This document shows positions 1 to 64,000 of a DNA stretch of 64,000 nucleotides, in pieces. Source of the DNA: an uncultured Isosphaeraceae bacterium (GTDB taxonomy: Bacteria; Planctomycetota; Planctomycetia; Isosphaerales; Isosphaeraceae). Positions within the stretch are counted from its first letter, which is position 1. Every line of letters begins with the position of its first letter. The notes under the pieces are model-generated. The model did no database searches and was not told the DNA's origin. It was given only the letters and a program-made list of their open reading frames with translations. The stretch is taken from NCBI GenBank assembly GCA_945957605.1, contig CAMFLR010000015.1:124001-188000 (forward strand), read 5' to 3'. A program made the position numbers and the translations under genes.

Positions 1-1491
1 GCGACACGAACTTCGGCCTCGGCAATTCGCGTTGTAGGTGGATCCTCGGCAACTGGCAGCTCGAGCTTCAGCACGACTCCGGTGAAGAACGTCGCATCGG
101 TGGCCGATCCGTTGCTTTCGCTGCCGATTCCCGCGGCAGCCGGCCTGCAATCATTCGCGGCCATCAACCTTGGGGCGAATAACTCTCTCACCATCAATCC
201 CGGCATTTATCCCGCCATCAACGTTACTGCGTCTGCTCATCTGACGATGAATCCAGGGATCTACGTGATCACTGGCGGCGGCTTCAGCGTGAATGGCGCA
301 GCCACTGTCAATGGCTCCGGCGTCATGATTTATAACGCGGGTAGCAACTACAACGGTGGAACCGGCAGCACCTATGGCGGCGTCACGCTTGGCGGAAGCG
401 GTGCCGTGAATCTCTCCGCCCCAACTTCGGGGGTTTATGCAGGAGTTTTGCTGTTCCAGTCACGCGATAACACGCGTGCCATCAGCCTGAGCGGTGCGGC
501 AGTCGCGGCGCTCAATGGTGGTGTGATTTACGCTTCGGCAGCGCTCGCAAGCGTGAGCGGAAGTGCCCAGCTTGGCGCTGCGAATCAAGCCGCTAGCTCG
601 CTCCTCGTCAATCAACTTCAACTCACTGGCTCGGGGACGAGCAACCTTACCGCGGCCGGCGTAACAGACGATGCTCCCGACGTCGCGGGCCAGCTCATCG
701 CCGGCGATCTGTCGATCTATGTCGACAACTCATCTGGCATGTTCACCTCGGCCGACCTCGCACGAATTGCCGATGCTGTGAACTCTGCCAGTGCCACGGT
801 GGCTCCGTATGGTGTGCAAATTGTCGAGCTTTCAGACCCGACGTATGCGAACACGATTATTCGCGTCAGTTCGACAAGCCCTGCAGGATCGGCGAACGAC
901 GGTGTTCTCGGGTGCGAAACGCCGGGTGCGATCACGCTGCTCTCCGGTTGGAACTGGTACAGCGCAAGCGACCCGACTCAGATCGGCCAGAACCAGTACG
1001 ACCTCGAAACAATCGTGCTCCACGAAATCGGTCACGTTCTCGGCCTGGGCCACAGCCCCGACGCGACGTCCGTGATGTTTGCATCGCTCGAAACGGGCCA
1101 CGCCAAGCGGTCGCTATCCGACGCCGATCTTGCAATTCCCGACGCCGAAACCGGCCCATGCGGGCTGCACGCCGCAACCGATGCCGGTCTCGAATTCGCG
1201 TCGACGAGTGAAGACACCGCGTCCGACCTCGCCCTCCAGAATCTGGCCGAAGAGGTGAGTGCCCTGCCGCCAAGTTCGCAGACTGTTCCAAACAAGCCAA
1301 TTGTGCTGAAGGCTGATTCGGTCGCTCGTCCGCAACGTACAACCGCTCGCCCCCGTCAGGTTTCGATCGCAACCCCGACTTCGCGTTCGACCTTCGGACG
1401 CGAGGGTGTGACCGTTCGCTTCGGTGACGACCTTCTCGAAACAATCGCGGAGGAACTCGCGACGAAGAAAACGCGCGACATGACAGGGTGA
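1..1491 (+). CDS. Secreted matrixin-type (M10A) zinc metalloprotease, 5' end outside window
   Basis: The frame is open from base 1, so the true start probably lies upstream; a GTG at 82 would give 469 residues. Numbered from 82, residues about 30-200 are rich in Gly, Ala, Ser and Asn with short recurring units (NPGIY, SGSAQ), the look of an exported beta-structured domain. Residues 210-355 form a matrixin-like catalytic domain: the zinc-binding motif HEIGHVLGLGHS starts at His314 and is followed by a VMF methionine turn. The C-terminal 110 residues are low-complexity, rich in Arg, Ser and Thr, with no anchor I recognise. Matrixins are extracellular zinc endopeptidases; the substrate here cannot be told. 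The catalytic motif looks intact. It is followed after 110 bases by a kinase gene on the same strand. Confidence 0.8.
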   Translation, partial: ATRTSASAIRVVGGSSATGSSSFSTTPVKNVASVADPLLSLPIPAAAGLQSFAAINLGANNSLTINPGIYPAINVTASAHLTMNPGIYVITGGGFSVNGAATVNGSGVMIYNAGSNYNGGTGSTYGGVTLGGSGAVNLSAPTSGVYAGVLLFQSRDNTRAISLSGAAVAALNGGVIYASAALASVSGSAQLGAANQAASSLLVNQLQLTGSGTSNLTAAGVTDDAPDVAGQLIAGDLSIYVDNSSGMFTSADLARIADAVNSASATVAPYGVQIVELSDPTYANTIIRVSSTSPAGSANDGVLGCETPGAITLLSGWNWYSASDPTQIGQNQYDLETIVLHEIGHVLGLGHSPDATSVMFASLETGHAKRSLSDADLAIPDAETGPCGLHAATDAGLEFASTSEDTASDLALQNLAEEVSALPPSSQTVPNKPIVLKADSVARPQRTTARPRQVSIATPTSRSTFGREGVTVRFGDDLLETIAEELATKKTRDMTG

Positions 1492-1568
1492 GACTTATGC
1501 TTCAAGAAATTCGAGCGTAATATCAATACTCATGGCACTAGCGATCGCCATGACACAAATCGATACCG

Positions 1569-1584
1569 GCACCCTTCGGGGTGC
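1569..1584 (+). other. UUCG-tetraloop hairpin before the first kinase gene
   Basis: GCACCC (1569-1574), TTCG (1575-1578) and GGGTGC (1579-1584) form a perfect 6-bp stem closed by a UUCG tetraloop, an unusually stable small hairpin. It lies between the metalloprotease stop and the kinase start at 1602. No T-run follows, so it may be a transcript end-stabiliser or leader element as easily as a terminator. Confidence 0.45.
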
Positions 1585-1601
1585 TGGGTCGATGAACGAG
1601 G

Positions 1602-4580
1602 ATGGCAATGGCAAACGACCCCAGCTCTCAGGCAGAACGCCAGCGGAAGTTGCAACAGGTCAGGGACGAAGTGGAACGCGAGCTCGCCCAGGGAGCCACG
1701 CTCTCCGTCTCCGACTGGCTCGTTCGCCATCCCGATCTCGAACCCGAACTGGGTGTCATGCTTCGGGGTCTGATCGGCTCAGAAGCCAGCGGCTCCCGCA
1801 TCGATGAAACTATCGACGCTCACACGAACACCGTCGCAGCCAACGCGCCTGGTACGGACACGACCGCATTTGCGCCGAGTGACAAGGCATCGGCATCCGA
1901 CACGCAAACCATCGACGTCCGAAGCTCTGAGATCCGCTCCTCGGCCGCGGGCGGGGCTGAATTCACGAGTGGGGGGCAACCATCGACTCAAGAAGTCACC
2001 GTCGACGCGGTTCGTCTCGATACAACTCAGCCAAGTGCGCCCCGGAAAGATGGCCCGAGCGCGGGCGACAAGGTTCGCTACATCGGTGATTATGAGATTC
2101 TCTCCACGCTCGGCCAGGGCGGGATGGGGGTTGTTTACAAGGCACGCCAGGTTTCGCTGAACCGCCTCGTTGCGTTGAAGATGATTCGCAATGCCGAATT
2201 TGCGAATAGCGATCAATTGCGACGATTTCAAAATGAGGCCGAAGCCGTCGCCGCGCTCGATCATCCGGGAATCGTGCCGATCTACGAAGTGGGCACATAT
2301 GAAGATCAGCGTTATTTCAGCATGAAGCTTGTCGAAGGCCAGGCTCTCGACAAGAAGTTGCCCGAACTCGCGACCGACCCACGCGCTGCCGCTCGCATCA
2401 TCGCCGAGATTGCCGACTCGCTCAATCACGCGCATCAACGAGGCATTCTCCACCGCGACCTCAAGCCCGCGAACATCTTGCTCGACACCGAAGATCATGC
2501 CCACGTTACCGACTTCGGTCTCGCAAAACGCATCGAAGAAGACGCCGGGCTAACCGTTACCGGCGTGATCATGGGCACGCCATCGTACATGGCGCCCGAA
2601 CAGGCGGCGGGCCAATCTTCGCTGGTGACGACCGCATCCGACGTGTACGGGCTGGGCGCGATCATGTACGCCTCGCTCACCGGCCGCGCTCCGTTCGCGA
2701 GCGATTCGGTAATGAACACGCTCGACCAGGTGCGGAACTCTCCGCCGCTCTCGCCGACGCGCGTGAACGCAAAACTACCGCGCGACCTTGAAGTCATCTG
2801 CCTGAAATGCCTCGAGAAAGATCCGCGGCATCGTTACCCATCAGCCCAGGCGCTCGCCGACGATATCCATCGCTGGCTGCGCGGGGAACCGATCAACGCG
2901 AGACCAGTCGGGCCGATCGTCCGCCTGCGCATGTGGGCCAAGCGCAAGCCCGCGCTCGCCGGCGTTACGGCTGCACTGATCGTCGCTTCGCTGGTAGGCA
3001 TTTTTGGCGTCGTCTGGCAATGGCGCGAGGCTGTCTCGCAACGCAACCAGGCGCAGCTCGCGCGCGACGATGCGATGGCGCAAGAACGAGCGGCGCGCGC
3101 AGCCGAAGGCGAAGCCAAAATCGCACGTGATGAGGCCGTGACCAGCGAGAAAAAAGCTGTGACCGCGCGCGCTCAGGCCGAGCAAAACGCCCAAATCGCC
3201 GGTATGCAGGCAACGCTGGCACTCAACACGATTCAGGATCTCGTCAGCCAGGTGCAAAGCGGACTTCAAGCCCCCGGTCTTTTCGACCTTAAAGCCGCGC
3301 TGCTCGACTCTGCACTCAAACGCATTGATAGTGTTGCAGGAATTTACGACAGGTCCACAAGCAAGGAAGCAACCACTGCCGCTGCACTCATGGAACTGGG
3401 CAAGATATATCGCCAACTCGGGCAGACACAGAAATCATTTAACGCGTTTCAGAAATGTCTGGAAATCACCAAGGAACGCGTGAAGATCAAAAACTATAGC
3501 GATCCATCACGTCAGAACTTGGCTAACACGTATTTCGAGCTCGCTTTCTGTAGTGAGGAACTGAACCGCGACATGAAGGCGACGCTCGCATACAACCAGG
3601 ACGCTTTGAAACTCTACGAGGACATCTACAACAAACCAAAGCTCGACGACTTCCCCATCGATCGCAAAATTGTCCGGGCGGGCTTGGCGGAAGCGTATAC
3701 GCGAGTCGGCGTGACACAATACCGCATGGGTGAGTTGACGGCCGCACTCGAGAATTATCGAAAGGCCTATAATCTCCGTCGTGAATTGGCCGAGGAACTC
3801 AAGGACAATCCACGGCTGAAACAAGACCTGAGCTATTCGATGATGGCGCTCGCGGAAACAAACTTCCGCCTGGGCGACCGCAAACTGGCCGACGATTATT
3901 ACAAGCAGACGCTCGACCAACGCGAATCGATGGCCAAACTGAAGCCCAACGACCTCACGGCGCTCAAGGAACTGGGCGATGTCTATTACATGATCGGCGA
4001 ATTCAAACTTCGTTGCGCAGACTTGAAGACCGCGCGCCAGATGCTCGAAAGTGGTCTAAAGCAACGGCAGGAACTCGTCGACCGCGAGCCTCGCAACGTC
4101 ATCTACCGCCGCGATCTGGGAATGAGTTTCTATCGACTTGGCAATCTTGCCGATTTGGAAAAGAAGCCCGAAGACGCCAAGAAAATGTATGATGCTTCGC
4201 TCAAGACTCGCGAGGACCTTGCCAAGATCAGCGAGAGCAACGATCGTCGTCAAACAGAACTCATGCTCGCGCTGGCTCATGCGGGTCAACCCGCCCGTGC
4301 GCTCGAACTCGCCGATCGGTTTTCAGCGGGACCGAATGTCGACCGCGAGCAACGAATCTTCCTGGCCGCGTGCTACGCTCAGGTTGCGCGAACGACTCCA
4401 GCTGAAAAGAGCGAGCAGGTTCAAGCGGCGCTCTTCAAAGCCGTCGACGCAGTGCGAATCGCCGTAAAACAAGGGTTCCGAGATCGGGTCTATCTCGAAA
4501 CCGAGCCCGATCTGGAACCCATTCGAAGTCGCGACGACTTCAAAGCACTTCTCGCCGAGATTCCCCGCGCTGGTTCGTAA
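1602..4580 (+). CDS. Membrane-anchored Ser/Thr protein kinase with TPR-rich C-terminal region
   Basis: A 992-residue Hanks-type kinase. Residues 1-160 are a variable Ser/Thr-rich segment. The catalytic domain spans about 164-430: glycine loop GQGGMG from 171, ATP-binding Lys193, catalytic HRDLKPAN at 284-291, DFG at 304-306 and MAPEQA in the activation segment, so it should be active. A single transmembrane helix lies at about 451-474, followed by an Ala/Glu/Arg/Gln-rich coiled coil (about 475-540) and helical TPR-like repeats (about 600-870). The topology predicts a cytoplasmic kinase and an extracytoplasmic TPR region that could bind a partner. The start at 1602 is preceded by GAACGAGG; a second in-frame ATG at 1608 is possible. 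TPR kinases of this build are greatly expanded in Planctomycetota; substrates are not predictable. Confidence 0.92.
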   Translation: MAMANDPSSQAERQRKLQQVRDEVERELAQGATLSVSDWLVRHPDLEPELGVMLRGLIGSEASGSRIDETIDAHTNTVAANAPGTDTTAFAPSDKASASDTQTIDVRSSEIRSSAAGGAEFTSGGQPSTQEVTVDAVRLDTTQPSAPRKDGPSAGDKVRYIGDYEILSTLGQGGMGVVYKARQVSLNRLVALKMIRNAEFANSDQLRRFQNEAEAVAALDHPGIVPIYEVGTYEDQRYFSMKLVEGQALDKKLPELATDPRAAARIIAEIADSLNHAHQRGILHRDLKPANILLDTEDHAHVTDFGLAKRIEEDAGLTVTGVIMGTPSYMAPEQAAGQSSLVTTASDVYGLGAIMYASLTGRAPFASDSVMNTLDQVRNSPPLSPTRVNAKLPRDLEVICLKCLEKDPRHRYPSAQALADDIHRWLRGEPINARPVGPIVRLRMWAKRKPALAGVTAALIVASLVGIFGVVWQWREAVSQRNQAQLARDDAMAQERAARAAEGEAKIARDEAVTSEKKAVTARAQAEQNAQIAGMQATLALNTIQDLVSQVQSGLQAPGLFDLKAALLDSALKRIDSVAGIYDRSTSKEATTAAALMELGKIYRQLGQTQKSFNAFQKCLEITKERVKIKNYSDPSRQNLANTYFELAFCSEELNRDMKATLAYNQDALKLYEDIYNKPKLDDFPIDRKIVRAGLAEAYTRVGVTQYRMGELTAALENYRKAYNLRRELAEELKDNPRLKQDLSYSMMALAETNFRLGDRKLADDYYKQTLDQRESMAKLKPNDLTALKELGDVYYMIGEFKLRCADLKTARQMLESGLKQRQELVDREPRNVIYRRDLGMSFYRLGNLADLEKKPEDAKKMYDASLKTREDLAKISESNDRRQTELMLALAHAGQPARALELADRFSAGPNVDREQRIFLAACYAQVARTTPAEKSEQVQAALFKAVDAVRIAVKQGFRDRVYLETEPDLEPIRSRDDFKALLAEIPRAGS

Positions 4581-4587
4581 TTGAATC

Positions 4588-4620
4588 GTCGCAGGGAACA
4601 CAACATTGCGCCCCTGCGAC
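4588..4620. terminator. Candidate bidirectional terminator between convergent genes
   Basis: GTCGCAGGG (4588-4596) and CCCTGCGAC (4612-4620) form a perfect 9-bp stem around a 15-nt loop. It fills the 51-bp gap between the stops of the convergent kinase and DUF1501 genes. There is no clear T-run on either side, so efficiency is uncertain. Confidence 0.5.
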
Positions 4621-4631
4621 ATTACGATCTA

Positions 4632-6005
4632 TCATGCGAAAATATCGCTCACCACGCTGCCCGCAACATCCGTAAGACGGAACTGGCGGCCGGCGTACTT
4701 GTACGTGAGCTTCTCGTGATCGAGACCGAGCAGCGCGAGCAGCGTCGCGTGCAAGTCATTGGTGTGCATCCGGCCTTCCACGGCCTTGATGCCATATTCA
4801 TCCGTCGACCCGTACGTATAACCTGCCTTCACACCGGCGCCCGCGAGGAACATCGGGTAACCCGTGATGTTATGATCGCGACCGTCCTGCCCCTGTGAAG
4901 TCGGCAATCGGCCGAATTCACTGCCGAAGAGCACGAGCGTGTCGTCAAGCAGTCCGCGCCGCTTGAGGTCGGTCAACAGCGCTGCTGTGGGTTGATCGAC
5001 GGAGCCGCAACGATCGATGAGCCCCTTGTGCAGATTGTTGTGATGATCCCAGCCCGGCTGGCAAACTTCGACAAAACGAACCCCCGCTTCGCTCAAACGG
5101 CGAGCGATCAAGCACTGCCGCGCGAACGCTCCGGCGGGTCCTGGTTTCACACCGTACTCGTCGAGAACCTTCTGCGGCTCCTTCGAGATGTCGAGGAGTT
5201 CAGGCACCTTGCCTTGCATGCGGAATGCGAGTTCGAACGACTCGATAACGCCGTCGAGCGAATCCGGCACGTCAGCAGCGGAGGCAAGGTTGCGATTCAT
5301 CCCTTGAATGAGATCGAGTTGCATGCGCTGAAGCTTGTTCGCGGCAGTCGCGCGAAGATTCGGCAAGTAACCGTTGTCGTCGATGCGCGTCCCCTGGAAA
5401 TGTGCCGGCAAAAATGCACTGCCGTAGTTCACCGCTCCGCCGAAGTTGGGCGGCGGATTGACGGTGACGTAGCCCGGCAGATCCTGGTTTTCGCTGCCAA
5501 GGCCGTACAGCAGCCAGGCACCCATGCTCGGCCGCGTGAGCGCGGCGTTGGCGCTTCCGGTGTGAAGTTGAACCACCGCTTGCGGGTGGGCTGGGGTGTC
5601 AGTGTGCAAACCACGCAGCCAGCAGAGTTCGTCGGCGTGCTTCGCAAGGTTCGGCAGCAGTTCCGAAAACCACGAGCCAGTTTGGCCGTGCTGCGTGAAC
5701 TTAAATTTGGATGCGGTAAGGCTTCCGCCTCCAGGTCCAGCTTTGCCATCGTTCTTCTGCAACTGCGGCTTGTATTCAAACGTGTCGTGTTGCGACATCG
5801 CCCCGTTCATGTGAACGAAGATCAATCGCTTGGCGCGTGGCGTGAAGTGAGGTTCCTTCGGCGCGAGCGGGTGAGCGATTTGCTTGCTCGCGGCCGACGA
5901 TGTTTGCTCGCCGAGTAAACCGGCGAGAGCCAGATAACCAAATCCAGCTCCGGCGGATCGGAGCACCTGACGGCGTGAAGGCTGAAATGCGGAATTCTCT
6001 GACAT
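4632..6005 (-). CDS. DUF1501 family Tat-exported protein
   Basis: A 457-residue protein with a twin-arginine signal: SRRQVLRSAGAGFGYLALAG lies near the N-terminus and is followed by an Ala/Ser-rich cleavage region, so it should be exported folded. The rest matches the DUF1501 family, related to the sulfatase/alkaline phosphatase fold. Visible family blocks include FVHMNGAMSQHDTFEYKP, the LRGLHTDTPAHPQ segment, VEVCQPGWDHHNN and FGSEFGRLPTSQGQDGRDHN. It lies 60 bp downstream of the DUF1549/DUF1553 gene, the usual planctomycete pairing, and is probably cotranscribed with it. A GGAG Shine-Dalgarno sequence is placed about 11 nt before the ATG. The biochemical role of these pairs is not established; breakdown of complex organic matter is a common proposal. 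Confidence 0.93.
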   Translation of the reverse strand: MSENSAFQPSRRQVLRSAGAGFGYLALAGLLGEQTSSAASKQIAHPLAPKEPHFTPRAKRLIFVHMNGAMSQHDTFEYKPQLQKNDGKAGPGGGSLTASKFKFTQHGQTGSWFSELLPNLAKHADELCWLRGLHTDTPAHPQAVVQLHTGSANAALTRPSMGAWLLYGLGSENQDLPGYVTVNPPPNFGGAVNYGSAFLPAHFQGTRIDDNGYLPNLRATAANKLQRMQLDLIQGMNRNLASAADVPDSLDGVIESFELAFRMQGKVPELLDISKEPQKVLDEYGVKPGPAGAFARQCLIARRLSEAGVRFVEVCQPGWDHHNNLHKGLIDRCGSVDQPTAALLTDLKRRGLLDDTLVLFGSEFGRLPTSQGQDGRDHNITGYPMFLAGAGVKAGYTYGSTDEYGIKAVEGRMHTNDLHATLLALLGLDHEKLTYKYAGRQFRLTDVAGSVVSDIFA

Positions 6006-6026
6006 GGTGAATCTGCTCCAATCGTA

Positions 6027-6055
6027 AAGCGCCCCGCCGTTGAAGCGGGGCGCTT
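6027..6055 (-). other. Strong intercistronic hairpin between the DUF1549 and DUF1501 genes
   Basis: AAGCGCCCCGC (6027-6037) and GCGGGGCGCTT (6045-6055) make a perfect 11-bp GC-rich stem with a 7-nt loop, just after the stop of the upstream gene and directly before the ribosome-binding region of the DUF1501 gene. It could protect the upstream message or partly terminate transcription and set the ratio of the two proteins. Confidence 0.6.
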
Positions 6056-6065
6056 AGAGTTGAGG

Positions 6066-8654
6066 TTAGCGCACGAAGCGGAATTCGGCGGACGCGTAAA
6101 CGGCCTGAGCGAACGCGAGCCACGCGGCCGTGCGTGCGTCTTTGGGACGAATGACTTCCTCGACAATCGCGACACCGGCCTGGTCGGCTTGGTCGGGGTC
6201 CGGCGGCGGTTCGGCGGCAGCCTTTGGCTTCGCGTCGGGCTTGGCCTTTTCAACCGGAGCAGCCGGTGGCACATATGTGCTCGCGTAATTGTCGAGGAAC
6301 GCCAGCACCGTTTTGACCTCGGCGTCACCCGGCTCGCGCCCCAAGGCCTGCCGATAGATCGAACGAACGCGATCTGTGTCGTTCGTCTTGGAATCGGCGA
6401 GCAGCCGTTCCGCGAACGCGAGTGATTGCTTTCGCACGAACGTCGAGTTGAGGAGGAACAGCGCCTGGCCTGGCACTGTCGTTTCTTCGCGAGCGCCGGT
6501 CACCAGCGTTTGCTCGACAGGGTCGAACACTTCGAGCGCACGCGGCGTGAGACCACGAAGCAACGGCAGGTAGACGCTGCGAACGCGCGACCTGTCCGAC
6601 GCTTCATGAATCGCTTTCGCCTCGGGACCGTTATCGCGAATCTCGATCATCTTGAGATGCTGAGCCGCTGTGTCGGTCGGGCGCCCCTTCTCCACCGTGC
6701 CCGCGATCACTAGAACGGCGTCGCGATATTCTTCCGCGGCAAGCCGACGAGGTGCATGACGCCAGACAAGTCGATTGGCCGGGTCGGTCGCAAGTTGTTT
6801 GGCACTCCCTTCGGCCGAAAGCTGGTAAGCACGCGTCAACACGAGCGATCTCACCAATCGTTTCAGGCTCCAGCCATCCTGAACAAACTTGCCAGCCAGA
6901 TGGTCGAGCAACTCAGGATGCGACGGGACATCGCCCGTCGTGCCGAAGTTGTCGACGGTCGAGACGAGTCCCGTCGCAAAGAGACGTTGCCAGACGCGAT
7001 TCACCGCCACGCGAGACGTGAGCGGATTCTTGGGGCTGGTGATCCACTGCGCGAGTTCGAGCCGGCCGCTTTGTTCGCGATTGATCGACGATGTTCCCGG
7101 AACTTCGAACGCGGTGACGAATCCGCGAGGAACCACCGGACCGAGTTTTTCCGCTTCGCCGCGTACGCGAACTTCAGTATCCGCGATCAACTTGGCATCG
7201 CGAATTCCGTGTGCAGCGAGCCCCTTTTGAGCCGGATCCGTAAGCGCCAGCAGTTCGGCCTGTAGCCCCTCGTATTTCAGGCGGACCGGACGTTGAACCG
7301 GCTGACCGTTGGGACCGCGTTTCAATCCTTCCGGCGTCCCACGAATGTTGTCCCACGCTTCTTTTGCCTTCGCGACTTCAGCCGTGAGCCTCGCAACTTC
7401 TTTGGGATCCGCAGGAGCAATCGACCCCTTGAGCCGAACGAGCATGTCGGGCACGTAGTACGCCAGTCCCGCCCCGCCCATCTGATTGCGCAATCCTGCC
7501 GCATTATCCGTGCTCGTGAAAATCCCCGCGAGAGCATAGTAGTCCGACGTCGGAATTGGGTCGAACTTGTGGTCATGGCAGCGGGCGCATGCGACGGTCA
7601 GGCCAAGAGTCGATCGCGAAACAACGTCGATTTGCTCGTCGACATTGTCCATCAAGAAACGAACTTTGAACCGCTGATTCACATCCTTCGGTCCGAGGGC
7701 AAGAAACCCGGTCGCGGTCAGCAAGCGATTGCGTTCGTTGTCGTTCGACGCGGGCAGCAAGTCGCCGGCAATCTGTTCGCGGATAAACTGGTCGAACGGC
7801 ACGTCGGCATTCACGCTGTCGATGACGTAATTGCGATACCGCCAGGCGTGCGGATAGGGAATATTTCGGCTGGGACCGGTCGATTCGCCGTATCGCGCGA
7901 CGTCGAGCCAGTGTCGTCCCCAGCGCTCGCCAAACGCGGGCGACGCAAGCAAGCGGTCGACCACATTGGCGAATGCCTGCGGATTTTTGTCGCGAACGAA
8001 GTTGTCGATCTCTTCAGGAGTCGGCGGTAGGCCGGTGAGGTCGAACGTGACACGTCGGATCAACGTCACGCGATCTGCATCGCCAACCGGCTTGAGGCCC
8101 TTCGCTTCGAGCTTCGCGAGCACGAATTTATCGACATCGTCGACCGGCCAGCTTGTATTGCTCACGGTCGGCGGTTGAGGTTTCGTCAGCGGCTTGAAAG
8201 CCCAGTGGTCGCGTTTGAGCTGCTCGTACTTCGGCTTCGGTTTGCCGAACGAGGCGGGCATACGGATCGCCGGCCAGGCAGCGCCATCCTTGATCCACGA
8301 TGTCAGGTCAGCAAGTTCCTGCGCGGAGAGATGTTCACCCTCCAACGGCATCTTGCGCTTGCCTTCCTGGGTCACTCGCTTGAGCAGGCGGCTTTCTTCA
8401 GGCTTGCCAGGGACGATGGAGGGGCCGGTATTGCCGCCGACGATCATCCCGTTGCGGTCATCCACTCGCAGGCCGCCCGCCGGCTTCGTGTCGGCGGAAT
8501 GACATGCATAGCAGTGCCCCGCCAAAATCGGCCGGATCTTCTTCTCGAAGAACTCAACCTTCGCCGGGTCTGGTTGCTGTGCACAGACCGTTGCGGCCGT
8601 GGTAAGAACCAACAGCCCAGGTAACCATCGACGCCAACCCCTCATCAATCTCAT
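6066..8654 (-). CDS. DUF1549/DUF1553 (PSCyt1/PSCyt2/PSD1) secreted c-type cytochrome protein
   Basis: An 862-residue exported protein. The start at 8654 was chosen over a longer frame (8759) because it has a GGGGG-rich Shine-Dalgarno sequence about 7 nt upstream and begins a clear signal peptide (MRLMRGWRRWLPGLLVLTTA). Order: planctomycete cytochrome domain PSCyt1 with the haem-binding motif CYACHS soon after the signal; PSCyt2/DUF1549 with the blocks FGERWGRHWLDVARYGES and CARCHDHKFDPI, which supplies a second CxxCH; then PSD1/DUF1553 with VNRVWQRLFATGLV and an Arg-Ala-Tyr block. The C-terminal 80 residues include a Pro/Ala/Lys/Asp linker. It should be periplasmic and redox-active. Substrate and reaction are unknown for the family; the DUF1501 gene downstream is its usual companion. 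Confidence 0.93.
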   Translation of the reverse strand: MRLMRGWRRWLPGLLVLTTAATVCAQQPDPAKVEFFEKKIRPILAGHCYACHSADTKPAGGLRVDDRNGMIVGGNTGPSIVPGKPEESRLLKRVTQEGKRKMPLEGEHLSAQELADLTSWIKDGAAWPAIRMPASFGKPKPKYEQLKRDHWAFKPLTKPQPPTVSNTSWPVDDVDKFVLAKLEAKGLKPVGDADRVTLIRRVTFDLTGLPPTPEEIDNFVRDKNPQAFANVVDRLLASPAFGERWGRHWLDVARYGESTGPSRNIPYPHAWRYRNYVIDSVNADVPFDQFIREQIAGDLLPASNDNERNRLLTATGFLALGPKDVNQRFKVRFLMDNVDEQIDVVSRSTLGLTVACARCHDHKFDPIPTSDYYALAGIFTSTDNAAGLRNQMGGAGLAYYVPDMLVRLKGSIAPADPKEVARLTAEVAKAKEAWDNIRGTPEGLKRGPNGQPVQRPVRLKYEGLQAELLALTDPAQKGLAAHGIRDAKLIADTEVRVRGEAEKLGPVVPRGFVTAFEVPGTSSINREQSGRLELAQWITSPKNPLTSRVAVNRVWQRLFATGLVSTVDNFGTTGDVPSHPELLDHLAGKFVQDGWSLKRLVRSLVLTRAYQLSAEGSAKQLATDPANRLVWRHAPRRLAAEEYRDAVLVIAGTVEKGRPTDTAAQHLKMIEIRDNGPEAKAIHEASDRSRVRSVYLPLLRGLTPRALEVFDPVEQTLVTGAREETTVPGQALFLLNSTFVRKQSLAFAERLLADSKTNDTDRVRSIYRQALGREPGDAEVKTVLAFLDNYASTYVPPAAPVEKAKPDAKPKAAAEPPPDPDQADQAGVAIVEEVIRPKDARTAAWLAFAQAVYASAEFRFVR

Positions 8655-8783
8655 CACTGTCCCCCTTCGCGAGCCGTCTGGCTCGCCTTCTCCCGGCGCC
8701 ACCCTTTCTTGGGTGTTTGCCAACGCGAGAAACCGGTGTATCGCTTCACTGATCGCCATCGCCCGATCAGTCAGCGCGAGGAT

Positions 8784-8811
8784 ACTATACTAAATCAATC
8801 GACAATATCAA
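8784..8811 (-). promoter_or_regulatory. Candidate sigma-70-type promoter for the DUF1549-DUF1501 operon
   Basis: Read on the minus strand, TTGATA (8806-8811) and TATAGT (8784-8789) are separated by 16 nt. Both hexamers are close to consensus, in an A/T-rich patch inside otherwise GC-rich DNA. The predicted transcript would have a leader of about 120 nt before the chosen ATG at 8654. Confidence 0.5.
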
Positions 8812-9284
8812 TAACATGACTCAAGTTTTCTCGGCCGCCTCACGACGAAATCGGAACGAACTTCGCTCGGCAAATGACTGGCGATTCGCGCCAAGCTCAA
8901 TCGACATAACTCGCTGTGTAACAAATGGATAAGACGACCAACCACGCAAGCTAATGACATCCGTTCAGAATCGCAAAGAACGCGTCATTTATTTAAGAGC
9001 AAATTTCACTAAATCGATCAAGATAGAAGATATCAGCTTGACCTTGGCCGATAGAAGTGAGAATAATGGCCCACGTCAGCCACAGCTTGGCCCAAAAGCG
9101 TGCGAATCCCGACTGATTGAGTTGGGAATGCAACGCGGCGGTGCCAGTGGATGTGAGCTGTTTTCCCCCCGCTTGAATCACCCGTACAAATGCCGACTCG
9201 ACAACGAGAGGCCTTCAGGATCGATATTCCGCCAGGAGCCAACTGGACAACCAGAGGCCATGCGGAGATGTCGAGGATCTCTCA
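8812..9284. other. Intergenic region between divergent DUF1549 and DUF1559 genes
   Basis: About 470 bp of lower-GC DNA with no convincing gene. A reading frame at 8954-9337 overlaps the start of the DUF1559 gene and resembles nothing. The A/T-rich stretch around 8975-9045 is a reasonable place for the DUF1559 gene's promoter, but I see no clear -35/-10 pair. Confidence 0.4.
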
Positions 9285-10508
9285 ATGATCACGTTGTCCG
9301 ATGGTGGCCGGTTGGGTTCGAATGTCCTCCCCAATGATCTGAAGAACAACGCGTCGATTTCGGGTCGGCAAGCGTGCAGGCGGCGCGGTTTTACTTTGAT
9401 CGAACTGCTGGTTGTGATCGCAATCATCGCCGTGCTGATCGCGCTGTTATTACCGGCCGTTCAGGCTGCACGCGAAGCGGCCCGGCGCATGCAGTGCGTC
9501 AACAACCTCAAGCAAATTGGGCTGGCGCTTCACAACTACCACTCGGCCAACGACAGCTTCCCGCCCGGTGGACTCGTCGGCTATCGGTACGACACCAACG
9601 CATATAACCTCAACGGGTCGTTTAGTGCGTTCGCACGCGGTCTCGGGTTCATGGAGCAGCAGCCGCTCTTCAACGCCATCAACTGGTCGCTCGAACCAGA
9701 CCAGGACGCCTACGGCACTCCAGCGAACTCGACGGCAACCGTGTTGCGGATCAACACGTTTCTCTGCCCGTCAGACTCGCCGCCCGGTTATCTTGGCACC
9801 GGCACAGCGCCGATCAATGCTCTGACTGCACCTGGCAACAACTACTTCGCATCGTTGGGATCGTCGCTCGAGTGGGGTGGTTACACCGGCGCACTCACGG
9901 GTCCGGCCAAGACTCCCAACGGACTGCCTAACGGTGTATTCAACTCAGGTGGTGCGGCCATTGGTCTTCGCGACATTCGCGATGGTTCGAGCAACACCGT
10001 CGCGTGCGGCGAGTGGCGGACTGGTAGCGGCGTGCGTGCTAGCGCGGGCGTCCGAGTTGTGATCCCCACCGATATCATCATGATCGGCAGCTATCCTTCA
10101 GGCGTCACACGCAACACGGCTTCCGTTGCCATGCCGAGCCCCGCACTCGCCAGCAGTTTGGCAATCTGGCTGCAACAGTGCGCAAGTGGTGCCAGCAGCG
10201 CGTCGAATCGCGCCAACAAAACCACGACGCTCGGCGAAGCATGGGCACTCGGACTGCCCAGCTACACCCTGGGCAACATGCTGGTGCCGCCTAACCCGAA
10301 GACGCCGAATTGCAACGTCGCCGCGGGTAGCGCAAATGCCGTCAATCAGCCGGGCGTTTATGGACTCAGCAGCTACCACGCCGGCGGTGCAAACGTCCTC
10401 TTCACCGACGGATCTGTGAAGTTCCTCAAGGATAGCACTTCGGCCGATGTGATCTGGTCGCTGGGCTCACGAGCGGGCGGTGAGATCATCTCATCAGACA
10501 GCTATTGA
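9285..10508 (+). CDS. DUF1559 protein with type IV prepilin-like N-terminus
   Basis: A 407-residue protein. After about 35 residues comes a type III signal/prepilin cleavage site: RRRGFTLIELLVVIAIIAVL, with Gly before the mature Phe, Glu at +5 and a long hydrophobic helix. The adjoining conserved block (AAREAARRMQCVNNLKQIG and a nearby FPPGG) and the C-terminal H..G.N.LF.DGSVKFL segment are typical of DUF1559, a family hugely expanded in planctomycetes. The product is probably processed by a prepilin peptidase and assembled or anchored at the membrane as a pseudopilin-like protein; function is unknown. The leader is long for a prepilin, but I see no better in-frame start closer to the cleavage site. 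Confidence 0.92.
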   Translation: MITLSDGGRLGSNVLPNDLKNNASISGRQACRRRGFTLIELLVVIAIIAVLIALLLPAVQAAREAARRMQCVNNLKQIGLALHNYHSANDSFPPGGLVGYRYDTNAYNLNGSFSAFARGLGFMEQQPLFNAINWSLEPDQDAYGTPANSTATVLRINTFLCPSDSPPGYLGTGTAPINALTAPGNNYFASLGSSLEWGGYTGALTGPAKTPNGLPNGVFNSGGAAIGLRDIRDGSSNTVACGEWRTGSGVRASAGVRVVIPTDIIMIGSYPSGVTRNTASVAMPSPALASSLAIWLQQCASGASSASNRANKTTTLGEAWALGLPSYTLGNMLVPPNPKTPNCNVAAGSANAVNQPGVYGLSSYHAGGANVLFTDGSVKFLKDSTSADVIWSLGSRAGGEIISSDSY

Positions 10509-10526
10509 GTCGATTGATCGAAACTG

Positions 10527-10576
10527 AACGCGCGATGACGGTAGCGACATTGGGTGTCCTGCCCTCATCGTGCGTT
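10527..10576. terminator. Candidate terminator between DUF1559 gene and oxygenase gene
   Basis: AACGCGCGATGA (10527-10538) pairs with TCATCGTGCGTT (10565-10576) over 12 bp with one G-U pair, around a 26-nt loop, and runs into TTTT at 10575-10578. It occupies the 79-bp gap between convergent genes and could serve both, with a better T-run for the plus-strand transcript. Confidence 0.5.
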
Positions 10577-10587
10577 TTGATGGCTGT

Positions 10588-11589
10588 TCAAAGGACCTTG
10601 GTCTTGAGATCCGGAAAAACCTTGCCGACCTTGGCCAGAAGATAATCCCCATATGTTCCCGCGAACGCGTGCACACTTGCGCGATCCCAGCGCTGCTCGT
10701 GGTCGTCTTCCAAGCCTTCGTGTGCGATCCCTTCAATAGGCGCAACCTTGGCGAAGAAGTTGGGATCGAAGAAGAAGGGAAATGACAGGCGATTCCGCGG
10801 TGCAAGGTTGCGCACGCGATGGGGAGTCGAACGAAAATAGCCGCCCGTCATGCGATCGAGCATGTCGCCGATGTTGCAGATGAACGAGCCGGGAATCGGT
10901 GGAGCGGGAATCCAGCGTGACTGCGATTTCACTTCCAACCCGCCCGCCTCGTCTTGTAGCAAGATCGTGAGCAAGCCGTAGTCGGTATGTTCGCCCACAC
11001 CCCACAAGTTCGGGTCGGGCGATGGTGGATAATTGAAGATACGAAAGAGTGTGAGCGGGTTGGTCGTACAGCGGTCGGCGAAGTACGACTCTTCGAGACC
11101 AAGGCCAAGCGCAAGTCCACCCATGAGCTGATGGCCGAGTCGCGTCATCTCAGCCATATATTCAAGAACAGCTTCTCTGAATCCCACGGGCGTTTCAGGG
11201 AACAAGTTGGGGCCGTGCAGCGGCGTACCTGCAAGAACGAGCGGGTCGTCGGCCGCGCGTTCTTCGCCGAAGTAGATGCCCTCTTTCTGGTCGGGCTTTC
11301 CGGACGTCAGTTCGTCTCCAACACGGAAATATCCCCGCCAAGCCTTACCCGCCAGCGACATCGGAGTGCGCAACTTCGTCTCGACATCTTGCGCGAAGAA
11401 ATCCCGCGAAAGTGCCTCTAATCGCGCGATCAAAGACTCGCCGACACCGTGGCCCACAACGTAGAAAAAGCCGTTCTCACGGCACGCCCGACCGAGCTGC
11501 GCGGCGACTGCCCGCTTCCCCTCCTGCCCTGCCACGAGCGCCGCGATATCAATCACGGGCAAGGCGGTCGCATCCGTATGTAAGCTCAT
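10588..11589 (-). CDS. 2-oxoglutarate/Fe(II)-dependent oxygenase, isopenicillin N synthase-like
   Basis: A 333-residue protein of the isopenicillin-N-synthase-like dioxygenase superfamily, full length for the family. The N-terminal DIOX_N-like part (LPVIDIAAL, GFFYVVGHGV) is followed by the jelly-roll core. The iron ligands are visible: His201 and Asp203 in GEHTDYG and His257 in STPHRVRN, with the 2-oxoglutarate-contacting Arg and Ser in NRLSF. GGAGG lies 4 nt before the ATG. The gene follows the SBP56 gene by 45 bp on the same strand and is probably cotranscribed with it. Substrate unknown; relatives oxidise small molecules, including plant-hormone-like and peptide substrates. Nothing else of a beta-lactam pathway is present, so the name reflects fold only. 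Confidence 0.9.
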   Translation of the reverse strand: MSLHTDATALPVIDIAALVAGQEGKRAVAAQLGRACRENGFFYVVGHGVGESLIARLEALSRDFFAQDVETKLRTPMSLAGKAWRGYFRVGDELTSGKPDQKEGIYFGEERAADDPLVLAGTPLHGPNLFPETPVGFREAVLEYMAEMTRLGHQLMGGLALGLGLEESYFADRCTTNPLTLFRIFNYPPSPDPNLWGVGEHTDYGLLTILLQDEAGGLEVKSQSRWIPAPPIPGSFICNIGDMLDRMTGGYFRSTPHRVRNLAPRNRLSFPFFFDPNFFAKVAPIEGIAHEGLEDDHEQRWDRASVHAFAGTYGDYLLAKVGKVFPDLKTKVL

Positions 11590-11634
11590 AAATCCTCCAT
11601 GAGACGCTGGCCGGGTGTGATTTGCGCCGGAGCA

Positions 11635-13047
11635 TCAATACCAGATATCGGAACTCGAATCGCCGGTCGGGAAACGAATTTCGTGTGCACGGGCGGGGCC
11701 GCCGGGCTCCTGGCCGAAATCGACGACGAACCGCTCGTTGACTTTGAGCCCGCCCTTGTCCGTGTCGACGTCGAGTTGGAGCATGAGCGAACCTTGCTTG
11801 GCGACGTTGGGATAGAACTGGTTGTCCCAGCTACTGAAGAGCGAATCGGTCACGTAAAGGCGTTTGCCGTCGAGGCTCAACTGAAGCATCTGCGGACCGC
11901 CGCGGGCTGTTTTCTCACTGTGTTTAGGTGACTTCCCGAGCACGCCGCCAATCCAGGCCTGCCCCGTCAGCTTCGGTTTCGATGGGTTGCTGATGTCGTA
12001 CTGACGAATGTCGCCGTGCAGCCAGTTCGAGAAATAGAGCCAGCGGTCATCCATCGAAACGACGATGTCACTGATCAATCCCGGGACCGGGAAATCCCAG
12101 CCTTTTGTCTCAACACCTTCGACCTCGATGACCTTTTCGGCCTTCCATTCCTCGCGATCTTTGAAGAAGTGCCAGATCGTGCTCGAAAGAGCAGCGCCGA
12201 CAAATCCGTGACTGCTTTCCGGGTTGTGGTGGAACCGGACTTCGAGCGGAATCATTCCCTTTTCGCCGAGGTCGATGCTCTTGGTGATCTCGCGTTTCGT
12301 CCAATCCCAGAAATGGAGATGATGCCCGTACTTTCCTGCCTTCACATCGTCGAGCTTGAAGCCCGGACGCGTCGTTTTTGGTGCACCCCACTCGCTGCTG
12401 ACCATCACGTTCTGTCGCGGTTGATACCAAAAGTCATAATTGTAATTCATACCCATCGTCGACGCGTCCCACTTACCGACGATGTCGAATTTTTCGTCGA
12501 GCAGCAGGAAGCCGCCAGGACCTTCGAGGTTTTCGTTGCCAAGCATCGAGATCATAATCTGGCCGTCGGCCAGGCAATGTACGGTGTGGGGCGCTGTGAG
12601 CTTGGTTTTGCGAAGGATCTCTTTGGCCTCAATCACTTCACGGATTTGAGGTTCTCGGGGATTCTCCGTGTCAACAATGTGGATACGGCCCGAGACGAGT
12701 CCGGGAATGATGAGGTATCGTCGTGCACGAACGCCGTGGCAGCTTGCGCAGGCGTTCCAGCCAAAGTGATGAAGTTCGTCGCCGACATTGGGCATCGGCA
12801 ATCGGTGAATGATTTGCGAATAGGTCTTTGAATTTGGATCGACGTCGATGGTCGCAAGGAAGTCGGGCTTGTTTACGCCCGTTCCTGCGTAGACACCGGT
12901 CACATATGCGAGTTTTTCCGGCGGCGATTTTGTTGCCGCATCGGGAGTTGCGAAGGTGCGATCGTCGCCATTGGCGTGGGACGGGTGATTGATCAGTGCC
13001 AGCGAGCCGCCGGCTGCCAGAGTGGTTAAAAACTCACGTCGATCCAT
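11635..13047 (-). CDS. SBP56 family protein (selenium-binding protein / methanethiol oxidase), Tat-exported
   Basis: A 470-residue protein. The start at 13047 was chosen because it follows GAGGGGA and begins a twin-arginine-type signal (MDRREFLTTLAAGGSLAL); a longer in-frame start at 13242 is less likely. The mature part matches selenium-binding protein 56, a seven-bladed propeller: the block LHHFGWNACASCHG corresponds to the conserved Cys-bearing segment, followed by RRYLIIPGLVSGRIHIVD and, near the C-terminus, MLQLSLDGKRLYVTDSLFS. Family members characterised in humans and bacteria oxidise methanethiol to formaldehyde, hydrogen sulfide and hydrogen peroxide and need copper. Export suggests a periplasmic role in one-carbon/sulfur compound turnover. 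The dioxygenase gene lies 45 bp downstream. Confidence 0.92.
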   Translation of the reverse strand: MDRREFLTTLAAGGSLALINHPSHANGDDRTFATPDAATKSPPEKLAYVTGVYAGTGVNKPDFLATIDVDPNSKTYSQIIHRLPMPNVGDELHHFGWNACASCHGVRARRYLIIPGLVSGRIHIVDTENPREPQIREVIEAKEILRKTKLTAPHTVHCLADGQIMISMLGNENLEGPGGFLLLDEKFDIVGKWDASTMGMNYNYDFWYQPRQNVMVSSEWGAPKTTRPGFKLDDVKAGKYGHHLHFWDWTKREITKSIDLGEKGMIPLEVRFHHNPESSHGFVGAALSSTIWHFFKDREEWKAEKVIEVEGVETKGWDFPVPGLISDIVVSMDDRWLYFSNWLHGDIRQYDISNPSKPKLTGQAWIGGVLGKSPKHSEKTARGGPQMLQLSLDGKRLYVTDSLFSSWDNQFYPNVAKQGSLMLQLDVDTDKGGLKVNERFVVDFGQEPGGPARAHEIRFPTGDSSSDIWY

Positions 13048-13220
13048 CGCGTTCCCCTCTTGCATGAGAGACTGATCATCATCCGTCAGCCGCACTCGAT
13101 TTGCGGCATCCGGACGGCGCACGAAAGGCAGAAATGTCTCGCCAGACATTTTACCAGTTGCAGTTAATGTGCGGGAATCTTCCGCAGCCGTTGGCAAATC
13201 GCAGATGGGGAATCGAACAA

Positions 13221-13257
13221 GGGGCTTAGCGAGTGCAATCACACTCGCCAGGGCCCC
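13221..13257 (-). terminator. Two-part hairpin after the protease gene
   Basis: Inner stem GCGAGTG/CACTCGC (13228-13234 with 13241-13247), loop CAATCA, is enclosed by an outer stem AAGGGGC/GCCCCTT (left arm about 13218-13224, right arm about 13252-13258) across small internal loops. It lies 40-80 bp beyond the protease stop and upstream of the SBP56 gene. No long T-run; terminator or processing stem. Confidence 0.4.
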
Positions 13258-13298
13258 TTGATCGCGAAAACCTCTGAAAGTTCCTGCCGTCGATTAAA

Positions 13299-15446
13299 TC
13301 AGCGTCGGCCGCTGCGTTGCCTCATGCGGTCGCGAATGCTGCTGGGCTGGCGAAGACTGCTTCCCGGTTGGCGGCTGCTCAGCGAGCCACCAATGCGTGG
13401 CCTGACTCGCGAGTTGAACGAACCGAGATTCTGTGGAGCCAGGGCGATGATCGTCTGCTGAGGAACCGTGTAATCCTCGAACGCGACAAGCATTTGCGTG
13501 GGGACTGGCAGCTTGAGCGCGTTTGCCAGGTCAATAATTAATCGCTTGTGCGTTTGTTTCCAGGGCCGAAGCTGATTGCTATCGACATTCCCTCGATTCA
13601 AATAAGCGGTCCAGATCCGCGCGAAGTTCTCATTCATCGCTCCGACCATATCCCTGACGCTCTTGGGCACGAGCGGGTCGGTCTTGATTCGAGCGGCCTG
13701 AGACGTGGCCGACGGGAAAACTTCCTTGTTCAGTTCGGCCGTGGCGGCTTCCAGCACGACGAGCAATTCTTTCAGTTCGTTACTATTCGCCACGGCGCTG
13801 AGGCGGCGAAGGTCAATGACGAGGCACATCAGCGCTCCACCCACGCCAAGCGTTTTCACGGTCGCAAGCGAACGATGCTTCGAGCGGTACCGCTCCGAGT
13901 CAACGGCCGATTGTTTGGCGACCTTCCCAAGCGCGTCCTGCAGATCCTCGATCGGTATGCTGAATCCGGTCGATTCCTGCTTCATCGATTTGAGCGTGAC
14001 CACGCCGATGACGCGTCCCGAAGAGTCGAACACGGGACCGCCAGAGTTGCCCGGGTTGATCGCGATGCCAAGCTGGTAAAAGCTTTTTCCTTCGATCTGC
14101 GTCTTCGTGCTCATAACGCCGCGGCTGATCGCGTTTTCGAGCACCTGCCCATCGCCAAGCCCAGGACTGCCGATCACGGTGATGTCTTCACCTTTTCGGA
14201 AGTTATAAGTCTTCGCGATTCGTAACGGCTTCAAATCGGTCTTCACTGCGAGAAAGGCCAGGTCGCGTTGGGGGTCTTCGTAAAGCAGTTCGGCATGAAT
14301 CGGAGCGCTATGTTTGTCGTCGGCGGAGACAAACCGCACCTCCAACTGCGAAATCATTTCGTCGTCGATGACGTGCGAGTTTGTCACGAGCAAACCGGGC
14401 GCGGCGAGGAATCCAGTGCCGCTCGAAGCGCTTCCCTTGATCACGGCAACCGAAGGCTCGCTCTCCTCGACAATCTCTGCGGTAGATAGTGCCTTGCCCG
14501 GACCAGCGTCGCTTGAGGCGATCGATGCAGCAGCGGCGCGGGCTTTGGCGGCGACATCGGATTCACGCTCGGGGTGCGCTGCCGAATCGGCGGCTTTTCC
14601 CGCAACCTTCGCGTCTCCCTGCGGAACCGCCGCGGTACCTCCGTCGGCATCCGCTTCGGGCTTGGGCTCGGCCGCGGCAACTGCCGGCACATTGGCAGCG
14701 ACGTTCGGCTGCGGCTGCGGTTCGACGACTTGCACTGGGGCCGGAGCGGCGGCAGGTCCGTTGCTGTCTGTCACTTGCGAAGCAACGGCGACGGAGATCA
14801 TCCCAGGCTTGGGCTCGACGGATCCCTTCGCAAGATTGACGCTCCCGCCACCTGCCGGAGTAGTCGCAGCCAGGTCATTTTGCGTGGCATCGCCGACATT
14901 GACCGAAGGAGCAGGCGCTTCATCAAGCGCGGGGGCAGCCACCGGAGTTGCGTCGGTCGAGGCGGCGGTTTGAGCCTGGTCTGGTGCCGGTGTGCTTGGG
15001 GAACGTAAAGCCAGCCACGTCACTAGAATCGAAATCACGGCGACGGAGATTCCGCCACCCACGAGAATCGGCGTTGAGAGACCGCGTTTCTCAGGTTCGT
15101 CGACTTCCACCGCCGATTTGCGACGATCAGGAAAGAGGTCGGGAATTGGTTTCGCGGATCGCTTTGGAGCTTCGATTGGCTCGTCGAGGTCGTAGCGATC
15201 TTCGGGCGCTGATCGCGATTTCGATTCCGCGAAGAGATCCGGTTGCTGGCGTTCTATGGGTGTCGTGCTGCTTGCCGGCTTCTGGGTCGACTCGCTTTCG
15301 TACGCCTGTCGATCCTCTGGCAGCAACACTTCTGGTGTGAGCCTGTAGGGAACGTTACATCCTGGACATTGAACGCGACGCCCCATCGCGTTCTCTGGAG
15401 CTTTACCAACTCGGCCGCAAGACGGGCAGATGGAACGAAGCGGCAC
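13299..15446 (-). CDS. Zinc-ribbon, membrane-anchored trypsin-like (S1/HtrA-type) serine protease
   Basis: A 715-residue protein starting at GTG 15446, preceded by GAGG. Residues about 5-40 hold a zinc ribbon with paired CxxC motifs (CPSCGRVG... CPGC), of the MJ0042/general planctomycete type. A transmembrane helix follows at about 135-160 (ILVGGGISVAVISILVTWLAL), then a long Ala/Pro/Val/Glu linker. The trypsin-like domain at about 330-510 has a complete triad: His358 (TNSHVID), Asp395 (RDLAFLAV) and Ser468 (NPGNSGGPVFD). The C-terminal 200 residues are mostly helical with an Arg-rich end. There is no recognisable PDZ domain, unlike DegP. It is probably an envelope protease with a cytoplasmic metal-binding sensor. 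Confidence 0.88.
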   Translation of the reverse strand: MPLRSICPSCGRVGKAPENAMGRRVQCPGCNVPYRLTPEVLLPEDRQAYESESTQKPASSTTPIERQQPDLFAESKSRSAPEDRYDLDEPIEAPKRSAKPIPDLFPDRRKSAVEVDEPEKRGLSTPILVGGGISVAVISILVTWLALRSPSTPAPDQAQTAASTDATPVAAPALDEAPAPSVNVGDATQNDLAATTPAGGGSVNLAKGSVEPKPGMISVAVASQVTDSNGPAAAPAPVQVVEPQPQPNVAANVPAVAAAEPKPEADADGGTAAVPQGDAKVAGKAADSAAHPERESDVAAKARAAAASIASSDAGPGKALSTAEIVEESEPSVAVIKGSASSGTGFLAAPGLLVTNSHVIDDEMISQLEVRFVSADDKHSAPIHAELLYEDPQRDLAFLAVKTDLKPLRIAKTYNFRKGEDITVIGSPGLGDGQVLENAISRGVMSTKTQIEGKSFYQLGIAINPGNSGGPVFDSSGRVIGVVTLKSMKQESTGFSIPIEDLQDALGKVAKQSAVDSERYRSKHRSLATVKTLGVGGALMCLVIDLRRLSAVANSNELKELLVVLEAATAELNKEVFPSATSQAARIKTDPLVPKSVRDMVGAMNENFARIWTAYLNRGNVDSNQLRPWKQTHKRLIIDLANALKLPVPTQMLVAFEDYTVPQQTIIALAPQNLGSFNSRVRPRIGGSLSSRQPGSSLRQPSSIRDRMRQRSGRR

Positions 15447-15624
15447 AGGCACCTCACAGATTGGGAGAGGTTGAGATGACCCGGCCAGGCGACGTCGCTC
15501 CAGGGAGGGGGCCGGACTCAGGATAAGCCTACCCCCGCGATGGCTTGCAAGCAATCTAAATGTGTAACAAATCAACGATGAGGTGAAACTGCCCCACGGC
15601 GGCTCGTGAGGGACTGCGTCTCAC

Positions 15625-16851
15625 TCATTTTTTGGTCATCAGCCCCAGGCCATTCACTTCATTGCCCGCCCTGCCCGTAAGGCCGATCACCAACTCCCCT
15701 TTGCTAAAAACCTGGCTCAGGCCGCCGCCACGAGAGTCACCAATCCAGGGCGATTCATAGCTGTCATCGGGCTTCAGCCGATCCCCATCGACCTTCATGA
15801 AGGTGATGGAAAAGCCATCCACCATCAATCCGGAGTGCGTCACAAGACCGCCGACCGCATAGCCGGGTCTGGCAACGATCATCCGTAGCGGCGATGTGGC
15901 CGGGCCGTGAAGCTTTCCGCGGTAATGGGCTCCGCCGGTCCGCGATCGGAAAATCGGCTGCACCGAGCCGATCTTCGGTCCGCCAAACTTATCGACATAG
16001 CCCACAACGAAACCCACGAGTACCGAGCCCGAAGGCGCGGCGTCGAGGAACCCGTCTCTTTCTCCCTGAAAAGGCCGCCCGAGATATTGGACTTCATCGA
16101 TACCGTAACTTTTGGCGTCGCGAGGAATTTTGCTGAACGCGACCTTGCCCGCCGGCCTTGTGTACTTGGGAGTGGTGTCCGGCTTGGGATCGACCGTGGT
16201 CGTGTTCTCGTCTTTATCGTCCTTGTCATCCTTGTCAGGTTCAAAGAGTTGCAGCTCGCTGTCGTCCGCCTTCTTGGAATTGTCGAGCGGTCCAGCGACG
16301 AGCATGGGTTGGTCGGCTTCCGGTTGAGGGGGAGGCGAGAGCCGGCGATCGACGACTTTCGGGTTGCCAATCTCCAGCGAGTTGAAAAACGGCGTCGCGT
16401 CCGCTGGCAACTGAAAGCCGGCATTTCCGACGACACTAAGCATGAATAGCGAATTGCCCGAAACGATCCAGCGCATTCTCGAACGTCGCTGGCCTTCGGG
16501 CGAGCGTTCCGTCATCACGAATTCGCGCCCAGGTTGTCCGTCGACCGTAACGTCGTTGACCGACTCCAATGTGCCGTTCTTGGAAGCAATGAACTGGCGA
16601 ATTCCCTCGTTCAACGTATCGGGATCAATCTGGCTGTCGTGCTCGGTGACCTGAATCAAATAGGAGCCATTCAGCGTCTTCGTCTGCGCCACCGTTAACT
16701 GGGCAAGTCCATTGGCGGTCTTGATCGTCTTCGTCGACGCGTCGAATGGTTGGCTCGGTAACTCGATGCGGAACTTCTTCGACGCCGGCACGTATGCGTA
16801 CGACTGCGGTGGCACTGTTACCAGGCTAAAAAGGATGACGGTTGCAAACAT
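15625..16851 (-). CDS. Secreted protein of unknown function
   Basis: A 408-residue protein. The start at 16851 was chosen over the longest frame (16956) because it has GAGGGTG about 9 nt upstream and begins a signal peptide (MFATVILFSLVTVPPQSYA). Residues about 20-180 form an alpha/beta domain of periplasmic type with recurrent basic and hydrophobic strands. An acidic Asp/Lys/Pro/Thr linker follows (about 195-240, including repeated DDKD). The C-terminal 150 residues are Gly-rich beta strands with a GLVTHSGLMVDGFSITF block and end in a GLTGRAGNEVNGLGLM-like strand, which loosely recalls a jacalin-like or beta-prism domain. I do not assign a function. It lies 178 bp upstream of the zinc-ribbon protease gene on the same strand. 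Confidence 0.8.
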   Translation of the reverse strand: MFATVILFSLVTVPPQSYAYVPASKKFRIELPSQPFDASTKTIKTANGLAQLTVAQTKTLNGSYLIQVTEHDSQIDPDTLNEGIRQFIASKNGTLESVNDVTVDGQPGREFVMTERSPEGQRRSRMRWIVSGNSLFMLSVVGNAGFQLPADATPFFNSLEIGNPKVVDRRLSPPPQPEADQPMLVAGPLDNSKKADDSELQLFEPDKDDKDDKDENTTTVDPKPDTTPKYTRPAGKVAFSKIPRDAKSYGIDEVQYLGRPFQGERDGFLDAAPSGSVLVGFVVGYVDKFGGPKIGSVQPIFRSRTGGAHYRGKLHGPATSPLRMIVARPGYAVGGLVTHSGLMVDGFSITFMKVDGDRLKPDDSYESPWIGDSRGGGLSQVFSKGELVIGLTGRAGNEVNGLGLMTKK

Positions 16852-17450
16852 CAGCGGACACCCTCGGCCGGAGACGTGGAAGTCAAATCGTGCCAAAAGT
16901 ATAAGTGTTCGAACGAGACGACGCGATTGCAAGCACCGAATGATCGTGGCCGTCAAATTGTGGCCGGGTTTGCATCAGAACTGGTCGAGTTACCGCGTAT
17001 GAAGTCAGCAACTGTTGAGTTAAAAATCGCGACTGTGATCGAAGTTATGCGAATTGTCCGGAACGCTTATGAAATCTTAATGAGAGCGAATCGGCAGCAA
17101 AGCGACAGGATCTGCATCTTTTAGTCACTACATCTTCACATATGCCTTTCATAAAATCTGATTCATTTTTTGTTTATGGCGCCTTCGTTTCTCGGTCGAA
17201 GCGAAGAGCACAAGCTGACGGCGTAACTCAGGCTGAGTATCTCAAGAATACCTCATTCGGCACATTTGCCCGCCGGAGGAGAATGCGCAAACTGTGACGT
17301 CGAAACGGCTCAGAGAATTGCAGCGAACAGACCTCTCGTGTTTCCTTGGAGTTGAAACAAAACTTCCCCACCGCACGCCAAATTAAATTCTAGGAAAGAC
17401 TAGGCAACGAATGGCGCCGCTCTGCAGTATGAGGGGTAGAAGTTTTTTGT
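16852..17450. other. Intergenic region with no recognised gene
   Basis: About 600 bp between the divergent secreted-protein gene and the small TIG-like gene. Short frames at 16712-17002 and 16876-17124 overlap the neighbouring gene and have no recognisable content. The stretch 17100-17200 is A/T-rich with several T-runs. No tRNA fold was found. Confidence 0.4.
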
Positions 17451-17492
17451 CGCTCGGCCTGACCGACTGCGAAGTGGGTCAGAGACCGAGCG
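17451..17492 (+). promoter_or_regulatory. Structured 5' leader element of the small TIG-like gene
   Basis: CGCTCGG (17451-17457) pairs with CCGAGCG (17486-17492), and inside it CTGACC (17459-17464) pairs with GGTCAG (17477-17482), giving a 42-nt extended hairpin. It lies 41 nt before the ATG at 17534. A T-run (TTTTTT at about 17443-17448) lies upstream, not downstream, so on this strand it is not an intrinsic terminator; it may stabilise or regulate the message. Confidence 0.45.
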
Positions 17493-17533
17493 CGGTGGTA
17501 CGTAACCAACTTCAAGATCGAGAGGGTATCACG

Positions 17534-17845
17534 ATGGCGAACCCAACAATATCGGGAGCGAGCTTTCCGACTCTGAAGAAGACCGGGACGTCCAACGGAA
17601 CCGTTACCGGCGATAACTTCACGACAGGCGCCTCGGTCTCGATCGAGAGCAAGAACGCCAAGAAACAGTGGGGCGGCACGGTCGGGTCGCTCGTCTCAGG
17701 CACACAGAACACCTACAACGCCTCGGTACAGAACACGAAGTGGAACGACGACCCGATTGCCACTGACGAGACGGTCAACGTCGTCGTCACGAACAGTAGC
17801 AACCAGTCTTCGAACCCGTACCCCACCACTTCGGACATCCCCTGA
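17534..17845 (+). CDS. Small IPT/TIG-like beta-sandwich protein
   Basis: A 103-residue protein. The ATG at 17534 follows GAGAGGG. Sequence such as NPTISGASFPTLKKTGT, then TVTGDNFTTGASVSI, resembles the start of an IPT/TIG immunoglobulin-like domain (P.I...sP..G...v.G.nF..ga.V.i). The rest is Asn/Ser/Thr-rich with strand-like alternation (ETVNVVVTNSS). There is no signal peptide or membrane segment, which is unusual for a free-standing TIG domain. Its stop is 7 bp from the stop of the convergent kinase gene at 17853. The family call is tentative; the coding call rests on start, spacing and composition. Confidence 0.65.
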   Translation: MANPTISGASFPTLKKTGTSNGTVTGDNFTTGASVSIESKNAKKQWGGTVGSLVSGTQNTYNASVQNTKWNDDPIATDETVNVVVTNSSNQSSNPYPTTSDIP

Positions 17846-17852
17846 TTCTGCA

Positions 17853-20717
17853 TCAACGCGGGGGCGCCACGCGAGTTCGGGTCTCCGCAAGTCCCCGCTG
17901 GTGGTGGACATTGTCGGGATCGGTCTTGAGCGCGAGCTCGAAAATGGTGATCGCGTTCTTCCAGTGCCCCAACGCCTCATCATTCTTACCGGCCGCCGAG
18001 CGAGCTTTACCGAAGGCGAGGTAAGTTCTCGCCCGAACGAGCAGCGAGTCGGAAAGTGGACCGTGCCGATTTAGCAGCTCGCGCGAGACGAGCAGCGATT
18101 TCGCCAGGTCGGTCGCGGCGTCGTCGTGCCTGCCGAGAAGAATGAGTAACTCGGCGCGACAGAGATAATCGGCCGCCAACCCTTCGCGATAGAAACCGAC
18201 CTGGGGATAGTCGTTCACGATTTTCTCCCCAATCTTGATCACCTCTCCCAGGTCGTCTACCGCCAACGCACGCCGGTCGGCGATCCCCCTCGCCGTCAAC
18301 CCTCGCTCGCGACGCACCTCGCAATCGTGGAAGATGACGTCGCGGGTCGCGTTCGGGCCACCAAGGGCCTTCATCCGCGAAACCGAATCGTCGTTCAGCG
18401 TGATTGCCTCCGCCGCGTTTCCCAACTCGCGAAGAGCAACCGCGCGGCGCCGGGCAGCGATCGCCGCGTATAACGGTTCGGCCCCGATTCGCAGAGCGGC
18501 AGGCTCTGCCTTCAACGATTCGAACATCTCGGCGGCTCGACTTGCATACTTCGACGAGTCCTCGAATTGTCCCCTTCGATGAGCGACATCGGCACGATCC
18601 AATTCGATCACCGCGATTGTAAACGTGCGCTGATAGGTTGATTCTCTCCCTGAGATCGCAGTCCCTTCGAGCACGCCGATTGAGCAGTCAAGCGTCGTCG
18701 CCGCTTCCTTCAATTTTCCCATCCGCTTTTCAAGCATCGCCCGATCCGAAAGCGCCAGCGCGAGTTCGTTACGGTAGACCGACTTCTCAGGGTAACGGCT
18801 AGCGAGGTTTTCCAGGATCTTCACGGATGCTGCGTACGCCGAGTCCGCTGCTCGAAAGTCGATGAGCAGCCGGTCGACATTTGCGGCGTAACGATGCAAT
18901 AGGGCGGCCTGCCACTGCATCGATTCATCGTCGGGCCGCTCGACGAGGAACTGCTCGAACTGCTCTCTCGCCTTATCCAGCGCCGCTTTCCGGGCCCGGT
19001 CCACGAGCCTTGGGTCGTTCTCTCCATTTTCGAGTTGGTTGATTCGCTTGCCCAGATCAAGGATGAGCGCCCGCGCTGTATCGAAGTTCTGCCGGGCTCG
19101 ATCCGCTTCGGTCTCTGCCCTTACTTTCTCTTTCGTCGTCGCCTCGTTCGCCAGGGTGAGTTGCCCCGCTCGTCGTTCCGCGATCCCACGTTGCTCCTCA
19201 GCCTGAACGAGACCGATCGTCGTGCCCGCGACTCCTGCCACAAGCGCAATGAGGATCAGGCTCGCCGCGATCACTTGTACGCGGTAGCGGCGGACGAATT
19301 TCCTCAAGCGATATCCAGTGCTCGGCGGACGAGCCTCAACCACCTCATCGGCGAGGTAGCGCTGGAGGTCTCGCGCCAGGCCGTTCGCGGAGTCGTACCG
19401 CCGGTCGCGGTCTTTCTCCAGCGCCTTCATCACAACCCAGTCGAGTTCGCCTCGGAGCGACTTCGTCAGGCGAGCCGGTTCGATGCTTCGGTTCGCAGCG
19501 ATGTTGGGCAGATCTTCGGCGGTGCTCAGGCGCGTGCTCGGCCTGGGCGGGTCGACCTCGCGAACCATCCGCAGCATCTCAAGCACAGCCCCGCGCCGGA
19601 ACTGCCGGGCGTCGATTGGTGGCGATCCAACCAGCAGTTCATAGAGGATCACGCCGAGCGCGTAGACATCGGTCCTGGTGTCGACATCCATCGAGGTCGG
19701 ATCAGCCTGTTCGGGCGACATATAAGTGGGCGTACCGACGATTGCCCCTGTGTCGTTCAGCGTCCATTCGGTGAGGTCGCGTTCCAGCGCCTTTGCGACG
19801 CCGAAATCGATAACTTTAGGCGCAGGGCGACCATCAACCTCGGTGACCAGAACGTTTCCAGGCTTGAGATCGCGGTGGATGATCCCTTTCTGGTGTGCGT
19901 GCTGAACCGCCTGGCAAACGGCGACGAATAGCTCAAGCCGCGCCGAAACATGAAGCCGGCGGCGATCGCAATAGCGGGTGATCGGTTCGCCTTCGACGTA
20001 TTCCATCACGAAGAAGGGCTGACCATTCTCGGTCGCACCGCCATCGAACACCCGCGCGATGTTGGGGTGCTCCATCAAGGCCAGAGCCTGCCGCTCGGCG
20101 TCGAATCGGGCGATCACCACGCGCGAACTCATCCCCTCGCGGATCAGCTTCAACGCCACCGGACGTCGGACCGGTTGCGTTTGCTCAGCCCGGTAGACAG
20201 TGCCCATTCCCCCTTCACCCAGAACCTCCACGAGTTTGTACCGGCCCGCGATGACCCGGCCTATGAAACCTTCCGCCGCAGTTGCGTTTGGATCGTCCGG
20301 ATGAGTTGCATCGCGCGACGCGCCGGGTTGAATTCTCGAGGCAATCGCTTCGGTCGGCCCTCCCCAATCCCGAACGGTGGTGCCAGGGCCGCCTCCCTTT
20401 GGCTCCGGTTCGGTCTCAGCCGGCTTTTGCGCAGGGACTCGCTTCGCGACTTGCTGGTTCGCACGATCCGATGAGAGGTCCGCGGTTTCAGTGTCGGATT
20501 CAGGCCCGTTTGCCGGCCCAGCTCCAAGTCCATCCGGCGTCGCGGGTTCGGTAGTTTCCTCGCCTCTGGCATGCTCGGCGAGCATAGCGTCGATCTGCTC
20601 GCGAAGCGCGTAATCATCGCCGCAGATCTTGGCAAGATACTCGGCCCGTTCGGCGGCTTCGGTCTTTTCGAGGACCTGGGCGAGAATCGCTTTCAACTCG
20701 CTCTCGGACCTGGCCAT
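17853..20717 (-). CDS. Membrane-anchored Ser/Thr protein kinase with TPR-like C-terminal region
   Basis: A 954-residue kinase starting at ATG 20717, preceded by GAGCGAGG; the longer frame to 20996 adds unrelated sequence and overlaps the upstream gene. The first 50 residues form a helical segment (ESELKAILAQVLEKTEAAERAEYL), common before planctomycete kinase domains, then an acidic/Pro-rich linker. The kinase spans about 155-440: GEGGMG, Lys190 in VALKLI, HRD at 281-283, DFG at 304-306, and MSPEQAD, all intact. A transmembrane helix at about 481-505 precedes a charged coiled coil and helical TPR-like repeats to the C-terminus (for example KNDEALGHWKNAITIFELAL). It is probably an envelope-spanning signalling kinase; partners unknown. 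It ends 7 bp from the convergent TIG-like gene. Confidence 0.9.
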   Translation of the reverse strand: MARSESELKAILAQVLEKTEAAERAEYLAKICGDDYALREQIDAMLAEHARGEETTEPATPDGLGAGPANGPESDTETADLSSDRANQQVAKRVPAQKPAETEPEPKGGGPGTTVRDWGGPTEAIASRIQPGASRDATHPDDPNATAAEGFIGRVIAGRYKLVEVLGEGGMGTVYRAEQTQPVRRPVALKLIREGMSSRVVIARFDAERQALALMEHPNIARVFDGGATENGQPFFVMEYVEGEPITRYCDRRRLHVSARLELFVAVCQAVQHAHQKGIIHRDLKPGNVLVTEVDGRPAPKVIDFGVAKALERDLTEWTLNDTGAIVGTPTYMSPEQADPTSMDVDTRTDVYALGVILYELLVGSPPIDARQFRRGAVLEMLRMVREVDPPRPSTRLSTAEDLPNIAANRSIEPARLTKSLRGELDWVVMKALEKDRDRRYDSANGLARDLQRYLADEVVEARPPSTGYRLRKFVRRYRVQVIAASLILIALVAGVAGTTIGLVQAEEQRGIAERRAGQLTLANEATTKEKVRAETEADRARQNFDTARALILDLGKRINQLENGENDPRLVDRARKAALDKAREQFEQFLVERPDDESMQWQAALLHRYAANVDRLLIDFRAADSAYAASVKILENLASRYPEKSVYRNELALALSDRAMLEKRMGKLKEAATTLDCSIGVLEGTAISGRESTYQRTFTIAVIELDRADVAHRRGQFEDSSKYASRAAEMFESLKAEPAALRIGAEPLYAAIAARRRAVALRELGNAAEAITLNDDSVSRMKALGGPNATRDVIFHDCEVRRERGLTARGIADRRALAVDDLGEVIKIGEKIVNDYPQVGFYREGLAADYLCRAELLILLGRHDDAATDLAKSLLVSRELLNRHGPLSDSLLVRARTYLAFGKARSAAGKNDEALGHWKNAITIFELALKTDPDNVHHQRGLAETRTRVAPPR

Positions 20718-20821
20718 TCGCCTCGCTCCCGGAGTGCGAGATAAGAGATCGCGCAGAGGGACGCCTACGTCCCTGCCTAAAAAGATAGAGCGGCAATTCG
20801 TATAATATCGCGCCGCGGCTG

Positions 20822-21487
20822 TCAGCCCTGCCGCTTGACCATAGCATCGACCCAAACCGGCACATAAGGAGGAATACAGCCCTTCGACAGCGGCCAGTCC
20901 TGATAAAGACCGATTTTCGCACCGATGGCAATCGCACGCTGGCGATGCTCGGGGTGGTGAATGCCAATGGCGGCAAGCGTGTTGTTCATCGTCCACTGAA
21001 CTTCAGGCTTCGCTTTCGGCATCTCCTTTTCGATGCGATCGAGAAGCGCTGACAGGTCAAAGTCATGAGTCCCCTTATTCACACGGCTGGCGGTGAAATT
21101 CCATCCCGCACGAGCCGCCCAGCGATCCTTCGCCTTCATCCACTTCTCGCGAAGCGTTTCTTTCTCAGGATGTTCGGCCACGACGTACGAGTTCAGCCAG
21201 TCTGCCACCTGCGCACAGGTGACGGAGCGAGTCAACTCGTCGACCTGATCAGCCGAGAGCGACTTGGGCTTGATGATAAGCGTGGCGAGGAGTTGCGCGT
21301 CGACGTTGCCGGTTTCCCATAGCTTGAGCGCGAGCTCATGGTCGGTCTTGATCTTCTTGGCGACCGTGCGAATGTCGCCCAGCTTTACCCCGAATTGATT
21401 GTCAGGCGCGCCGGCCTTCGTGTTATGAGCACGACGAGCAGCGTCGCCAAGAGATTCAAGCGTTGCGAGGATTTCATTGACAGTCAT
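20822..21487 (-). CDS. DNA alkylation repair enzyme, AlkD-like (HEAT-like repeats)
   Basis: A 221-residue protein of the AlkC/AlkD superfamily, near the usual AlkD length (about 230). Blocks such as FGVKLGDIRTVAKKIKTDHEL, LALKLWETGNVDAQLLATLI and a Trp/Arg-rich KWMKAKDRWAARAGWNFTA segment match the pattern of six helical HEAT-like repeats whose basic groove scans DNA. AlkD removes positively charged N3- and N7-alkylpurines without flipping the base. The start at 21487 was chosen from two close ATGs; GGGTGG precedes it. Predicted promoter spacing suggests the message may be leaderless. It lies 104 bp upstream of the kinase start on the same strand. Confidence 0.85.
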   Translation of the reverse strand: MTVNEILATLESLGDAARRAHNTKAGAPDNQFGVKLGDIRTVAKKIKTDHELALKLWETGNVDAQLLATLIIKPKSLSADQVDELTRSVTCAQVADWLNSYVVAEHPEKETLREKWMKAKDRWAARAGWNFTASRVNKGTHDFDLSALLDRIEKEMPKAKPEVQWTMNNTLAAIGIHHPEHRQRAIAIGAKIGLYQDWPLSKGCIPPYVPVWVDAMVKRQG

Positions 21488-21494
21488 GCCACCC

Positions 21495-21522
21495 ATTATA
21501 CGCGCGAATTTCAGCATGCCAA
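21495..21522 (-). promoter_or_regulatory. Near-consensus promoter directly abutting the AlkD start
   Basis: On the minus strand TTGGCA (21517-21522) and TATAAT (21495-21500) are separated by 16 nt. The hexamer ends 7 nt before the ATG at 21487, so transcription would begin at or one base before the start codon. Confidence 0.5.
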
Positions 21523-21755
21523 CCATGACCATCATTCTCGACAAACTGGTTAAGTAGAAACTCTCCGAAAGCCTGAGATCCTGAGAAACTAGAGTCTATA
21601 GCGAATCACATTTTCACTTTTCAGCACAACCAGTCAGCTCGCAGCGCAGCGTCGATCCTGCCACGAACTCGCATCTCAGTCGTGGACCATCTCGGACATT
21701 TGTGGTATCGTGATTCGAGGTTTGCACTCAGGCTTGCAATGCAGAGGGCCGGACG

Positions 21756-23765
21756 ATGGTCGCGAGCGGATTGTTCGGAATTGTGGCGTTAATTGGCCTC
21801 GTCGGTCCAGGCCAGCCTGCGAATTCAACGCTTGGGTTTCGGCTTCAGGACCACCGAGGAACATGGCACACGCTCGACGAAGCGCGCGATCGCAAGATCG
21901 TCGTCCTGGTGTTCCTCGGCACGGAATGCCCGCTGGCCGAGGCATATGCCCCCAGGCTCGCAAAAATCGCCCGTGACTTTGAAGGTCGCGGTGTTAGCTT
22001 CCTGGGTATTGATGCGAATCAGCAGGATGGCCCGGTCGCAATCGGCCGATTCGCCGACAAGCATGGCTTGCCCTTCCCGATTCTCAAGGACGTCGGAAAC
22101 GAACTGGCCGACCGACTCGGTGCCGAGCGGACCCCCGAGGTTTTCGTTCTCGACTCCTCACGGACCGTCCGTTACCGAGGCCGAATCGACGACCAGTATG
22201 CCATCGGAATCCATCGCCCCGCGGCCACTCACAACGACCTCGTCGACGCCCTTGATGCCGTTCTATCTGGACGAGACATCAAAACGACGAAGACAGAAGC
22301 AGTCGGATGTAAGCTCGGCCGGGCGTCGAAATCGAATGGTGGTAGCAAGGTAACTTACACGAAAGAGGTTTCGCGGATCTTGCAGTCGCATTGCGTGACT
22401 TGTCACCGGCCCGGCGAGATCGCTCCCTTCTCGCTGATGAATTATCGCCAGGCCGCCGGATGGTCGAGCATGATTGCCGAGGTTGTCGATGAAGGACGGA
22501 TGCCCCCCTGGCACGCCTCTCCCGAACATGGCAAATTCGCCAATGATGCCCGGCTCTCAAATGAAGAAAAGAAAACCATCCGCGACTGGGTTGCCGCTGG
22601 CTCGCCCGAGGGAAACCCGGCGGATTTACCCCCATCGCCCCAGTTCGTCGAAGGCTGGCAGATCCCCAAGCCCGACCTTGTCCTGGAAATGCCTCGCGAG
22701 GTTGAGATCCCGGCGGAAGGGTCGATGCCTTACGAGCTCGTCGAGATCGATCCGAAGCTGACGCGAGACGTCTGGGTACGGGCGTCACAGGTGCGCCCGG
22801 GAAACCAGGCGGTCGTCCATCACGTTGTTGTTTTTGTGCTGCCGCCTGGCGTGACAAAGATCGACGAGGAGGGTGGCGATTTCCTCGCCGCCTACGCTCC
22901 CGGAATGCCGCCTCGCGTGCTGCCCGACGGCGTGGCGAAACGCATTCCGGCGGGGTCGAAGATCGTTCTGCAACTCCACTACACCCCGCGCGGGACGAAG
23001 CAAGTCGACCGTAGCAAGATTGGGCTCGTCTTCGGCGATCCGGCAGCGGTACACAAGGAATTGATGTCGGGCATGGCGCTTAACTTCCGCCTTCAGATTC
23101 CGCCCGGCGAGCGTGACTATATTTCACGAGCCGATTTCCGTTTCTCGCAGCCTTCAATGCTCCTCTCCGTCCTGCCGCACATGCACCTGCGCGGCAAGTC
23201 GATGAAGTTCGTCGCCGAGTATCCCGATGGACGACGCGAAGTCATCCTCGACGTCCCTCGTTACGAGTTCGACTGGCAGAATCTCTACGTTCTCGATCAT
23301 CCCAAGCCGATGCCCGAGGGGACGATCCTGCACACCGAAGCTCGCTTCGACAATTCCGCCGATAACCCGAACAATCCCGACCCGCGACGGGCCGTCACGT
23401 TTGGCGAACAGACAAAGGATGAGATGCACGTCGGCTACCTCAACTTCGTCCTCGCCGACCAGGACCTTACTCTCGGTGCGCCCACCTCAAAACGCCTTGA
23501 GAACGGCCAGTACGAAGTGACCTTTCGACACCGCCCTGAAGGGTCAGTGAAGTCGGTGGCGGTCGTCGGCACATTCACCGATTGGAAGGAACGACCAGTT
23601 GCCATGACGGGGCCGGACGCTCAGGGGACGTATTCGACAACAGTCACGCTTGCCCCAGGCGCACATGAATACAAGTTCTTGATCGACGGGCAGAACTTCC
23701 GCCATGATCCAGGCAATCCGGATTCGGCGGGGTTCTTTCACAACAGTTTGATTAGGCTTCCTTGA
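21756..23765 (+). CDS. Four-part secreted protein: redoxin, cytochrome c motif, PHM-like copper monooxygenase core, carbohydrate-binding-like E-set
   Basis: A 669-residue exported protein; signal peptide MVASGLFGIVALIGL, with GAGGG upstream of the ATG. Residues about 28-180 are a thioredoxin-fold redoxin (AhpC/TSA) with a single Cys58 in TECPLAEAY instead of a CxxC pair. Residues about 205-280 contain a haem-binding CVTCH (Cys213, Cys216, His217) and MPPWH. Residues about 300-565 resemble the copper type II monooxygenase fold: His355-His356, His408 (LQLHYTP), His475-x-His477 (PHMHLRG) and Met557 (DEMHVGY) fall in the order and rough spacing of the PHM copper ligands. Residues about 582-669 look like a glycogen-binding/CBM48-like E-set (VGTFTDWKERP...GAHEYKFLIDG). 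It is probably a periplasmic redox enzyme; substrate unknown. Confidence 0.85.
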   Translation: MVASGLFGIVALIGLVGPGQPANSTLGFRLQDHRGTWHTLDEARDRKIVVLVFLGTECPLAEAYAPRLAKIARDFEGRGVSFLGIDANQQDGPVAIGRFADKHGLPFPILKDVGNELADRLGAERTPEVFVLDSSRTVRYRGRIDDQYAIGIHRPAATHNDLVDALDAVLSGRDIKTTKTEAVGCKLGRASKSNGGSKVTYTKEVSRILQSHCVTCHRPGEIAPFSLMNYRQAAGWSSMIAEVVDEGRMPPWHASPEHGKFANDARLSNEEKKTIRDWVAAGSPEGNPADLPPSPQFVEGWQIPKPDLVLEMPREVEIPAEGSMPYELVEIDPKLTRDVWVRASQVRPGNQAVVHHVVVFVLPPGVTKIDEEGGDFLAAYAPGMPPRVLPDGVAKRIPAGSKIVLQLHYTPRGTKQVDRSKIGLVFGDPAAVHKELMSGMALNFRLQIPPGERDYISRADFRFSQPSMLLSVLPHMHLRGKSMKFVAEYPDGRREVILDVPRYEFDWQNLYVLDHPKPMPEGTILHTEARFDNSADNPNNPDPRRAVTFGEQTKDEMHVGYLNFVLADQDLTLGAPTSKRLENGQYEVTFRHRPEGSVKSVAVVGTFTDWKERPVAMTGPDAQGTYSTTVTLAPGAHEYKFLIDGQNFRHDPGNPDSAGFFHNSLIRLP

Positions 23766-23987
23766 TTTCTGAACGATTTGCCCGCTCAGCGTCTCTCGAA
23801 TGAAAAATGAAAGTCGTGAATATGAATATCGAAGACGCCAAGATTTCAGAGCACAATTACGGATAGAGCCAGACGAAACCCAATAAGGGTGACAGCAATC
23901 ATCAAAGATCGAATTCGGATACGCAGCAACTTCATGTTTTGAATCTTTGAGAATCTGATGCTTCAGGTATTGAACGCCGATTGTTTC

Positions 23988-24023
23988 GAATGAGACTCGG
24001 CTCAGGTCATCCGAGTCTCATTC
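23988..24023. terminator. Perfect 13-bp hairpin overlapping the end of the minus-strand gene
   Basis: GAATGAGACTCGG (23988-24000) and CCGAGTCTCATTC (24011-24023) pair perfectly around a 10-nt loop. The minus-strand stop codon (24002-24004) lies in the loop, so the last codons form one arm. It sits between convergent genes and is a candidate bidirectional terminator, though without a T-run. Confidence 0.5.
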
Positions 24024-24547
24024 ATCGCACGAACAAGGTACCCAAGGAACGCCAGGGCAAGGGCGATCGCGGCGACGATGCACATCAGGTCGATCAACCC
24101 AACTCGGTGTCTTTCGCCCCAAACCCAAGCCGCTGGTGCCAACCCGAGTACGACGGTAGGAAACCAAAACGGGATGATGATAAGGCGGTGCCAATTCGTA
24201 TAAGGTTTTCCTATTCCCATATGAAAGCTGCTATACGTTTGCCAAACGAAGCCCAACCGCCATCGGACTTCCCTAGGATAGCTCGACATACCGCCGTTCC
24301 AGATCGCATCGGGAGACAGGCGGTCGGCCACGTGGCTCGCCCCGCCCATGCAACCGCCGTCGATGTTGCTCAGTACATGAAAGCGGCCCAAGATGGACTG
24401 TGCGACATGGCAATTTCCACCCGCCCACCCGAATCTAAACGTGTCGCGAACCCAGTAACTGCGTAACCAAAATCCCAACGTTATCAGGCAAAACAAGAAT
24501 GATAGCGCTGACAGAACGTTCCACGTAACCCATCCCGCGCGCTTCAT
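24002..24547 (-). CDS. Small membrane protein of unknown function
   Basis: A 181-residue protein starting at ATG 24547 (MKRAGWVTWNVLSALSFLFC). Residues about 8-32 form a first transmembrane helix ending in GFWLRSYWVRD; two further hydrophobic segments lie near the C-terminus (about 120-140, IIIPFWFPTVVLGLAPAAWVW, and about 150-172, IDLMCIVAAIALALAFLGYL). The region between is Gly/Cys/Trp-rich. The N-terminal pattern LSALSFLFCLITLGFWLRSYW recurs in unnamed planctomycete membrane proteins as I recall them. It is 73 bp downstream of the ABC permease gene, so may belong to the same transcript. No function assigned. Confidence 0.7.
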   Translation of the reverse strand: MKRAGWVTWNVLSALSFLFCLITLGFWLRSYWVRDTFRFGWAGGNCHVAQSILGRFHVLSNIDGGCMGGASHVADRLSPDAIWNGGMSSYPREVRWRLGFVWQTYSSFHMGIGKPYTNWHRLIIIPFWFPTVVLGLAPAAWVWGERHRVGLIDLMCIVAAIALALAFLGYLVRAMNETRMT

Positions 24548-24620
24548 TCGACGCCATTCTTTACCTGGCAAGAGTCTGCGGATAGGTCTTCCCCCTTTCC
24601 GGGAGGTCACCTCGCACTGA

Positions 24621-26162
24621 TCAGTCGTTCCGAAGTGCGGTGACCGGATCAACTCCCGCAGCGCGCCGAGCCGGGTACAGTGCGGCCACAATTGTCACAC
24701 CTACAGTGAATAGGATAACCGTGGTTGCAATCCAGCTCGGGAAGGCAAAGATCGAACCCTTGAGATCGATCTTCATATCGCGGTGGACCATCGAACGCAC
24801 CCAGCCGTCGCTCGGGAACGAGATCAGCCACGCCAATAGTAGCCCGACCACTCCGCCCGTCAGGCCGATCAACCCTCCCTCGATCACGAAGATGCTCTGG
24901 AGTTGCCAGTTCGTCGCGCCGACGGCTTTCATGATGCCAATCTCGCGTCGCCGTTCGAGAACGCTCATGAGCATCGTGTTGGCAATCCCCAGCGATGCAA
25001 CGAGCAAGGCCACGCCGGCCACGCACGTCATACCGCCGAAGATGAGCAAGTATGTGAGGCGTTCGCGTTCGATGAATTCGACAATTGACCGGCTTCCGAA
25101 ACCGAGCGAATCGACCTTATCGACAACTTCCTTCACGTTGCGAATGTCGTCGACAAAGAGAACCGTCTGGGCGACTCCTTGGTCTCGACGCGCGGGATCG
25201 CGGAATGTCAGGTCGACGGCGGTCTTTCGTGGCAGAACAAGATCGGTGTTCGCGGGGAATTGGGCCCACGATTCCTTGCGTTCCTCGTCAGTCATCTCGC
25301 GGAAGATCCCCACGACGCGGAAATCCTCGGCGATCACTGCGGGATCGGCTGCCGATGAATCTCGTTGGAGAGCTTTTCGTAAGGCAGCGATTTCCTCACC
25401 GGTGAGATTGAGCCGGTCGAGTGACCCAGGAAGTTGCCAGGCGAGCTGACGAATGGCCGACTGCTCGTCGCGGTTATTACTGGCTTTCGAACGGTCTGCC
25501 AGCGAGACGTTGAAGCTTGGTCCGTCTTCGTGCCCCCGGATTTCAACACGCAAAGGCTTGCCGATTACCTGATCGATATCCGCATCGTCGATCAGTCCGA
25601 TCCGATGCGCGAACATCTCGGAAAGCAGGACGGAATGCTCGTCGTCCGACTCGAACGCGCGGCCAGCAACGATTCGTTTCACGAACTCGGGATCTTCACC
25701 TGCGCCGGAGGAAACGCTCGCTTCTTCAGGACGGTTGCCCAGAGTCGCAACGACAGGCCCGCCTACAAGTGGGATCATCAGTCGCACGTGGGGGATTTGC
25801 GAAAGTGCTTCCAGCCGAGGCGGAGTCAGGTTCACTTGCTCCTGGCCGGGACTGCCCTGTTGGCGCTGAGCGAGAATCTTGCGAATACGCTCGCGACGCT
25901 CGGGCGACATCCGGCCCGAGACCTTCACGTCGTCATCCTTCTTGGACTCGGTCGCTCGCCACCTCGGAAAAACCGTTATCTTTCGCGACGCGTCTCCCTT
26001 GCTCGACTCACGTTCGATCGTTCGTTGCACGCCTTCGTCGATCGACAGACTCGCCGCCAGCACGAACGCGCCGAAGATGACGCCGAGGGTCGTCAGGCAC
26101 GTGCGCATTTTCTGCTGGCCAAGCGAGGCCAGGGGCAATCCGATCAGGTCGATCCAGCGCAC
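24621..26162 (-). CDS. MacB/LolCDE-like ABC transporter permease (FtsX family)
   Basis: A 513-residue permease starting at GTG 26162 with GGAG about 10 nt upstream. A first transmembrane helix after QQKMRTCLTTLGVIFGAFV is followed by a long extracytoplasmic domain of the MacB_PCD type (about 45-370), and then three C-terminal transmembrane helices (about 375-500) carrying the FtsX signature region LGIANTMLMSVLERRREIGIMKAVGAT. The order matches mechanotransmission-type exporters such as MacB, which couple cytoplasmic ATP hydrolysis to periplasmic movement rather than classic import. The gene is 24 bp downstream of its ATPase partner. No membrane-fusion protein gene is adjacent, so the cargo and whether it joins an outer-membrane channel are unknown. 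Confidence 0.9.
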   Translation of the reverse strand: MRWIDLIGLPLASLGQQKMRTCLTTLGVIFGAFVLAASLSIDEGVQRTIERESSKGDASRKITVFPRWRATESKKDDDVKVSGRMSPERRERIRKILAQRQQGSPGQEQVNLTPPRLEALSQIPHVRLMIPLVGGPVVATLGNRPEEASVSSGAGEDPEFVKRIVAGRAFESDDEHSVLLSEMFAHRIGLIDDADIDQVIGKPLRVEIRGHEDGPSFNVSLADRSKASNNRDEQSAIRQLAWQLPGSLDRLNLTGEEIAALRKALQRDSSAADPAVIAEDFRVVGIFREMTDEERKESWAQFPANTDLVLPRKTAVDLTFRDPARRDQGVAQTVLFVDDIRNVKEVVDKVDSLGFGSRSIVEFIERERLTYLLIFGGMTCVAGVALLVASLGIANTMLMSVLERRREIGIMKAVGATNWQLQSIFVIEGGLIGLTGGVVGLLLAWLISFPSDGWVRSMVHRDMKIDLKGSIFAFPSWIATTVILFTVGVTIVAALYPARRAAGVDPVTALRND

Positions 26163-26186
26163 GAGGCGATTCTCCGTTGCTTCCGA

Positions 26187-26897
26187 TCAATGAATGTCTG
26201 CAGCGATCTGGCCGTCAAGCAAACGAACAACCCGGTCCGTGCAACTCGCGGCCAGCTCTTCGTCGTGAGTGACGAGAACAAGCGTGGCGGAGTGCTCGCG
26301 GACGTGGTCCAAAATCAGGGCCATCACCTGCCGTGCTGTCTGACTGTCAAGATTGCCAGTCGGCTCATCCGCGAGAACAACGCGCGGATGGTTGACGAGC
26401 GCGCGCGCGACGGCGACTCGCTGGCTCTCGCCACCGCTCATCTGGGCGGGGCGATGACTCAGCCTCGCTCCAAGCCCGACGGATTCAAGCGCCTTCCGGG
26501 CAGTCGCTCGCCGATTGCGGGGTGATTGGCCGGCGAAGACCATCGGCAGTTCGACATTCTCGACGGCGGAGCGCGATGGGATCAGGTTGAACGACTGGAA
26601 GATCATGCCGACTGTCTTCGAGCGGAATCGCGCCATCTCTCGGCCAGAAAGTTGGTGGAGATCCTTGCCGCCGACTCGCAAGCCGCCTGAAGTAGGACGA
26701 TCGAGGCCGCCCAGCAAGTTCAATAGCGTCGACTTGCCTGACCCTGACTTGCCCAGCAGGGCGACTCGCTCACCGTCGGCGATCTCGAACGATAGTCCGC
26801 GAAGCGCGTCGACCTGGGCGTCTTTCGCGCCGTACGACTTTCGTACCTCGACCGCTCGGATCGCCACGCCGTCCCGTTCTTCGCGATCCGACTCCAT
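26187..26897 (-). CDS. ABC transporter ATP-binding protein, LolD/MacB type
   Basis: A 236-residue ATPase, normal length for the LolD/MacB class. Walker A GKSGSGKST at about 50-58, Q-loop in GMIFQSFNLIPSRSAVENVELP, signature MSGGESQRVAVARAL, Walker B VVLADEPTGNLD and the switch His in VTHDEEL are all intact. The GNLD D-loop and the SFNLIP Q-loop context are typical of ATPases pairing with FtsX-like permeases. It is the first gene of the exporter pair, with the permease 24 bp downstream. Confidence 0.93.
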   Translation of the reverse strand: MESDREERDGVAIRAVEVRKSYGAKDAQVDALRGLSFEIADGERVALLGKSGSGKSTLLNLLGGLDRPTSGGLRVGGKDLHQLSGREMARFRSKTVGMIFQSFNLIPSRSAVENVELPMVFAGQSPRNRRATARKALESVGLGARLSHRPAQMSGGESQRVAVARALVNHPRVVLADEPTGNLDSQTARQVMALILDHVREHSATLVLVTHDEELAASCTDRVVRLLDGQIAADIH

Positions 26898-27060
26898 CGC
26901 GGTCCTGCTCCGATCCTCTGCTCTGACATTCGTCCACGGTTAATGATCCTAACCGGAATGAACGAGGGCAACCAGAGGCGACCCGTCATGAGAAAGGCTC
27001 GGCGTTACACAATAAGCGTGGATTGCTGTTCAAATGCAGGGACGGCACTTCAAACCGGCT

Positions 27061-28362
27061 TCAAGGGTGATCCGCTCGCCGTGGTCCTCGCAGTTCCGAT
27101 GCGGGAACGCCCCGCTTTTTCGCGAGCGGGTCGATGTACCACCGATAGTCTCCCGCGTCCGACGCGAACATGAACGGCTTGTTTTCCTTCCACCAGATAT
27201 CCCACGCATCGGCGGAATCATTCTGCGGCCCCGCCGGCACATATCGCTTCAAGAGGCGACCGGCGCGAGCTTTCTTGGCGTCGTCTGCCGACCGCAAATC
27301 GGCGAGCACCTTGTCGAAGAATTCAGGCTGATCGAAGGCCACGTTGATCGCAACCAGATCCTCATCCATCGCTAACAATTGCGACGCATTCGGACTAAAG
27401 AATCGCGAATGCTCATCAGCCCAAGCCGCCATCGCGTCGCGATCCTTCAGCTTCGACACGGTTGCCCATACATCGTCAGTCACAAGCTCTTTGCAGAGAT
27501 TCAAAGGATACGACGGAGTTCTTAACCAGCGCCCCAATGCCGATCGAGTGCGAGCGACCGGTCCAGCGAAGAGGGATGGCGTGATTGCGATAGGGCGATC
27601 TTCGGAGAATCGGCTGATGTAAGCGATTGAATTCAGCAGCAATTGTTGACCCGGCTCGTTCAATTCCGCGGGCGATTCTTCGAACCCGAAGTGAAGTAGG
27701 TTGCCCTGCCGCCAAAGCGCGGCGGCGGTCGGCGTCTTGGCGTTGACGCCTCCGCAGAAGAACTCGACATCGGGAAGTTTTGCGAAATCGAGGGAATATG
27801 TGCACCAACCAGGCATCGGCCTTTTCTTTTGAATATCTGCAACGAGTGGTAGCACCTTGATATTTGGCTCCTTCAACTCGTGCGTGAAGTCCGCGGGGGT
27901 TGGAATCGAGATCATTTTGCTTCGATCGATGGCGAACGGCCGCTCGAAAACTTCGTGCTGCCGCAAGTCGTAGGCGAGCGGGTCGAGACAGGTACAGCCT
28001 GCTCCCCCCTTCAGTTTCCAGGAAACGGCGAGGTTCAACCCTGCGCTGCCCAGCAGGACCGTAGGCTTGTTCCATTCTTCTCGCTTGCCCAGTGGCGACG
28101 AAACCGTTCGCAGGCCGTTCGCCGATCCATTCTGCGGCCAGTCGAGAAGCACGACATCAAAGCGGTCGGCGTCACTCTTCTTGAAAGACTCGCGAGGTAT
28201 CGCCTCAATCAGTGCGACCTTGCCTTTCAAATAGTTCACATAATCCGCAGGACGTTCAGAACCGACATACAGCACCTTGAGATCCGCGAGCTCTGCCGCC
28301 CGCGCGAATCCAGTCGTCACAAGGCAAAGGATCAGAACGCCGAACATCTGTGCGGTTTTCAT
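27061..28362 (-). CDS. Secreted protein with possible ThuA/glutamine-amidotransferase-like domain
   Basis: A 433-residue protein with a signal peptide (MKTAQMFGVLILCLVTTGFARA). Residues about 28-250 start with an alpha/beta pattern (LKVLYVGSERPADYVNYLKGKV... DVVLLDW), followed by a Gly-rich segment with GSAGLNLAVSWKLKGG, consistent with a flavodoxin-like/ThuA-type fold. The motif HFGFEESPAELNEPGQQLLLNSIAYI near 235 resembles the C-terminal part of such domains. The rest is helical and ends Arg-rich. I see no clear Cys-His-Glu triad, so the amidotransferase reading concerns fold only. Its ATG overlaps the stop of the upstream lipoprotein gene by 4 bases, indicating translational coupling and probably joint function in the envelope. 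Confidence 0.75.
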   Translation of the reverse strand: MKTAQMFGVLILCLVTTGFARAAELADLKVLYVGSERPADYVNYLKGKVALIEAIPRESFKKSDADRFDVVLLDWPQNGSANGLRTVSSPLGKREEWNKPTVLLGSAGLNLAVSWKLKGGAGCTCLDPLAYDLRQHEVFERPFAIDRSKMISIPTPADFTHELKEPNIKVLPLVADIQKKRPMPGWCTYSLDFAKLPDVEFFCGGVNAKTPTAAALWRQGNLLHFGFEESPAELNEPGQQLLLNSIAYISRFSEDRPIAITPSLFAGPVARTRSALGRWLRTPSYPLNLCKELVTDDVWATVSKLKDRDAMAAWADEHSRFFSPNASQLLAMDEDLVAINVAFDQPEFFDKVLADLRSADDAKKARAGRLLKRYVPAGPQNDSADAWDIWWKENKPFMFASDAGDYRWYIDPLAKKRGVPASELRGPRRADHP

Positions 28363-28958
28363 CGGATTGCCTCTGCTTTGGAGATAAGTGTTGCGGATAA
28401 CTCCAGCTTGTCAGGCGGCCAGCACAATTCGTCGTTGCATGCCTGGTAACGAAGTACAGCAGTTACAGGCATTGATGTCTGTAGCGAATTGAGCTTCAAG
28501 GATCGTTTCAACAAAACGGCAGAACGATAGACCTGGATGCACTCGGCCTCCGGCTTCGGAAAAATCCACTCCCCGTCGAATTCCACACCCGGCGGCAGTT
28601 TCGCTTCGATCTTGAGTGGAGTGAATTTTCCACCATGGTCCGCCTCAGCGCGAACGTAATACGTCGCCGCAATTCGGACAACAACCTGAATCTCCGCCTT
28701 GAATGGACCAGTCTGGCGGCATGACATCGCAGCTTTAACAGGTTCGCTCGCAGAGGGTTCTGGAGCGTCCGGCGGTTCAGCGGCGATGGACGTCACGGAT
28801 TCGGCCTGTGCCGCCGCGCTGGGCAGGTCTTTTGATCGCTCAAGCGCGGTCGGCGTCGGTGCCGTTGATTTTGGCGAGGAACCGCAACCTGCGCCGAGAA
28901 CGATGGACAAGCAAAGCAGCCAGTGAATTCGGCGAAACTCACCCATCCTGTGGCTCAT
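28359..28958 (-). CDS. Lipoprotein with DsbD N-terminal (DsbD-alpha)-like domain
   Basis: A 199-residue lipoprotein: basic N-terminus, hydrophobic helix and lipobox LGAGC with Cys25; a start at ATG 28946 (four codons in) is equally possible. A Pro/Ala/Ser/Glu linker runs to about residue 75. The C-terminal 120 residues resemble the alpha domain of DsbD, the periplasmic immunoglobulin-like domain that passes electrons: KLPPGVEFDGEWIFPKPEA, then TAVLRYQACNDELCWPP with Cys174 and Cys179 in the CxxxxC arrangement of DsbD-alpha. The membrane and thioredoxin-like parts of DsbD are absent, so it is a free-standing, lipid-anchored version. Its stop overlaps the next gene's start by 4 bases. Confidence 0.8.
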   Translation of the reverse strand: MSHRMGEFRRIHWLLCLSIVLGAGCGSSPKSTAPTPTALERSKDLPSAAAQAESVTSIAAEPPDAPEPSASEPVKAAMSCRQTGPFKAEIQVVVRIAATYYVRAEADHGGKFTPLKIEAKLPPGVEFDGEWIFPKPEAECIQVYRSAVLLKRSLKLNSLQTSMPVTAVLRYQACNDELCWPPDKLELSATLISKAEAIR

Positions 28959-29002
28959 AATCCGGGGTCGCCTGCGGTACGATGGTGTTCACATAGCCTG
29001 AT

Positions 29003-29030
29003 ATTATCGGGGATGTCTCTTGCTCACCAA
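29003..29030 (-). promoter_or_regulatory. Possible promoter for the lipoprotein operon
   Basis: On the minus strand TTGGTG (29025-29030) and GATAAT (29003-29008) are separated by 16 nt, about 45-70 nt upstream of the lipoprotein start. The match is moderate. Confidence 0.35.
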
Positions 29031-29553
29031 ATACATTCCAGGAGTCGATTCCAAATGATTCGGCGCCGCGGTTTAGGCATTAGCCGCGTCGACAGACAAA
29101 CGAACAAATGCTCGTTTGATCAAGTAATAACAGCAAGCGCGTCGACTCAATCCTTCGCGTTAAGCGGAAGGTAAATCGGCTTCGCAGTGATTCTTGTCCA
29201 AACAATGTCCCTCACATAGCGGGCCACATGTGGTTAACAAGGCTTGGCTGTGATCCTCGATTTGCGATGGCCGATTGCAATAGCGCAAACTCCAAGTCTG
29301 TCACGAGATCCGCAACGTGTGGCCACGAGACAACGCTACCGGAGGAGACGTCCGAGTTTCCCTATCCGTGCAGTCGGCGGAATGTTATCCTGGAATTTAT
29401 CTTGTGAAAATAAGGTGAGACGACGTCGCCGTCGGTCTCTCTTCGCCTCGATCACCACCGCTAGATATGTGCGGGCCGGTGTTTGTCGCACTTAGCCCGC
29501 CGATGAGGACCAGACGTCGGGTCCTGCGCGTTCCTCTCCCTCGGATCGGTTCG
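29031..29553. other. Divergent intergenic region upstream of the ECF sigma gene
   Basis: About 520 bp without a convincing gene. Two small inverted repeats are visible: CAAACGA/TCGTTTG (29098-29104 with 29113-29119, 8-nt spacer), and GAGACGACG/CGTCGGTCTC (29417-29425 with 29430-29439, one bulged base), the latter about 115 bp before the sigma-factor ATG. Either could be an operator. Confidence 0.35.
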
Positions 29554-30189
29554 ATGGCCCATAAACCGGACACCGCTTCGTCCGCGACCCCCGCACAGCC
29601 TGAGGAGACGTCGCAAAGTCTGATCGGCCGCGCGCGGAGTGACGATCCCGAAGCGTGGCGGCGGATTGTGCGGATTTACGGCCCGCTCGTTTACTCCTGG
29701 GTGCGCCGGACCGGGCTGCAACCGTGTGATGCGTCTGATGTCGTGCAGGACGTTTTCACGTCGGTCGCTTCAGGACTAGGGCGATTTAGCAAGCGAGATG
29801 AATCCGACAGCTTCCGCGGTTGGCTTTGGACGATCTGCCGTAACAAGGTGAACGATCACTGGCGACGCGCTGGTGTCGGACCGCAAGCCGTCGGCGGCAC
29901 AACCGCTAACCTTCGACTCCAGGATTTTCAAAGTATTCAGCCATCGACCGACGATGAAGAACGCTCGCACGTGCTTCAGTTGAATCTGCGTGCGATGCGA
30001 GAATGCCGCGGGCTGTTCGAGCCGCAGGTTTGGAATGCGTTCTGGGGTGTGGTCGTCGATGGGCTTGCGCCCGCTGATGTCGCGAAGGATCTGGGGCTAT
30101 CGGTCTGGGCGGTCTACAAGGCAAAGTCGCGAGTTTTGAAGCGGCTTCGCGAGGAGCTTGATGGGTTGATCGTCCTGGAGGCGAGTTGA
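29554..30189 (+). CDS. ECF-type RNA polymerase sigma factor
   Basis: A 211-residue sigma factor; the ATG at 29554 (MAHKPDTASS) is preferred to a longer frame from 29467 with no family resemblance. The sigma-2 domain is visible as LIGRARSDDPEAWRRIVRIYGPLVYSWVRRTGL followed by DASDVVQDVF, the conserved acidic core-binding region, and FRGWLWTICRNKVNDHWRR. The sigma-4 region includes the helix-turn-helix GLAPADVAKDLGLSVWAVYKAKSRVLKRLREE. It is followed after only 6 bp by the zinc-finger/kinase/WD40 gene, the arrangement expected for planctomycete ECF groups regulated by Ser/Thr kinases rather than by a separate anti-sigma factor. Confidence 0.92.
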   Translation: MAHKPDTASSATPAQPEETSQSLIGRARSDDPEAWRRIVRIYGPLVYSWVRRTGLQPCDASDVVQDVFTSVASGLGRFSKRDESDSFRGWLWTICRNKVNDHWRRAGVGPQAVGGTTANLRLQDFQSIQPSTDDEERSHVLQLNLRAMRECRGLFEPQVWNAFWGVVVDGLAPADVAKDLGLSVWAVYKAKSRVLKRLREELDGLIVLEAS

Positions 30190-30195
30190 TCCGTC

Positions 30196-33100
30196 ATGTC
30201 GTCGCCCGGATGCCCGGAGATTTCCGAGATTAGCCTTCTCCTTGCCGGAAGGCTTCCCGAAGCCAGGCACGAAGCTTTGATCCGGCACGTCGATGGTTGC
30301 CAGAATTGCCAGGCGCGTGTCGATGACCTGGGTTCCGCGCCGGTGGCACGCAGTCGTGAGATCGTTCCGAGTGATTCCGAAGAATTCGAGCGCGAGCCTG
30401 AGTGTCGCAACGTCGTTTCGCTTCTCGAGCGCGCGATGCCGACTGATGCGCGCGGCCCTGCCCTTGGCGATCCTCCCAAGCCGTCAGTCGTTGGCCCTTA
30501 TGAGATCGAGGCTGAGATTGGTCGCGGTGGCATGGGCATTGTTTACCGGGCACGCGATACGCGGCTGAATCGGGCCGTCGCACTCAAGACGATCCGTCGC
30601 GGACTGATGCCAACGCGAGCGGAACTGCTCCGCTTCCGCGCCGAGGCTGAAACGGCGGCCGCGCTCGATCATCCCGGTATCGTGCCGATCTATGAAGTGG
30701 GCGGCGACGACGACAGCCCGTATTTCGTCATGGCGTTGATCGAAGGCCGCAGTCTTGCCGACCTCGTTTCGCGCGGCCCGCTGCCAGCCCGGCTCGCAGC
30801 TTCGTACGTGAAATCCGCAGCGCATGCGGTAGCTTTCGCGCACGGGCGAGGGGTGATTCATCGCGACCTCAAGCCAGCGAATATCTTGCTCGATCGCTCC
30901 GGAGAACCGCGTATCAGCGACTTCGGCCTGGCGAAAAGGGCTGATGTCGGCAGCGACCTGACTGGTACTGGCGAGATCCTGGGTACGCCTGGCTACATGC
31001 CGCCGGAGCAAGCCGACGGCGGTGCTTCGGGAGTCGGGCCGCTTTCGGACGTCTACTCGCTGGGTGCCACGCTTTATTGCCTTCTGACGGGACGCCCGCC
31101 GTTCCAGGCGGCTTCGAAAATCGAGGCTGTGAGGCAGGTGCTGGAACGCGATCCGGTCCCCCCGCGGCAACTCGACCGCGCCATTCCGCGCGATCTGGAG
31201 ACGATCTGCTTGAAATGCCTGGAGAAACCGGCCCACCGACGCTACGCCTCGGCCGATGCGCTGGCCGATGATCTCGAGCGTTTTCTCGACGGCCGGCCCA
31301 TTCATGCGCGTCCGGTGGGCTTCGCTGGATTGGTGCTGCGCGGGGTGCGCCGCAAGCCGCTCGTCGCAGCGCTCGCCTCGGCGCTTGTTCTTGCCTGTGT
31401 GATCGGCTTCGCCGGCATTGTCTGGAAATGGCGCGAGGCCGATGCGAGGGCGGTCGCCGAGCGTTGGCAGGTTTACCGCGCAGAAATGGGTCGCGCTGCC
31501 AGCGAATATCAGGCGAGCAACCTCAATTCCGCCCGAGCAGCGCTTGATGACGCGCCGGCCGACCATCGCGGCTGGGAGTGGCGACATTTCGCTTCGCAAC
31601 TCGACCGCTCGGCGCGTTCTGCCTCGCCCACCGGTGCACAGGTTGCGTGGGTGGCAATCCACCCCGACGGCCAAAGAATCATCTCAGCGCAGGGCGACGG
31701 CAGCGTCGCGACCTGGGATCCCAAGACCGGTCGGATCGCCTCAACTCGTCCCGGCGTCTCGGGCATGCCGACGTTTGCCGTCGTTAAAGATTCGCCGCGC
31801 GTTGCCATCAAACTCGACGACGGTTCCGTCGTTCTGTGGGATCCCGATCGAAAGACCAACGAAGTCCTTTTCCGCGAGCCGCAAACCCGCGCCATGTGGA
31901 TTGCCGCGCATCCGGCACGCGGACGGGTTTATGCCGGCATCAACGATGGCCGCTTCCTGGTTTGGGACGCCTCGACGGCAAAGCTGATCGCGACGCATCC
32001 GGGCCATGACCCCACTGTGGGCGGGATGACGGTATCGTCCGACGGTCACGTTGCCTGCGGTTGGGGAGATGGGCACGTGCGTATTTGGGACCCTGAGACC
32101 GGAAAGTCGGTCCGGTTCGAGACTGGTCAGGGAACCGTCAACGCGATGGCGTTCTCGCCTAATAGCCGCGTCTTGGCCACCGGACACGCCTACCCAACAA
32201 ACGCCGTTGGCATCTTCGACGCCGCCGATGGCCGAGTGATTGGCATCACCAACGACCACGAGGATCGCGTCAACGCGATCTCTTTCAGTCCCGACGGCCG
32301 CCTCGTCGTCTCGGCGTCGATGGACAAAACTGCGCGGCTACGGGACGCAGCAACCGCCAAAACGATTGCTGTTCTCCGCGGCCATTCGGGGCAGGTCCAG
32401 CAGGCCGCATTCGGTCCCGACGGCCGACGCGTGGTGACGGCGTCGCGCGACGGACTGCTGCGCCTTTGGGATGTGGCCACGACCGAGTCGGTCGCGGTTC
32501 TCGGTGGCCACCGCGATCTTGTGGCGGATGCCGTCTGGAGCCGCGACGGCCGACAAATCGTCTCAGGATCATTCGACGGCACTGTGCGGTCGTGGGACGT
32601 CCCGACTCTCGAACGCGACGGCGTGCTCCGCGGTCACACGAACTTTGTTTACGGAGTCACCTGGTTGCCCGATGGTGAACGGCTAATGTCGCTCGCCTGG
32701 GATGGCACAGCGCGCACCTGGGACGTGGGAACGCAGCGCGAAGTCACACGCGAATCGTACGCGGACCAATTGCTATCGGGGATGGACCTGACCCGCGATG
32801 GCCGCAAGCTCGCCGTCGTGCGCGGTGACAATCACATTGAAGTGCGCGACCTTGGTGGCAATGCGCCGCCGTGGGTCATCGAGTCTCACACAGGATTCTG
32901 GCGAGCACGGCCGCACGTCGCGTTCAGTCCCGATGGTAGCCGACTTGTCGCTGGTGGTATGCACGGAACCGTCACGGTTTGGGACGTCGCACGAAGGACC
33001 GCATCGCACAACTCGGTCGGAGATGCCCTCTGGCAGGTTGGCGTCGCGTTTAGTCCGGACGGGCGGCTGATCGCATCGGCGGGTGAAGATGGTCGGATCC

Positions 33101-33531
33101 GGCTTTGGGATGCGGAATCGCTTCGCCAGGTCGGCGAGATGACGGGCCATACGTCGCTGGTCAATCGCCTCGTATTCAGCCCCGACGGCCGCACTCTGGC
33201 CTCGACTTCCGAGGATCGGACCGCGCGGCTCTGGGACGTCGCGCGCCGTGTCGAGAGAGCATCGCTGACGCATGACGGAATCGTCTACGCAGTCGCATTC
33301 AGTCCCGACGGGCAGCGGCTCGCGACCGGCTGCTCGGAAGACACCATCCGGCTCTGGGACGTTGCCACTGGCGGCGGTCTTGTCGAACTTCGCGGGCATC
33401 GCTCATACGTCCACGCACTGGCGTTTAGCCCCGACGGGACGCGTCTGGCCTCTGCGTCGGGCGACCGGACGGTACGGGTCTGGGATACCCTCCGCGCTGA
33501 GGAACGGGCGAGGTTGAACGGACCGCGTTGA
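30196..33531 (+). CDS. Anti-sigma-like zinc finger, Ser/Thr kinase and WD40 propeller fusion
   Basis: A 1111-residue protein. The N-terminus carries an anti-sigma-type zinc finger of zf-HC2 form: His31-x3-Cys35-x2-Cys38 (HVDGCQNC). The kinase spans about 102-370, with GRGGMG from 109, Lys131 in VALKTI, HRDLKPAN from His222, DFG at 242-244 and MPPEQA. A transmembrane helix lies at about 388-412 (LVAALASALVLACVIGFAGI). From about 470 to the end, some 15 WD40-like repeats (FSPDGRxLASAS...LWD) would make two seven-bladed propellers. The Shine-Dalgarno GGAGG lies inside the end of the sigma gene, so translation is probably coupled. I infer that sensing by the WD40 part controls the sigma factor through the finger and/or phosphorylation. 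Confidence 0.93.
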   Translation: MSSPGCPEISEISLLLAGRLPEARHEALIRHVDGCQNCQARVDDLGSAPVARSREIVPSDSEEFEREPECRNVVSLLERAMPTDARGPALGDPPKPSVVGPYEIEAEIGRGGMGIVYRARDTRLNRAVALKTIRRGLMPTRAELLRFRAEAETAAALDHPGIVPIYEVGGDDDSPYFVMALIEGRSLADLVSRGPLPARLAASYVKSAAHAVAFAHGRGVIHRDLKPANILLDRSGEPRISDFGLAKRADVGSDLTGTGEILGTPGYMPPEQADGGASGVGPLSDVYSLGATLYCLLTGRPPFQAASKIEAVRQVLERDPVPPRQLDRAIPRDLETICLKCLEKPAHRRYASADALADDLERFLDGRPIHARPVGFAGLVLRGVRRKPLVAALASALVLACVIGFAGIVWKWREADARAVAERWQVYRAEMGRAASEYQASNLNSARAALDDAPADHRGWEWRHFASQLDRSARSASPTGAQVAWVAIHPDGQRIISAQGDGSVATWDPKTGRIASTRPGVSGMPTFAVVKDSPRVAIKLDDGSVVLWDPDRKTNEVLFREPQTRAMWIAAHPARGRVYAGINDGRFLVWDASTAKLIATHPGHDPTVGGMTVSSDGHVACGWGDGHVRIWDPETGKSVRFETGQGTVNAMAFSPNSRVLATGHAYPTNAVGIFDAADGRVIGITNDHEDRVNAISFSPDGRLVVSASMDKTARLRDAATAKTIAVLRGHSGQVQQAAFGPDGRRVVTASRDGLLRLWDVATTESVAVLGGHRDLVADAVWSRDGRQIVSGSFDGTVRSWDVPTLERDGVLRGHTNFVYGVTWLPDGERLMSLAWDGTARTWDVGTQREVTRESYADQLLSGMDLTRDGRKLAVVRGDNHIEVRDLGGNAPPWVIESHTGFWRARPHVAFSPDGSRLVAGGMHGTVTVWDVARRTASHNSVGDALWQVGVAFSPDGRLIASAGEDGRIRLWDAESLRQVGEMTGHTSLVNRLVFSPDGRTLASTSEDRTARLWDVARRVERASLTHDGIVYAVAFSPDGQRLATGCSEDTIRLWDVATGGGLVELRGHRSYVHALAFSPDGTRLASASGDRTVRVWDTLRAEERARLNGPR

Positions 33532-33696
33532 CTTTTTGCAACGCGATGTCCAAGGCCTCCGTTGTCTTACTGAAGGCCTCGCGGGTCCCCCTCGCAGCGA
33601 GCAGGACCAAGTCCACCGCTGCGCCGCGAGCGCCGTTCTGAATAGTCCGTTTTTTTGATCTGCCTCTAGAACTCCGGCATCCGATCCCCTCTCGAA

Positions 33697-33711
33697 ACGC
33701 CAATTTGGCGT
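33697..33711. promoter_or_regulatory. Palindrome upstream of the giant surface-protein gene
   Basis: ACGCCAATTTGGCGT is a perfect inverted repeat (7-bp arms around one base), 110 bp before the ATG at 33822. A second hairpin, GCGCCG/CGGCGC around ATGAC (33748-33764), lies nearer the gene. The first has the form of an operator. Confidence 0.35.
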
Positions 33712-33821
33712 CCTCGAGTCGGCGGAGATGCCAGGCCGCGCCACCTTGCGCCGATGACCGGCGCCTCGCGACGAGTTGACGCGCCCACGGGCCCGTTTCG
33801 TCGCCAACTGGAGCCTGCACC

Positions 33822-36800
33822 ATGAGCCGCCACGAGCCCCCCGCGCGTCGTCGTCCCGTCTCCCCGGCCCGTTTCAAGTCGCGACGTTCAGGACGCTCTC
33901 GCGCTCTTCGGCTCGAGGCGCTCGAGGAACGCGCGTTAATGGCCTACTCGGTGACGCTGGGCAACGTGGCGAATCTCTCCGAAGGGTTCGGCTTCGGCAG
34001 CACCATCGACGGCCTGAACTCGGCGCTGAACCTCAGCGTCGGCACAGCCGAGGATGCGGCCACCTATACGAAGCCGCTTGGCGTTTCGCAATCGAATGCG
34101 TTCACGGAGGAATTCTGGCTCTATCCCCAGGCCAACGCGCAGGGTGAATTGTTCCGCTTCGTAAATACCGGCAACAACGGACTGAACGCAGTCACAATCT
34201 CTGGCGCGGGCAAAGATATCGCTTTCGATGGGCTCGGCTCCCGAATCGCGCTGAGCGGCGTGCTCAATTCTAACGCATGGAATCACGTCGCCGAGACTTT
34301 CGACGGCACGAACGTTCGCGTGTACATCAATGGAAATCAAGTCTATACGTCGGGCGCCTTCGGCGGGGCCAAGGTCTCGGAACCATCGCAGCTCATTATG
34401 GGCTCAACGTCTAACCAACCAGGCGTCATCGACGAGCTTCGAATCTGGAGCGTCGCGCGGAGTCAGAGCGAAATCCAGAAAGGGATGCTCGACCTACCCG
34501 TCGGCAACGAGCCAGGGTTAGCCGCCTACTACAAGTTCGACGGCAATCTGAACGATGCGACCGGCCGCAACGCCGCCATGATTTCGCTAGGTACACCGTC
34601 GTACGTGAACAATCCTGCGCCACAGGTGGGATACGTCACCGTCAACGTCGACCAGCCGGTGAAGACGGGTATCGGCCTGCCCGTGACTTACAACATCGCT
34701 GGCGGCTCGGCGACTGAGGGGACGGATTACACTGACTCGCACTTCCGCACCGATGCCTTCAATCCCGCAACCGACCAGCGCGGCATTATCATTCCCGACG
34801 GCCAGACGAGTGGCCGTATCTACTTCGTCGCGACCGGCGATGCACTCGCAGAAGGCACCGAAACGATCAACGTTGCGCTCACCGCGCAGAGTTCTTACAA
34901 CGTCGGCGCTGCGAGTACCGCAAGCCTCACGTTAACCGATAATGATGCTTACAAGCCCGGATTGGCCGGCTTCACGGTCGATGGGCAGGCGGTTTCGAGT
35001 GACGCAGCGGTAGGCGGAATTCCCTTGTATCTCGGCCCGACAACCGGGTCGGCCGGAATGGACTTCCGGCTCACCAGCCAGCCGACGGGCAATGTCACAA
35101 TCCAACTTGCGGGTAATGGTTACGTCTTCTTCAAGGTGGGTAGTGCGGTTCAGACGTTCCTGCCACTCACCTTCACGAAGACGAACTGGGACCAGGCCCA
35201 GCGCGTTGTGCTGAGCTCGACGATCACGTCCCCGTTCAACGGCCAGATCATCGCAACGCAGACGGCCGGCCCGGCGTATCTTTCATCTCAAATCAAGCTG
35301 AACGTCACAAATATCCCGCCGACCAGCGCACAGGTCGGTGAGGGAAGTGCCACAGACGGAGCACCAATTACTCCAACCGCCAATCTTGTTGCAGTTCACG
35401 GTGCGCTCGAAGGAAATGGAACCGGCGCCTTGATTCGTGCCACGCTCGACGCCCCCGCGCCGGCCGCGGGACTAACACTCAACTATCAATACTCAATTAC
35501 ATCGGCAACCTCCGTCGGCACGTTTACAGGCGGCGATCTCGGTGATGGGCTCGACCTCGACGGCAATTTCGTCTACGCCGTGAACATGGCGGGTGCTGCC
35601 GCTGGTGCAATTCGCGACGCTACATTTACGACGCCCAACGTGCCTGGTGTGACGTATAAAGCGCCGAACGCGATCACCAACTTCTTCGTGGGGAACTTCG
35701 GCACGAGCCCGAACGACGCCGCACTGAAATCGGCCATGCAAGGCGTGCGATTTACGGCCGATGGCACTCCTGTCACGCTCGACCTCGCCAATTTGACGCC
35801 GGGTGTCGAGTACAAGCTCCAGCTTCTCTTCGCCGAGGCGAGTTCCAATCGCGGATTCGACGTACTGGTCGACGGTCAGACCATCGCCAACGACTTGAAC
35901 GTCGGACAGGTCCAGGGCGGCGTTGCGAATCGGACCAAAGGTGTCGTCGTTACCGATGATTTCGTTGCCACTGCATCCACTGTGCATATCGTTCTGAATG
36001 GTCAGGCAGCCCCCTACCCCGACAAGAATCCGACCCTCAACGCCTTCACGCTCGAACAGCTTCCTTCGGCGAAGATCGCGCCGCTCTCGGGGACGGTTCA
36101 AGTCCAGCCTGGTGCTCGTAATGTCGACATCCCGATCGTCGTGAGTGACGACTCGATTGCAGGTCCGTCGCGAACCGTGGCGATTGCGCTCACAAGTGGC
36201 ACTGGCTACAACGTCGGGACCAGTCCTTCGGCCAGCGTCGTCATCACCGACGATGACAAACCGGGCATTGGCCTGAGCAACTTCACGCAATCGCCCACCG
36301 CAACTGGAACCGGTGCGCCGAATGATACACAAACGCAGGCGACCGATCTGGGTACGTTCGTTGGCGGCCGCATTTCCAAAAGTGGCGCGATCTCCTCGAC
36401 GAACACTGTCGACTGGTACAAATTCACGATCGACACAAAGGTCGCCGTGCCGCAGTCGATCGTCCCGACAGTTACCGGAGCGGGCTCGATTCTGTTCCAG
36501 GTCTACAACTCGACGGGAAGCCTCGTCGACTCCACAACGCTCGTCAGCGGCCAGTCCGGTCTGCTTTACCTGGGCGGCCGGCCTTCAGGCACTTATTTCC
36601 TCAAAATATCCGACCCGACCGGCAAGGGCGGTAATTACTCGTTCCTCGCGCACGGCACTGATGTCGAGCCCAACGATAACTTCGGCGTCCCGGTTGACCT
36701 GGGTACGGCGCTTCCAGGTGCGGCTTACGATGGAACAATCGCGACAGCCAACGATCAGGACTTTTACAAATTCACGTCCGACGATCGAACGGCAACCATC

Positions 36801-39800
36801 GACTCTGTAACCGTGACGATCGACAATGCGAACGCGCCGGTATCGTTGATTCTTTACGATGCCAATGGAAATCCCATCGACGCGACTTCGGTTCTCAAAC
36901 CCGAAGCAACGGGAGCAAGCCTGACGCTGGGCCTGAGCGTAGCCTCGAAGCGCGGCCCTGGGACGTATTTCCTTCGCGTCGCCGGAGTGAACGGCGCAAC
37001 AGGACATTACACGATCTCGTTCGCCGGAATGCGGATCGATGATTACGTCGGTGTGTTCAGCGACAACTATTCAACGATCGTCCTGGAGCAATCGCCGACA
37101 AGCCCCGTATCGCAACAATTCGGCCTGCGGCTCAGTTCGCAGCCCAGCGGTCCGGTGACACTAACGCTCGCAACCGCCAGTTCGGGCACCAGCGACGCAG
37201 CAACGCTGTCGACGAAGACCGTCACCTTTACGACGACGAATTGGGACGTCTATCAACTTGTCACCGTCACTCCAATCGACAACCCAATGCCAACCGGCCT
37301 GCAGGATTTCACGATCACCGCCACCGGCGCGAGCAGCGATCCTCAATACGCCAATCGGATCCTGCGTTTCGACGTTCTGGTCGAGGACGACCAGCAGTTC
37401 ATACAACCTCCCGTTACCTCGACGCCCCAAGACCCAAACCTGCCCCACGCGGTTTTGCCCAATCTGGGCACGAGCGTGACGGAAGGTGGCACGATCTCAT
37501 TTAACGCGGGACTCACGAAACCCGCGAGCACTGCGACATACGTAGGCATTGGGTTCGACCCGAGTAGCACGTTAATGGGCAAAGACTTCACCATTTCCAG
37601 CGGCCTTGTGACCGACCAACATGCCTTTTCCGACGCATTCACCGCGCTAAAGCTCGGCGGCGCATACAACGTTCCGAGGTTCGTTGATATCAACGGCGAT
37701 GGCCTGCTCGATCTCTTCGTCGGCTCCGCCACCGGCCCCTTGCGATTCTTCCGCAACGAAGGAACGAAAACAGATCCGCGATTCGTCGAGAAAACCGGCA
37801 CCGCCGAGGATCCGTTCTCAGCAATCGACACCGGGTCGCTCGGCGGCTATCTCTACCCCGCTTTTGCTGACGTCGACGGTAACGGCACGATCGATCTCGT
37901 GCTCGGTTCGAGAACCGGCCTGACGTATTTCCGCAACGACGGCACGCCGCAAATCCCTCGCTTCAGTTCGATTTTGCCAATCGCCGGATACAACCCCTTC
38001 CAGGCGATGTACGGTATCGGCGGTTCGTTCTTCGCGCCGGTGTTCGCCGATCTGTACGGCACGGGCAAGCCCGACCTCTACATCCCGCGCCAGGGAAATG
38101 GGACGATCGCCTACTTCAAGAACGTCGCCGGAACGTTTACTCGCAACGATGCGGCGAGCCCCGTCTCGGGTCTCGGCGTGGGAACAACCGACACGCCCAC
38201 GCTTTCATTCGCCGATCTCAATGGCGACAACGTGCTCGACGCCATCGTCGGCCTGGGCGGTGGGTCGTTTGCAAGATTGAACCTCGGCACACGCACCTCG
38301 CCAAATCTCGCAACCACCAACTACACGCGGTTCTTCCAGGTGACGACCGGAATTAGCCGCCCCGCGTGGACAGTTGCCGATATCGACGGCGACGGCATAA
38401 CGCGGCTCTACACAGGCGACAGCGCGAGCGGCCTGTTCGCGATGCAGTCTTACCTGGCAGCGGTCATCCCCGCAGGCTCAGTGCAGACGACCGTCACGCT
38501 CAGGACCGTAGATAACCCCATCGACGAAGGCAGCAACCGCACGATCGACGTCCGTCTCCTTCAGTCGTCGACGTACATCATCGACTCCGCCTTCGGCTTC
38601 ACTGATACGAACGACCTCAATGGCAACGGCAACAGGAGCGAGACGCTTAGACTGCCGATCGCCGGTAGCATTGCTCTGGTGAACAACGACAAGGCTGGAA
38701 TCGTTGTCGCTCCACCGAAGGGAACGACCGTCAACGAAACCGGCACGACACAGACTCTCGCCATCCAACTCGCCTCGCAGCCGGTGGCGAGCGTGAGCGT
38801 TTTTGTCACGTCGTCAGATCCATTGCTCGGCCCTATCGCGATCGGTACGAATGCGGGAGCGGCGTCGGTAACGCTTACATTCACGCCGGCCAACTGGAAT
38901 GTTCCGCAGAGCGTGAATGTACTTGGGGTTTCCGACTCGATTGACGACGGCGATCGCCAGTTCAAGGTAACTGCGACGTCGTCGAGTGCTGACGTTCCGT
39001 ACGATCGTTTGAGCGGCGCAGTGAACGTTTTCACACACGTCAATAACGACACTTCAGGCGTCACCGTCTCCAGCCCGCAGCAAACGCTGCAGGGGCGTGC
39101 AAACGTTTTCGGCGTCTCGCTGAATACGCAGCCCGTCGGGCAGGTTCATGTCACGATGACGCCCGTCGATGGCCAGATCTCAATCGACGGCGCTACTCCG
39201 GGCGATCCCGAGACCCTTACCTTCGACGCTTCGAACTGGAACCTACCGCAGTACGTTCAGGTCACTGCCGCCGATGACGGCATCGTTCAGTATTTCCACA
39301 CCAGCCAGATCCAGTTCAGCGTTCAAACCGGCACCAATCAGGCTGGATCGACGCCCGGCGTGCACAACACAAACACGACCGCCTACGACCTCGGCACCCT
39401 GGCCGATGGTTTCAACTGGTCGGGCATCCCTTTGAGCCAGACTTACAGCAACGGCGCCGCCGGGAACAACGGCCTCTGGTTCAAGTTCACGCTGACTCGC
39501 TACGCCTCTCCGCGCGATGCGTTCCGCACTCTGGGCGGGCCGACGACTCCAGACCTTACTCCCAGCATGTTCCTCTACAACAGTGATTTGACGAAGAGCT
39601 ACGGGCAGAGCCAGAAACGTGGATCGTCGACGCTCAACGGCATCACAACTCCAGCGACGTCGACACTCTCACTCGCGGGGCTCGCCCCGGGTGTCTACTA
39701 CCTCCAGGTGTCGAGCCTCTACAACCAGCCCGACACCTTCCGGTTTCTATACGATAACTCTGATCGTCTCTACGAATCGGTCGCGCCTCCACCAATCACA

Positions 39801-42800
39801 GTGTCTATCAAGGACAACGATCTACCGACTGCGCAAATCACGCCTGGTCTGGCCCCTTCCGAAGTCTTCAGCCAGCCGGGCACGTTCGTCGTCAAGCTTA
39901 ACGCGCCTGCCCCTGCTCCGCCGGGTGACTCGGGCATCAAGGTAAACTTCCAGATCACCGGCGGCATGGGAATTCTCGGGGATTCGACCACTCCGCAGGA
40001 TGATTTCTCGATCAACGCCGACTTCTTCGATCCCGTCACCAAGACAGGTTGGGTGCGCGTCGCGCCTGGCGACGTGCAGGCGAACATCGGCGTCATTCCT
40101 GTCGACAACAAGCTCGTCTCCAGCGTGCCGCTCTCGCTGCGCAGCTTCACGTTCGACCCAACCAACGGCTACCAAGTCCGCGTGGCGATCGATCCCGCGG
40201 CGCTCAACGAAGTGCCCAAGGTGGGAAATACATACGTTCTCAAGAAGGGGACGATCATCACCGGCATTTTGTCTGCGTCGAAGACGGTGACCTTCACCGT
40301 CCGCGCAGATACGACTCTGCTCGAGACGTACTACACATCCTCGGCCGGCACCGCGCTGGAATACGCTGCCGCCGTGCCGACGTCGCAAACCGAGGCTGAC
40401 GCAGCCGCCGCGACTGCGTTCGGTTTCAACAACACCTTCGCTGGCCGGCTTCAGGCGAAGGATGTCGAAGTCACCCTCCTGCCAGGCTCGGGATACGTTC
40501 TGCCGCAGGCACCTGGTACATCAAGCACCGACACCACGCGCACCGTTGCGAGGATGACGATTTTCGACGACGACGTGCCTGGTGTGCGTGTTACGCGCGT
40601 CGGTGAAGACACGCCAATCGCCGAGGGCGCCGCACCTGTTGCCTATGCGGTTTCTTTACTCGCGCAGCCGTCAAGGGCGGTGACAATCACGCTTACGCCG
40701 CAAGGGAACATCGCGTTCGTCAACCCGGCGAATCCTGGAACGGGTTCATACAGCGCGACGACCTATACGCTCGACATGACGAACGTGCCGTCTAACCTCG
40801 ATCTCCGCCTCGCCACTCTTGTGAACACCGATTCGGGCTGGACCGCCTCGCTTCAAGCCAAGCTTCGTACCGTGAGCTACGGAGCCTCGAATGCGACGAT
40901 CGGACTCACGCTTGCCGACACGAAGGGCGGCGGGAACGCGGCAGTGACCTATCAGGTCCCGGCCGCGGGGGCGACCGACGCTGGCGGTCAGCCGCTCAAG
41001 GGAACGTGGGACCGATTCCAACCGCTGATCGTCTCAAACCTCACGCCGCGCGCCGATGCTTCCGGCAGTTATTTTGAGATGACGCTGACGCTGAACGGCA
41101 AGGCGCAGACAATTCGCATCAACGCGAAAACAGCAGCCACGCCCACAGCCGCGACCACGACGACGCTTACTTTCGACTCCTCGAACTGGTTCCAGGCGCA
41201 GACGGTATTGGTGCAGGCGAAGTCCGACGCGATTGCTCAACCGGGGTCATGGTATGAGGCCGACCTTGGCGTCAAAACAGCGAGCAGCGACCTCAACTGG
41301 AACGGCCTGCCAATTCCGCCCGTCGCCGTCCACGTTGCTGATATACAGCTCGATAGCGGCGCGACTGCGCAGGCAATCACCTCTGGCTTCGAAGCCCTGA
41401 AGAACAGTCTCTCCGACGTGAAGCTGCCGCTCGTTGGAAGCTTGCTCGCCTTCGCGCCCCAAGTTGGCGACGTCTTCGATTCGATCGAGCAGCCGCTGAC
41501 CGACGACCTCAAAGGCACGTCGGGGGTGACTGTCGACAATTTCTCGCAAATGGCCGACGTGTCACTCGCGGGCGAGACTGACGACTCGTCGCACTCGTTC
41601 TTCGATGACGTCACTGTTGAACCTCAGGCCGATTCCGACGGCGTGAGCCTGAGCATCCATCTCGAGAAAACCTGGAACCTCTTTGGCCTGAATCTCGATG
41701 GCGATCTCGGTCTCGATGCACTTGGGTTGAGCCTCACGACCGAGGGCTCAATCAACGCGACCGCCACGCTGTCGATCGACTTCACCTTCGGCCTGAGCCG
41801 GACGTTTGGCTTCTACATCGACACGGCGAAAACTGGCATCGACGCGGGATTGAAAGTCGCACTCGATGGCTTTGCGGCAACCGGTCATCTCGGTTTCCTT
41901 CAGCTCGACCTGGCCGATGATGCCGAGAATCCTTCCGAGCTGTCGATCGCCTTCCACGCCGGGCTCAACGACCTCGACAATTACCAGACCATTCAGTTCT
42001 TCGACGTCAATGGCGACGGCCTGCTTGCGCCGTCGGCGTACCCGTACCCGATCGGTGTCGATTCGAACAAGGATGGCAAAATCGACGCGAAGGCTGACGG
42101 CTCACCGAATACCGTAGTGACGACCGTGGCGGAGCCCTGGCAGAACGTGAACTCGAAGGGCGTGCCGGTGAACGGCTCGGGCGCTGCCGCCGATTTCCCA
42201 ACCGTGAGCACCGTCAAGGCAACGTCGCTCGGCCAGGCTGGAGGCGCGGCAAACTTCAATGGCAATAACACGTTTGACGAAGCTGTGAATGAGCCGAACG
42301 AAGGCGTTTATCGCAAGGTCACGCGAGGCGCGGTCACAATCTACTACTTCGACGCCAACGATAACGGCAAGCTCGACGTTTCGACGCGAGGCGTTGATCC
42401 GTACACAACATCGTGGACCTCGCTGACTTCGGCTCAGAAAGATCAAAGCGAGATCTGGATCGCTTCCAACAACTCACGATGGGTGAACGGCGCAACCGGC
42501 ACCGTGAACCCGTTCCTGATCCAGACCAAAGGCACCGGCGCTAACGTCGTTTACTACTTCGACGCCAGCGGCAACACTGTCCTGGATGCCAACGAGCAAA
42601 TCAGTGCCAAGCTCCGGAAGCAGCTCGACAAGAACAAGGACGGCATCCTCAATCCGGCTGTGCAAAAAGATGGCGAAGGGACGTTCGTACGAGGGACGGG
42701 AATCGCGTTCAACGATCTCAACGGCAACGGCAGGCTCGATCCGGGCGAGCAGTTCGTTAACTCCGGATTCGACGACCTCCAGTTCTCCGACGACGCATTC

Positions 42801-45800
42801 ACAACGAGCGGAAACACGACGTTCCTCGACCTCGACGGAACCGGCAATGTCAGCCAGTTCCCGATGCGGACGACGTCCGACGGCACGCGTTATATCGACC
42901 TCAACAGCAACGGCGTACTCGATTCCCTCGACCCGCAGGCGACCGGCGACGATCCCATCACCGTGCCGTCGCAATACAACGGCCAGTCGTTGTTCATCAC
43001 CGCGGCAATCAAGACCGACGCTGGCGGCCGATTCCTCGACCTCATCGGCAACGGAGTCTTCGACGCCAACAAGGACATTCGCCTCGATGTCAAGGACAGC
43101 AACAGCGTCGCACTCGGGTTCGGCACGAAGACGCCTGCGGCTTACTTCGGCATCACCGACTATGCCACGACGTTTACCTTCTTCGACGCCGACGGTAATG
43201 GCAAACTCAACAGCGCGGATTACCAGGTTCTCGTGAGCGCGGGACAGGAATACCTCGACCTCGATCGCAACGGCATGCTGACAGGCGGTCCCGACGATCC
43301 TCTTGAGCCGACGGCCGGGCAGAACAACACCTTCGACCTATCCAAGCTGGGATCTGCCACGAGTGTCGTGAAGTTGCTAAACGACGGCGACCGTCTCACA
43401 CTCACCGAACTGCGTAACTTTGTCTCAGGCGTGCGGTCGGACAATGCGACGAAGACCGATCAATTGAAGGCTTCGCTCAACCTCTTCAGCTACAGCTTCA
43501 CTGGCTCGGCCAATCTGGGACTCACGGCCGTCACCAGCGTCGAGGGTAATCCGGATTTCCCTTCCCTCTCGTTCAATCTCGGCATCAGCTTCCCGCTATT
43601 CAACTACGGCGACCAGTCCGAAGCGGCCGACACCGGGTTCACGGTCGACTTCAACGACGTAACGCTCGACCTAGGTTCGTTCCTCACCAGCTTCGCAGAA
43701 CCTGTGCTCGATACCGTCGATCAGGTTCTCACCCCGTTCAAACCGATCATTCAAGTTCTCAACGCCGACACCAAACTGCCCGCGGCGCTGGGACTTGATA
43801 GCTTCTTCGAGGCTGATGGCCGGCCGGGTACCTCGCTCCTGGAAATAGCCAGGAAGATTAGCGGCGGCGATCCGCAAATTGATGCCGCGATCAAATTCGC
43901 CGATACGCTCACGCAGATCGTCGACACGGTCGATAGCCTGAAGTCGATGGTTGCCTCAGGTCAATCAACGATCATCAACTTCGGCGACTTCTCGATCGAC
44001 GATTTCCACGCCGCCAGCGACGACGCAGCCGACACCGCGAGCAATTCGCGCGGCACGACTCGTAGCGATGGTCAGCGGCCGGCGTCTGCCGTTACACGCA
44101 ACCCCGATGGCTCGACCTCGGGTCTCAATCGAACCAGTGGTGCTGCGGCTCAGGCCGCGAACGTCGCGAATTCGAAGGGAAAATCGAGCGTCTTCAGCAA
44201 GCTCTCGCAGCTTGATGGGTTCTCTTTCGACATCCTGAATCCGGACACAATCATTTCACTGTTGATGGGTGAAGAGGACGTGAACCTCATCACCTACGAC
44301 ATCCCCGACTTCAACGTCAACTTCAAGGTGTCGAAGACATTCCCAATCTGGGGGCCACTCGCAGGCCTGCTCGAAGGCAATTTCAACGTCGGCACTGATT
44401 TGGCCTTCGGTTTCGATACGCACGGCTTCCAGGAATGGGCCAAGGCCGACTTCGCTGTCGATCAGGTCTATCAGATCTTCGACGGCTTCTACGTCAGCGA
44501 TCTCCACGGCGGAACCGATCGCCCCGAGTTGTTCGCCAGCGCAACGATTGCCGCCGGGGCTGGAATCGATGTGGGAATTGCAAGCGGGTTTGTCAAAGGC
44601 GGCGTAACGGGGACGATCGGGCTCGATCTCGTCGACCAGGGCGAGGCCGACGGCACTTCCGACGGCAAGGTCCGTGGCAGCGAAATCATCGACGCGCTCA
44701 AGACCGATCCCCTCTCGCTGTTCCGCCTTAACGGCTCGGTCGACGCCTTCCTCGGCGCGAAGATCGAAGTCGACTTCTTTTTCTTCTCAGCCACCGTATA
44801 CGAAGAAACTTTCGCGACCTTCAACCTCGCGAAGTTCACGCTCGACTCGAACGGTTTCAGCGGAACAAGCGACGTCGGCAAACTTCAGGGCGGCCCAATC
44901 AACGGCGCGACCGTCTGGCTCGACGCCAACGGCAACGGCATCCTTGATCCAGATGAGCCAAATACACTCTCTGCGGCGGATGGCTCATATCAACTTCTCC
45001 TCCCAGATGGATACGACACTGGAACGGGCATGATTCGTTCGCAGGGTGGAGTCGACATCACAACCGGGCTACCCGCGACGACCAGTTTTAGCGGAATGCT
45101 CGGCCAGACGGTCGCCACGCCTCTCACGTCGCTGATCCAGGCGGTGATGCAGCAGCCAATCCCAATCTCCACCGCCGACTTCAACCACGATGGCATCATC
45201 GACCAGTCCGACGCCGATGCCTTCCTCACAGCCTATAGCGACGGCAATCCACAGACTGATATCAACAAAGACGGAAAAGTCGACGACCGAGACCTCGGCC
45301 TTTTCGACGTCTATTACGAGATCGCTCTTGGCGGAGGTGTGCCGACCTTCAACCAGGCCGAACAATTGATCCTTCTCGCAAACGGACTCGATCCCTCGAT
45401 CGATCTTGGGAACACGGCCGATTTCGACGGAGCGCTTGCGAACGACCCAACCAGCGAAGCCGTCCTCACAAGAACTGATGAAACCGAGGTCATCCAGGCT
45501 GGACTACGTGCCTGGCTCGCAGGCGCCGCCGGCCTGCCGTTCAACGACCCGAAGACGAACGTGATTCTCTCTGACGCAATCAACCGCGCCCTCGCAACGC
45601 AGATCGTGACTGGCCGATTCGACCTGCGCGACCCAGCAACCATCGAAGCCGTCGCCCAAAACTGCTACCTCAACGTTCAGAAGGCACTAGCCGACGCAGG
45701 CCTTGGCACGCTTCAAACCAGCAACGACTTCGAGGGCCACGTCGCGTCGCTCGTGCGAGTAGCGAGCAAGGTCGCGGACGTCATGGACAAGCTTGCGGCG

Positions 45801-47750
45801 AAAGCAATCAGCGGCGCCGATCTCGCACGCCTCATCACGCATGCGAAACTGCTCGCCGAAGGCTCGATTGCGCAAGACCTCTACAAGTTCGGCAAGGGCG
45901 AGATTGACGACTCAGCAATCGACGCCCTCGCAGCACAGTTCGATGAAACCGGGCTCGCCAAAATCCTCAGTCTCTCCACGCCGACGATCGTTTCGCCGAT
46001 CACCAACGTGATTATCAATGAAGACCAATCGCCGCCGACTGTACCAATCCATGTTCAAAATCTCGACTTCCCAAACTCGCGACTCAGCGTGTCGGTGCTG
46101 TCGGACAATCCCGATTTGATCCGGCCTGAATACGTTCACTTCACCCCTGGCTCATCGCCGCAGGAACTGATCCTCAGCTTCACACCACAGCCCAACATTT
46201 CGGGCACAGCGGTGATCACGCTGACCTTTACCGACCCCACGGGCGGCAAAACGAGCTCTGAGTTCCACATCACGGTCAACCCGATCGCACACGCCCCCGT
46301 TGCACACAACTTCACAGTTTCAGCGTCTCGTAACCATTCGCAGACGTTTGATCCGTCCGGTCATGCGTCGAGTCCCGACGGCGTTGCACTCACGTCGACG
46401 CTCGTGGGCGCACCCGCGCACGGGACCGTTACGGCGAACGCCGATGGCACATTCACCTACATGCCTGACGCGGATTTTGTCGGCACGGAGACCCTGCACT
46501 ACATGGTTTCGGACGGCCGCGGAGGTCTCGATTCCGCCGCGATCACGTTCGTCTCGACCGGCCAGAATGGTCCCCCGAAACCACGCGACGATGCGGCTTC
46601 GACGTGGACACTTACGCCTGTGATTATTCCGGTCCTCGCCAATGATTCCGACGCGAACGGCGACGTGCTAACCGTTGCGAGCTTCACGCAGGCACGACAC
46701 GGCGTCGTGTCGCTCAACGCCGATGGCAGCATCGCATACCGCCCGGAGATCGGATTCACAGGCACTGACCAGTTCATCTATGTTGTCAGCGATGGCCGTG
46801 GCGGGACCGGCGCCTCAACCGTGACGGTGACGGTCGCGCCGAGCAACGGCAACCTCTCCGCACCCAACTTGGCCTTCGAGACTTCAGTAGGGCGTGCCTT
46901 GACGTTCAATCCGACGCTTCAGGCGTCCGACAAAGCAGGCCTCACTCCGACTCTCGTCACATTCAGCCCACCCACATACGGAGCCGTGACGAGGAACACC
47001 GACTCGACGCTGACCTACACGCCCATCCCGGGATTCGTGGGAGTCGATTCCTTCACCTACACGCTCGCCGACGGCCATGGAGGATCGACGCTCGTTCGCG
47101 TGAACATTCATATTGCACCAGCGCCCATCGTTGGTAAAGTTGTGGCTCCTGACTTGATCTTGAAGGGATTCAAGGGCGGTTCTGTCGCGTTCAACCCACT
47201 CCAGTTCGCAACCGATGTCGCAGGCTACGCGCCGTCGCACGTCTCGTTCGAGCAACCGCACCATGGAAGCGTCACATTGAACGCAGACGGCACACTCACC
47301 TACGCGCCGAAACGAGGGTTTGCTGGTAAGGATAGCTTTACTTACGTCCTGACCGACGGTCACGGCGGATCGGCGACGGTTCATGTGGCAGTCGATATCG
47401 CGCAACGTGCTGTGCGGCCGCCGTCGAAGCCCCAACTCGCCGCGGCGCGCGGGGCTTTCGTATCCACGCTCTATCACGAAATTCTTGGCCGCGAAGCAGG
47501 TGTCCAAGAACGAGCTTACTGGACATCGATCCTCTCGCGCGGCGGGTCGCCGTTGTCGGTCGCAACGAACCTTGATCGATCCCCCGAACATCGCGACCAG
47601 ATTCGGACTGGACACTCGACCGGTGTCTCGAAAGTGACCGCGCTGGCAGACGCCACGACAGCCCTCAATCGTTCGCTAATCGGCGGTAGTGTCGTTCCCG
47701 CTGGCCCACTTGCATCCTTTCGCGTATCCGCCTCTCGCACGAATTGGTGA
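33822..47750 (+). CDS. Giant multidomain exported protein (LamG, Calx-beta-like, malectin-like, PPC-like, FG-GAP, EF-hand, cadherin-like, DUF4214)
   Basis: A 4642-residue protein; GGAG precedes the ATG. The basic N-terminus followed by LRLEALEERALMA is the planctomycete giant-protein signature, shared with the gene at 55994; no classical signal helix is seen. Approximate order: LamG-like 70-255; Calx-beta-like strands 266-376 and more later (ending TDND); malectin-like 607-728; two PPC-like modules 840-1063 (TVDWYKFTI, DQDFYKFTS); FG-GAP/VCBS-like 1267-1547 (FVDINGDGLLDLFVG); another PPC-like module about 1845-1980; many calcium-loop motifs 2720-3170 (DLNGNGRLDPGEQF, DADGNGKL); SdrD-B-like about 3690-3760; dockerin-like pair 3784-3836; tandem cadherin-like repeats about 4150-4526; DUF4214 about 4542-4597. 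It is probably a calcium-dependent cell-surface or matrix protein for adhesion or cell-cell contact. The frame is uninterrupted over 13.9 kb. Confidence 0.93.
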   Translation: MSRHEPPARRRPVSPARFKSRRSGRSRALRLEALEERALMAYSVTLGNVANLSEGFGFGSTIDGLNSALNLSVGTAEDAATYTKPLGVSQSNAFTEEFWLYPQANAQGELFRFVNTGNNGLNAVTISGAGKDIAFDGLGSRIALSGVLNSNAWNHVAETFDGTNVRVYINGNQVYTSGAFGGAKVSEPSQLIMGSTSNQPGVIDELRIWSVARSQSEIQKGMLDLPVGNEPGLAAYYKFDGNLNDATGRNAAMISLGTPSYVNNPAPQVGYVTVNVDQPVKTGIGLPVTYNIAGGSATEGTDYTDSHFRTDAFNPATDQRGIIIPDGQTSGRIYFVATGDALAEGTETINVALTAQSSYNVGAASTASLTLTDNDAYKPGLAGFTVDGQAVSSDAAVGGIPLYLGPTTGSAGMDFRLTSQPTGNVTIQLAGNGYVFFKVGSAVQTFLPLTFTKTNWDQAQRVVLSSTITSPFNGQIIATQTAGPAYLSSQIKLNVTNIPPTSAQVGEGSATDGAPITPTANLVAVHGALEGNGTGALIRATLDAPAPAAGLTLNYQYSITSATSVGTFTGGDLGDGLDLDGNFVYAVNMAGAAAGAIRDATFTTPNVPGVTYKAPNAITNFFVGNFGTSPNDAALKSAMQGVRFTADGTPVTLDLANLTPGVEYKLQLLFAEASSNRGFDVLVDGQTIANDLNVGQVQGGVANRTKGVVVTDDFVATASTVHIVLNGQAAPYPDKNPTLNAFTLEQLPSAKIAPLSGTVQVQPGARNVDIPIVVSDDSIAGPSRTVAIALTSGTGYNVGTSPSASVVITDDDKPGIGLSNFTQSPTATGTGAPNDTQTQATDLGTFVGGRISKSGAISSTNTVDWYKFTIDTKVAVPQSIVPTVTGAGSILFQVYNSTGSLVDSTTLVSGQSGLLYLGGRPSGTYFLKISDPTGKGGNYSFLAHGTDVEPNDNFGVPVDLGTALPGAAYDGTIATANDQDFYKFTSDDRTATIDSVTVTIDNANAPVSLILYDANGNPIDATSVLKPEATGASLTLGLSVASKRGPGTYFLRVAGVNGATGHYTISFAGMRIDDYVGVFSDNYSTIVLEQSPTSPVSQQFGLRLSSQPSGPVTLTLATASSGTSDAATLSTKTVTFTTTNWDVYQLVTVTPIDNPMPTGLQDFTITATGASSDPQYANRILRFDVLVEDDQQFIQPPVTSTPQDPNLPHAVLPNLGTSVTEGGTISFNAGLTKPASTATYVGIGFDPSSTLMGKDFTISSGLVTDQHAFSDAFTALKLGGAYNVPRFVDINGDGLLDLFVGSATGPLRFFRNEGTKTDPRFVEKTGTAEDPFSAIDTGSLGGYLYPAFADVDGNGTIDLVLGSRTGLTYFRNDGTPQIPRFSSILPIAGYNPFQAMYGIGGSFFAPVFADLYGTGKPDLYIPRQGNGTIAYFKNVAGTFTRNDAASPVSGLGVGTTDTPTLSFADLNGDNVLDAIVGLGGGSFARLNLGTRTSPNLATTNYTRFFQVTTGISRPAWTVADIDGDGITRLYTGDSASGLFAMQSYLAAVIPAGSVQTTVTLRTVDNPIDEGSNRTIDVRLLQSSTYIIDSAFGFTDTNDLNGNGNRSETLRLPIAGSIALVNNDKAGIVVAPPKGTTVNETGTTQTLAIQLASQPVASVSVFVTSSDPLLGPIAIGTNAGAASVTLTFTPANWNVPQSVNVLGVSDSIDDGDRQFKVTATSSSADVPYDRLSGAVNVFTHVNNDTSGVTVSSPQQTLQGRANVFGVSLNTQPVGQVHVTMTPVDGQISIDGATPGDPETLTFDASNWNLPQYVQVTAADDGIVQYFHTSQIQFSVQTGTNQAGSTPGVHNTNTTAYDLGTLADGFNWSGIPLSQTYSNGAAGNNGLWFKFTLTRYASPRDAFRTLGGPTTPDLTPSMFLYNSDLTKSYGQSQKRGSSTLNGITTPATSTLSLAGLAPGVYYLQVSSLYNQPDTFRFLYDNSDRLYESVAPPPITVSIKDNDLPTAQITPGLAPSEVFSQPGTFVVKLNAPAPAPPGDSGIKVNFQITGGMGILGDSTTPQDDFSINADFFDPVTKTGWVRVAPGDVQANIGVIPVDNKLVSSVPLSLRSFTFDPTNGYQVRVAIDPAALNEVPKVGNTYVLKKGTIITGILSASKTVTFTVRADTTLLETYYTSSAGTALEYAAAVPTSQTEADAAAATAFGFNNTFAGRLQAKDVEVTLLPGSGYVLPQAPGTSSTDTTRTVARMTIFDDDVPGVRVTRVGEDTPIAEGAAPVAYAVSLLAQPSRAVTITLTPQGNIAFVNPANPGTGSYSATTYTLDMTNVPSNLDLRLATLVNTDSGWTASLQAKLRTVSYGASNATIGLTLADTKGGGNAAVTYQVPAAGATDAGGQPLKGTWDRFQPLIVSNLTPRADASGSYFEMTLTLNGKAQTIRINAKTAATPTAATTTTLTFDSSNWFQAQTVLVQAKSDAIAQPGSWYEADLGVKTASSDLNWNGLPIPPVAVHVADIQLDSGATAQAITSGFEALKNSLSDVKLPLVGSLLAFAPQVGDVFDSIEQPLTDDLKGTSGVTVDNFSQMADVSLAGETDDSSHSFFDDVTVEPQADSDGVSLSIHLEKTWNLFGLNLDGDLGLDALGLSLTTEGSINATATLSIDFTFGLSRTFGFYIDTAKTGIDAGLKVALDGFAATGHLGFLQLDLADDAENPSELSIAFHAGLNDLDNYQTIQFFDVNGDGLLAPSAYPYPIGVDSNKDGKIDAKADGSPNTVVTTVAEPWQNVNSKGVPVNGSGAAADFPTVSTVKATSLGQAGGAANFNGNNTFDEAVNEPNEGVYRKVTRGAVTIYYFDANDNGKLDVSTRGVDPYTTSWTSLTSAQKDQSEIWIASNNSRWVNGATGTVNPFLIQTKGTGANVVYYFDASGNTVLDANEQISAKLRKQLDKNKDGILNPAVQKDGEGTFVRGTGIAFNDLNGNGRLDPGEQFVNSGFDDLQFSDDAFTTSGNTTFLDLDGTGNVSQFPMRTTSDGTRYIDLNSNGVLDSLDPQATGDDPITVPSQYNGQSLFITAAIKTDAGGRFLDLIGNGVFDANKDIRLDVKDSNSVALGFGTKTPAAYFGITDYATTFTFFDADGNGKLNSADYQVLVSAGQEYLDLDRNGMLTGGPDDPLEPTAGQNNTFDLSKLGSATSVVKLLNDGDRLTLTELRNFVSGVRSDNATKTDQLKASLNLFSYSFTGSANLGLTAVTSVEGNPDFPSLSFNLGISFPLFNYGDQSEAADTGFTVDFNDVTLDLGSFLTSFAEPVLDTVDQVLTPFKPIIQVLNADTKLPAALGLDSFFEADGRPGTSLLEIARKISGGDPQIDAAIKFADTLTQIVDTVDSLKSMVASGQSTIINFGDFSIDDFHAASDDAADTASNSRGTTRSDGQRPASAVTRNPDGSTSGLNRTSGAAAQAANVANSKGKSSVFSKLSQLDGFSFDILNPDTIISLLMGEEDVNLITYDIPDFNVNFKVSKTFPIWGPLAGLLEGNFNVGTDLAFGFDTHGFQEWAKADFAVDQVYQIFDGFYVSDLHGGTDRPELFASATIAAGAGIDVGIASGFVKGGVTGTIGLDLVDQGEADGTSDGKVRGSEIIDALKTDPLSLFRLNGSVDAFLGAKIEVDFFFFSATVYEETFATFNLAKFTLDSNGFSGTSDVGKLQGGPINGATVWLDANGNGILDPDEPNTLSAADGSYQLLLPDGYDTGTGMIRSQGGVDITTGLPATTSFSGMLGQTVATPLTSLIQAVMQQPIPISTADFNHDGIIDQSDADAFLTAYSDGNPQTDINKDGKVDDRDLGLFDVYYEIALGGGVPTFNQAEQLILLANGLDPSIDLGNTADFDGALANDPTSEAVLTRTDETEVIQAGLRAWLAGAAGLPFNDPKTNVILSDAINRALATQIVTGRFDLRDPATIEAVAQNCYLNVQKALADAGLGTLQTSNDFEGHVASLVRVASKVADVMDKLAAKAISGADLARLITHAKLLAEGSIAQDLYKFGKGEIDDSAIDALAAQFDETGLAKILSLSTPTIVSPITNVIINEDQSPPTVPIHVQNLDFPNSRLSVSVLSDNPDLIRPEYVHFTPGSSPQELILSFTPQPNISGTAVITLTFTDPTGGKTSSEFHITVNPIAHAPVAHNFTVSASRNHSQTFDPSGHASSPDGVALTSTLVGAPAHGTVTANADGTFTYMPDADFVGTETLHYMVSDGRGGLDSAAITFVSTGQNGPPKPRDDAASTWTLTPVIIPVLANDSDANGDVLTVASFTQARHGVVSLNADGSIAYRPEIGFTGTDQFIYVVSDGRGGTGASTVTVTVAPSNGNLSAPNLAFETSVGRALTFNPTLQASDKAGLTPTLVTFSPPTYGAVTRNTDSTLTYTPIPGFVGVDSFTYTLADGHGGSTLVRVNIHIAPAPIVGKVVAPDLILKGFKGGSVAFNPLQFATDVAGYAPSHVSFEQPHHGSVTLNADGTLTYAPKRGFAGKDSFTYVLTDGHGGSATVHVAVDIAQRAVRPPSKPQLAAARGAFVSTLYHEILGREAGVQERAYWTSILSRGGSPLSVATNLDRSPEHRDQIRTGHSTGVSKVTALADATTALNRSLIGGSVVPAGPLASFRVSASRTNW

Positions 47751-48054
47751 GACGCAAGAAGAAATCCCGTGAATCCTGACCTGCTCTCAAAAGTTCGACC
47801 GGGTAATCCAAACGCTGCAACTCCATCCGCTGTCTCGCATTTTCCAGGGCGACGAGGGGACGCTGATTCGGGCATTCCTCGCGTTCATACCTGGCCTTTT
47901 ATTACAATTCACCTAACAATGGTCGCGAAATATACCGCGACTCGGCGCCCCGCATGCCAGCACGCATGTGGATCGCCGTGATGATCGTGAGTGGAACGGA
48001 TCGACCGCTGGCGGAGGCAAGACGTTAGCGGTCGTTGAAGCGAAGGATTGGGCC
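47751..48054. other. Gap between giant gene and FAD oxidoreductase gene
   Basis: About 300 bp with no gene. A short stem GTCGCG/CGCGAC with loop AAATATAC (47922-47941) is the only structure seen; it is too short to call a terminator with confidence. Confidence 0.35.
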
Positions 48055-49698
48055 ATGGCCGAACTGGATTATGCGCATCAGGTTGCATTCCCGGAACTCA
48101 CGGAGGCCGAGATCGAGCATCTGGCCCGGATGGCCAAGGTATGCTCGTTCAAAGACGGCGAGCCTGTCTATCAGGCTGGTCAACGAGGCATCCCCTTTTA
48201 CGTCGTATTGACGGGTTCGATCGAAATCGTCGATGAGTCGCGTTCAGAGCCGGTATCGATCGTCGTCCACACACCCGGTGGATTTGTTGGGGACGTCTCG
48301 CTGCTGACCGACCGGCCGGTTGTTATCTCGGCTTACGCCCGTGGTGAAACGCAGGCTTATTGCGTGTCTCAGGAGGACTTGCGGCGGGTCATTCAAGACA
48401 TGCCCGACCTTAGCGACAAGCTGCTCGACGCGTTTCAGACCAGGCGGATCATGCTCGAGCGATCGGGATTCGTCGGCATCCGAGTCTTCGGACATCTCGG
48501 CTGCCCGAGCCTGACTCAGATCCGCGAGTTTCTCGATAAGAACAAGGTGCCGCACACCTGGATCGACGTCGACTCTGCTGAAGGCCGAGAGGCGATGGAG
48601 GCGGCGGACATTACGCCCGACCAGCTCCCGTTTCTGGCGTGCAGCCGCGGAACGCGGGCGCCAAAGCCGACGGTTACGCGAATCGCCGAGTGCATCGGCC
48701 TCAAGCGGAAAATCCGATCCGAGCCGTTCGACCTGGTCATCGTCGGTGCTGGCCCGGCCGGGCTGGCGGCTGCAGTTTACGGAGCGACGGAAGGACTGGC
48801 GACACTAGTTCTCGACCGATTCGGCCCCGGTGGGCAAGCAGCGACCAGCACGCGAATCGAAAACTACATGGGCTTTCCCGCCGGACTCTCCGGCGCGGAC
48901 CTTGCGAATCGCGGGTACCTTCAGGCGCTGAAATTCGGCGCCGAATTGGTGGCGCCGGTCGAGGTCATGTCGATGACCTGCGAAGACAAAATTCATCGCC
49001 TCGTGCTCGACGACGGCCAGGTCGTCCGAGGGCGAACCGTGCTGATCGCCACCGGAGCGAGCTATCAGCGGCTGCCCGTAGAAGGGTGCGAAAAGTGGGA
49101 GGGTGCTGGAATCTATTACTCTTGCACCTCGGTCCACGCGCGGGCTTGCCGCGATGGTCGGGCGGTAGTGATTGGTGGCGGCAATTCGGCGGGCCAGGCG
49201 GCGATGTTCCTCGCCGAGCACACGGCCGGCGCCGTCTTGCTGCTCCGCGGAGGAGACCTGCGCAAGAGCATGTCGGACTATCTCGCCAAGCGGATCGAAC
49301 GGCACGAGAAGATCGAGGTGATCTACCATTCCGAGGTCGAGGCGGTCGAAGGGTCCGGCCGGTTGGCCAGCCTGAAACTGCGGGACGTTCGTGGCGGTGA
49401 GGGACGACAGCTCGATTGCTCGGCCGTGTTCGTCTTCATCGGCGCACACCCGAGAACCGACTGGCTGCCATCGAGCATCGCCGTCGACTCGAAGGGATTC
49501 ATCCTGACAGGGGCCGATGCTGCACACTCAGGCAAATGGCCGCTGAGTGGCCGCGAGCCGTGCGCCGTTGAGACGACCTGCCCCGGAGTTTTTGCGGCAG
49601 GAGACGTCCGCAGCAATACCACGAAACGCGTCGCCTTCGCCGTCGGCGACGGAGCATTATCGATCGCGTGCGCCCATCGCGTGCTCGCGGAAATTTGA
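48055..49698 (+). CDS. Cyclic-nucleotide-binding / glutaredoxin-like / FAD-NAD(P) oxidoreductase fusion
   Basis: A 547-residue protein; the ATG at 48055 (MAELDYAHQ) follows AAGGA and matches the start of the first domain. Residues about 8-125 are a cNMP-binding-like domain (VYQAGQRGIPFYVVLTGSIEIV, GGFVGDVSLLTDRPVVISAYA). Residues about 135-215 look glutaredoxin-like (FGHLGCPSLTQIREFLDKNKVPHTWIDVD) but with one Cys where CxxC is expected. Residues about 228-547 are a thioredoxin-reductase-type flavoprotein: FAD motif GAGPAG at 234-239, GPGGQAATSTRIENYMGFP, and NAD(P) motif GGGNSAG at 374-380. Where true thioredoxin reductases carry CATC, this has YYSCTSVHARAC, so it probably is not a classical one. 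The FAD-binding end segment GVFAAGDVRSNTTKRVAFAVG is intact. Electron acceptor unknown. Confidence 0.88.
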   Translation: MAELDYAHQVAFPELTEAEIEHLARMAKVCSFKDGEPVYQAGQRGIPFYVVLTGSIEIVDESRSEPVSIVVHTPGGFVGDVSLLTDRPVVISAYARGETQAYCVSQEDLRRVIQDMPDLSDKLLDAFQTRRIMLERSGFVGIRVFGHLGCPSLTQIREFLDKNKVPHTWIDVDSAEGREAMEAADITPDQLPFLACSRGTRAPKPTVTRIAECIGLKRKIRSEPFDLVIVGAGPAGLAAAVYGATEGLATLVLDRFGPGGQAATSTRIENYMGFPAGLSGADLANRGYLQALKFGAELVAPVEVMSMTCEDKIHRLVLDDGQVVRGRTVLIATGASYQRLPVEGCEKWEGAGIYYSCTSVHARACRDGRAVVIGGGNSAGQAAMFLAEHTAGAVLLLRGGDLRKSMSDYLAKRIERHEKIEVIYHSEVEAVEGSGRLASLKLRDVRGGEGRQLDCSAVFVFIGAHPRTDWLPSSIAVDSKGFILTGADAAHSGKWPLSGREPCAVETTCPGVFAAGDVRSNTTKRVAFAVGDGALSIACAHRVLAEI

Positions 49699-49776
49699 AC
49701 GGCATCGGAGCGAGCTCAGTGATGGACGCTCACTAGATTTGAACAAACAAGCACAACCTGGTTAAAAATCACCAAT

Positions 49777-49838
49777 CCGCTCAATCTTGTCTTCATGACG
49801 GCACAATAGGTGCTGACGAAGTCGACAAGATTGGGCGG
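49777..49838 (+). other. 62-nt palindromic element with nested stems
   Basis: CCGCTCAATCTTGTC (49777-49791) pairs with GACAAGATTGGGCGG (49824-49838) over 15 bp with one G-U pair. The 32-nt loop holds smaller stems: TTC/GAA and GCAC/GTGC around AATAG. A T-rich tract (TGTTTCTTT) follows. It lies 79 bp after the oxidoreductase stop and may be its terminator, a small structured RNA or a relic of a mobile-element end. Confidence 0.5.
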
Positions 49839-49886
49839 TGTTTCTTTAGGCTGGATGAAATCGGTCCGCGGAAACCGGAGGACGTA

Positions 49887-49961
49887 ATGTTCAAGCGACG
49901 GCGTTTAGGCTGTGCCGTGAATGTGACCCTCCTGGGTTGCCGCTGCGCTCCACTCAATTGA
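49887..49961 (+). CDS. Possible 24-residue Cys-rich small peptide upstream of egtB
   Basis: An ATG at 49887 follows a strong ribosome-binding sequence (CCGGAGGACGTA) and opens a 24-codon frame ending at TGA 49961. The peptide starts MFKRRR and contains three Cys, at positions 9, 18 and 20 (GCRC near the end). The strong Shine-Dalgarno sequence and its place 390 bp before egtB make it a candidate small protein or leader peptide. A frame this short can arise by chance, and no terminator/antiterminator pair was found between it and egtB. Confidence 0.3.
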   Translation: MFKRRRLGCAVNVTLLGCRCAPLN

Positions 49962-50349
49962 TGCCATGATGCACGCTTTCATTGAAACATTAGTTTAATG
50001 GTTGCCTTCGTGGGTAGAATGGTGGACGAATAGGCGCTAGTCGGCTTGCGACGACACCGGCACTCGATGAATTCCGATCGATCTACGTCGTCCAGTTCAC
50101 GACGCTAGATGACTCTCTAATGTGAGGCCCTGGCAGCCGTAACGTCGGGCGAGCATTCGGCATCCGGAAAGAAGTGACTGGGTCGCTAAAAGACATATCG
50201 CTCGCTTGAGATTTTAGAGAGTACCACCGTTAAGCGAGTTGAAGATGAACGCGATTGAATAGCGACCGCGGTCGAGAAGGCGTGACACGACGATCGGCGC
50301 CATATCGCACGGTGCATCGCTGATCGAGCAAGCGAATAGTGGAGGTGAA
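49962..50349. other. Region immediately upstream of the ergothioneine cluster
   Basis: About 390 bp without a recognised gene. CTCGCTT (50211-50217) and AAGCGAG (50232-50238) can pair across a short spacer. The promoter was not identified with confidence; A/T-rich sequence at 49975-50030 (TTGAAA, TAGAAT) is the likeliest place. AGTGGAGGTGAA gives egtB a strong ribosome-binding site. Confidence 0.35.
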
Positions 50350-51612
50350 ATGCCCGAGCAACCTTCTGAACTGTCGGACTGTTCCTCTCTGCTATCGCGT
50401 TATCGCGAAGTGCGCAGCCGTAGCGAGCGACTTTGCGAGCCGCTCGAACCAGAAGATTATCAGCTTCAATCCATGCCGGATTGCAGCCCGCCCAAATGGC
50501 ATCTGGCACACTCGACCTGGTTCTTTGAGACTTTTTTGCTCGCGCCGCATGTTCCGGGTTATCGCGCCCACGACCCACAGTTCTGCTATTTGTTCAACTC
50601 TTATTACGACGCGGTTGGCGACCGCTGGCCCAGGCCCTCGCGCGGCTTGCTGTCTCGTCCCACAATCGCCGAGGTCTACCGCTATCGCCGCGCAGTCGAC
50701 GACGGACTCCTTTCGCTTCTGGAATCGGCCGACGACCGTCTTATGCAGACGATCGGGCCGCTGCTGGAGATCGGCCTGAATCACGAGGAGCAGCACCAGG
50801 AGTTGCTTCTCACCGATTTGAAGCACGCGTTCGGGCTGAATCCGCTGCATCCCAGTTACGCTCCAGCGATCGACGAACCTCGAATTGATGCGGCTCCGAT
50901 GGAGTGGGATCAATATTCGGCCGGAGTTCGTCGAATCGGCCACGACGGTACCGGCTTTGCGTTCGACAACGAAGGACCGCGGCACCGCACGTACGTCGGG
51001 GCGTTCGCGCTCGCCTCAAGGCCTGTGAACAACGGTGAATATCTAAGATTTATCGAGGACGATGGATACGCGCGGCCGGAGTTTTGGTTGTCGGATGGCT
51101 GGGCTGCGCGGCGTGCGGGTGGTTGGTCTGCGCCAATGCACTGGCATCGCGATGGCACGAGTTTCGCCCAGTTCACGCTCCGAGGAATGCAGCCTTTGGA
51201 TTTGGCCGAGCCCACTTGCCACGTTAGCTACTATGAGGCTGACGCCTACGCCCGGTGGGCCGGCTTTCGCCTGCCGACTGAGGGTGAGTGGGAGACGGCG
51301 GCTGGAGATCAACCTGTGTCGGGTAACTTCCTGGACACGGAAAATTTCCATCCGTCGAATTCCGGCCGCTCGATCTACGGCGACGTCTGGGTGTGGACGG
51401 CCAGCCCCTATTCGGCTTACCCCGGATATCGCCCGGCGGCGGGCGCGCTCGGGGAGTACAACGGCAAGTTCATGTGCAACCAGATTGTGCTTCGAGGTGG
51501 GTCGTGCGTGACACCCCCGGGGCACGTCCGCCCGACATACCGCAACTTCTTTCCGCCGGACGCCCGCTGGCAATTTTCCGGCTTGCGACTCGCGAAGGAC
51601 CTGCCTGAATGA
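50350..51612 (+). CDS. egtB: Ergothioneine biosynthesis sulfoxide synthase EgtB
   Basis: A 420-residue protein of typical EgtB length, with a strong GGAGG ribosome-binding site. The N-terminal DinB-like half carries PPKWHLAHSTWFFETFLL (His51, His54) and NHEEQHQELLLTDLKH (His145, His149), which together match the three-histidine iron site of EgtB. The C-terminal half is a formylglycine-generating-enzyme-like (FGE-sulfatase) domain: VSYYEADAYARWAGFRLPTEGEWE, GDVWVWTASPYSAYPG and VLRGGSC, then RPTYRNFFPPDARWQFSGLRLAKD. EgtB joins hercynine to a thiol (gamma-glutamylcysteine or cysteine, depending on type) with oxygen. As no egtA or egtC is present in the window, a cysteine-using type is plausible but not shown. 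Its stop overlaps the egtD start. Confidence 0.95.
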   Translation: MPEQPSELSDCSSLLSRYREVRSRSERLCEPLEPEDYQLQSMPDCSPPKWHLAHSTWFFETFLLAPHVPGYRAHDPQFCYLFNSYYDAVGDRWPRPSRGLLSRPTIAEVYRYRRAVDDGLLSLLESADDRLMQTIGPLLEIGLNHEEQHQELLLTDLKHAFGLNPLHPSYAPAIDEPRIDAAPMEWDQYSAGVRRIGHDGTGFAFDNEGPRHRTYVGAFALASRPVNNGEYLRFIEDDGYARPEFWLSDGWAARRAGGWSAPMHWHRDGTSFAQFTLRGMQPLDLAEPTCHVSYYEADAYARWAGFRLPTEGEWETAAGDQPVSGNFLDTENFHPSNSGRSIYGDVWVWTASPYSAYPGYRPAAGALGEYNGKFMCNQIVLRGGSCVTPPGHVRPTYRNFFPPDARWQFSGLRLAKDLPE

Positions 51613-52580
51613 CGAATATCCGACTCGCGGCGGTTCCGGACCGTCGTTTCCGGGCCGACGTGATCGCCGGGCTTTCGCTCCCTCAGAAGCGTCTGCCGTC
51701 GAAATACTTCTACGACGCTGCTGGCTCGCGCCTGTTCGACCGCATCACCGAACTGCCTGAGTACTATCCAACGCGAACCGAGTTGGGTGTGATGCGTGTT
51801 CACGCTCGCGAGATGGCCGCCCGATGTGGCTCGCGTTGCCAGTTGATCGAGTTCGGAGCGGGAGCGCTCACCAAGGTACGGCTCTTGCTTGATCACATGG
51901 AGACACCTGCAGGATTCGTGCCTGTAGACGTCTCAGGCGCTCATCTGCGTGAGGCCGCCACGACACTCGCCGCCGATTATCCGTCGCTCGATATCGAGCC
52001 GGTCGTCGCCGATTTCACAGTCCCGTTCGACGTTCCAGACATTGATGCCGAGCGCCGTGTTGTTTACTTTCCCGGCTCGACGATCGGCAATCTCGAACCT
52101 TCCGAAACCGACGATCTGTTGCGTCTGATTGCTCGGCTCGTCGGTCCGGGCGGCGGGCTGTTGTTGGGTGTTGATCTGCGGAAAGACATCAAGATTCTCG
52201 AGCCGGCGTACAACGACTCTGCTGGAGTGACAGCGGAGTTTAATCGCAACTTGCTGGTTCGAATCGACCGCGAGCTGGGTGGGAATTTTCACGCCGCGTC
52301 CTTCCGCCATGTCGCCTTCTACAACGCTTCGCTCTCGCGGATCGAAATGCATCTCGTAAGCGACGTCGCCCGCCGAGTCCGGGTCGGCTCGACGACATTC
52401 GACTTCCGCGCCGGCGAGTCAATTCACACCGAGAATTCCTACAAGTACGACGTCAATGAATTGGCGACTCGGGCTCTGCGTTTTGGACTGAGGATGGACG
52501 AATTCTGGACCGATGCCCAGCGCCATTTTGCCGTCCTGTATCTGACCGCGACCGAGCCAACACGTACGGTAAGCCCCTGA
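51609..52580 (+). CDS. egtD: L-histidine N-alpha-methyltransferase EgtD
   Basis: A 323-residue SAM-dependent methyltransferase of normal EgtD length. Family marks are LPSKYFYDAAGSRLFDRITE, then LPEYYPTRTE, the SAM-binding EFGAGALTKVRLLLDH, FPGSTIGNLEP and ENSYKYDVNEL, the last carrying the Glu and Ser that contact the histidine substrate in known EgtD structures. It trimethylates the alpha-amino group of L-histidine to make hercynine, the substrate of EgtB. Its ATG overlaps the egtB stop by 4 bases and its own stop shares a base with the ATPase start (TGATG), indicating tight translational coupling through the cluster. Confidence 0.95.
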   Translation: MTNIRLAAVPDRRFRADVIAGLSLPQKRLPSKYFYDAAGSRLFDRITELPEYYPTRTELGVMRVHAREMAARCGSRCQLIEFGAGALTKVRLLLDHMETPAGFVPVDVSGAHLREAATTLAADYPSLDIEPVVADFTVPFDVPDIDAERRVVYFPGSTIGNLEPSETDDLLRLIARLVGPGGGLLLGVDLRKDIKILEPAYNDSAGVTAEFNRNLLVRIDRELGGNFHAASFRHVAFYNASLSRIEMHLVSDVARRVRVGSTTFDFRAGESIHTENSYKYDVNELATRALRFGLRMDEFWTDAQRHFAVLYLTATEPTRTVSP

Positions 52581-53317
52581 TGTTCTCACTTCGCGACGTG
52601 GAGAAGACCTACAACGGCCGCACAGCCCTCGGGCCGATTTCCCTGGAGATTCCCGCCGACCGAACGACGGTCCTCATCGGTCCCAGCGGTTGCGGCAAGT
52701 CAACGCTTCTGCGTTTGCTGATTCGCCTGGCTGGACCGCACGGAGGAGAGATTCGGTTTGACGGTGCGCCGGTCACGCCGGAATCGGTTCGTGCGGTCAG
52801 ACTCCGCGTCGGCTACGTCATTCAAGATGGCGGTCTGTTCCCGAATCTCACTGCGCGTGGAAACGTGGCGTTGATGGCCCGCTATTTGAAACGCGATTCC
52901 AAGACGATCGCGGCCCGGATCAATGAACTGACCGAACTGACACGTTTCCCTGCCGACGGCCTCGACCGCTATCCCAGCGAGCTTTCCGGTGGCCAGCGAC
53001 AGCGCGTGGGCTTGATGCGAGCGTTGATGCTCGATCCCGACGCGCTCCTGCTCGACGAGCCTTTAGGCGCGCTCGACCCGCTCATTCGCGCCGAGCTTCA
53101 GGATGAGCTGCGCGACATCTTTCGCAACTTGGGCAAGACCGTGGTCCTGGTGACCCACGACCTGGGCGAAGCGACATTTTTTGCGGATCGAATCGTCCTC
53201 TTGCGCGATGGGAAGATCGTTCAGGAGGGGACTTCGGCGGACCTCTGGCGTCGCCCGGTCGATCCCTTTGTCACGCGGTTCGTCCAGGCCCAGCGCGGGC
53301 CAGAGGCGCCTGTATGA
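52580..53317 (+). CDS. ABC transporter ATP-binding protein, OpuCA/EgtU type
   Basis: A 245-residue ATPase of the osmoprotectant/betaine (OpuCA, ProV-like) class. Walker A GPSGCGKST at about 35-43, Q-loop YVIQDGGLFPNLT, signature LSGGQRQRVGLMRALM, Walker B DALLLDEPLGALDP and switch His in VTHDLGEA are intact. It lacks the C-terminal CBS domains of OpuCA/ProV proteins that sense ionic strength, arguing for solute-specific rather than osmotic control. Start and stop overlap egtD upstream and the binding-protein/permease gene downstream (ATGA), so the three should be made together. In other bacteria ATPases of this class power EgtU-type ergothioneine uptake. Confidence 0.92.
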   Translation: MFSLRDVEKTYNGRTALGPISLEIPADRTTVLIGPSGCGKSTLLRLLIRLAGPHGGEIRFDGAPVTPESVRAVRLRVGYVIQDGGLFPNLTARGNVALMARYLKRDSKTIAARINELTELTRFPADGLDRYPSELSGGQRQRVGLMRALMLDPDALLLDEPLGALDPLIRAELQDELRDIFRNLGKTVVLVTHDLGEATFFADRIVLLRDGKIVQEGTSADLWRRPVDPFVTRFVQAQRGPEAPV

Positions 53318-54801
53318 TTCGGCGTGCGCTCGCGTTTGGTCTTCTGACGGCAATCCTGACGACGATGCCTGGATGCGCCACCCGCGAGAAGCCAGTTGTC
53401 ATCGGAGCCAAGAAGTTCACGGAGTCGGTGATTCTCGCAGAGATGGGAGTCGCCCTGGCTCAAGACGCCGGAGCGAAAGCGCGGCGTGACGATCTCGGTG
53501 GCACCCCTGCCCTCTGGCTAGCGCTTACTCAGGGTGATATCGACGCCTACGTTGAATACACCGGCACGATCACGCGGCAAATCCTCAAGGCCGACCCGCC
53601 CGACCTCGCCGCCAAGCTCGCCGAAAGCGGAGTGCGTATCGGCAAGTCGCTGGGATTTCGCAACAATTACGCGCTCGGCATGCGAAAGGATGTCGCGGCA
53701 TCGTATGGGATCACGAAGACATCAGACCTGCGCAATCATCCCTCACTACGTTGCGGATTCATTCATGAATTCCTCGACAGGCCCGACGGTTGGCCTGGCG
53801 TGAAAGCTCACTACGGGCTGACTCAGACGAACGTTCAGGGGATGAACCACACGCTGGCGTATCGTGCGCTGGTTGAAAAGGCGCTCGACGTCACCGAGGT
53901 CTACACGACCGACGGCGAAATTGCCCAGTACGACCTGCTCGTGCTTCCCGACGACAAAGATTTCTTTCCTAAATATGAAGCCGTGTGGCTCTACCGATCT
54001 GACTTCGAGAAGCGTCGTCCCGATGTGGTGAAGAGTTTGCGGCGCCTTGAAGGCCGCATCGCCGAGCCCGAGATGCAAAAGCTGAATGCGGCCGTGCAGG
54101 AAGACAAACGGAGCGAGAGCGAAGTGGCGGGGACGTTTCTGAAGTCTTCGCTTGGCTTGCAAGTCAGCTCGACTGAGGGAAGTCTGGCCAGCCGCGTACT
54201 AACCACCACTGGCGAACACCTGTTGCTTGTGGTTCCGTCTCTACTGGCAGCAATCGTGATCGCAGTCCCGCTAGGGATCGTAGCGGCGCGACGTCCGGCC
54301 CTCGGGCGAGTTGTGCTGGGTGTCGTCGGGTTGTTGCAGACGATCCCGTCGCTGGCACTTCTCCTTTTCATGATCCCGGTGATGATGTGGCTGATCGGCC
54401 AGGGGACAGGTGCTCCGCCGGCGGTTGCGGCGTTGACGCTTTATAGTTTGTTGCCGATCGTCCGGAACACGCACGCTGGTTTGACCGGCATTCCTCGATC
54501 GCTCCAAGAGTCGGCAGAAGCCCTCGGCCTGCCGCCCTGGGCTGTGCTTTGGCATGTCGAACTTCCTCTGGCCGCGCCGACAATCCTTGCTGGCGTGCGA
54601 ACAGCGGCGGTGATCAACGTGGGAACAGCCACGCTCGGCGGATTCATTGGCGCCGGTGGCTATGGTCGCCCGATCCTCCGCGGCATCGACAAGTTTGATG
54701 TTCCACTCATGCTCGAAGGGGCAATTCCGGCCGCGATCATGGCCATGGCGATCGAAGCGGCGTTCGGCTTGATCGAAAGGATCGTCTCGCGGAGAAGCTA
54801 G
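53314..54801 (+). CDS. Fused substrate-binding lipoprotein and ABC permease, OpuBC/EgtU-like
   Basis: A 495-residue fusion. The N-terminus is a lipoprotein signal with lipobox MPGC (Cys21). Residues about 28-290 are an OpuAC/glycine-betaine-type binding domain: VIGAKKFTESVILAEMGVAL, GDIDAYVEYTGTI, and EVYTTDGEIAQYDLLVLPDDKDFFP. Residues about 300-495 form a BPD_transp_1 permease with about five helices, including LLQTIPSLALLLFMIPVMMW and the EAA-type loop SLQESAEALGLPPWAVLWHVELPLA. Fused binding-domain/permease proteins are known for EgtU/EgtUBC, but as I recall those put the permease first; here the order is reversed and the binding domain is lipid-anchored as well as covalently joined. With egtB and egtD upstream, ergothioneine, hercynine or a related betaine is the likely ligand. 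Confidence 0.9.
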   Translation: MIRRALAFGLLTAILTTMPGCATREKPVVIGAKKFTESVILAEMGVALAQDAGAKARRDDLGGTPALWLALTQGDIDAYVEYTGTITRQILKADPPDLAAKLAESGVRIGKSLGFRNNYALGMRKDVAASYGITKTSDLRNHPSLRCGFIHEFLDRPDGWPGVKAHYGLTQTNVQGMNHTLAYRALVEKALDVTEVYTTDGEIAQYDLLVLPDDKDFFPKYEAVWLYRSDFEKRRPDVVKSLRRLEGRIAEPEMQKLNAAVQEDKRSESEVAGTFLKSSLGLQVSSTEGSLASRVLTTTGEHLLLVVPSLLAAIVIAVPLGIVAARRPALGRVVLGVVGLLQTIPSLALLLFMIPVMMWLIGQGTGAPPAVAALTLYSLLPIVRNTHAGLTGIPRSLQESAEALGLPPWAVLWHVELPLAAPTILAGVRTAAVINVGTATLGGFIGAGGYGRPILRGIDKFDVPLMLEGAIPAAIMAMAIEAAFGLIERIVSRRS

Positions 54802-55740
54802 TACCTTTTCACACCTGGTAATTTGGGTTATCTGGATATCGCGACTATTCGATTGATCATTTCGTCGAAAGAAAATGGAAGTTGTCGAGTATCGCGAGGT
54901 CACCACGAAGCAACTTGACGGCGCGGCAAGAACCACGCTCAATCGCGGTTCCGCATGGAGCACGCATGCTCCTCGTGGAAGCAAAATCAACATCTCCGAA
55001 ATTACTCTTGACGGCTGCATACAACACTCGATGACAACGGGAGAAATCCCCACTCGACCTACTAATGACGCATAGGAGAAGATTGGAACCTGTATAGTCG
55101 CGTAGGTGCAGGCGAGTTTCCCGTCGTCGAACGTCAGCGCTGAAAATACCGCGGAAACAAGCATTTTCCGCCGCGTTTGGCAGGAAGATTCGTAATATCA
55201 CTGGCCGATCGGCTCAGGTTGATTGCATACGCGGAGACCACTCTTACAGGTGCCATGATTCAGGCAAAAGCGAAGAGTGTGCACTATAGCTCGTGAACCG
55301 TACCGAGTCGGAACGGCCGAGCTTTCTGCGCCACCGTGTTGAATTTTTGAAACAATGCATTACCCGGTTAAGCTGTTCATGCCGATGTCGATACGGCGAT
55401 GAGCCGCTTTGATTGACTTTTTCGTTTTTGACTTGGTTTACATTCATGGCGTTGCGTCTTGCAAATCACGGCGTAAATGCCGATTGCCGCCCATGTAATT
55501 GGTGCTTATTGATAAGGGCAAACTTCGAAATAAAGATGATGCGAAATCAGATTCAAGTGTCATCAGGATGTCATCAATCTCGGAATTCAGCATAAGCTAA
55601 GACTCGGTATATTTAAGATCAACCAGAATGTGACGCCTACAAAAGACATTATAAATTATCTTTTGGGTTATTTGACTTAGATTCATCGCTGCGCCCTTAA
55701 TCCAATCGAGGTGATCGATGAATTTGGAAGGGGTTTGAGG
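54802..55740. other. Gene-poor, A/T-richer intergenic region
   Basis: About 940 bp after the ergothioneine cluster. Frames such as 54857-55201 (minus) show no family resemblance. GCGGAAA/TTTCCGC around CAAGCAT (55151-55171) is the clearest hairpin and could end the upstream transcript. Base composition falls clearly at 55380-55700, where promoters for the downstream repeat-protein gene are likely, but no single pair of hexamers stands out. Confidence 0.4.
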
Positions 55741-55781
55741 ACCCCTCGCAACGTAGCGAATCAAAGGGGAGAACACAGCGG

Positions 55782-55803
55782 GCCTCGACCGCGGGGTTGA
55801 GGC
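55782..55803 (+). other. Leader hairpin upstream of the repeat-protein gene
   Basis: GCCTCGACC (55782-55790) pairs with GGTTGAGGC (55795-55803) over 9 bp with one G-U pair and a GCGG loop. It belongs to a GC-rich, highly structured leader that begins abruptly after A/T-rich DNA. Confidence 0.4.
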
Positions 55804-55932
55804 ATGAGGTCTCGTGGGACGCCGCTCCCGGAGCGTCGCGATCCGCGGTGGGCCTTGCTGCGCATGGCCGATCCAGGGCAGGATTCGGTCTGTTCGAATT
55901 CCCTTGCAGATTCTCGGTCAATCCTCGAGGAG

Positions 55933-55966
55933 CGGCCGTCCCTTTTCCGGGATACGGCCGATTTTT
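55933..55966 (+). terminator. Intrinsic-terminator-like attenuator in the leader of the repeat-protein gene
   Basis: CGGCCGT plus CCC (55933-55942), loop TTTTCC, then GGG, AT bulge and ACGGCCG (55949-55960) form a stem followed at once by ATTTTTC. It ends about 28 nt before the ATG at 55994. An upstream segment GCCGCTCC (55822-55829) is exactly complementary to GGAGCGGC (55929-55936), which overlaps the left arm, so an alternative antiterminator pairing is possible. Confidence 0.5.
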
Positions 55967-55993
55967 CAGGATTCCTCTCCAGTGAGGCCCCCC

Positions 55994-58900
55994 ATGCTCG
56001 GTTACGCAAATCTGTTTCCGTGTGCCCCTGCGCGCGCTCGCCGCCACCTCACGTCTGCAACGCGTCAGAGGCGCCGACGCGCCTGGCGCGTCGAGTGCCT
56101 CGAAGAACGACTCGTGCTCTCGGCCGCCGTGGCGACCGACCTCCTCGACTACTCTCCGGGCTCGATGGCCGCCATTAGCGGAACTGGCTTTCAGGCCGAT
56201 GAAACGGTCACTCTTCAGGTGACCCACACCGACGGCAGCCTCGCCCTTGGCAATGGAACCGACCCGTGGACCGTGACCACCGACGATTCCGGCAACTTCT
56301 CTACGTCGTGGTACGTCAATCCGATCGACTCGGTCAACCAGGCGTTCATGCTTACGGCCACTGGCAACCAGGGCGACGCAGCATCATCGTCGTTCACTGA
56401 CAGTGCTCCTCTCTCAGGGAGCATCTATACGAGCAATTTCGATTGCTCTGTGGTCAATGCCAACATCTACGCGCTGAACACTGACGTGTATCTGAACGGT
56501 GGCCCCGATAGCGGCGGCCACAATCTACCGGATGGTTATTACTACTTCCAGGTCACCGACCCCAATGGTGCCGTGCTCCTCTCGACGGACCCCGTGGCAA
56601 ATCGTGAGGTTCACATCTCGAATGGCCTGATCGACCAGTACATTGGCGACGGAAGTGATCCGCCGCACGTGACAGGTACGTGCATCACCACCGGTGGAAC
56701 GACGGTCCAGTTGATGCCGTTCAACGTCACTCCGAATAATGGCGGAGAGTACAAGCTCTGGATCACACCGATCGGCGAGTTCGACGTGGCCAATGCATCC
56801 GACCCGAAGAGTAACTTCGGCTTCGACGGCGCTACGAAGACAGACAACTTCAAGATCGCCGCCGCAACGGGGACCATCGTGGTGACAAAGAACGCCGTGG
56901 GAGCTAACGGCGCCACGACGAGCTTCAGCTTCACAGACAATTACGTCCCCGGTGGTAACTTCTCGCTCTTTGGAGGCGGATCCAACTCCAGCGCCAACCT
57001 TGCCGCGGGCAACTACACCATCACCGAAGGTTCAGAGCCAGCTCACTGGGCCTACGGCAACGTCGTCTGGGGCACGACTCCTGGCGGCAGCGATCTGGGC
57101 TCTTCGAACACGACCTCGGCCAATGTGAACTTGCCGTCAGGCGGTACCGTCTACGTTACGTTCACCGACAACCGCGTGCAGAACACTGTGTCGTTTAACA
57201 CGACCGCGAGCGCATCTCCGAACCTTGTTGTGGGCAGCGCGCTCATCAGCGATACGGCGACTCTCAGCGGACAATCATCCGACGCCGGTGGCACTGTGAC
57301 CTTCGACCTGTACGGGCCGAATGATCCGGGTCACACAAGCTCGCTGGACCACGAAGTCTTCAACGTCACTGGTTCCACGCATACGTTCACCACCGCCAAT
57401 ACAGTGCTTGCCACGCAGGTGGGTAAGTACCAATGGGTGGCGAACTATAGTGGAGACCTCAACAATACGCCCGGCAGCGACAGTGACTCGTCCGAATCGG
57501 TGACGATCATCGCAGCAAGCCCGACGCTGGTGACGACGGCCAGCCCAGCAGTCACGCTTGGCATCACCACAACGACAATCACAGATATGGCCGACCTGGA
57601 AGGCGCCTTCTCCCCGACCGGAAGCATCGTCTTCACGCTCACACTCAACGGCAATCCAGTACCCGCCGCCACACAGACCGACACCGTCACCCACAACGGT
57701 CTATACAGTGCCAGCTACACTCTGCCGACGACCGGCAACGTGACAGGCACATACCTGTGGCACGCAGTCTATACCAGCGGCGACGGTAATAACAATAACA
57801 CCAACGACACCCTGTCATCGGCCTCGAAGGAATCCACTGTCGTCAGCCCTGCTAGTCCGACGCTGATTACAACCGCGAGCCAGGCGGTCACCCTCGGCAC
57901 TGGCATGACAACGATCACCGACTCCGCCGATCTCGAAGGCGCATACTTCCCGACCGGAAGCATCACCTTCACCCTGACACTGAACGGCAACCCAGTTCCA
58001 GCAGCCACGCAGACTGACACCGTGACTGGCAACGGCACCTACGGCGCAAGCTTCACGCTGCCCACCGCAGGCACCGTCGCAGGTACCTACTTGTGGCACG
58101 CCGTCTACACCAGCGGCGACGGCAACAACATGGCCGCGGACGATACTCAATCGCCCAATTCCCAAGAGTCGACCATCGTCAGCCCCGCAAGCCCGACCTT
58201 GGTGACAACGGCCAGCCAGGCCGTCACCCTCGGCACTGGCATGACAACGATCACCGACTCCGCCGATCTCGAAGGCGCATACTTCCCAACCGGAAGCATC
58301 ACCTTCACCCTGACGCTCAACGGCAACCCGGTTCCAGCCGCTACGCAGACTGACACCGTTAATGGCAACGGCGCGTACGGTGCGAGCTACACACTGCCGA
58401 CCACCGGCACCGTTGCAGGCACATACCTGTGGCATGCCGTCTTCACCAGTGGTGATGGCAACAACATGGCCGCGGATGATACTCAGTCGCCCATTTCCCA
58501 AGAGTCGACCATCGTCAGCCCGGCGAGCCCGACTCTGGTCACAACGGCGAGCCAGGCGGTTACGCTCGGCACAACCACGACGACAATCACCGACTCCGCC
58601 GATCTCGAAGGCGCGTACTTCCCGACCGGAAGCATCACCTTCACACTGACACTCAACGGCAATCCAGTGCCAGCAGCCACACAGACTGACACCGTGACTG
58701 GCAACGGCGCGTACGGCGCAAGCTACACGCTGCCCACCACAGGCACCGTCGCAGGTACCTACCTGTGGCACGCCGTCTACACCAGCGGCGACGGCAACAA
58801 CATGGCCGCAGACGATACGCAGTCGCCCAATTCTCAAGAGTCGACCATCGTCAGCCCGGCGAGCCCGACACTTGCCACTACGGCGAGCTCCGCAGTCACC

Positions 58901-60412
58901 CTCGGCACTGGCATGACAACGATCACCGACTCCGCCGACTTGGAAGGCGCGTACTTCCCGACAGGAAGCATCACCTTCACACTGACGCTCAACGGCAACC
59001 CGGTTCCAGCCGCTACGCAGACTGACACCGTGACTGGCAACGGCACCTACGGCGCAAGCTTCACCCTGCCCACCACAGGCACCGTTGCAGGTACCTACCT
59101 GTGGCACGCCGTCTACACCAGCGGCGACGGCAACAACATGGCCGCAGATGATACTCAGTCGGCTAACTCTCACGAGTCGACCATCGTCAGCCCCGCAAGC
59201 CCGACTCTGGTCACAACGGCGAGCCATGCGGTTACGCTCGGCACAACCACGACGACAATCACTGATTCCGCCGATCTCGAAGGCGCGTACTTCCCGACAG
59301 GAAGCATCACCTTCACCCTGACACTCAACGGCAACCCGGTGCCAGCGGCCACGCAGACTGACATCGTCACACACAACGGCGTGTATGGTGCCAGCTATAC
59401 GCTGCCAACTACCGGCACTGTGACAGGTACCTACCTGTGGCACGCTGTCTTCACCAGCGGCGACGGCAACAACAAGGCCGCGGACGATACGCAGTCGTCT
59501 AACTCCCATGAGTCGACTATCGTCAGCCCGGCAAGCCCGTCCTTGATGACGACGGCCAGCCAGACGACAAACACTGGCACGACCGCTCCGACGATCAAGG
59601 ACTCGGCTGTACTCTCCGGCGGTTACTTCCCGAAGGGCCAGCTCACGTTCACCCTCTACCTCGTTACCGGTAGTGGCAACACGCTCGTGTACACCACGAA
59701 CGTGAATGTCAACGGCAACGGCACCTACACCGCCAGCACCGCGAACGAGAGTTCTGTCGGGCTGTACCAGTGGGTCGTCACATACAATGGCGATGGCAAC
59801 AACATCATCGTCCATGACCAGGGCGGCGCCGCGGAACAGGTCCTGATTCAGGACCAGGTCGTCAACGGCGAAGCAGCGACTTTGGGCTTCTGGTCCAACA
59901 AGAACGGCCAGGCGCTCCTCAAGACCTACTCGGCGAGCATTGGCAGCTGGCTCTCGAGTACCTACAGCAATCTGTTTGGCAACCTCAGCGGCGCCAATGG
60001 AACTCAGGTCGCCAACTACTTCCTGAACTATGTGAAGCCCAACGCATCGGGCTCGACCTACAACACATACGCCCAGGCGCTGACGACGGCGTTGAATGTC
60101 TGGGTGACAACCACGGGTCTCGGCTGGAACTCGACGGCAGCTTCTTACGGCTTCCATCAGGGCTTCGGCGGACTTGGTCTCGGCGACATCTTCTTCAACG
60201 TCGGCACGAACGGAGCTTCGTTCGGCGTGGCGAACAACACTCTCATGACGGTTAGCTCACTCCTGAGCTACTTCAACTCGCAGACGGTGCGCACTGGCAG
60301 CAGCTTCACTGCCCTTCCGACATTCGTCTTCTACGTCAACAACAACACGTCCTTGTTGAACGGCGCGAACAACGTGTTCAACGGCATCAACAACGCCGGG
60401 GACATCATCTGA
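55994..60412 (+). CDS. Large exported repeat protein with six 112-residue Ig-like repeats
   Basis: A 1472-residue protein; the ATG at 55994 follows GTGAGG, and the longer frame from 55814 crosses a terminator-like leader hairpin. The basic N-terminus leads to RVECLEERLVLSA, the planctomycete giant-protein signature also seen at 33822. A first domain (about 45-140: DYSPGSMAAISGTGFQADE) resembles Ig/TIG-type modules; a prealbumin/SpaA-like domain follows at about 290-400 (GTIVVTKNAVG, AAGNYTITEG). Six 112-residue repeats run from about residue 505 to 1176, then a diverged seventh (SGGYFPKGQLTFTLYL). The C-terminal 180 residues (ATLGFWSNKNGQALL onward) form a distinct non-repeat domain ending Asn-rich. 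No transmembrane anchor is seen. It is probably a surface or matrix protein; the repeats may vary in number. Confidence 0.9.
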   Translation: MLGYANLFPCAPARARRHLTSATRQRRRRAWRVECLEERLVLSAAVATDLLDYSPGSMAAISGTGFQADETVTLQVTHTDGSLALGNGTDPWTVTTDDSGNFSTSWYVNPIDSVNQAFMLTATGNQGDAASSSFTDSAPLSGSIYTSNFDCSVVNANIYALNTDVYLNGGPDSGGHNLPDGYYYFQVTDPNGAVLLSTDPVANREVHISNGLIDQYIGDGSDPPHVTGTCITTGGTTVQLMPFNVTPNNGGEYKLWITPIGEFDVANASDPKSNFGFDGATKTDNFKIAAATGTIVVTKNAVGANGATTSFSFTDNYVPGGNFSLFGGGSNSSANLAAGNYTITEGSEPAHWAYGNVVWGTTPGGSDLGSSNTTSANVNLPSGGTVYVTFTDNRVQNTVSFNTTASASPNLVVGSALISDTATLSGQSSDAGGTVTFDLYGPNDPGHTSSLDHEVFNVTGSTHTFTTANTVLATQVGKYQWVANYSGDLNNTPGSDSDSSESVTIIAASPTLVTTASPAVTLGITTTTITDMADLEGAFSPTGSIVFTLTLNGNPVPAATQTDTVTHNGLYSASYTLPTTGNVTGTYLWHAVYTSGDGNNNNTNDTLSSASKESTVVSPASPTLITTASQAVTLGTGMTTITDSADLEGAYFPTGSITFTLTLNGNPVPAATQTDTVTGNGTYGASFTLPTAGTVAGTYLWHAVYTSGDGNNMAADDTQSPNSQESTIVSPASPTLVTTASQAVTLGTGMTTITDSADLEGAYFPTGSITFTLTLNGNPVPAATQTDTVNGNGAYGASYTLPTTGTVAGTYLWHAVFTSGDGNNMAADDTQSPISQESTIVSPASPTLVTTASQAVTLGTTTTTITDSADLEGAYFPTGSITFTLTLNGNPVPAATQTDTVTGNGAYGASYTLPTTGTVAGTYLWHAVYTSGDGNNMAADDTQSPNSQESTIVSPASPTLATTASSAVTLGTGMTTITDSADLEGAYFPTGSITFTLTLNGNPVPAATQTDTVTGNGTYGASFTLPTTGTVAGTYLWHAVYTSGDGNNMAADDTQSANSHESTIVSPASPTLVTTASHAVTLGTTTTTITDSADLEGAYFPTGSITFTLTLNGNPVPAATQTDIVTHNGVYGASYTLPTTGTVTGTYLWHAVFTSGDGNNKAADDTQSSNSHESTIVSPASPSLMTTASQTTNTGTTAPTIKDSAVLSGGYFPKGQLTFTLYLVTGSGNTLVYTTNVNVNGNGTYTASTANESSVGLYQWVVTYNGDGNNIIVHDQGGAAEQVLIQDQVVNGEAATLGFWSNKNGQALLKTYSASIGSWLSSTYSNLFGNLSGANGTQVANYFLNYVKPNASGSTYNTYAQALTTALNVWVTTTGLGWNSTAASYGFHQGFGGLGLGDIFFNVGTNGASFGVANNTLMTVSSLLSYFNSQTVRTGSSFTALPTFVFYVNNNTSLLNGANNVFNGINNAGDII
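57506..59521 (+). repeat. Six in-frame tandem repeats of exactly 336 bp
   Basis: Equivalent positions recur at 57506, 57842, 58178, 58514, 58850, 59186 and 59522: six units of 336 bp (112 codons) with no length change. Units 2-6 are nearly identical at nucleotide level, unit 1 is more diverged, and a shorter, strongly diverged relative follows from 59522 to about 59860. Each encodes an Ig-like module (TTITDSADLEGAYFPTGSI, NGNPVPAATQTDTV, GTYLWHAVYTSGDGNN). Confidence 0.95.
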
Positions 60413-61774
60413 CCTTAGTGAGTCGGGCATGATTTCAGTCCAGGCGATTCAACGGAATCGGCCGCTTACATGCTCGATCGTGAAGTCATGAAGCCTATCG
60501 GGACCGACGAGGAATTGCAGAGCCGCCACGAGTGGTTGGTGTAAGCAAGTCCTCTGAGGTTCCGACGGCCTCATGGACCTTGCGTACGATCTACGCTGGC
60601 GCATTGCGAATGCGCTTCGCTCTGATGAGTCATTCTGTCTTCAAAGGACAGAATGACTCTCATAACAGATAGATTATTTATGGCCCGCTTTAATCTCTTT
60701 AACTTGTCAATCGGATCACAATACATCCTCCTGAATTCGATAACACGAGTTGTGGGCGGTTTTGCAAAGGCGGCCAGTTTCCGTGGGACATCCTTTCAAC
60801 GGTTGCCAGTGATCAACACGAACCAGATCAAACGAATAACGCGGCGATGTCCGATCCGCAGCCGACCGCTTAATGAACCAACAGGCTGCTCGGACGTAAG
60901 GTGATGAACGAGTGTGTCGAAGAAGTCATCCGGCATGCGGGAAATGGCCATCGCAGTAGCCCCTTGAAGGAGGACTCTACTGAGTTCGGTCGCAAACCTC
61001 ATTCCAAAAGGTTTTGTCAGACCTTGTTACGAGCGGCTTACGTACAAGGGTCAGTCTGGCTGTGCCAGATTTGGAGTGAGATCTCCGCGGCTGAATTATC
61101 CGGGACTCGCACATGTTTTTGTTTACTACCTCGCTTGAGTGTGTTTACGCGCTGAAGGATGCCACAATACTGGTCGTCGACGACCCGTTGGAGCCAGACA
61201 TAGGCGTTGGCAAGGTCTTTGGGGCGAGAGCCCCATCGTGTTTCGGCCCTGATATTGACTTCGTTCGGAACTTCCTCCGCTTCGATCCCACTACCGATCG
61301 ATCGCCGAGCTTTCGACCAGAGCTTCGTTCAATTGGTTCGAACAACCGAGCGAGTTCCCTGACCTTCAGTAATGGCTTGACCTTGTGGATCAAGCCGTGT
61401 TTCTCGGCGTCGCCGAAGGCCACCAAGCTTGCCAACGGCTCGACGAGCCTGATGAGTCCTGCGCCTTCCCGGACGTCCACCGATCGCGAGGCAAGCAACC
61501 TTCTCAGGAGGGCTGTGAGCTCGCGTTCCTCCTCGGCATCAATACTGTTCTCAACGTGCCACCGGCTGAACAAATCTGTTCGCCGCCGCTTGTTGGTTTC
61601 GACGAAGGTAGGTTCAAATCTCAGTTTCAAATCCGGCGCGCAATTGGCTTAATTCACAAAACGGCTCCTCTACGGCGCAATCGTTCTTCCCCTTTATCAC
61701 TTGACCCGTCAAGTCGCTGAGTCGAGCGGACAAGGATACAGCGATATTAACCTTCCGAGCTCGCGTTCCGTGTA
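60413..61774. other. Gene-poor region, possibly a decayed locus
   Basis: About 1.36 kb with no recognisable gene. Frames exist on both strands around 61113-61720. The best coding-like composition is a minus-strand frame at 61145-61630 (containing EEERELTALLRRLLASRSVD), and a second minus-strand frame (around 61070-61330, containing LANAYVWLQRVVDDQY) overlaps its end out of register. This could be a frameshifted remnant, but I recognise no family. Confidence 0.3.
60627..60659. terminator. Perfect 13-bp hairpin downstream of the repeat-protein gene
   Basis: GAGTCATTCTGTC (60627-60639) and GACAGAATGACTC (60647-60659) pair perfectly around TTCAAAG; flanking AT/AT can extend it after a mismatch. 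It lies 215 bp after the stop. It could be a terminator or a dispersed palindromic element. Confidence 0.45.
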
Positions 61775-61966
61775 TTAACGCGGACTCTCGCCCGTTTCTA
61801 TGTCCGACTCACCCAACAACCCATCGAGCGAATAATCAGCCAGTCCGCGAATTTCCCGCGGTAAGGCATCGAACGCCTTCCATTCGTTACAAAGCAAATC
61901 CAGATCACGCCCGCAGGCAGGGTCATCAGGTTCGATGAGAACATCGCCCACTTCACGCCTCGTCAC
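61775..61966 (-). CDS. Possible small protein of unknown function
   Basis: A 63-residue frame from GTG 61966, just beyond the end of the YdeI-family gene on the same strand. The sequence (EWKAFDALPREIRGLADYSLDG and an acidic C-terminus) has protein-like composition, and the frame stays open further upstream inside the YdeI gene, so the start is uncertain. There is no strong ribosome-binding site. No family recognised. Confidence 0.3.
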   Translation of the reverse strand: MTRREVGDVLIEPDDPACGRDLDLLCNEWKAFDALPREIRGLADYSLDGLLGESDIETGESPR

Positions 61967-62045
61967 GATCGCGATGGTTCCGCGCAGTTTCCTTCGAGCT
62001 GGGTTCAAGCTGATGCATTCGCTGGGACAAACCGCCCGCTGCTGC

Positions 62046-62657
62046 TCAAGGATGCACCTTTTCTCCTCGCGCGAGCATGGCGACGAAATCCACGATTCGC
62101 TTCTGACGCGTCTCGGCCTTCTTCGCCGTCTGGACTCGCCAAAGAACCGCATACCTGTTCTTAGCATCCAGCGTCTGGAAAAAGGCCGCTGCCTTTGCGT
62201 CGTTTGCGAGCGCTGCCTGGAGATCGTCCGGTACCGTCGCGCGACTCGGAGGGTCGTAGGCGACGTCCCAGCGGCCGTCCTGTTTCGCGCGCTCGACCTC
62301 CGCGAGTCCTGACGGCCGCATCACGCCCGATTCGATCATCGCCAGCGCTTTCTCACGGTTGATCTTGGACCACACGCTCTTCGCAGTACGCGGCGTGAAC
62401 TTCTGGAGCCACGAAACCTCGTCGCCGCGCTGTTTCTGGCCATCGATCCAGCCCCACGCAAGCACTACGTCGACCGCCTCGGCGTAAGTGATCGAGGCCG
62501 TGCCCGCTCCCTTCCTGGCGAGCTTGAGCCAGATACCGCGTGAGGAGGCATGATGCTCCGCAAGCCAGTCGGAGAATGCTTGCGGGGTGGCGAACGAGAG
62601 AGTCGGCAGTTCTGCTGTTTGCGCGTCTTTCTTCGTTACGGACGTCGTCTTTTTCAT
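62046..62657 (-). CDS. YdeI/OmpD-associated family protein
   Basis: A 203-residue protein of the YdeI/OmpD-associated (bacteriocin-protection-like) family, close to the usual 190-200. Typical blocks are the N-terminal FATPQAFSDWLAEHHASSRGIWLKLARKG core (split here as FSDWLAEHHASSRGIWLK), YAEAVDVVLAWGWIDGQK, FTPRTAKSVWSKINREKA and, in the C-terminal helical part, KNRYAVLWRVQTAKKAETRQKR with VDFVAMLARGEK. In family accounts the relatives are linked to resistance to stress or cationic peptides, with the mechanism unclear; the protein is cytoplasmic with no signal. It stands alone, followed by a possible small frame. Confidence 0.88.
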   Translation of the reverse strand: MKKTTSVTKKDAQTAELPTLSFATPQAFSDWLAEHHASSRGIWLKLARKGAGTASITYAEAVDVVLAWGWIDGQKQRGDEVSWLQKFTPRTAKSVWSKINREKALAMIESGVMRPSGLAEVERAKQDGRWDVAYDPPSRATVPDDLQAALANDAKAAAFFQTLDAKNRYAVLWRVQTAKKAETRQKRIVDFVAMLARGEKVHP

Positions 62658-63056
62658 GCGCTCATCCTAAATTGAGCCAAAAGTATGGCCCGGGCCGCCA
62701 AACCAGCCCGCGCAATTGGCCGAAAAATCCGCCGCGTCCGCCTGGTTCATCTTGGCACGAGCGACTGCCCGCCCAACCGAGCTCAGGTGACCAGCCCACC
62801 CTAGCCGCCTACCATTCTACCAGAAGCCCACGCGCTGGGTCGGGTCCGCAGCATCGCGAGACTCGATACGATGTTCGCAACGAGCCGGTAGAACGGCTTG
62901 AGCCGCTGAATGCAGGCTCCGAAAAGGTCTGCAATCACAGTCCGTCCGTGTTGGATGAACCGCGTTGTCGCTGAGCTGTTGGAGTTCGCCTTCCGGCGGT
63001 GTATGGTTCAAATGCCCTGACATATATCGGATGAAACGATTGGGAGTTTACGAAAA
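62658..63056. other. Divergent intergenic region
   Basis: About 400 bp between the YdeI-family gene and the small membrane-protein gene, GC-rich at 62690-62900 and A/T-richer near 63030. No gene, RNA fold or strong hairpin was seen; a minus-strand frame at 62817-63023 has no recognisable content. Confidence 0.35.
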
Positions 63057-63623
63057 TTGGACTACCGTAACATTTTGTCCGGCATCGTTATCGTTGCTGT
63101 AATCTCGCTCATGATTCGGGTTGCGAAAGCCGGGCGCCCGACGCCTACGGACGACGGTAAGGCGTTGAGCTTCCGTCACACCGGACTCTTTCGTGGGTTT
63201 GCCTTAATCTCTCTCATCGTCCTTCCCGGCGGCATCTTGCTGAGTGACATTTTCGGAGAGACGCACCCTAGCGACCCCTGGGCCATTCCCTTCATCTGCG
63301 GATTGTTACTTGCGATTGCCACGCCGATGTGTTTGGAAGCGTTTCGATATGCTCTGATCGTTTCGCCCGAAGGCCTCGACTGCCACTCTCCCTGGAGAGG
63401 GCGGTTTTTCATTGCCTGGGGCGACGTAAGCCAACTTTCTTACAGCACGATCAACGGCTGGTTCGTCATCAAGTCAAAAGCAGGCAAATCATTTCGCGTT
63501 CATATGTTCGTGTCGGGACTTGACGAGTTTCTCGAACAGTGCGAGAGATACCTGTCATTGGCAGCCTTGGCGAAGAGTAAACCCGGTTATGATATGGTAG
63601 GACGTACGTTTCCAGGATTGTGA
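63057..63623 (+). CDS. Small membrane protein of unknown function with possible PH-like cytoplasmic domain
   Basis: A 188-residue protein starting at TTG 63057 with GGGAG about 10 nt upstream. A first transmembrane segment lies at about 7-22 (ILSGIVIVAVISLMI), and two more at about 46-65 (FRGFALISLIVLPGGILL) and 76-98 (IPFICGLLLAIATPMCLEAF). The C-terminal 85 residues are beta-rich (ALIVSPEGLDCHSPWRGRF, IAWGDVSQLSYS, FVIKSKAGKSFRVH) and end in a helix, the pattern of a bacterial PH-like domain on a membrane stem. No function assigned. Confidence 0.7.
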   Translation: MDYRNILSGIVIVAVISLMIRVAKAGRPTPTDDGKALSFRHTGLFRGFALISLIVLPGGILLSDIFGETHPSDPWAIPFICGLLLAIATPMCLEAFRYALIVSPEGLDCHSPWRGRFFIAWGDVSQLSYSTINGWFVIKSKAGKSFRVHMFVSGLDEFLEQCERYLSLAALAKSKPGYDMVGRTFPGL

Positions 63624-64000
63624 CGGACACGCTCAATCAAAAAGCGAAATCCTGAAACTGCGATCACCTTATACAGAGTAAGTTGCTCGACCTGATCTAA
63701 ACAATTTGCGCCGTCGCAACTCGGTCGGGACGGTAACCAAAATGAGCTCGATTTTAAGCTCCGAAATAGACTATTCGGACGTCGTTGGAACCTAAGTTTG
63801 CATCTCTAAGGGAGGTATACAGTATATTCGCGCTCGCCGAAGCAAGTCCGGTCGCGCAATCAAGACATCCGAATCCGTTAGCAACTCGAAGAATGAGCAT
63901 GAGATCGACCTGGATCTCAACGGGATCGATGAGCACAGTCGTCTTGAGGAGATCCGATACAGACTAGGGCCTACTGACCATCAGTTGCGACAAGTGGCCA
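63624..64000. other. Right-hand end of window, no gene recognised
   Basis: About 375 bp with only short frames on either strand (for example 63754-63936 minus, 63785-63967 plus), none with recognisable content. Confidence 0.35.

Follow-up and report, generated by a model that had tools for sequence, protein, structure and literature searches.

A planctomycete protein uniting a redoxin, a haem-c-like module, a PHM/DBH-like copper core and an AMPK-type E-set: a candidate exported dicopper monooxygenase

Overview

The 8.8 Mb genome of an uncultured Isosphaeraceae bacterium encodes a 669-residue protein in which a redoxin, a haem-c-like module of the CxxCH...MPPW kind, a copper core resembling those of PHM and DBH, by which animals produce amidated peptides and noradrenaline respectively, and an E-set of the AMPK/CBM48 type follow each other on one chain. 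The best reading of the protein, given a probability of roughly 0.55, is an exported dicopper monooxygenase with the PHM/DBH fold and its own haem as electron donor, together with a redoxin and an E-set for targeting or oligomerisation. A preliminary description had already placed the four parts on one chain, and Pfam matches, sequence motifs and the structural model agree with it. As judged by fold match and alignment, neither outcome that it had named as refuting came up, namely a fold that scatters the His/Met set or a C-terminus foreign to carbohydrate-binding E-sets.

Domains were called by Pfam with the family cut-offs, and structures were matched by Foldseek and VIA-align to an AlphaFold model built from a 32-sequence alignment (mean pLDDT 86.7). 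Conservation was counted over 113 deduplicated relatives, or over 110 aligned rows for the redoxin positions; part of the shortfall in these counts comes from gaps where a row, L099 for instance, is truncated or seems to be frameshifted. The features are collected in Table 1.

Table 1. Features of the redoxin-haem-copper gene, with positions in the window and residue conservation or supporting method.
Feature	Position	Strand	Support
Whole gene, 669 aa	21756..23765	+	ATG start; - strand genes on either side
Hydrophobic N-terminus, residues 1-22, probable signal peptide/anchor	21756..21821	+	no Lys/Arg
Redoxin domain of the 3u5r/2cvb kind, residues 23-192	21822..22331	+	Pfam and VIA
C58, N-terminus of redoxin helix 1 (TECPLA, no CxxC)	21927..21929	+	110/110 rows
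C185, C-terminal end of redoxin domain (VGCKLG)	22308..22310	+	109/110 rows
Haem-c-like module, residues 196-300	22341..22655	+	Pfam Haem_bd, near cut-off
Haem attachment motif C213-V-T-C216-H217	22392..22406	+	C213, C216, H217 each 111/113
M249-P-P-W252, probable distal axial Met	22500..22511	+	M249, W252 each 111/113
Two-domain PHM/DBH-like copper core, residues 304-571	22665..23468	+	Foldseek, VIA
H355-H356, predicted CuH ligands	22818..22823	+	H355 111/113, H356 111/113
H408, third predicted CuH ligand	22977..22979	+	113/113
H475-M-H477, predicted CuM ligands	23178..23186	+	H475 112/113, H477 112/113
M557, predicted CuM ligand (PHM Met314)	23424..23426	+	112/113
E-set of the AMPK1_CBM/CBM48 kind, residues 587-669	23514..23762	+	Pfam, profile matches
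W610, on first glycogen-binding Trp of AMPK beta	23583..23585	+	18/20 E-set members

A PHM/DBH-like copper core

The preliminary description had suggested comparing a predicted structure with PHM, and the modelled core does match it (Foldseek E 1.2e-15); superposition by VIA on PHM and DBH gives Z scores of 21-22 over about 250 residues with an rmsd of 2.5-3. The six copper ligands that had been read in the order HH, H, HxH and M were confirmed as a conserved set, and their retention in 111-113 of the 113 relatives argues that the pattern did not arise by chance. Further conserved residues of the core are W507, Q508 and N533, and position 406, two residues ahead of H408, is a glutamine in 96/113.

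In DBH, copper is held by His262/263/333 and by His412/414/Met487 (PMC4846438), and a profile of the core aligns residues 355/356, 408 and 475/477 on these ligands. Searched on its own, the profile of the CuM half had no match in the PDB at E values up to 10, and M557 was therefore aligned directly with a fragment of rat PHM that was checked against the PDB chains and differs from them at 1 of 97 residues. M557 falls on the methionine of SSDEM314 in an alignment of low probability that is locally clear and weak alone, and this pairing agrees with the end of the structural alignment (residue 571 on 327).

The core stays below the Pfam cut-offs of both halves (PF01082, 11.8 vs 30 bits; PF03712, Cu2_monoox_C, 19.3 vs 23 bits), which are curated profile thresholds and not structural criteria; PF03712 is matched at E up to 0.01 in 25 of 50 relatives. 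No cysteine follows residue 216, so the core does without the disulfides of animal PHM and is classed as PHM/DBH-like rather than as an orthologue of either enzyme. A lytic polysaccharide monooxygenase was also considered and rejected, since no Pfam or PDB match to such an enzyme was obtained and the core is PHM-like.

Haem module, redoxin and export

The module ahead of the core scores 26.6 bits against Pfam Haem_bd, 0.4 below the cut-off of 27. It is modelled as helical when taken alone (pLDDT 83.5); in this form it gave no significant Foldseek match, the best being cytochrome c6C at E 0.97, and a profile search of the PDB with the module was likewise without a significant match. The attachment motif and the MPPW motif, whose M249 is the probable distal haem ligand, are conserved among the relatives (Table 1). 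Covalent attachment of haem c is plausible, as the cytochrome c maturation protein ResB is encoded in the same genome. That such a module acts as electron donor to the core is a plausible proposal with a partial parallel: DBH carries an N-terminal DOMON domain, of a class that binds haem or sugar, yet its own copy lacks haem ligands (PMC4846438).

The redoxin is the best-scoring domain of the protein (AhpC-TSA/Redoxin, residues 28-140, 2.9e-18) and superposes on 3u5r with a Z of 25.2 over 168 residues (rmsd 1.8). It had been noted to hold only one cysteine of the usual pair. This stands as far as the CxxC motif is concerned, which reads C-P-L-A with A61 in the partner position (a cysteine at +3 from C58 occurs in 2/113 relatives), and does not stand for the domain as a whole, which has a second conserved cysteine, C185. 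The protein has four cysteines in all (58, 185, 213 and 216), C58 and C185 being the only ones outside the haem motif, and C185 could serve as the pairing partner of C58. It aligns on the terminal GC motif of 3u5r (SMc02350), 2cvb (Thermus thermophilus) and 2ywi, which share with the redoxin the fold (Z 24-25), the absence of CxxC, the cysteine of helix 1 and this C-terminal motif. The three are single-domain proteins, annotated merely as uncharacterised or as probable isomerases. Disulfide exchange of the thioredoxin/ResA type was considered and rejected, CxxC being missing.

The high score of the redoxin and its resemblance to Prx-like proteins also bring to mind a periplasmic protein devoted mainly to redox or copper stress, a Prx-like peroxidase with a haem and copper relay and no hydroxylation of a substrate, as do the numerous copies per genome, for which no pathway is evident. 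We regard this as improbable. Two paralogues in the source genome, L005 and L006, lack the redoxin and retain the haem and copper parts with all ligands, and the conservation of the six ligands together with W507, Q508 and N533 goes beyond what a copper storage site would need. Because L005 and L006 keep both parts, the haem-copper pair appears as the essential unit and the redoxin as an accessory.

The protein is probably exported, judging from its hydrophobic N-terminus, the clearer signal peptides of its relatives and the CxxCH motif. The model is poorly ordered at this end (pLDDT <50 at residues 1-8 and 11-24).

Genomic setting

The window, the whole 64,000-nucleotide stretch that was analysed, contains the complete gene from its ATG at 21756 to the stop codon at 23763-23765. 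Upstream lie genes for a DNA alkylation repair protein and a Ser/Thr kinase on the - strand. A MacB/FtsX-type permease and an ABC ATPase (24624-26897, -) converge on the gene from downstream; the permease adjoins the gene in five orthologues; four of these retain the ATPase as well, and the contig of the fifth ends there. Among relatives this close, such retention is probably no more than ordinary synteny, and the surroundings of the gene revealed no operon and no neighbour that points to a substrate. Upstream of the ABC pair, a lipoprotein-like protein (28362-28958, -) shows weak similarity to the N-terminal domain of DsbD (ACNDELCWPP) and might, on this resemblance, act as a periplasmic thiol partner. 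The window also encodes a giant protein of 4642 residues with Laminin_G_3, FG-GAP and cadherin/Big repeats (33822-47750, +).

Distribution and exchangeable tails

Proteins of the redoxin-haem-PHM kind occur widely in Planctomycetota and in multiple copies. The 669-residue protein has a match in all 59 near-relative genomes searched, and with a profile of the PHM core 83 of the 199 genomes taken from the phylum as a whole give matches. Those close relatives that bear names are MAGs of Isosphaeraceae and Singulisphaera; the wider matches belong to Planctomycetota wherever a phylum is named. Two genomes of one family (G172, contig C233; G215, contig C46) each have a same-strand tandem of three copper-core genes, spaced about 1.8 kb from one another, and G215 has 12 matches. 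Such proteins are surely present already in automated databases. Our search of the literature found no biochemical study of any family member, and open-access papers on bacterial PHM-like proteins, redoxins and copper monooxygenases in Planctomycetes included none on this architecture.

The majority of the relatives have the order redoxin, haem, PHM core, and what follows the core varies. The survey of homologues for the E-set, which the preliminary description had proposed, located it in one clade; within the same family, at least 13 of the 37 genomes have a match that extends to the end of the E-set. The relatives had been collected with a query bearing the E-set, so that the sample is skewed toward its carriers. 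The rows with an E-set group together on one side of a single branch when a tree is built from the haem-copper part (SH-aLRT 81-84). This branching is most simply read, with moderate support, as a single gain, which would make the E-set a later addition confined to one clade. Elsewhere the core is followed by EF-hands (about 22/50 by Pfam), GAF domains (5 or 6/50) or a short tail. Seven paralogues combine the same redoxin-haem-copper chain with differing tails, namely an EF-hand pair, a GAF-like domain, a short hydrophobic tail or none, and the source genome has several more copper-core paralogues without an E-set (contigs C2, C3, C7, C9 and C11; L002-L009). Possibly calcium or a ligand acts through the swapped tails to gate one catalytic core.

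The C-terminal E-set

That the C-terminus is related to carbohydrate-binding E-sets, as first proposed, is borne out by a match of residues 597-655 to AMPK1_CBM (7.9e-11; 42.5 bits, above the cut-off of 26.8), CBM_48 remaining below its own (17.8 vs 22.4 bits). A profile of the E-set matches AMPK beta and the GH13 pullulanase 5ot1, and the Trp, Lys, aromatic and Asn pattern of these modules is shared. It was read by aligning W610, K640, F648 and N663 with the glycogen-site residues of AMPK; K640 and an aromatic residue at 648 are kept in all 20 E-set members and N663 in 19. Differences from AMPK beta, CBM48 and 5ot1 are that the module sits on a copper/haem protein and that the second aromatic lies one residue out of register. 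Every domain is under purifying selection between close orthologues, the E-set included: against five of them its pN/pS is 0.15-0.19 and that of the copper core 0.09-0.16, ratios that are rough because synonymous sites are nearly saturated.

A survey of 392 genomes across the phylum with the E-set profile gave only two matches that span the junction with the copper core, all others lying in different proteins. Among nine of these that were inspected, the E-set belongs to an alpha-amylase in five cases, to a GGDEF protein in two and to a ParA-like ATPase in one, and the ninth protein carries PA14. The GGDEF diguanylate cyclases and the ParA-like ATPase, from other planctomycetes, have the AMPK-type E-set at their C-terminus. 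With kin on diguanylate cyclases, a ParA-like ATPase and alpha-amylases alike, an E-set alone is no proof of a sugar ligand, although from its site pattern the module may anchor the 669-residue protein to alpha-glucan.

Such anchoring is the basis of a polysaccharide-directed reading, in which the E-set brings the enzyme to a storage-type alpha-glucan, the source of the substrates that the copper core would oxidise. GH13 and AMPK glycogen-binding modules are the nearest relatives of the E-set and the sugar-site pattern is retained; moreover, PSCyt proteins of PVC bacteria combine haem with carbohydrate-binding modules (PMC5615132). We nevertheless consider this reading unlikely, given that the E-set is missing from the majority of paralogues whose catalytic chain is equivalent, that its kin occur on GGDEF and ParA-like proteins, and that no glycan genes adjoin the redoxin-haem-copper gene. 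The preliminary description had suggested polysaccharide-derived substrates for such a chain. As a common family function this cannot be maintained, because the E-set belongs to one clade and most relatives, its sisters among them, end in EF-hand, GAF or short tails; the idea applies to one clade at most.

A serious competitor, though a less probable one than the main reading, is a PHM/DBH-type oxygenase whose E-set is purely structural or serves dimerisation. The module occupies the position of the dimerisation domain that DBH carries C-terminal to its core (PMC4846438), and exchange among E-set, EF-hand, GAF and no tail fits a structural part, whereas the conserved AMPK sugar-site pattern speaks for more than that.

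Proposed mechanism and significance

In the preferred reading, an exported dicopper monooxygenase with its own haem donor, the domains, folds, ligand positions, conservation and confinement of the E-set to one clade come from sequence or predicted structure, whereas export, the loading of metal and haem, oxygen chemistry, the order of electron transfer, substrate and sugar binding are inferred from the anatomy of the chain. The double jelly-roll of residues 304-571 would hold CuH on H355, H356 and H408 and CuM on H475, H477 and M557, and oxygen activated at CuM would be used to hydroxylate a C-H bond in either a small molecule or a glycoconjugate. In the animal enzymes ascorbate provides two electrons, one at a time, and CuH is the site of electron transfer (PMC4846438). 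Here, the covalent haem c (C213xxC216H217, with M249 as distal ligand) would most likely deliver single electrons to the core in place of ascorbate. The redoxin, through C58 and C185, may be the entry point for electrons from periplasmic thiols or, alternatively, a peroxidase-type guard against H2O2 from uncoupled turnover. The E-set would be a clade-specific module for targeting or oligomerisation, possibly binding alpha-glucan, and a later accessory than the redoxin. A bolder version, offered as speculation with rather low odds, is that planctomycetes possess a large group of dicopper oxygenases whose electron wiring (redoxin, haem c, CuH, CuM) is self-sufficient and in which exchange of the C-terminal module (E-set, EF-hand pair, GAF) directs or gates a common catalytic chain, this clade being aimed at alpha-glucan.

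The protein bears on two wider questions, the route of electrons to CuH and CuM without ascorbate and the origin of the animal hormone and neurotransmitter monooxygenases. In a bacterial family that has these six ligands and a haem on one chain, internal electron transfer becomes directly testable, and the swappable tails amount to a natural experiment on the control of the copper core.

Comparison with known systems

The planctomycete PSCyt proteins are PVC-specific multidomain haem-c proteins, some with carbohydrate-binding modules (PMC5615132). None of their Pfam families matched the 669-residue protein, and the consulted passages mention no PHM core in them. With PHM (1phm/1sdw) the protein shares the two-domain jelly-roll core and six copper ligands in the same order; it differs in having about 21% identity, a core without cysteines, a bacterial origin and the fusion to redoxin, haem module and E-set. 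The likeness to human DBH (4zel) extends beyond core and ligands to the layout, with one extra domain ahead of the core and one behind it. The leading domain of DBH is a DOMON without haem ligands, whereas the planctomycete protein carries a redoxin and a c-type haem module in its place.
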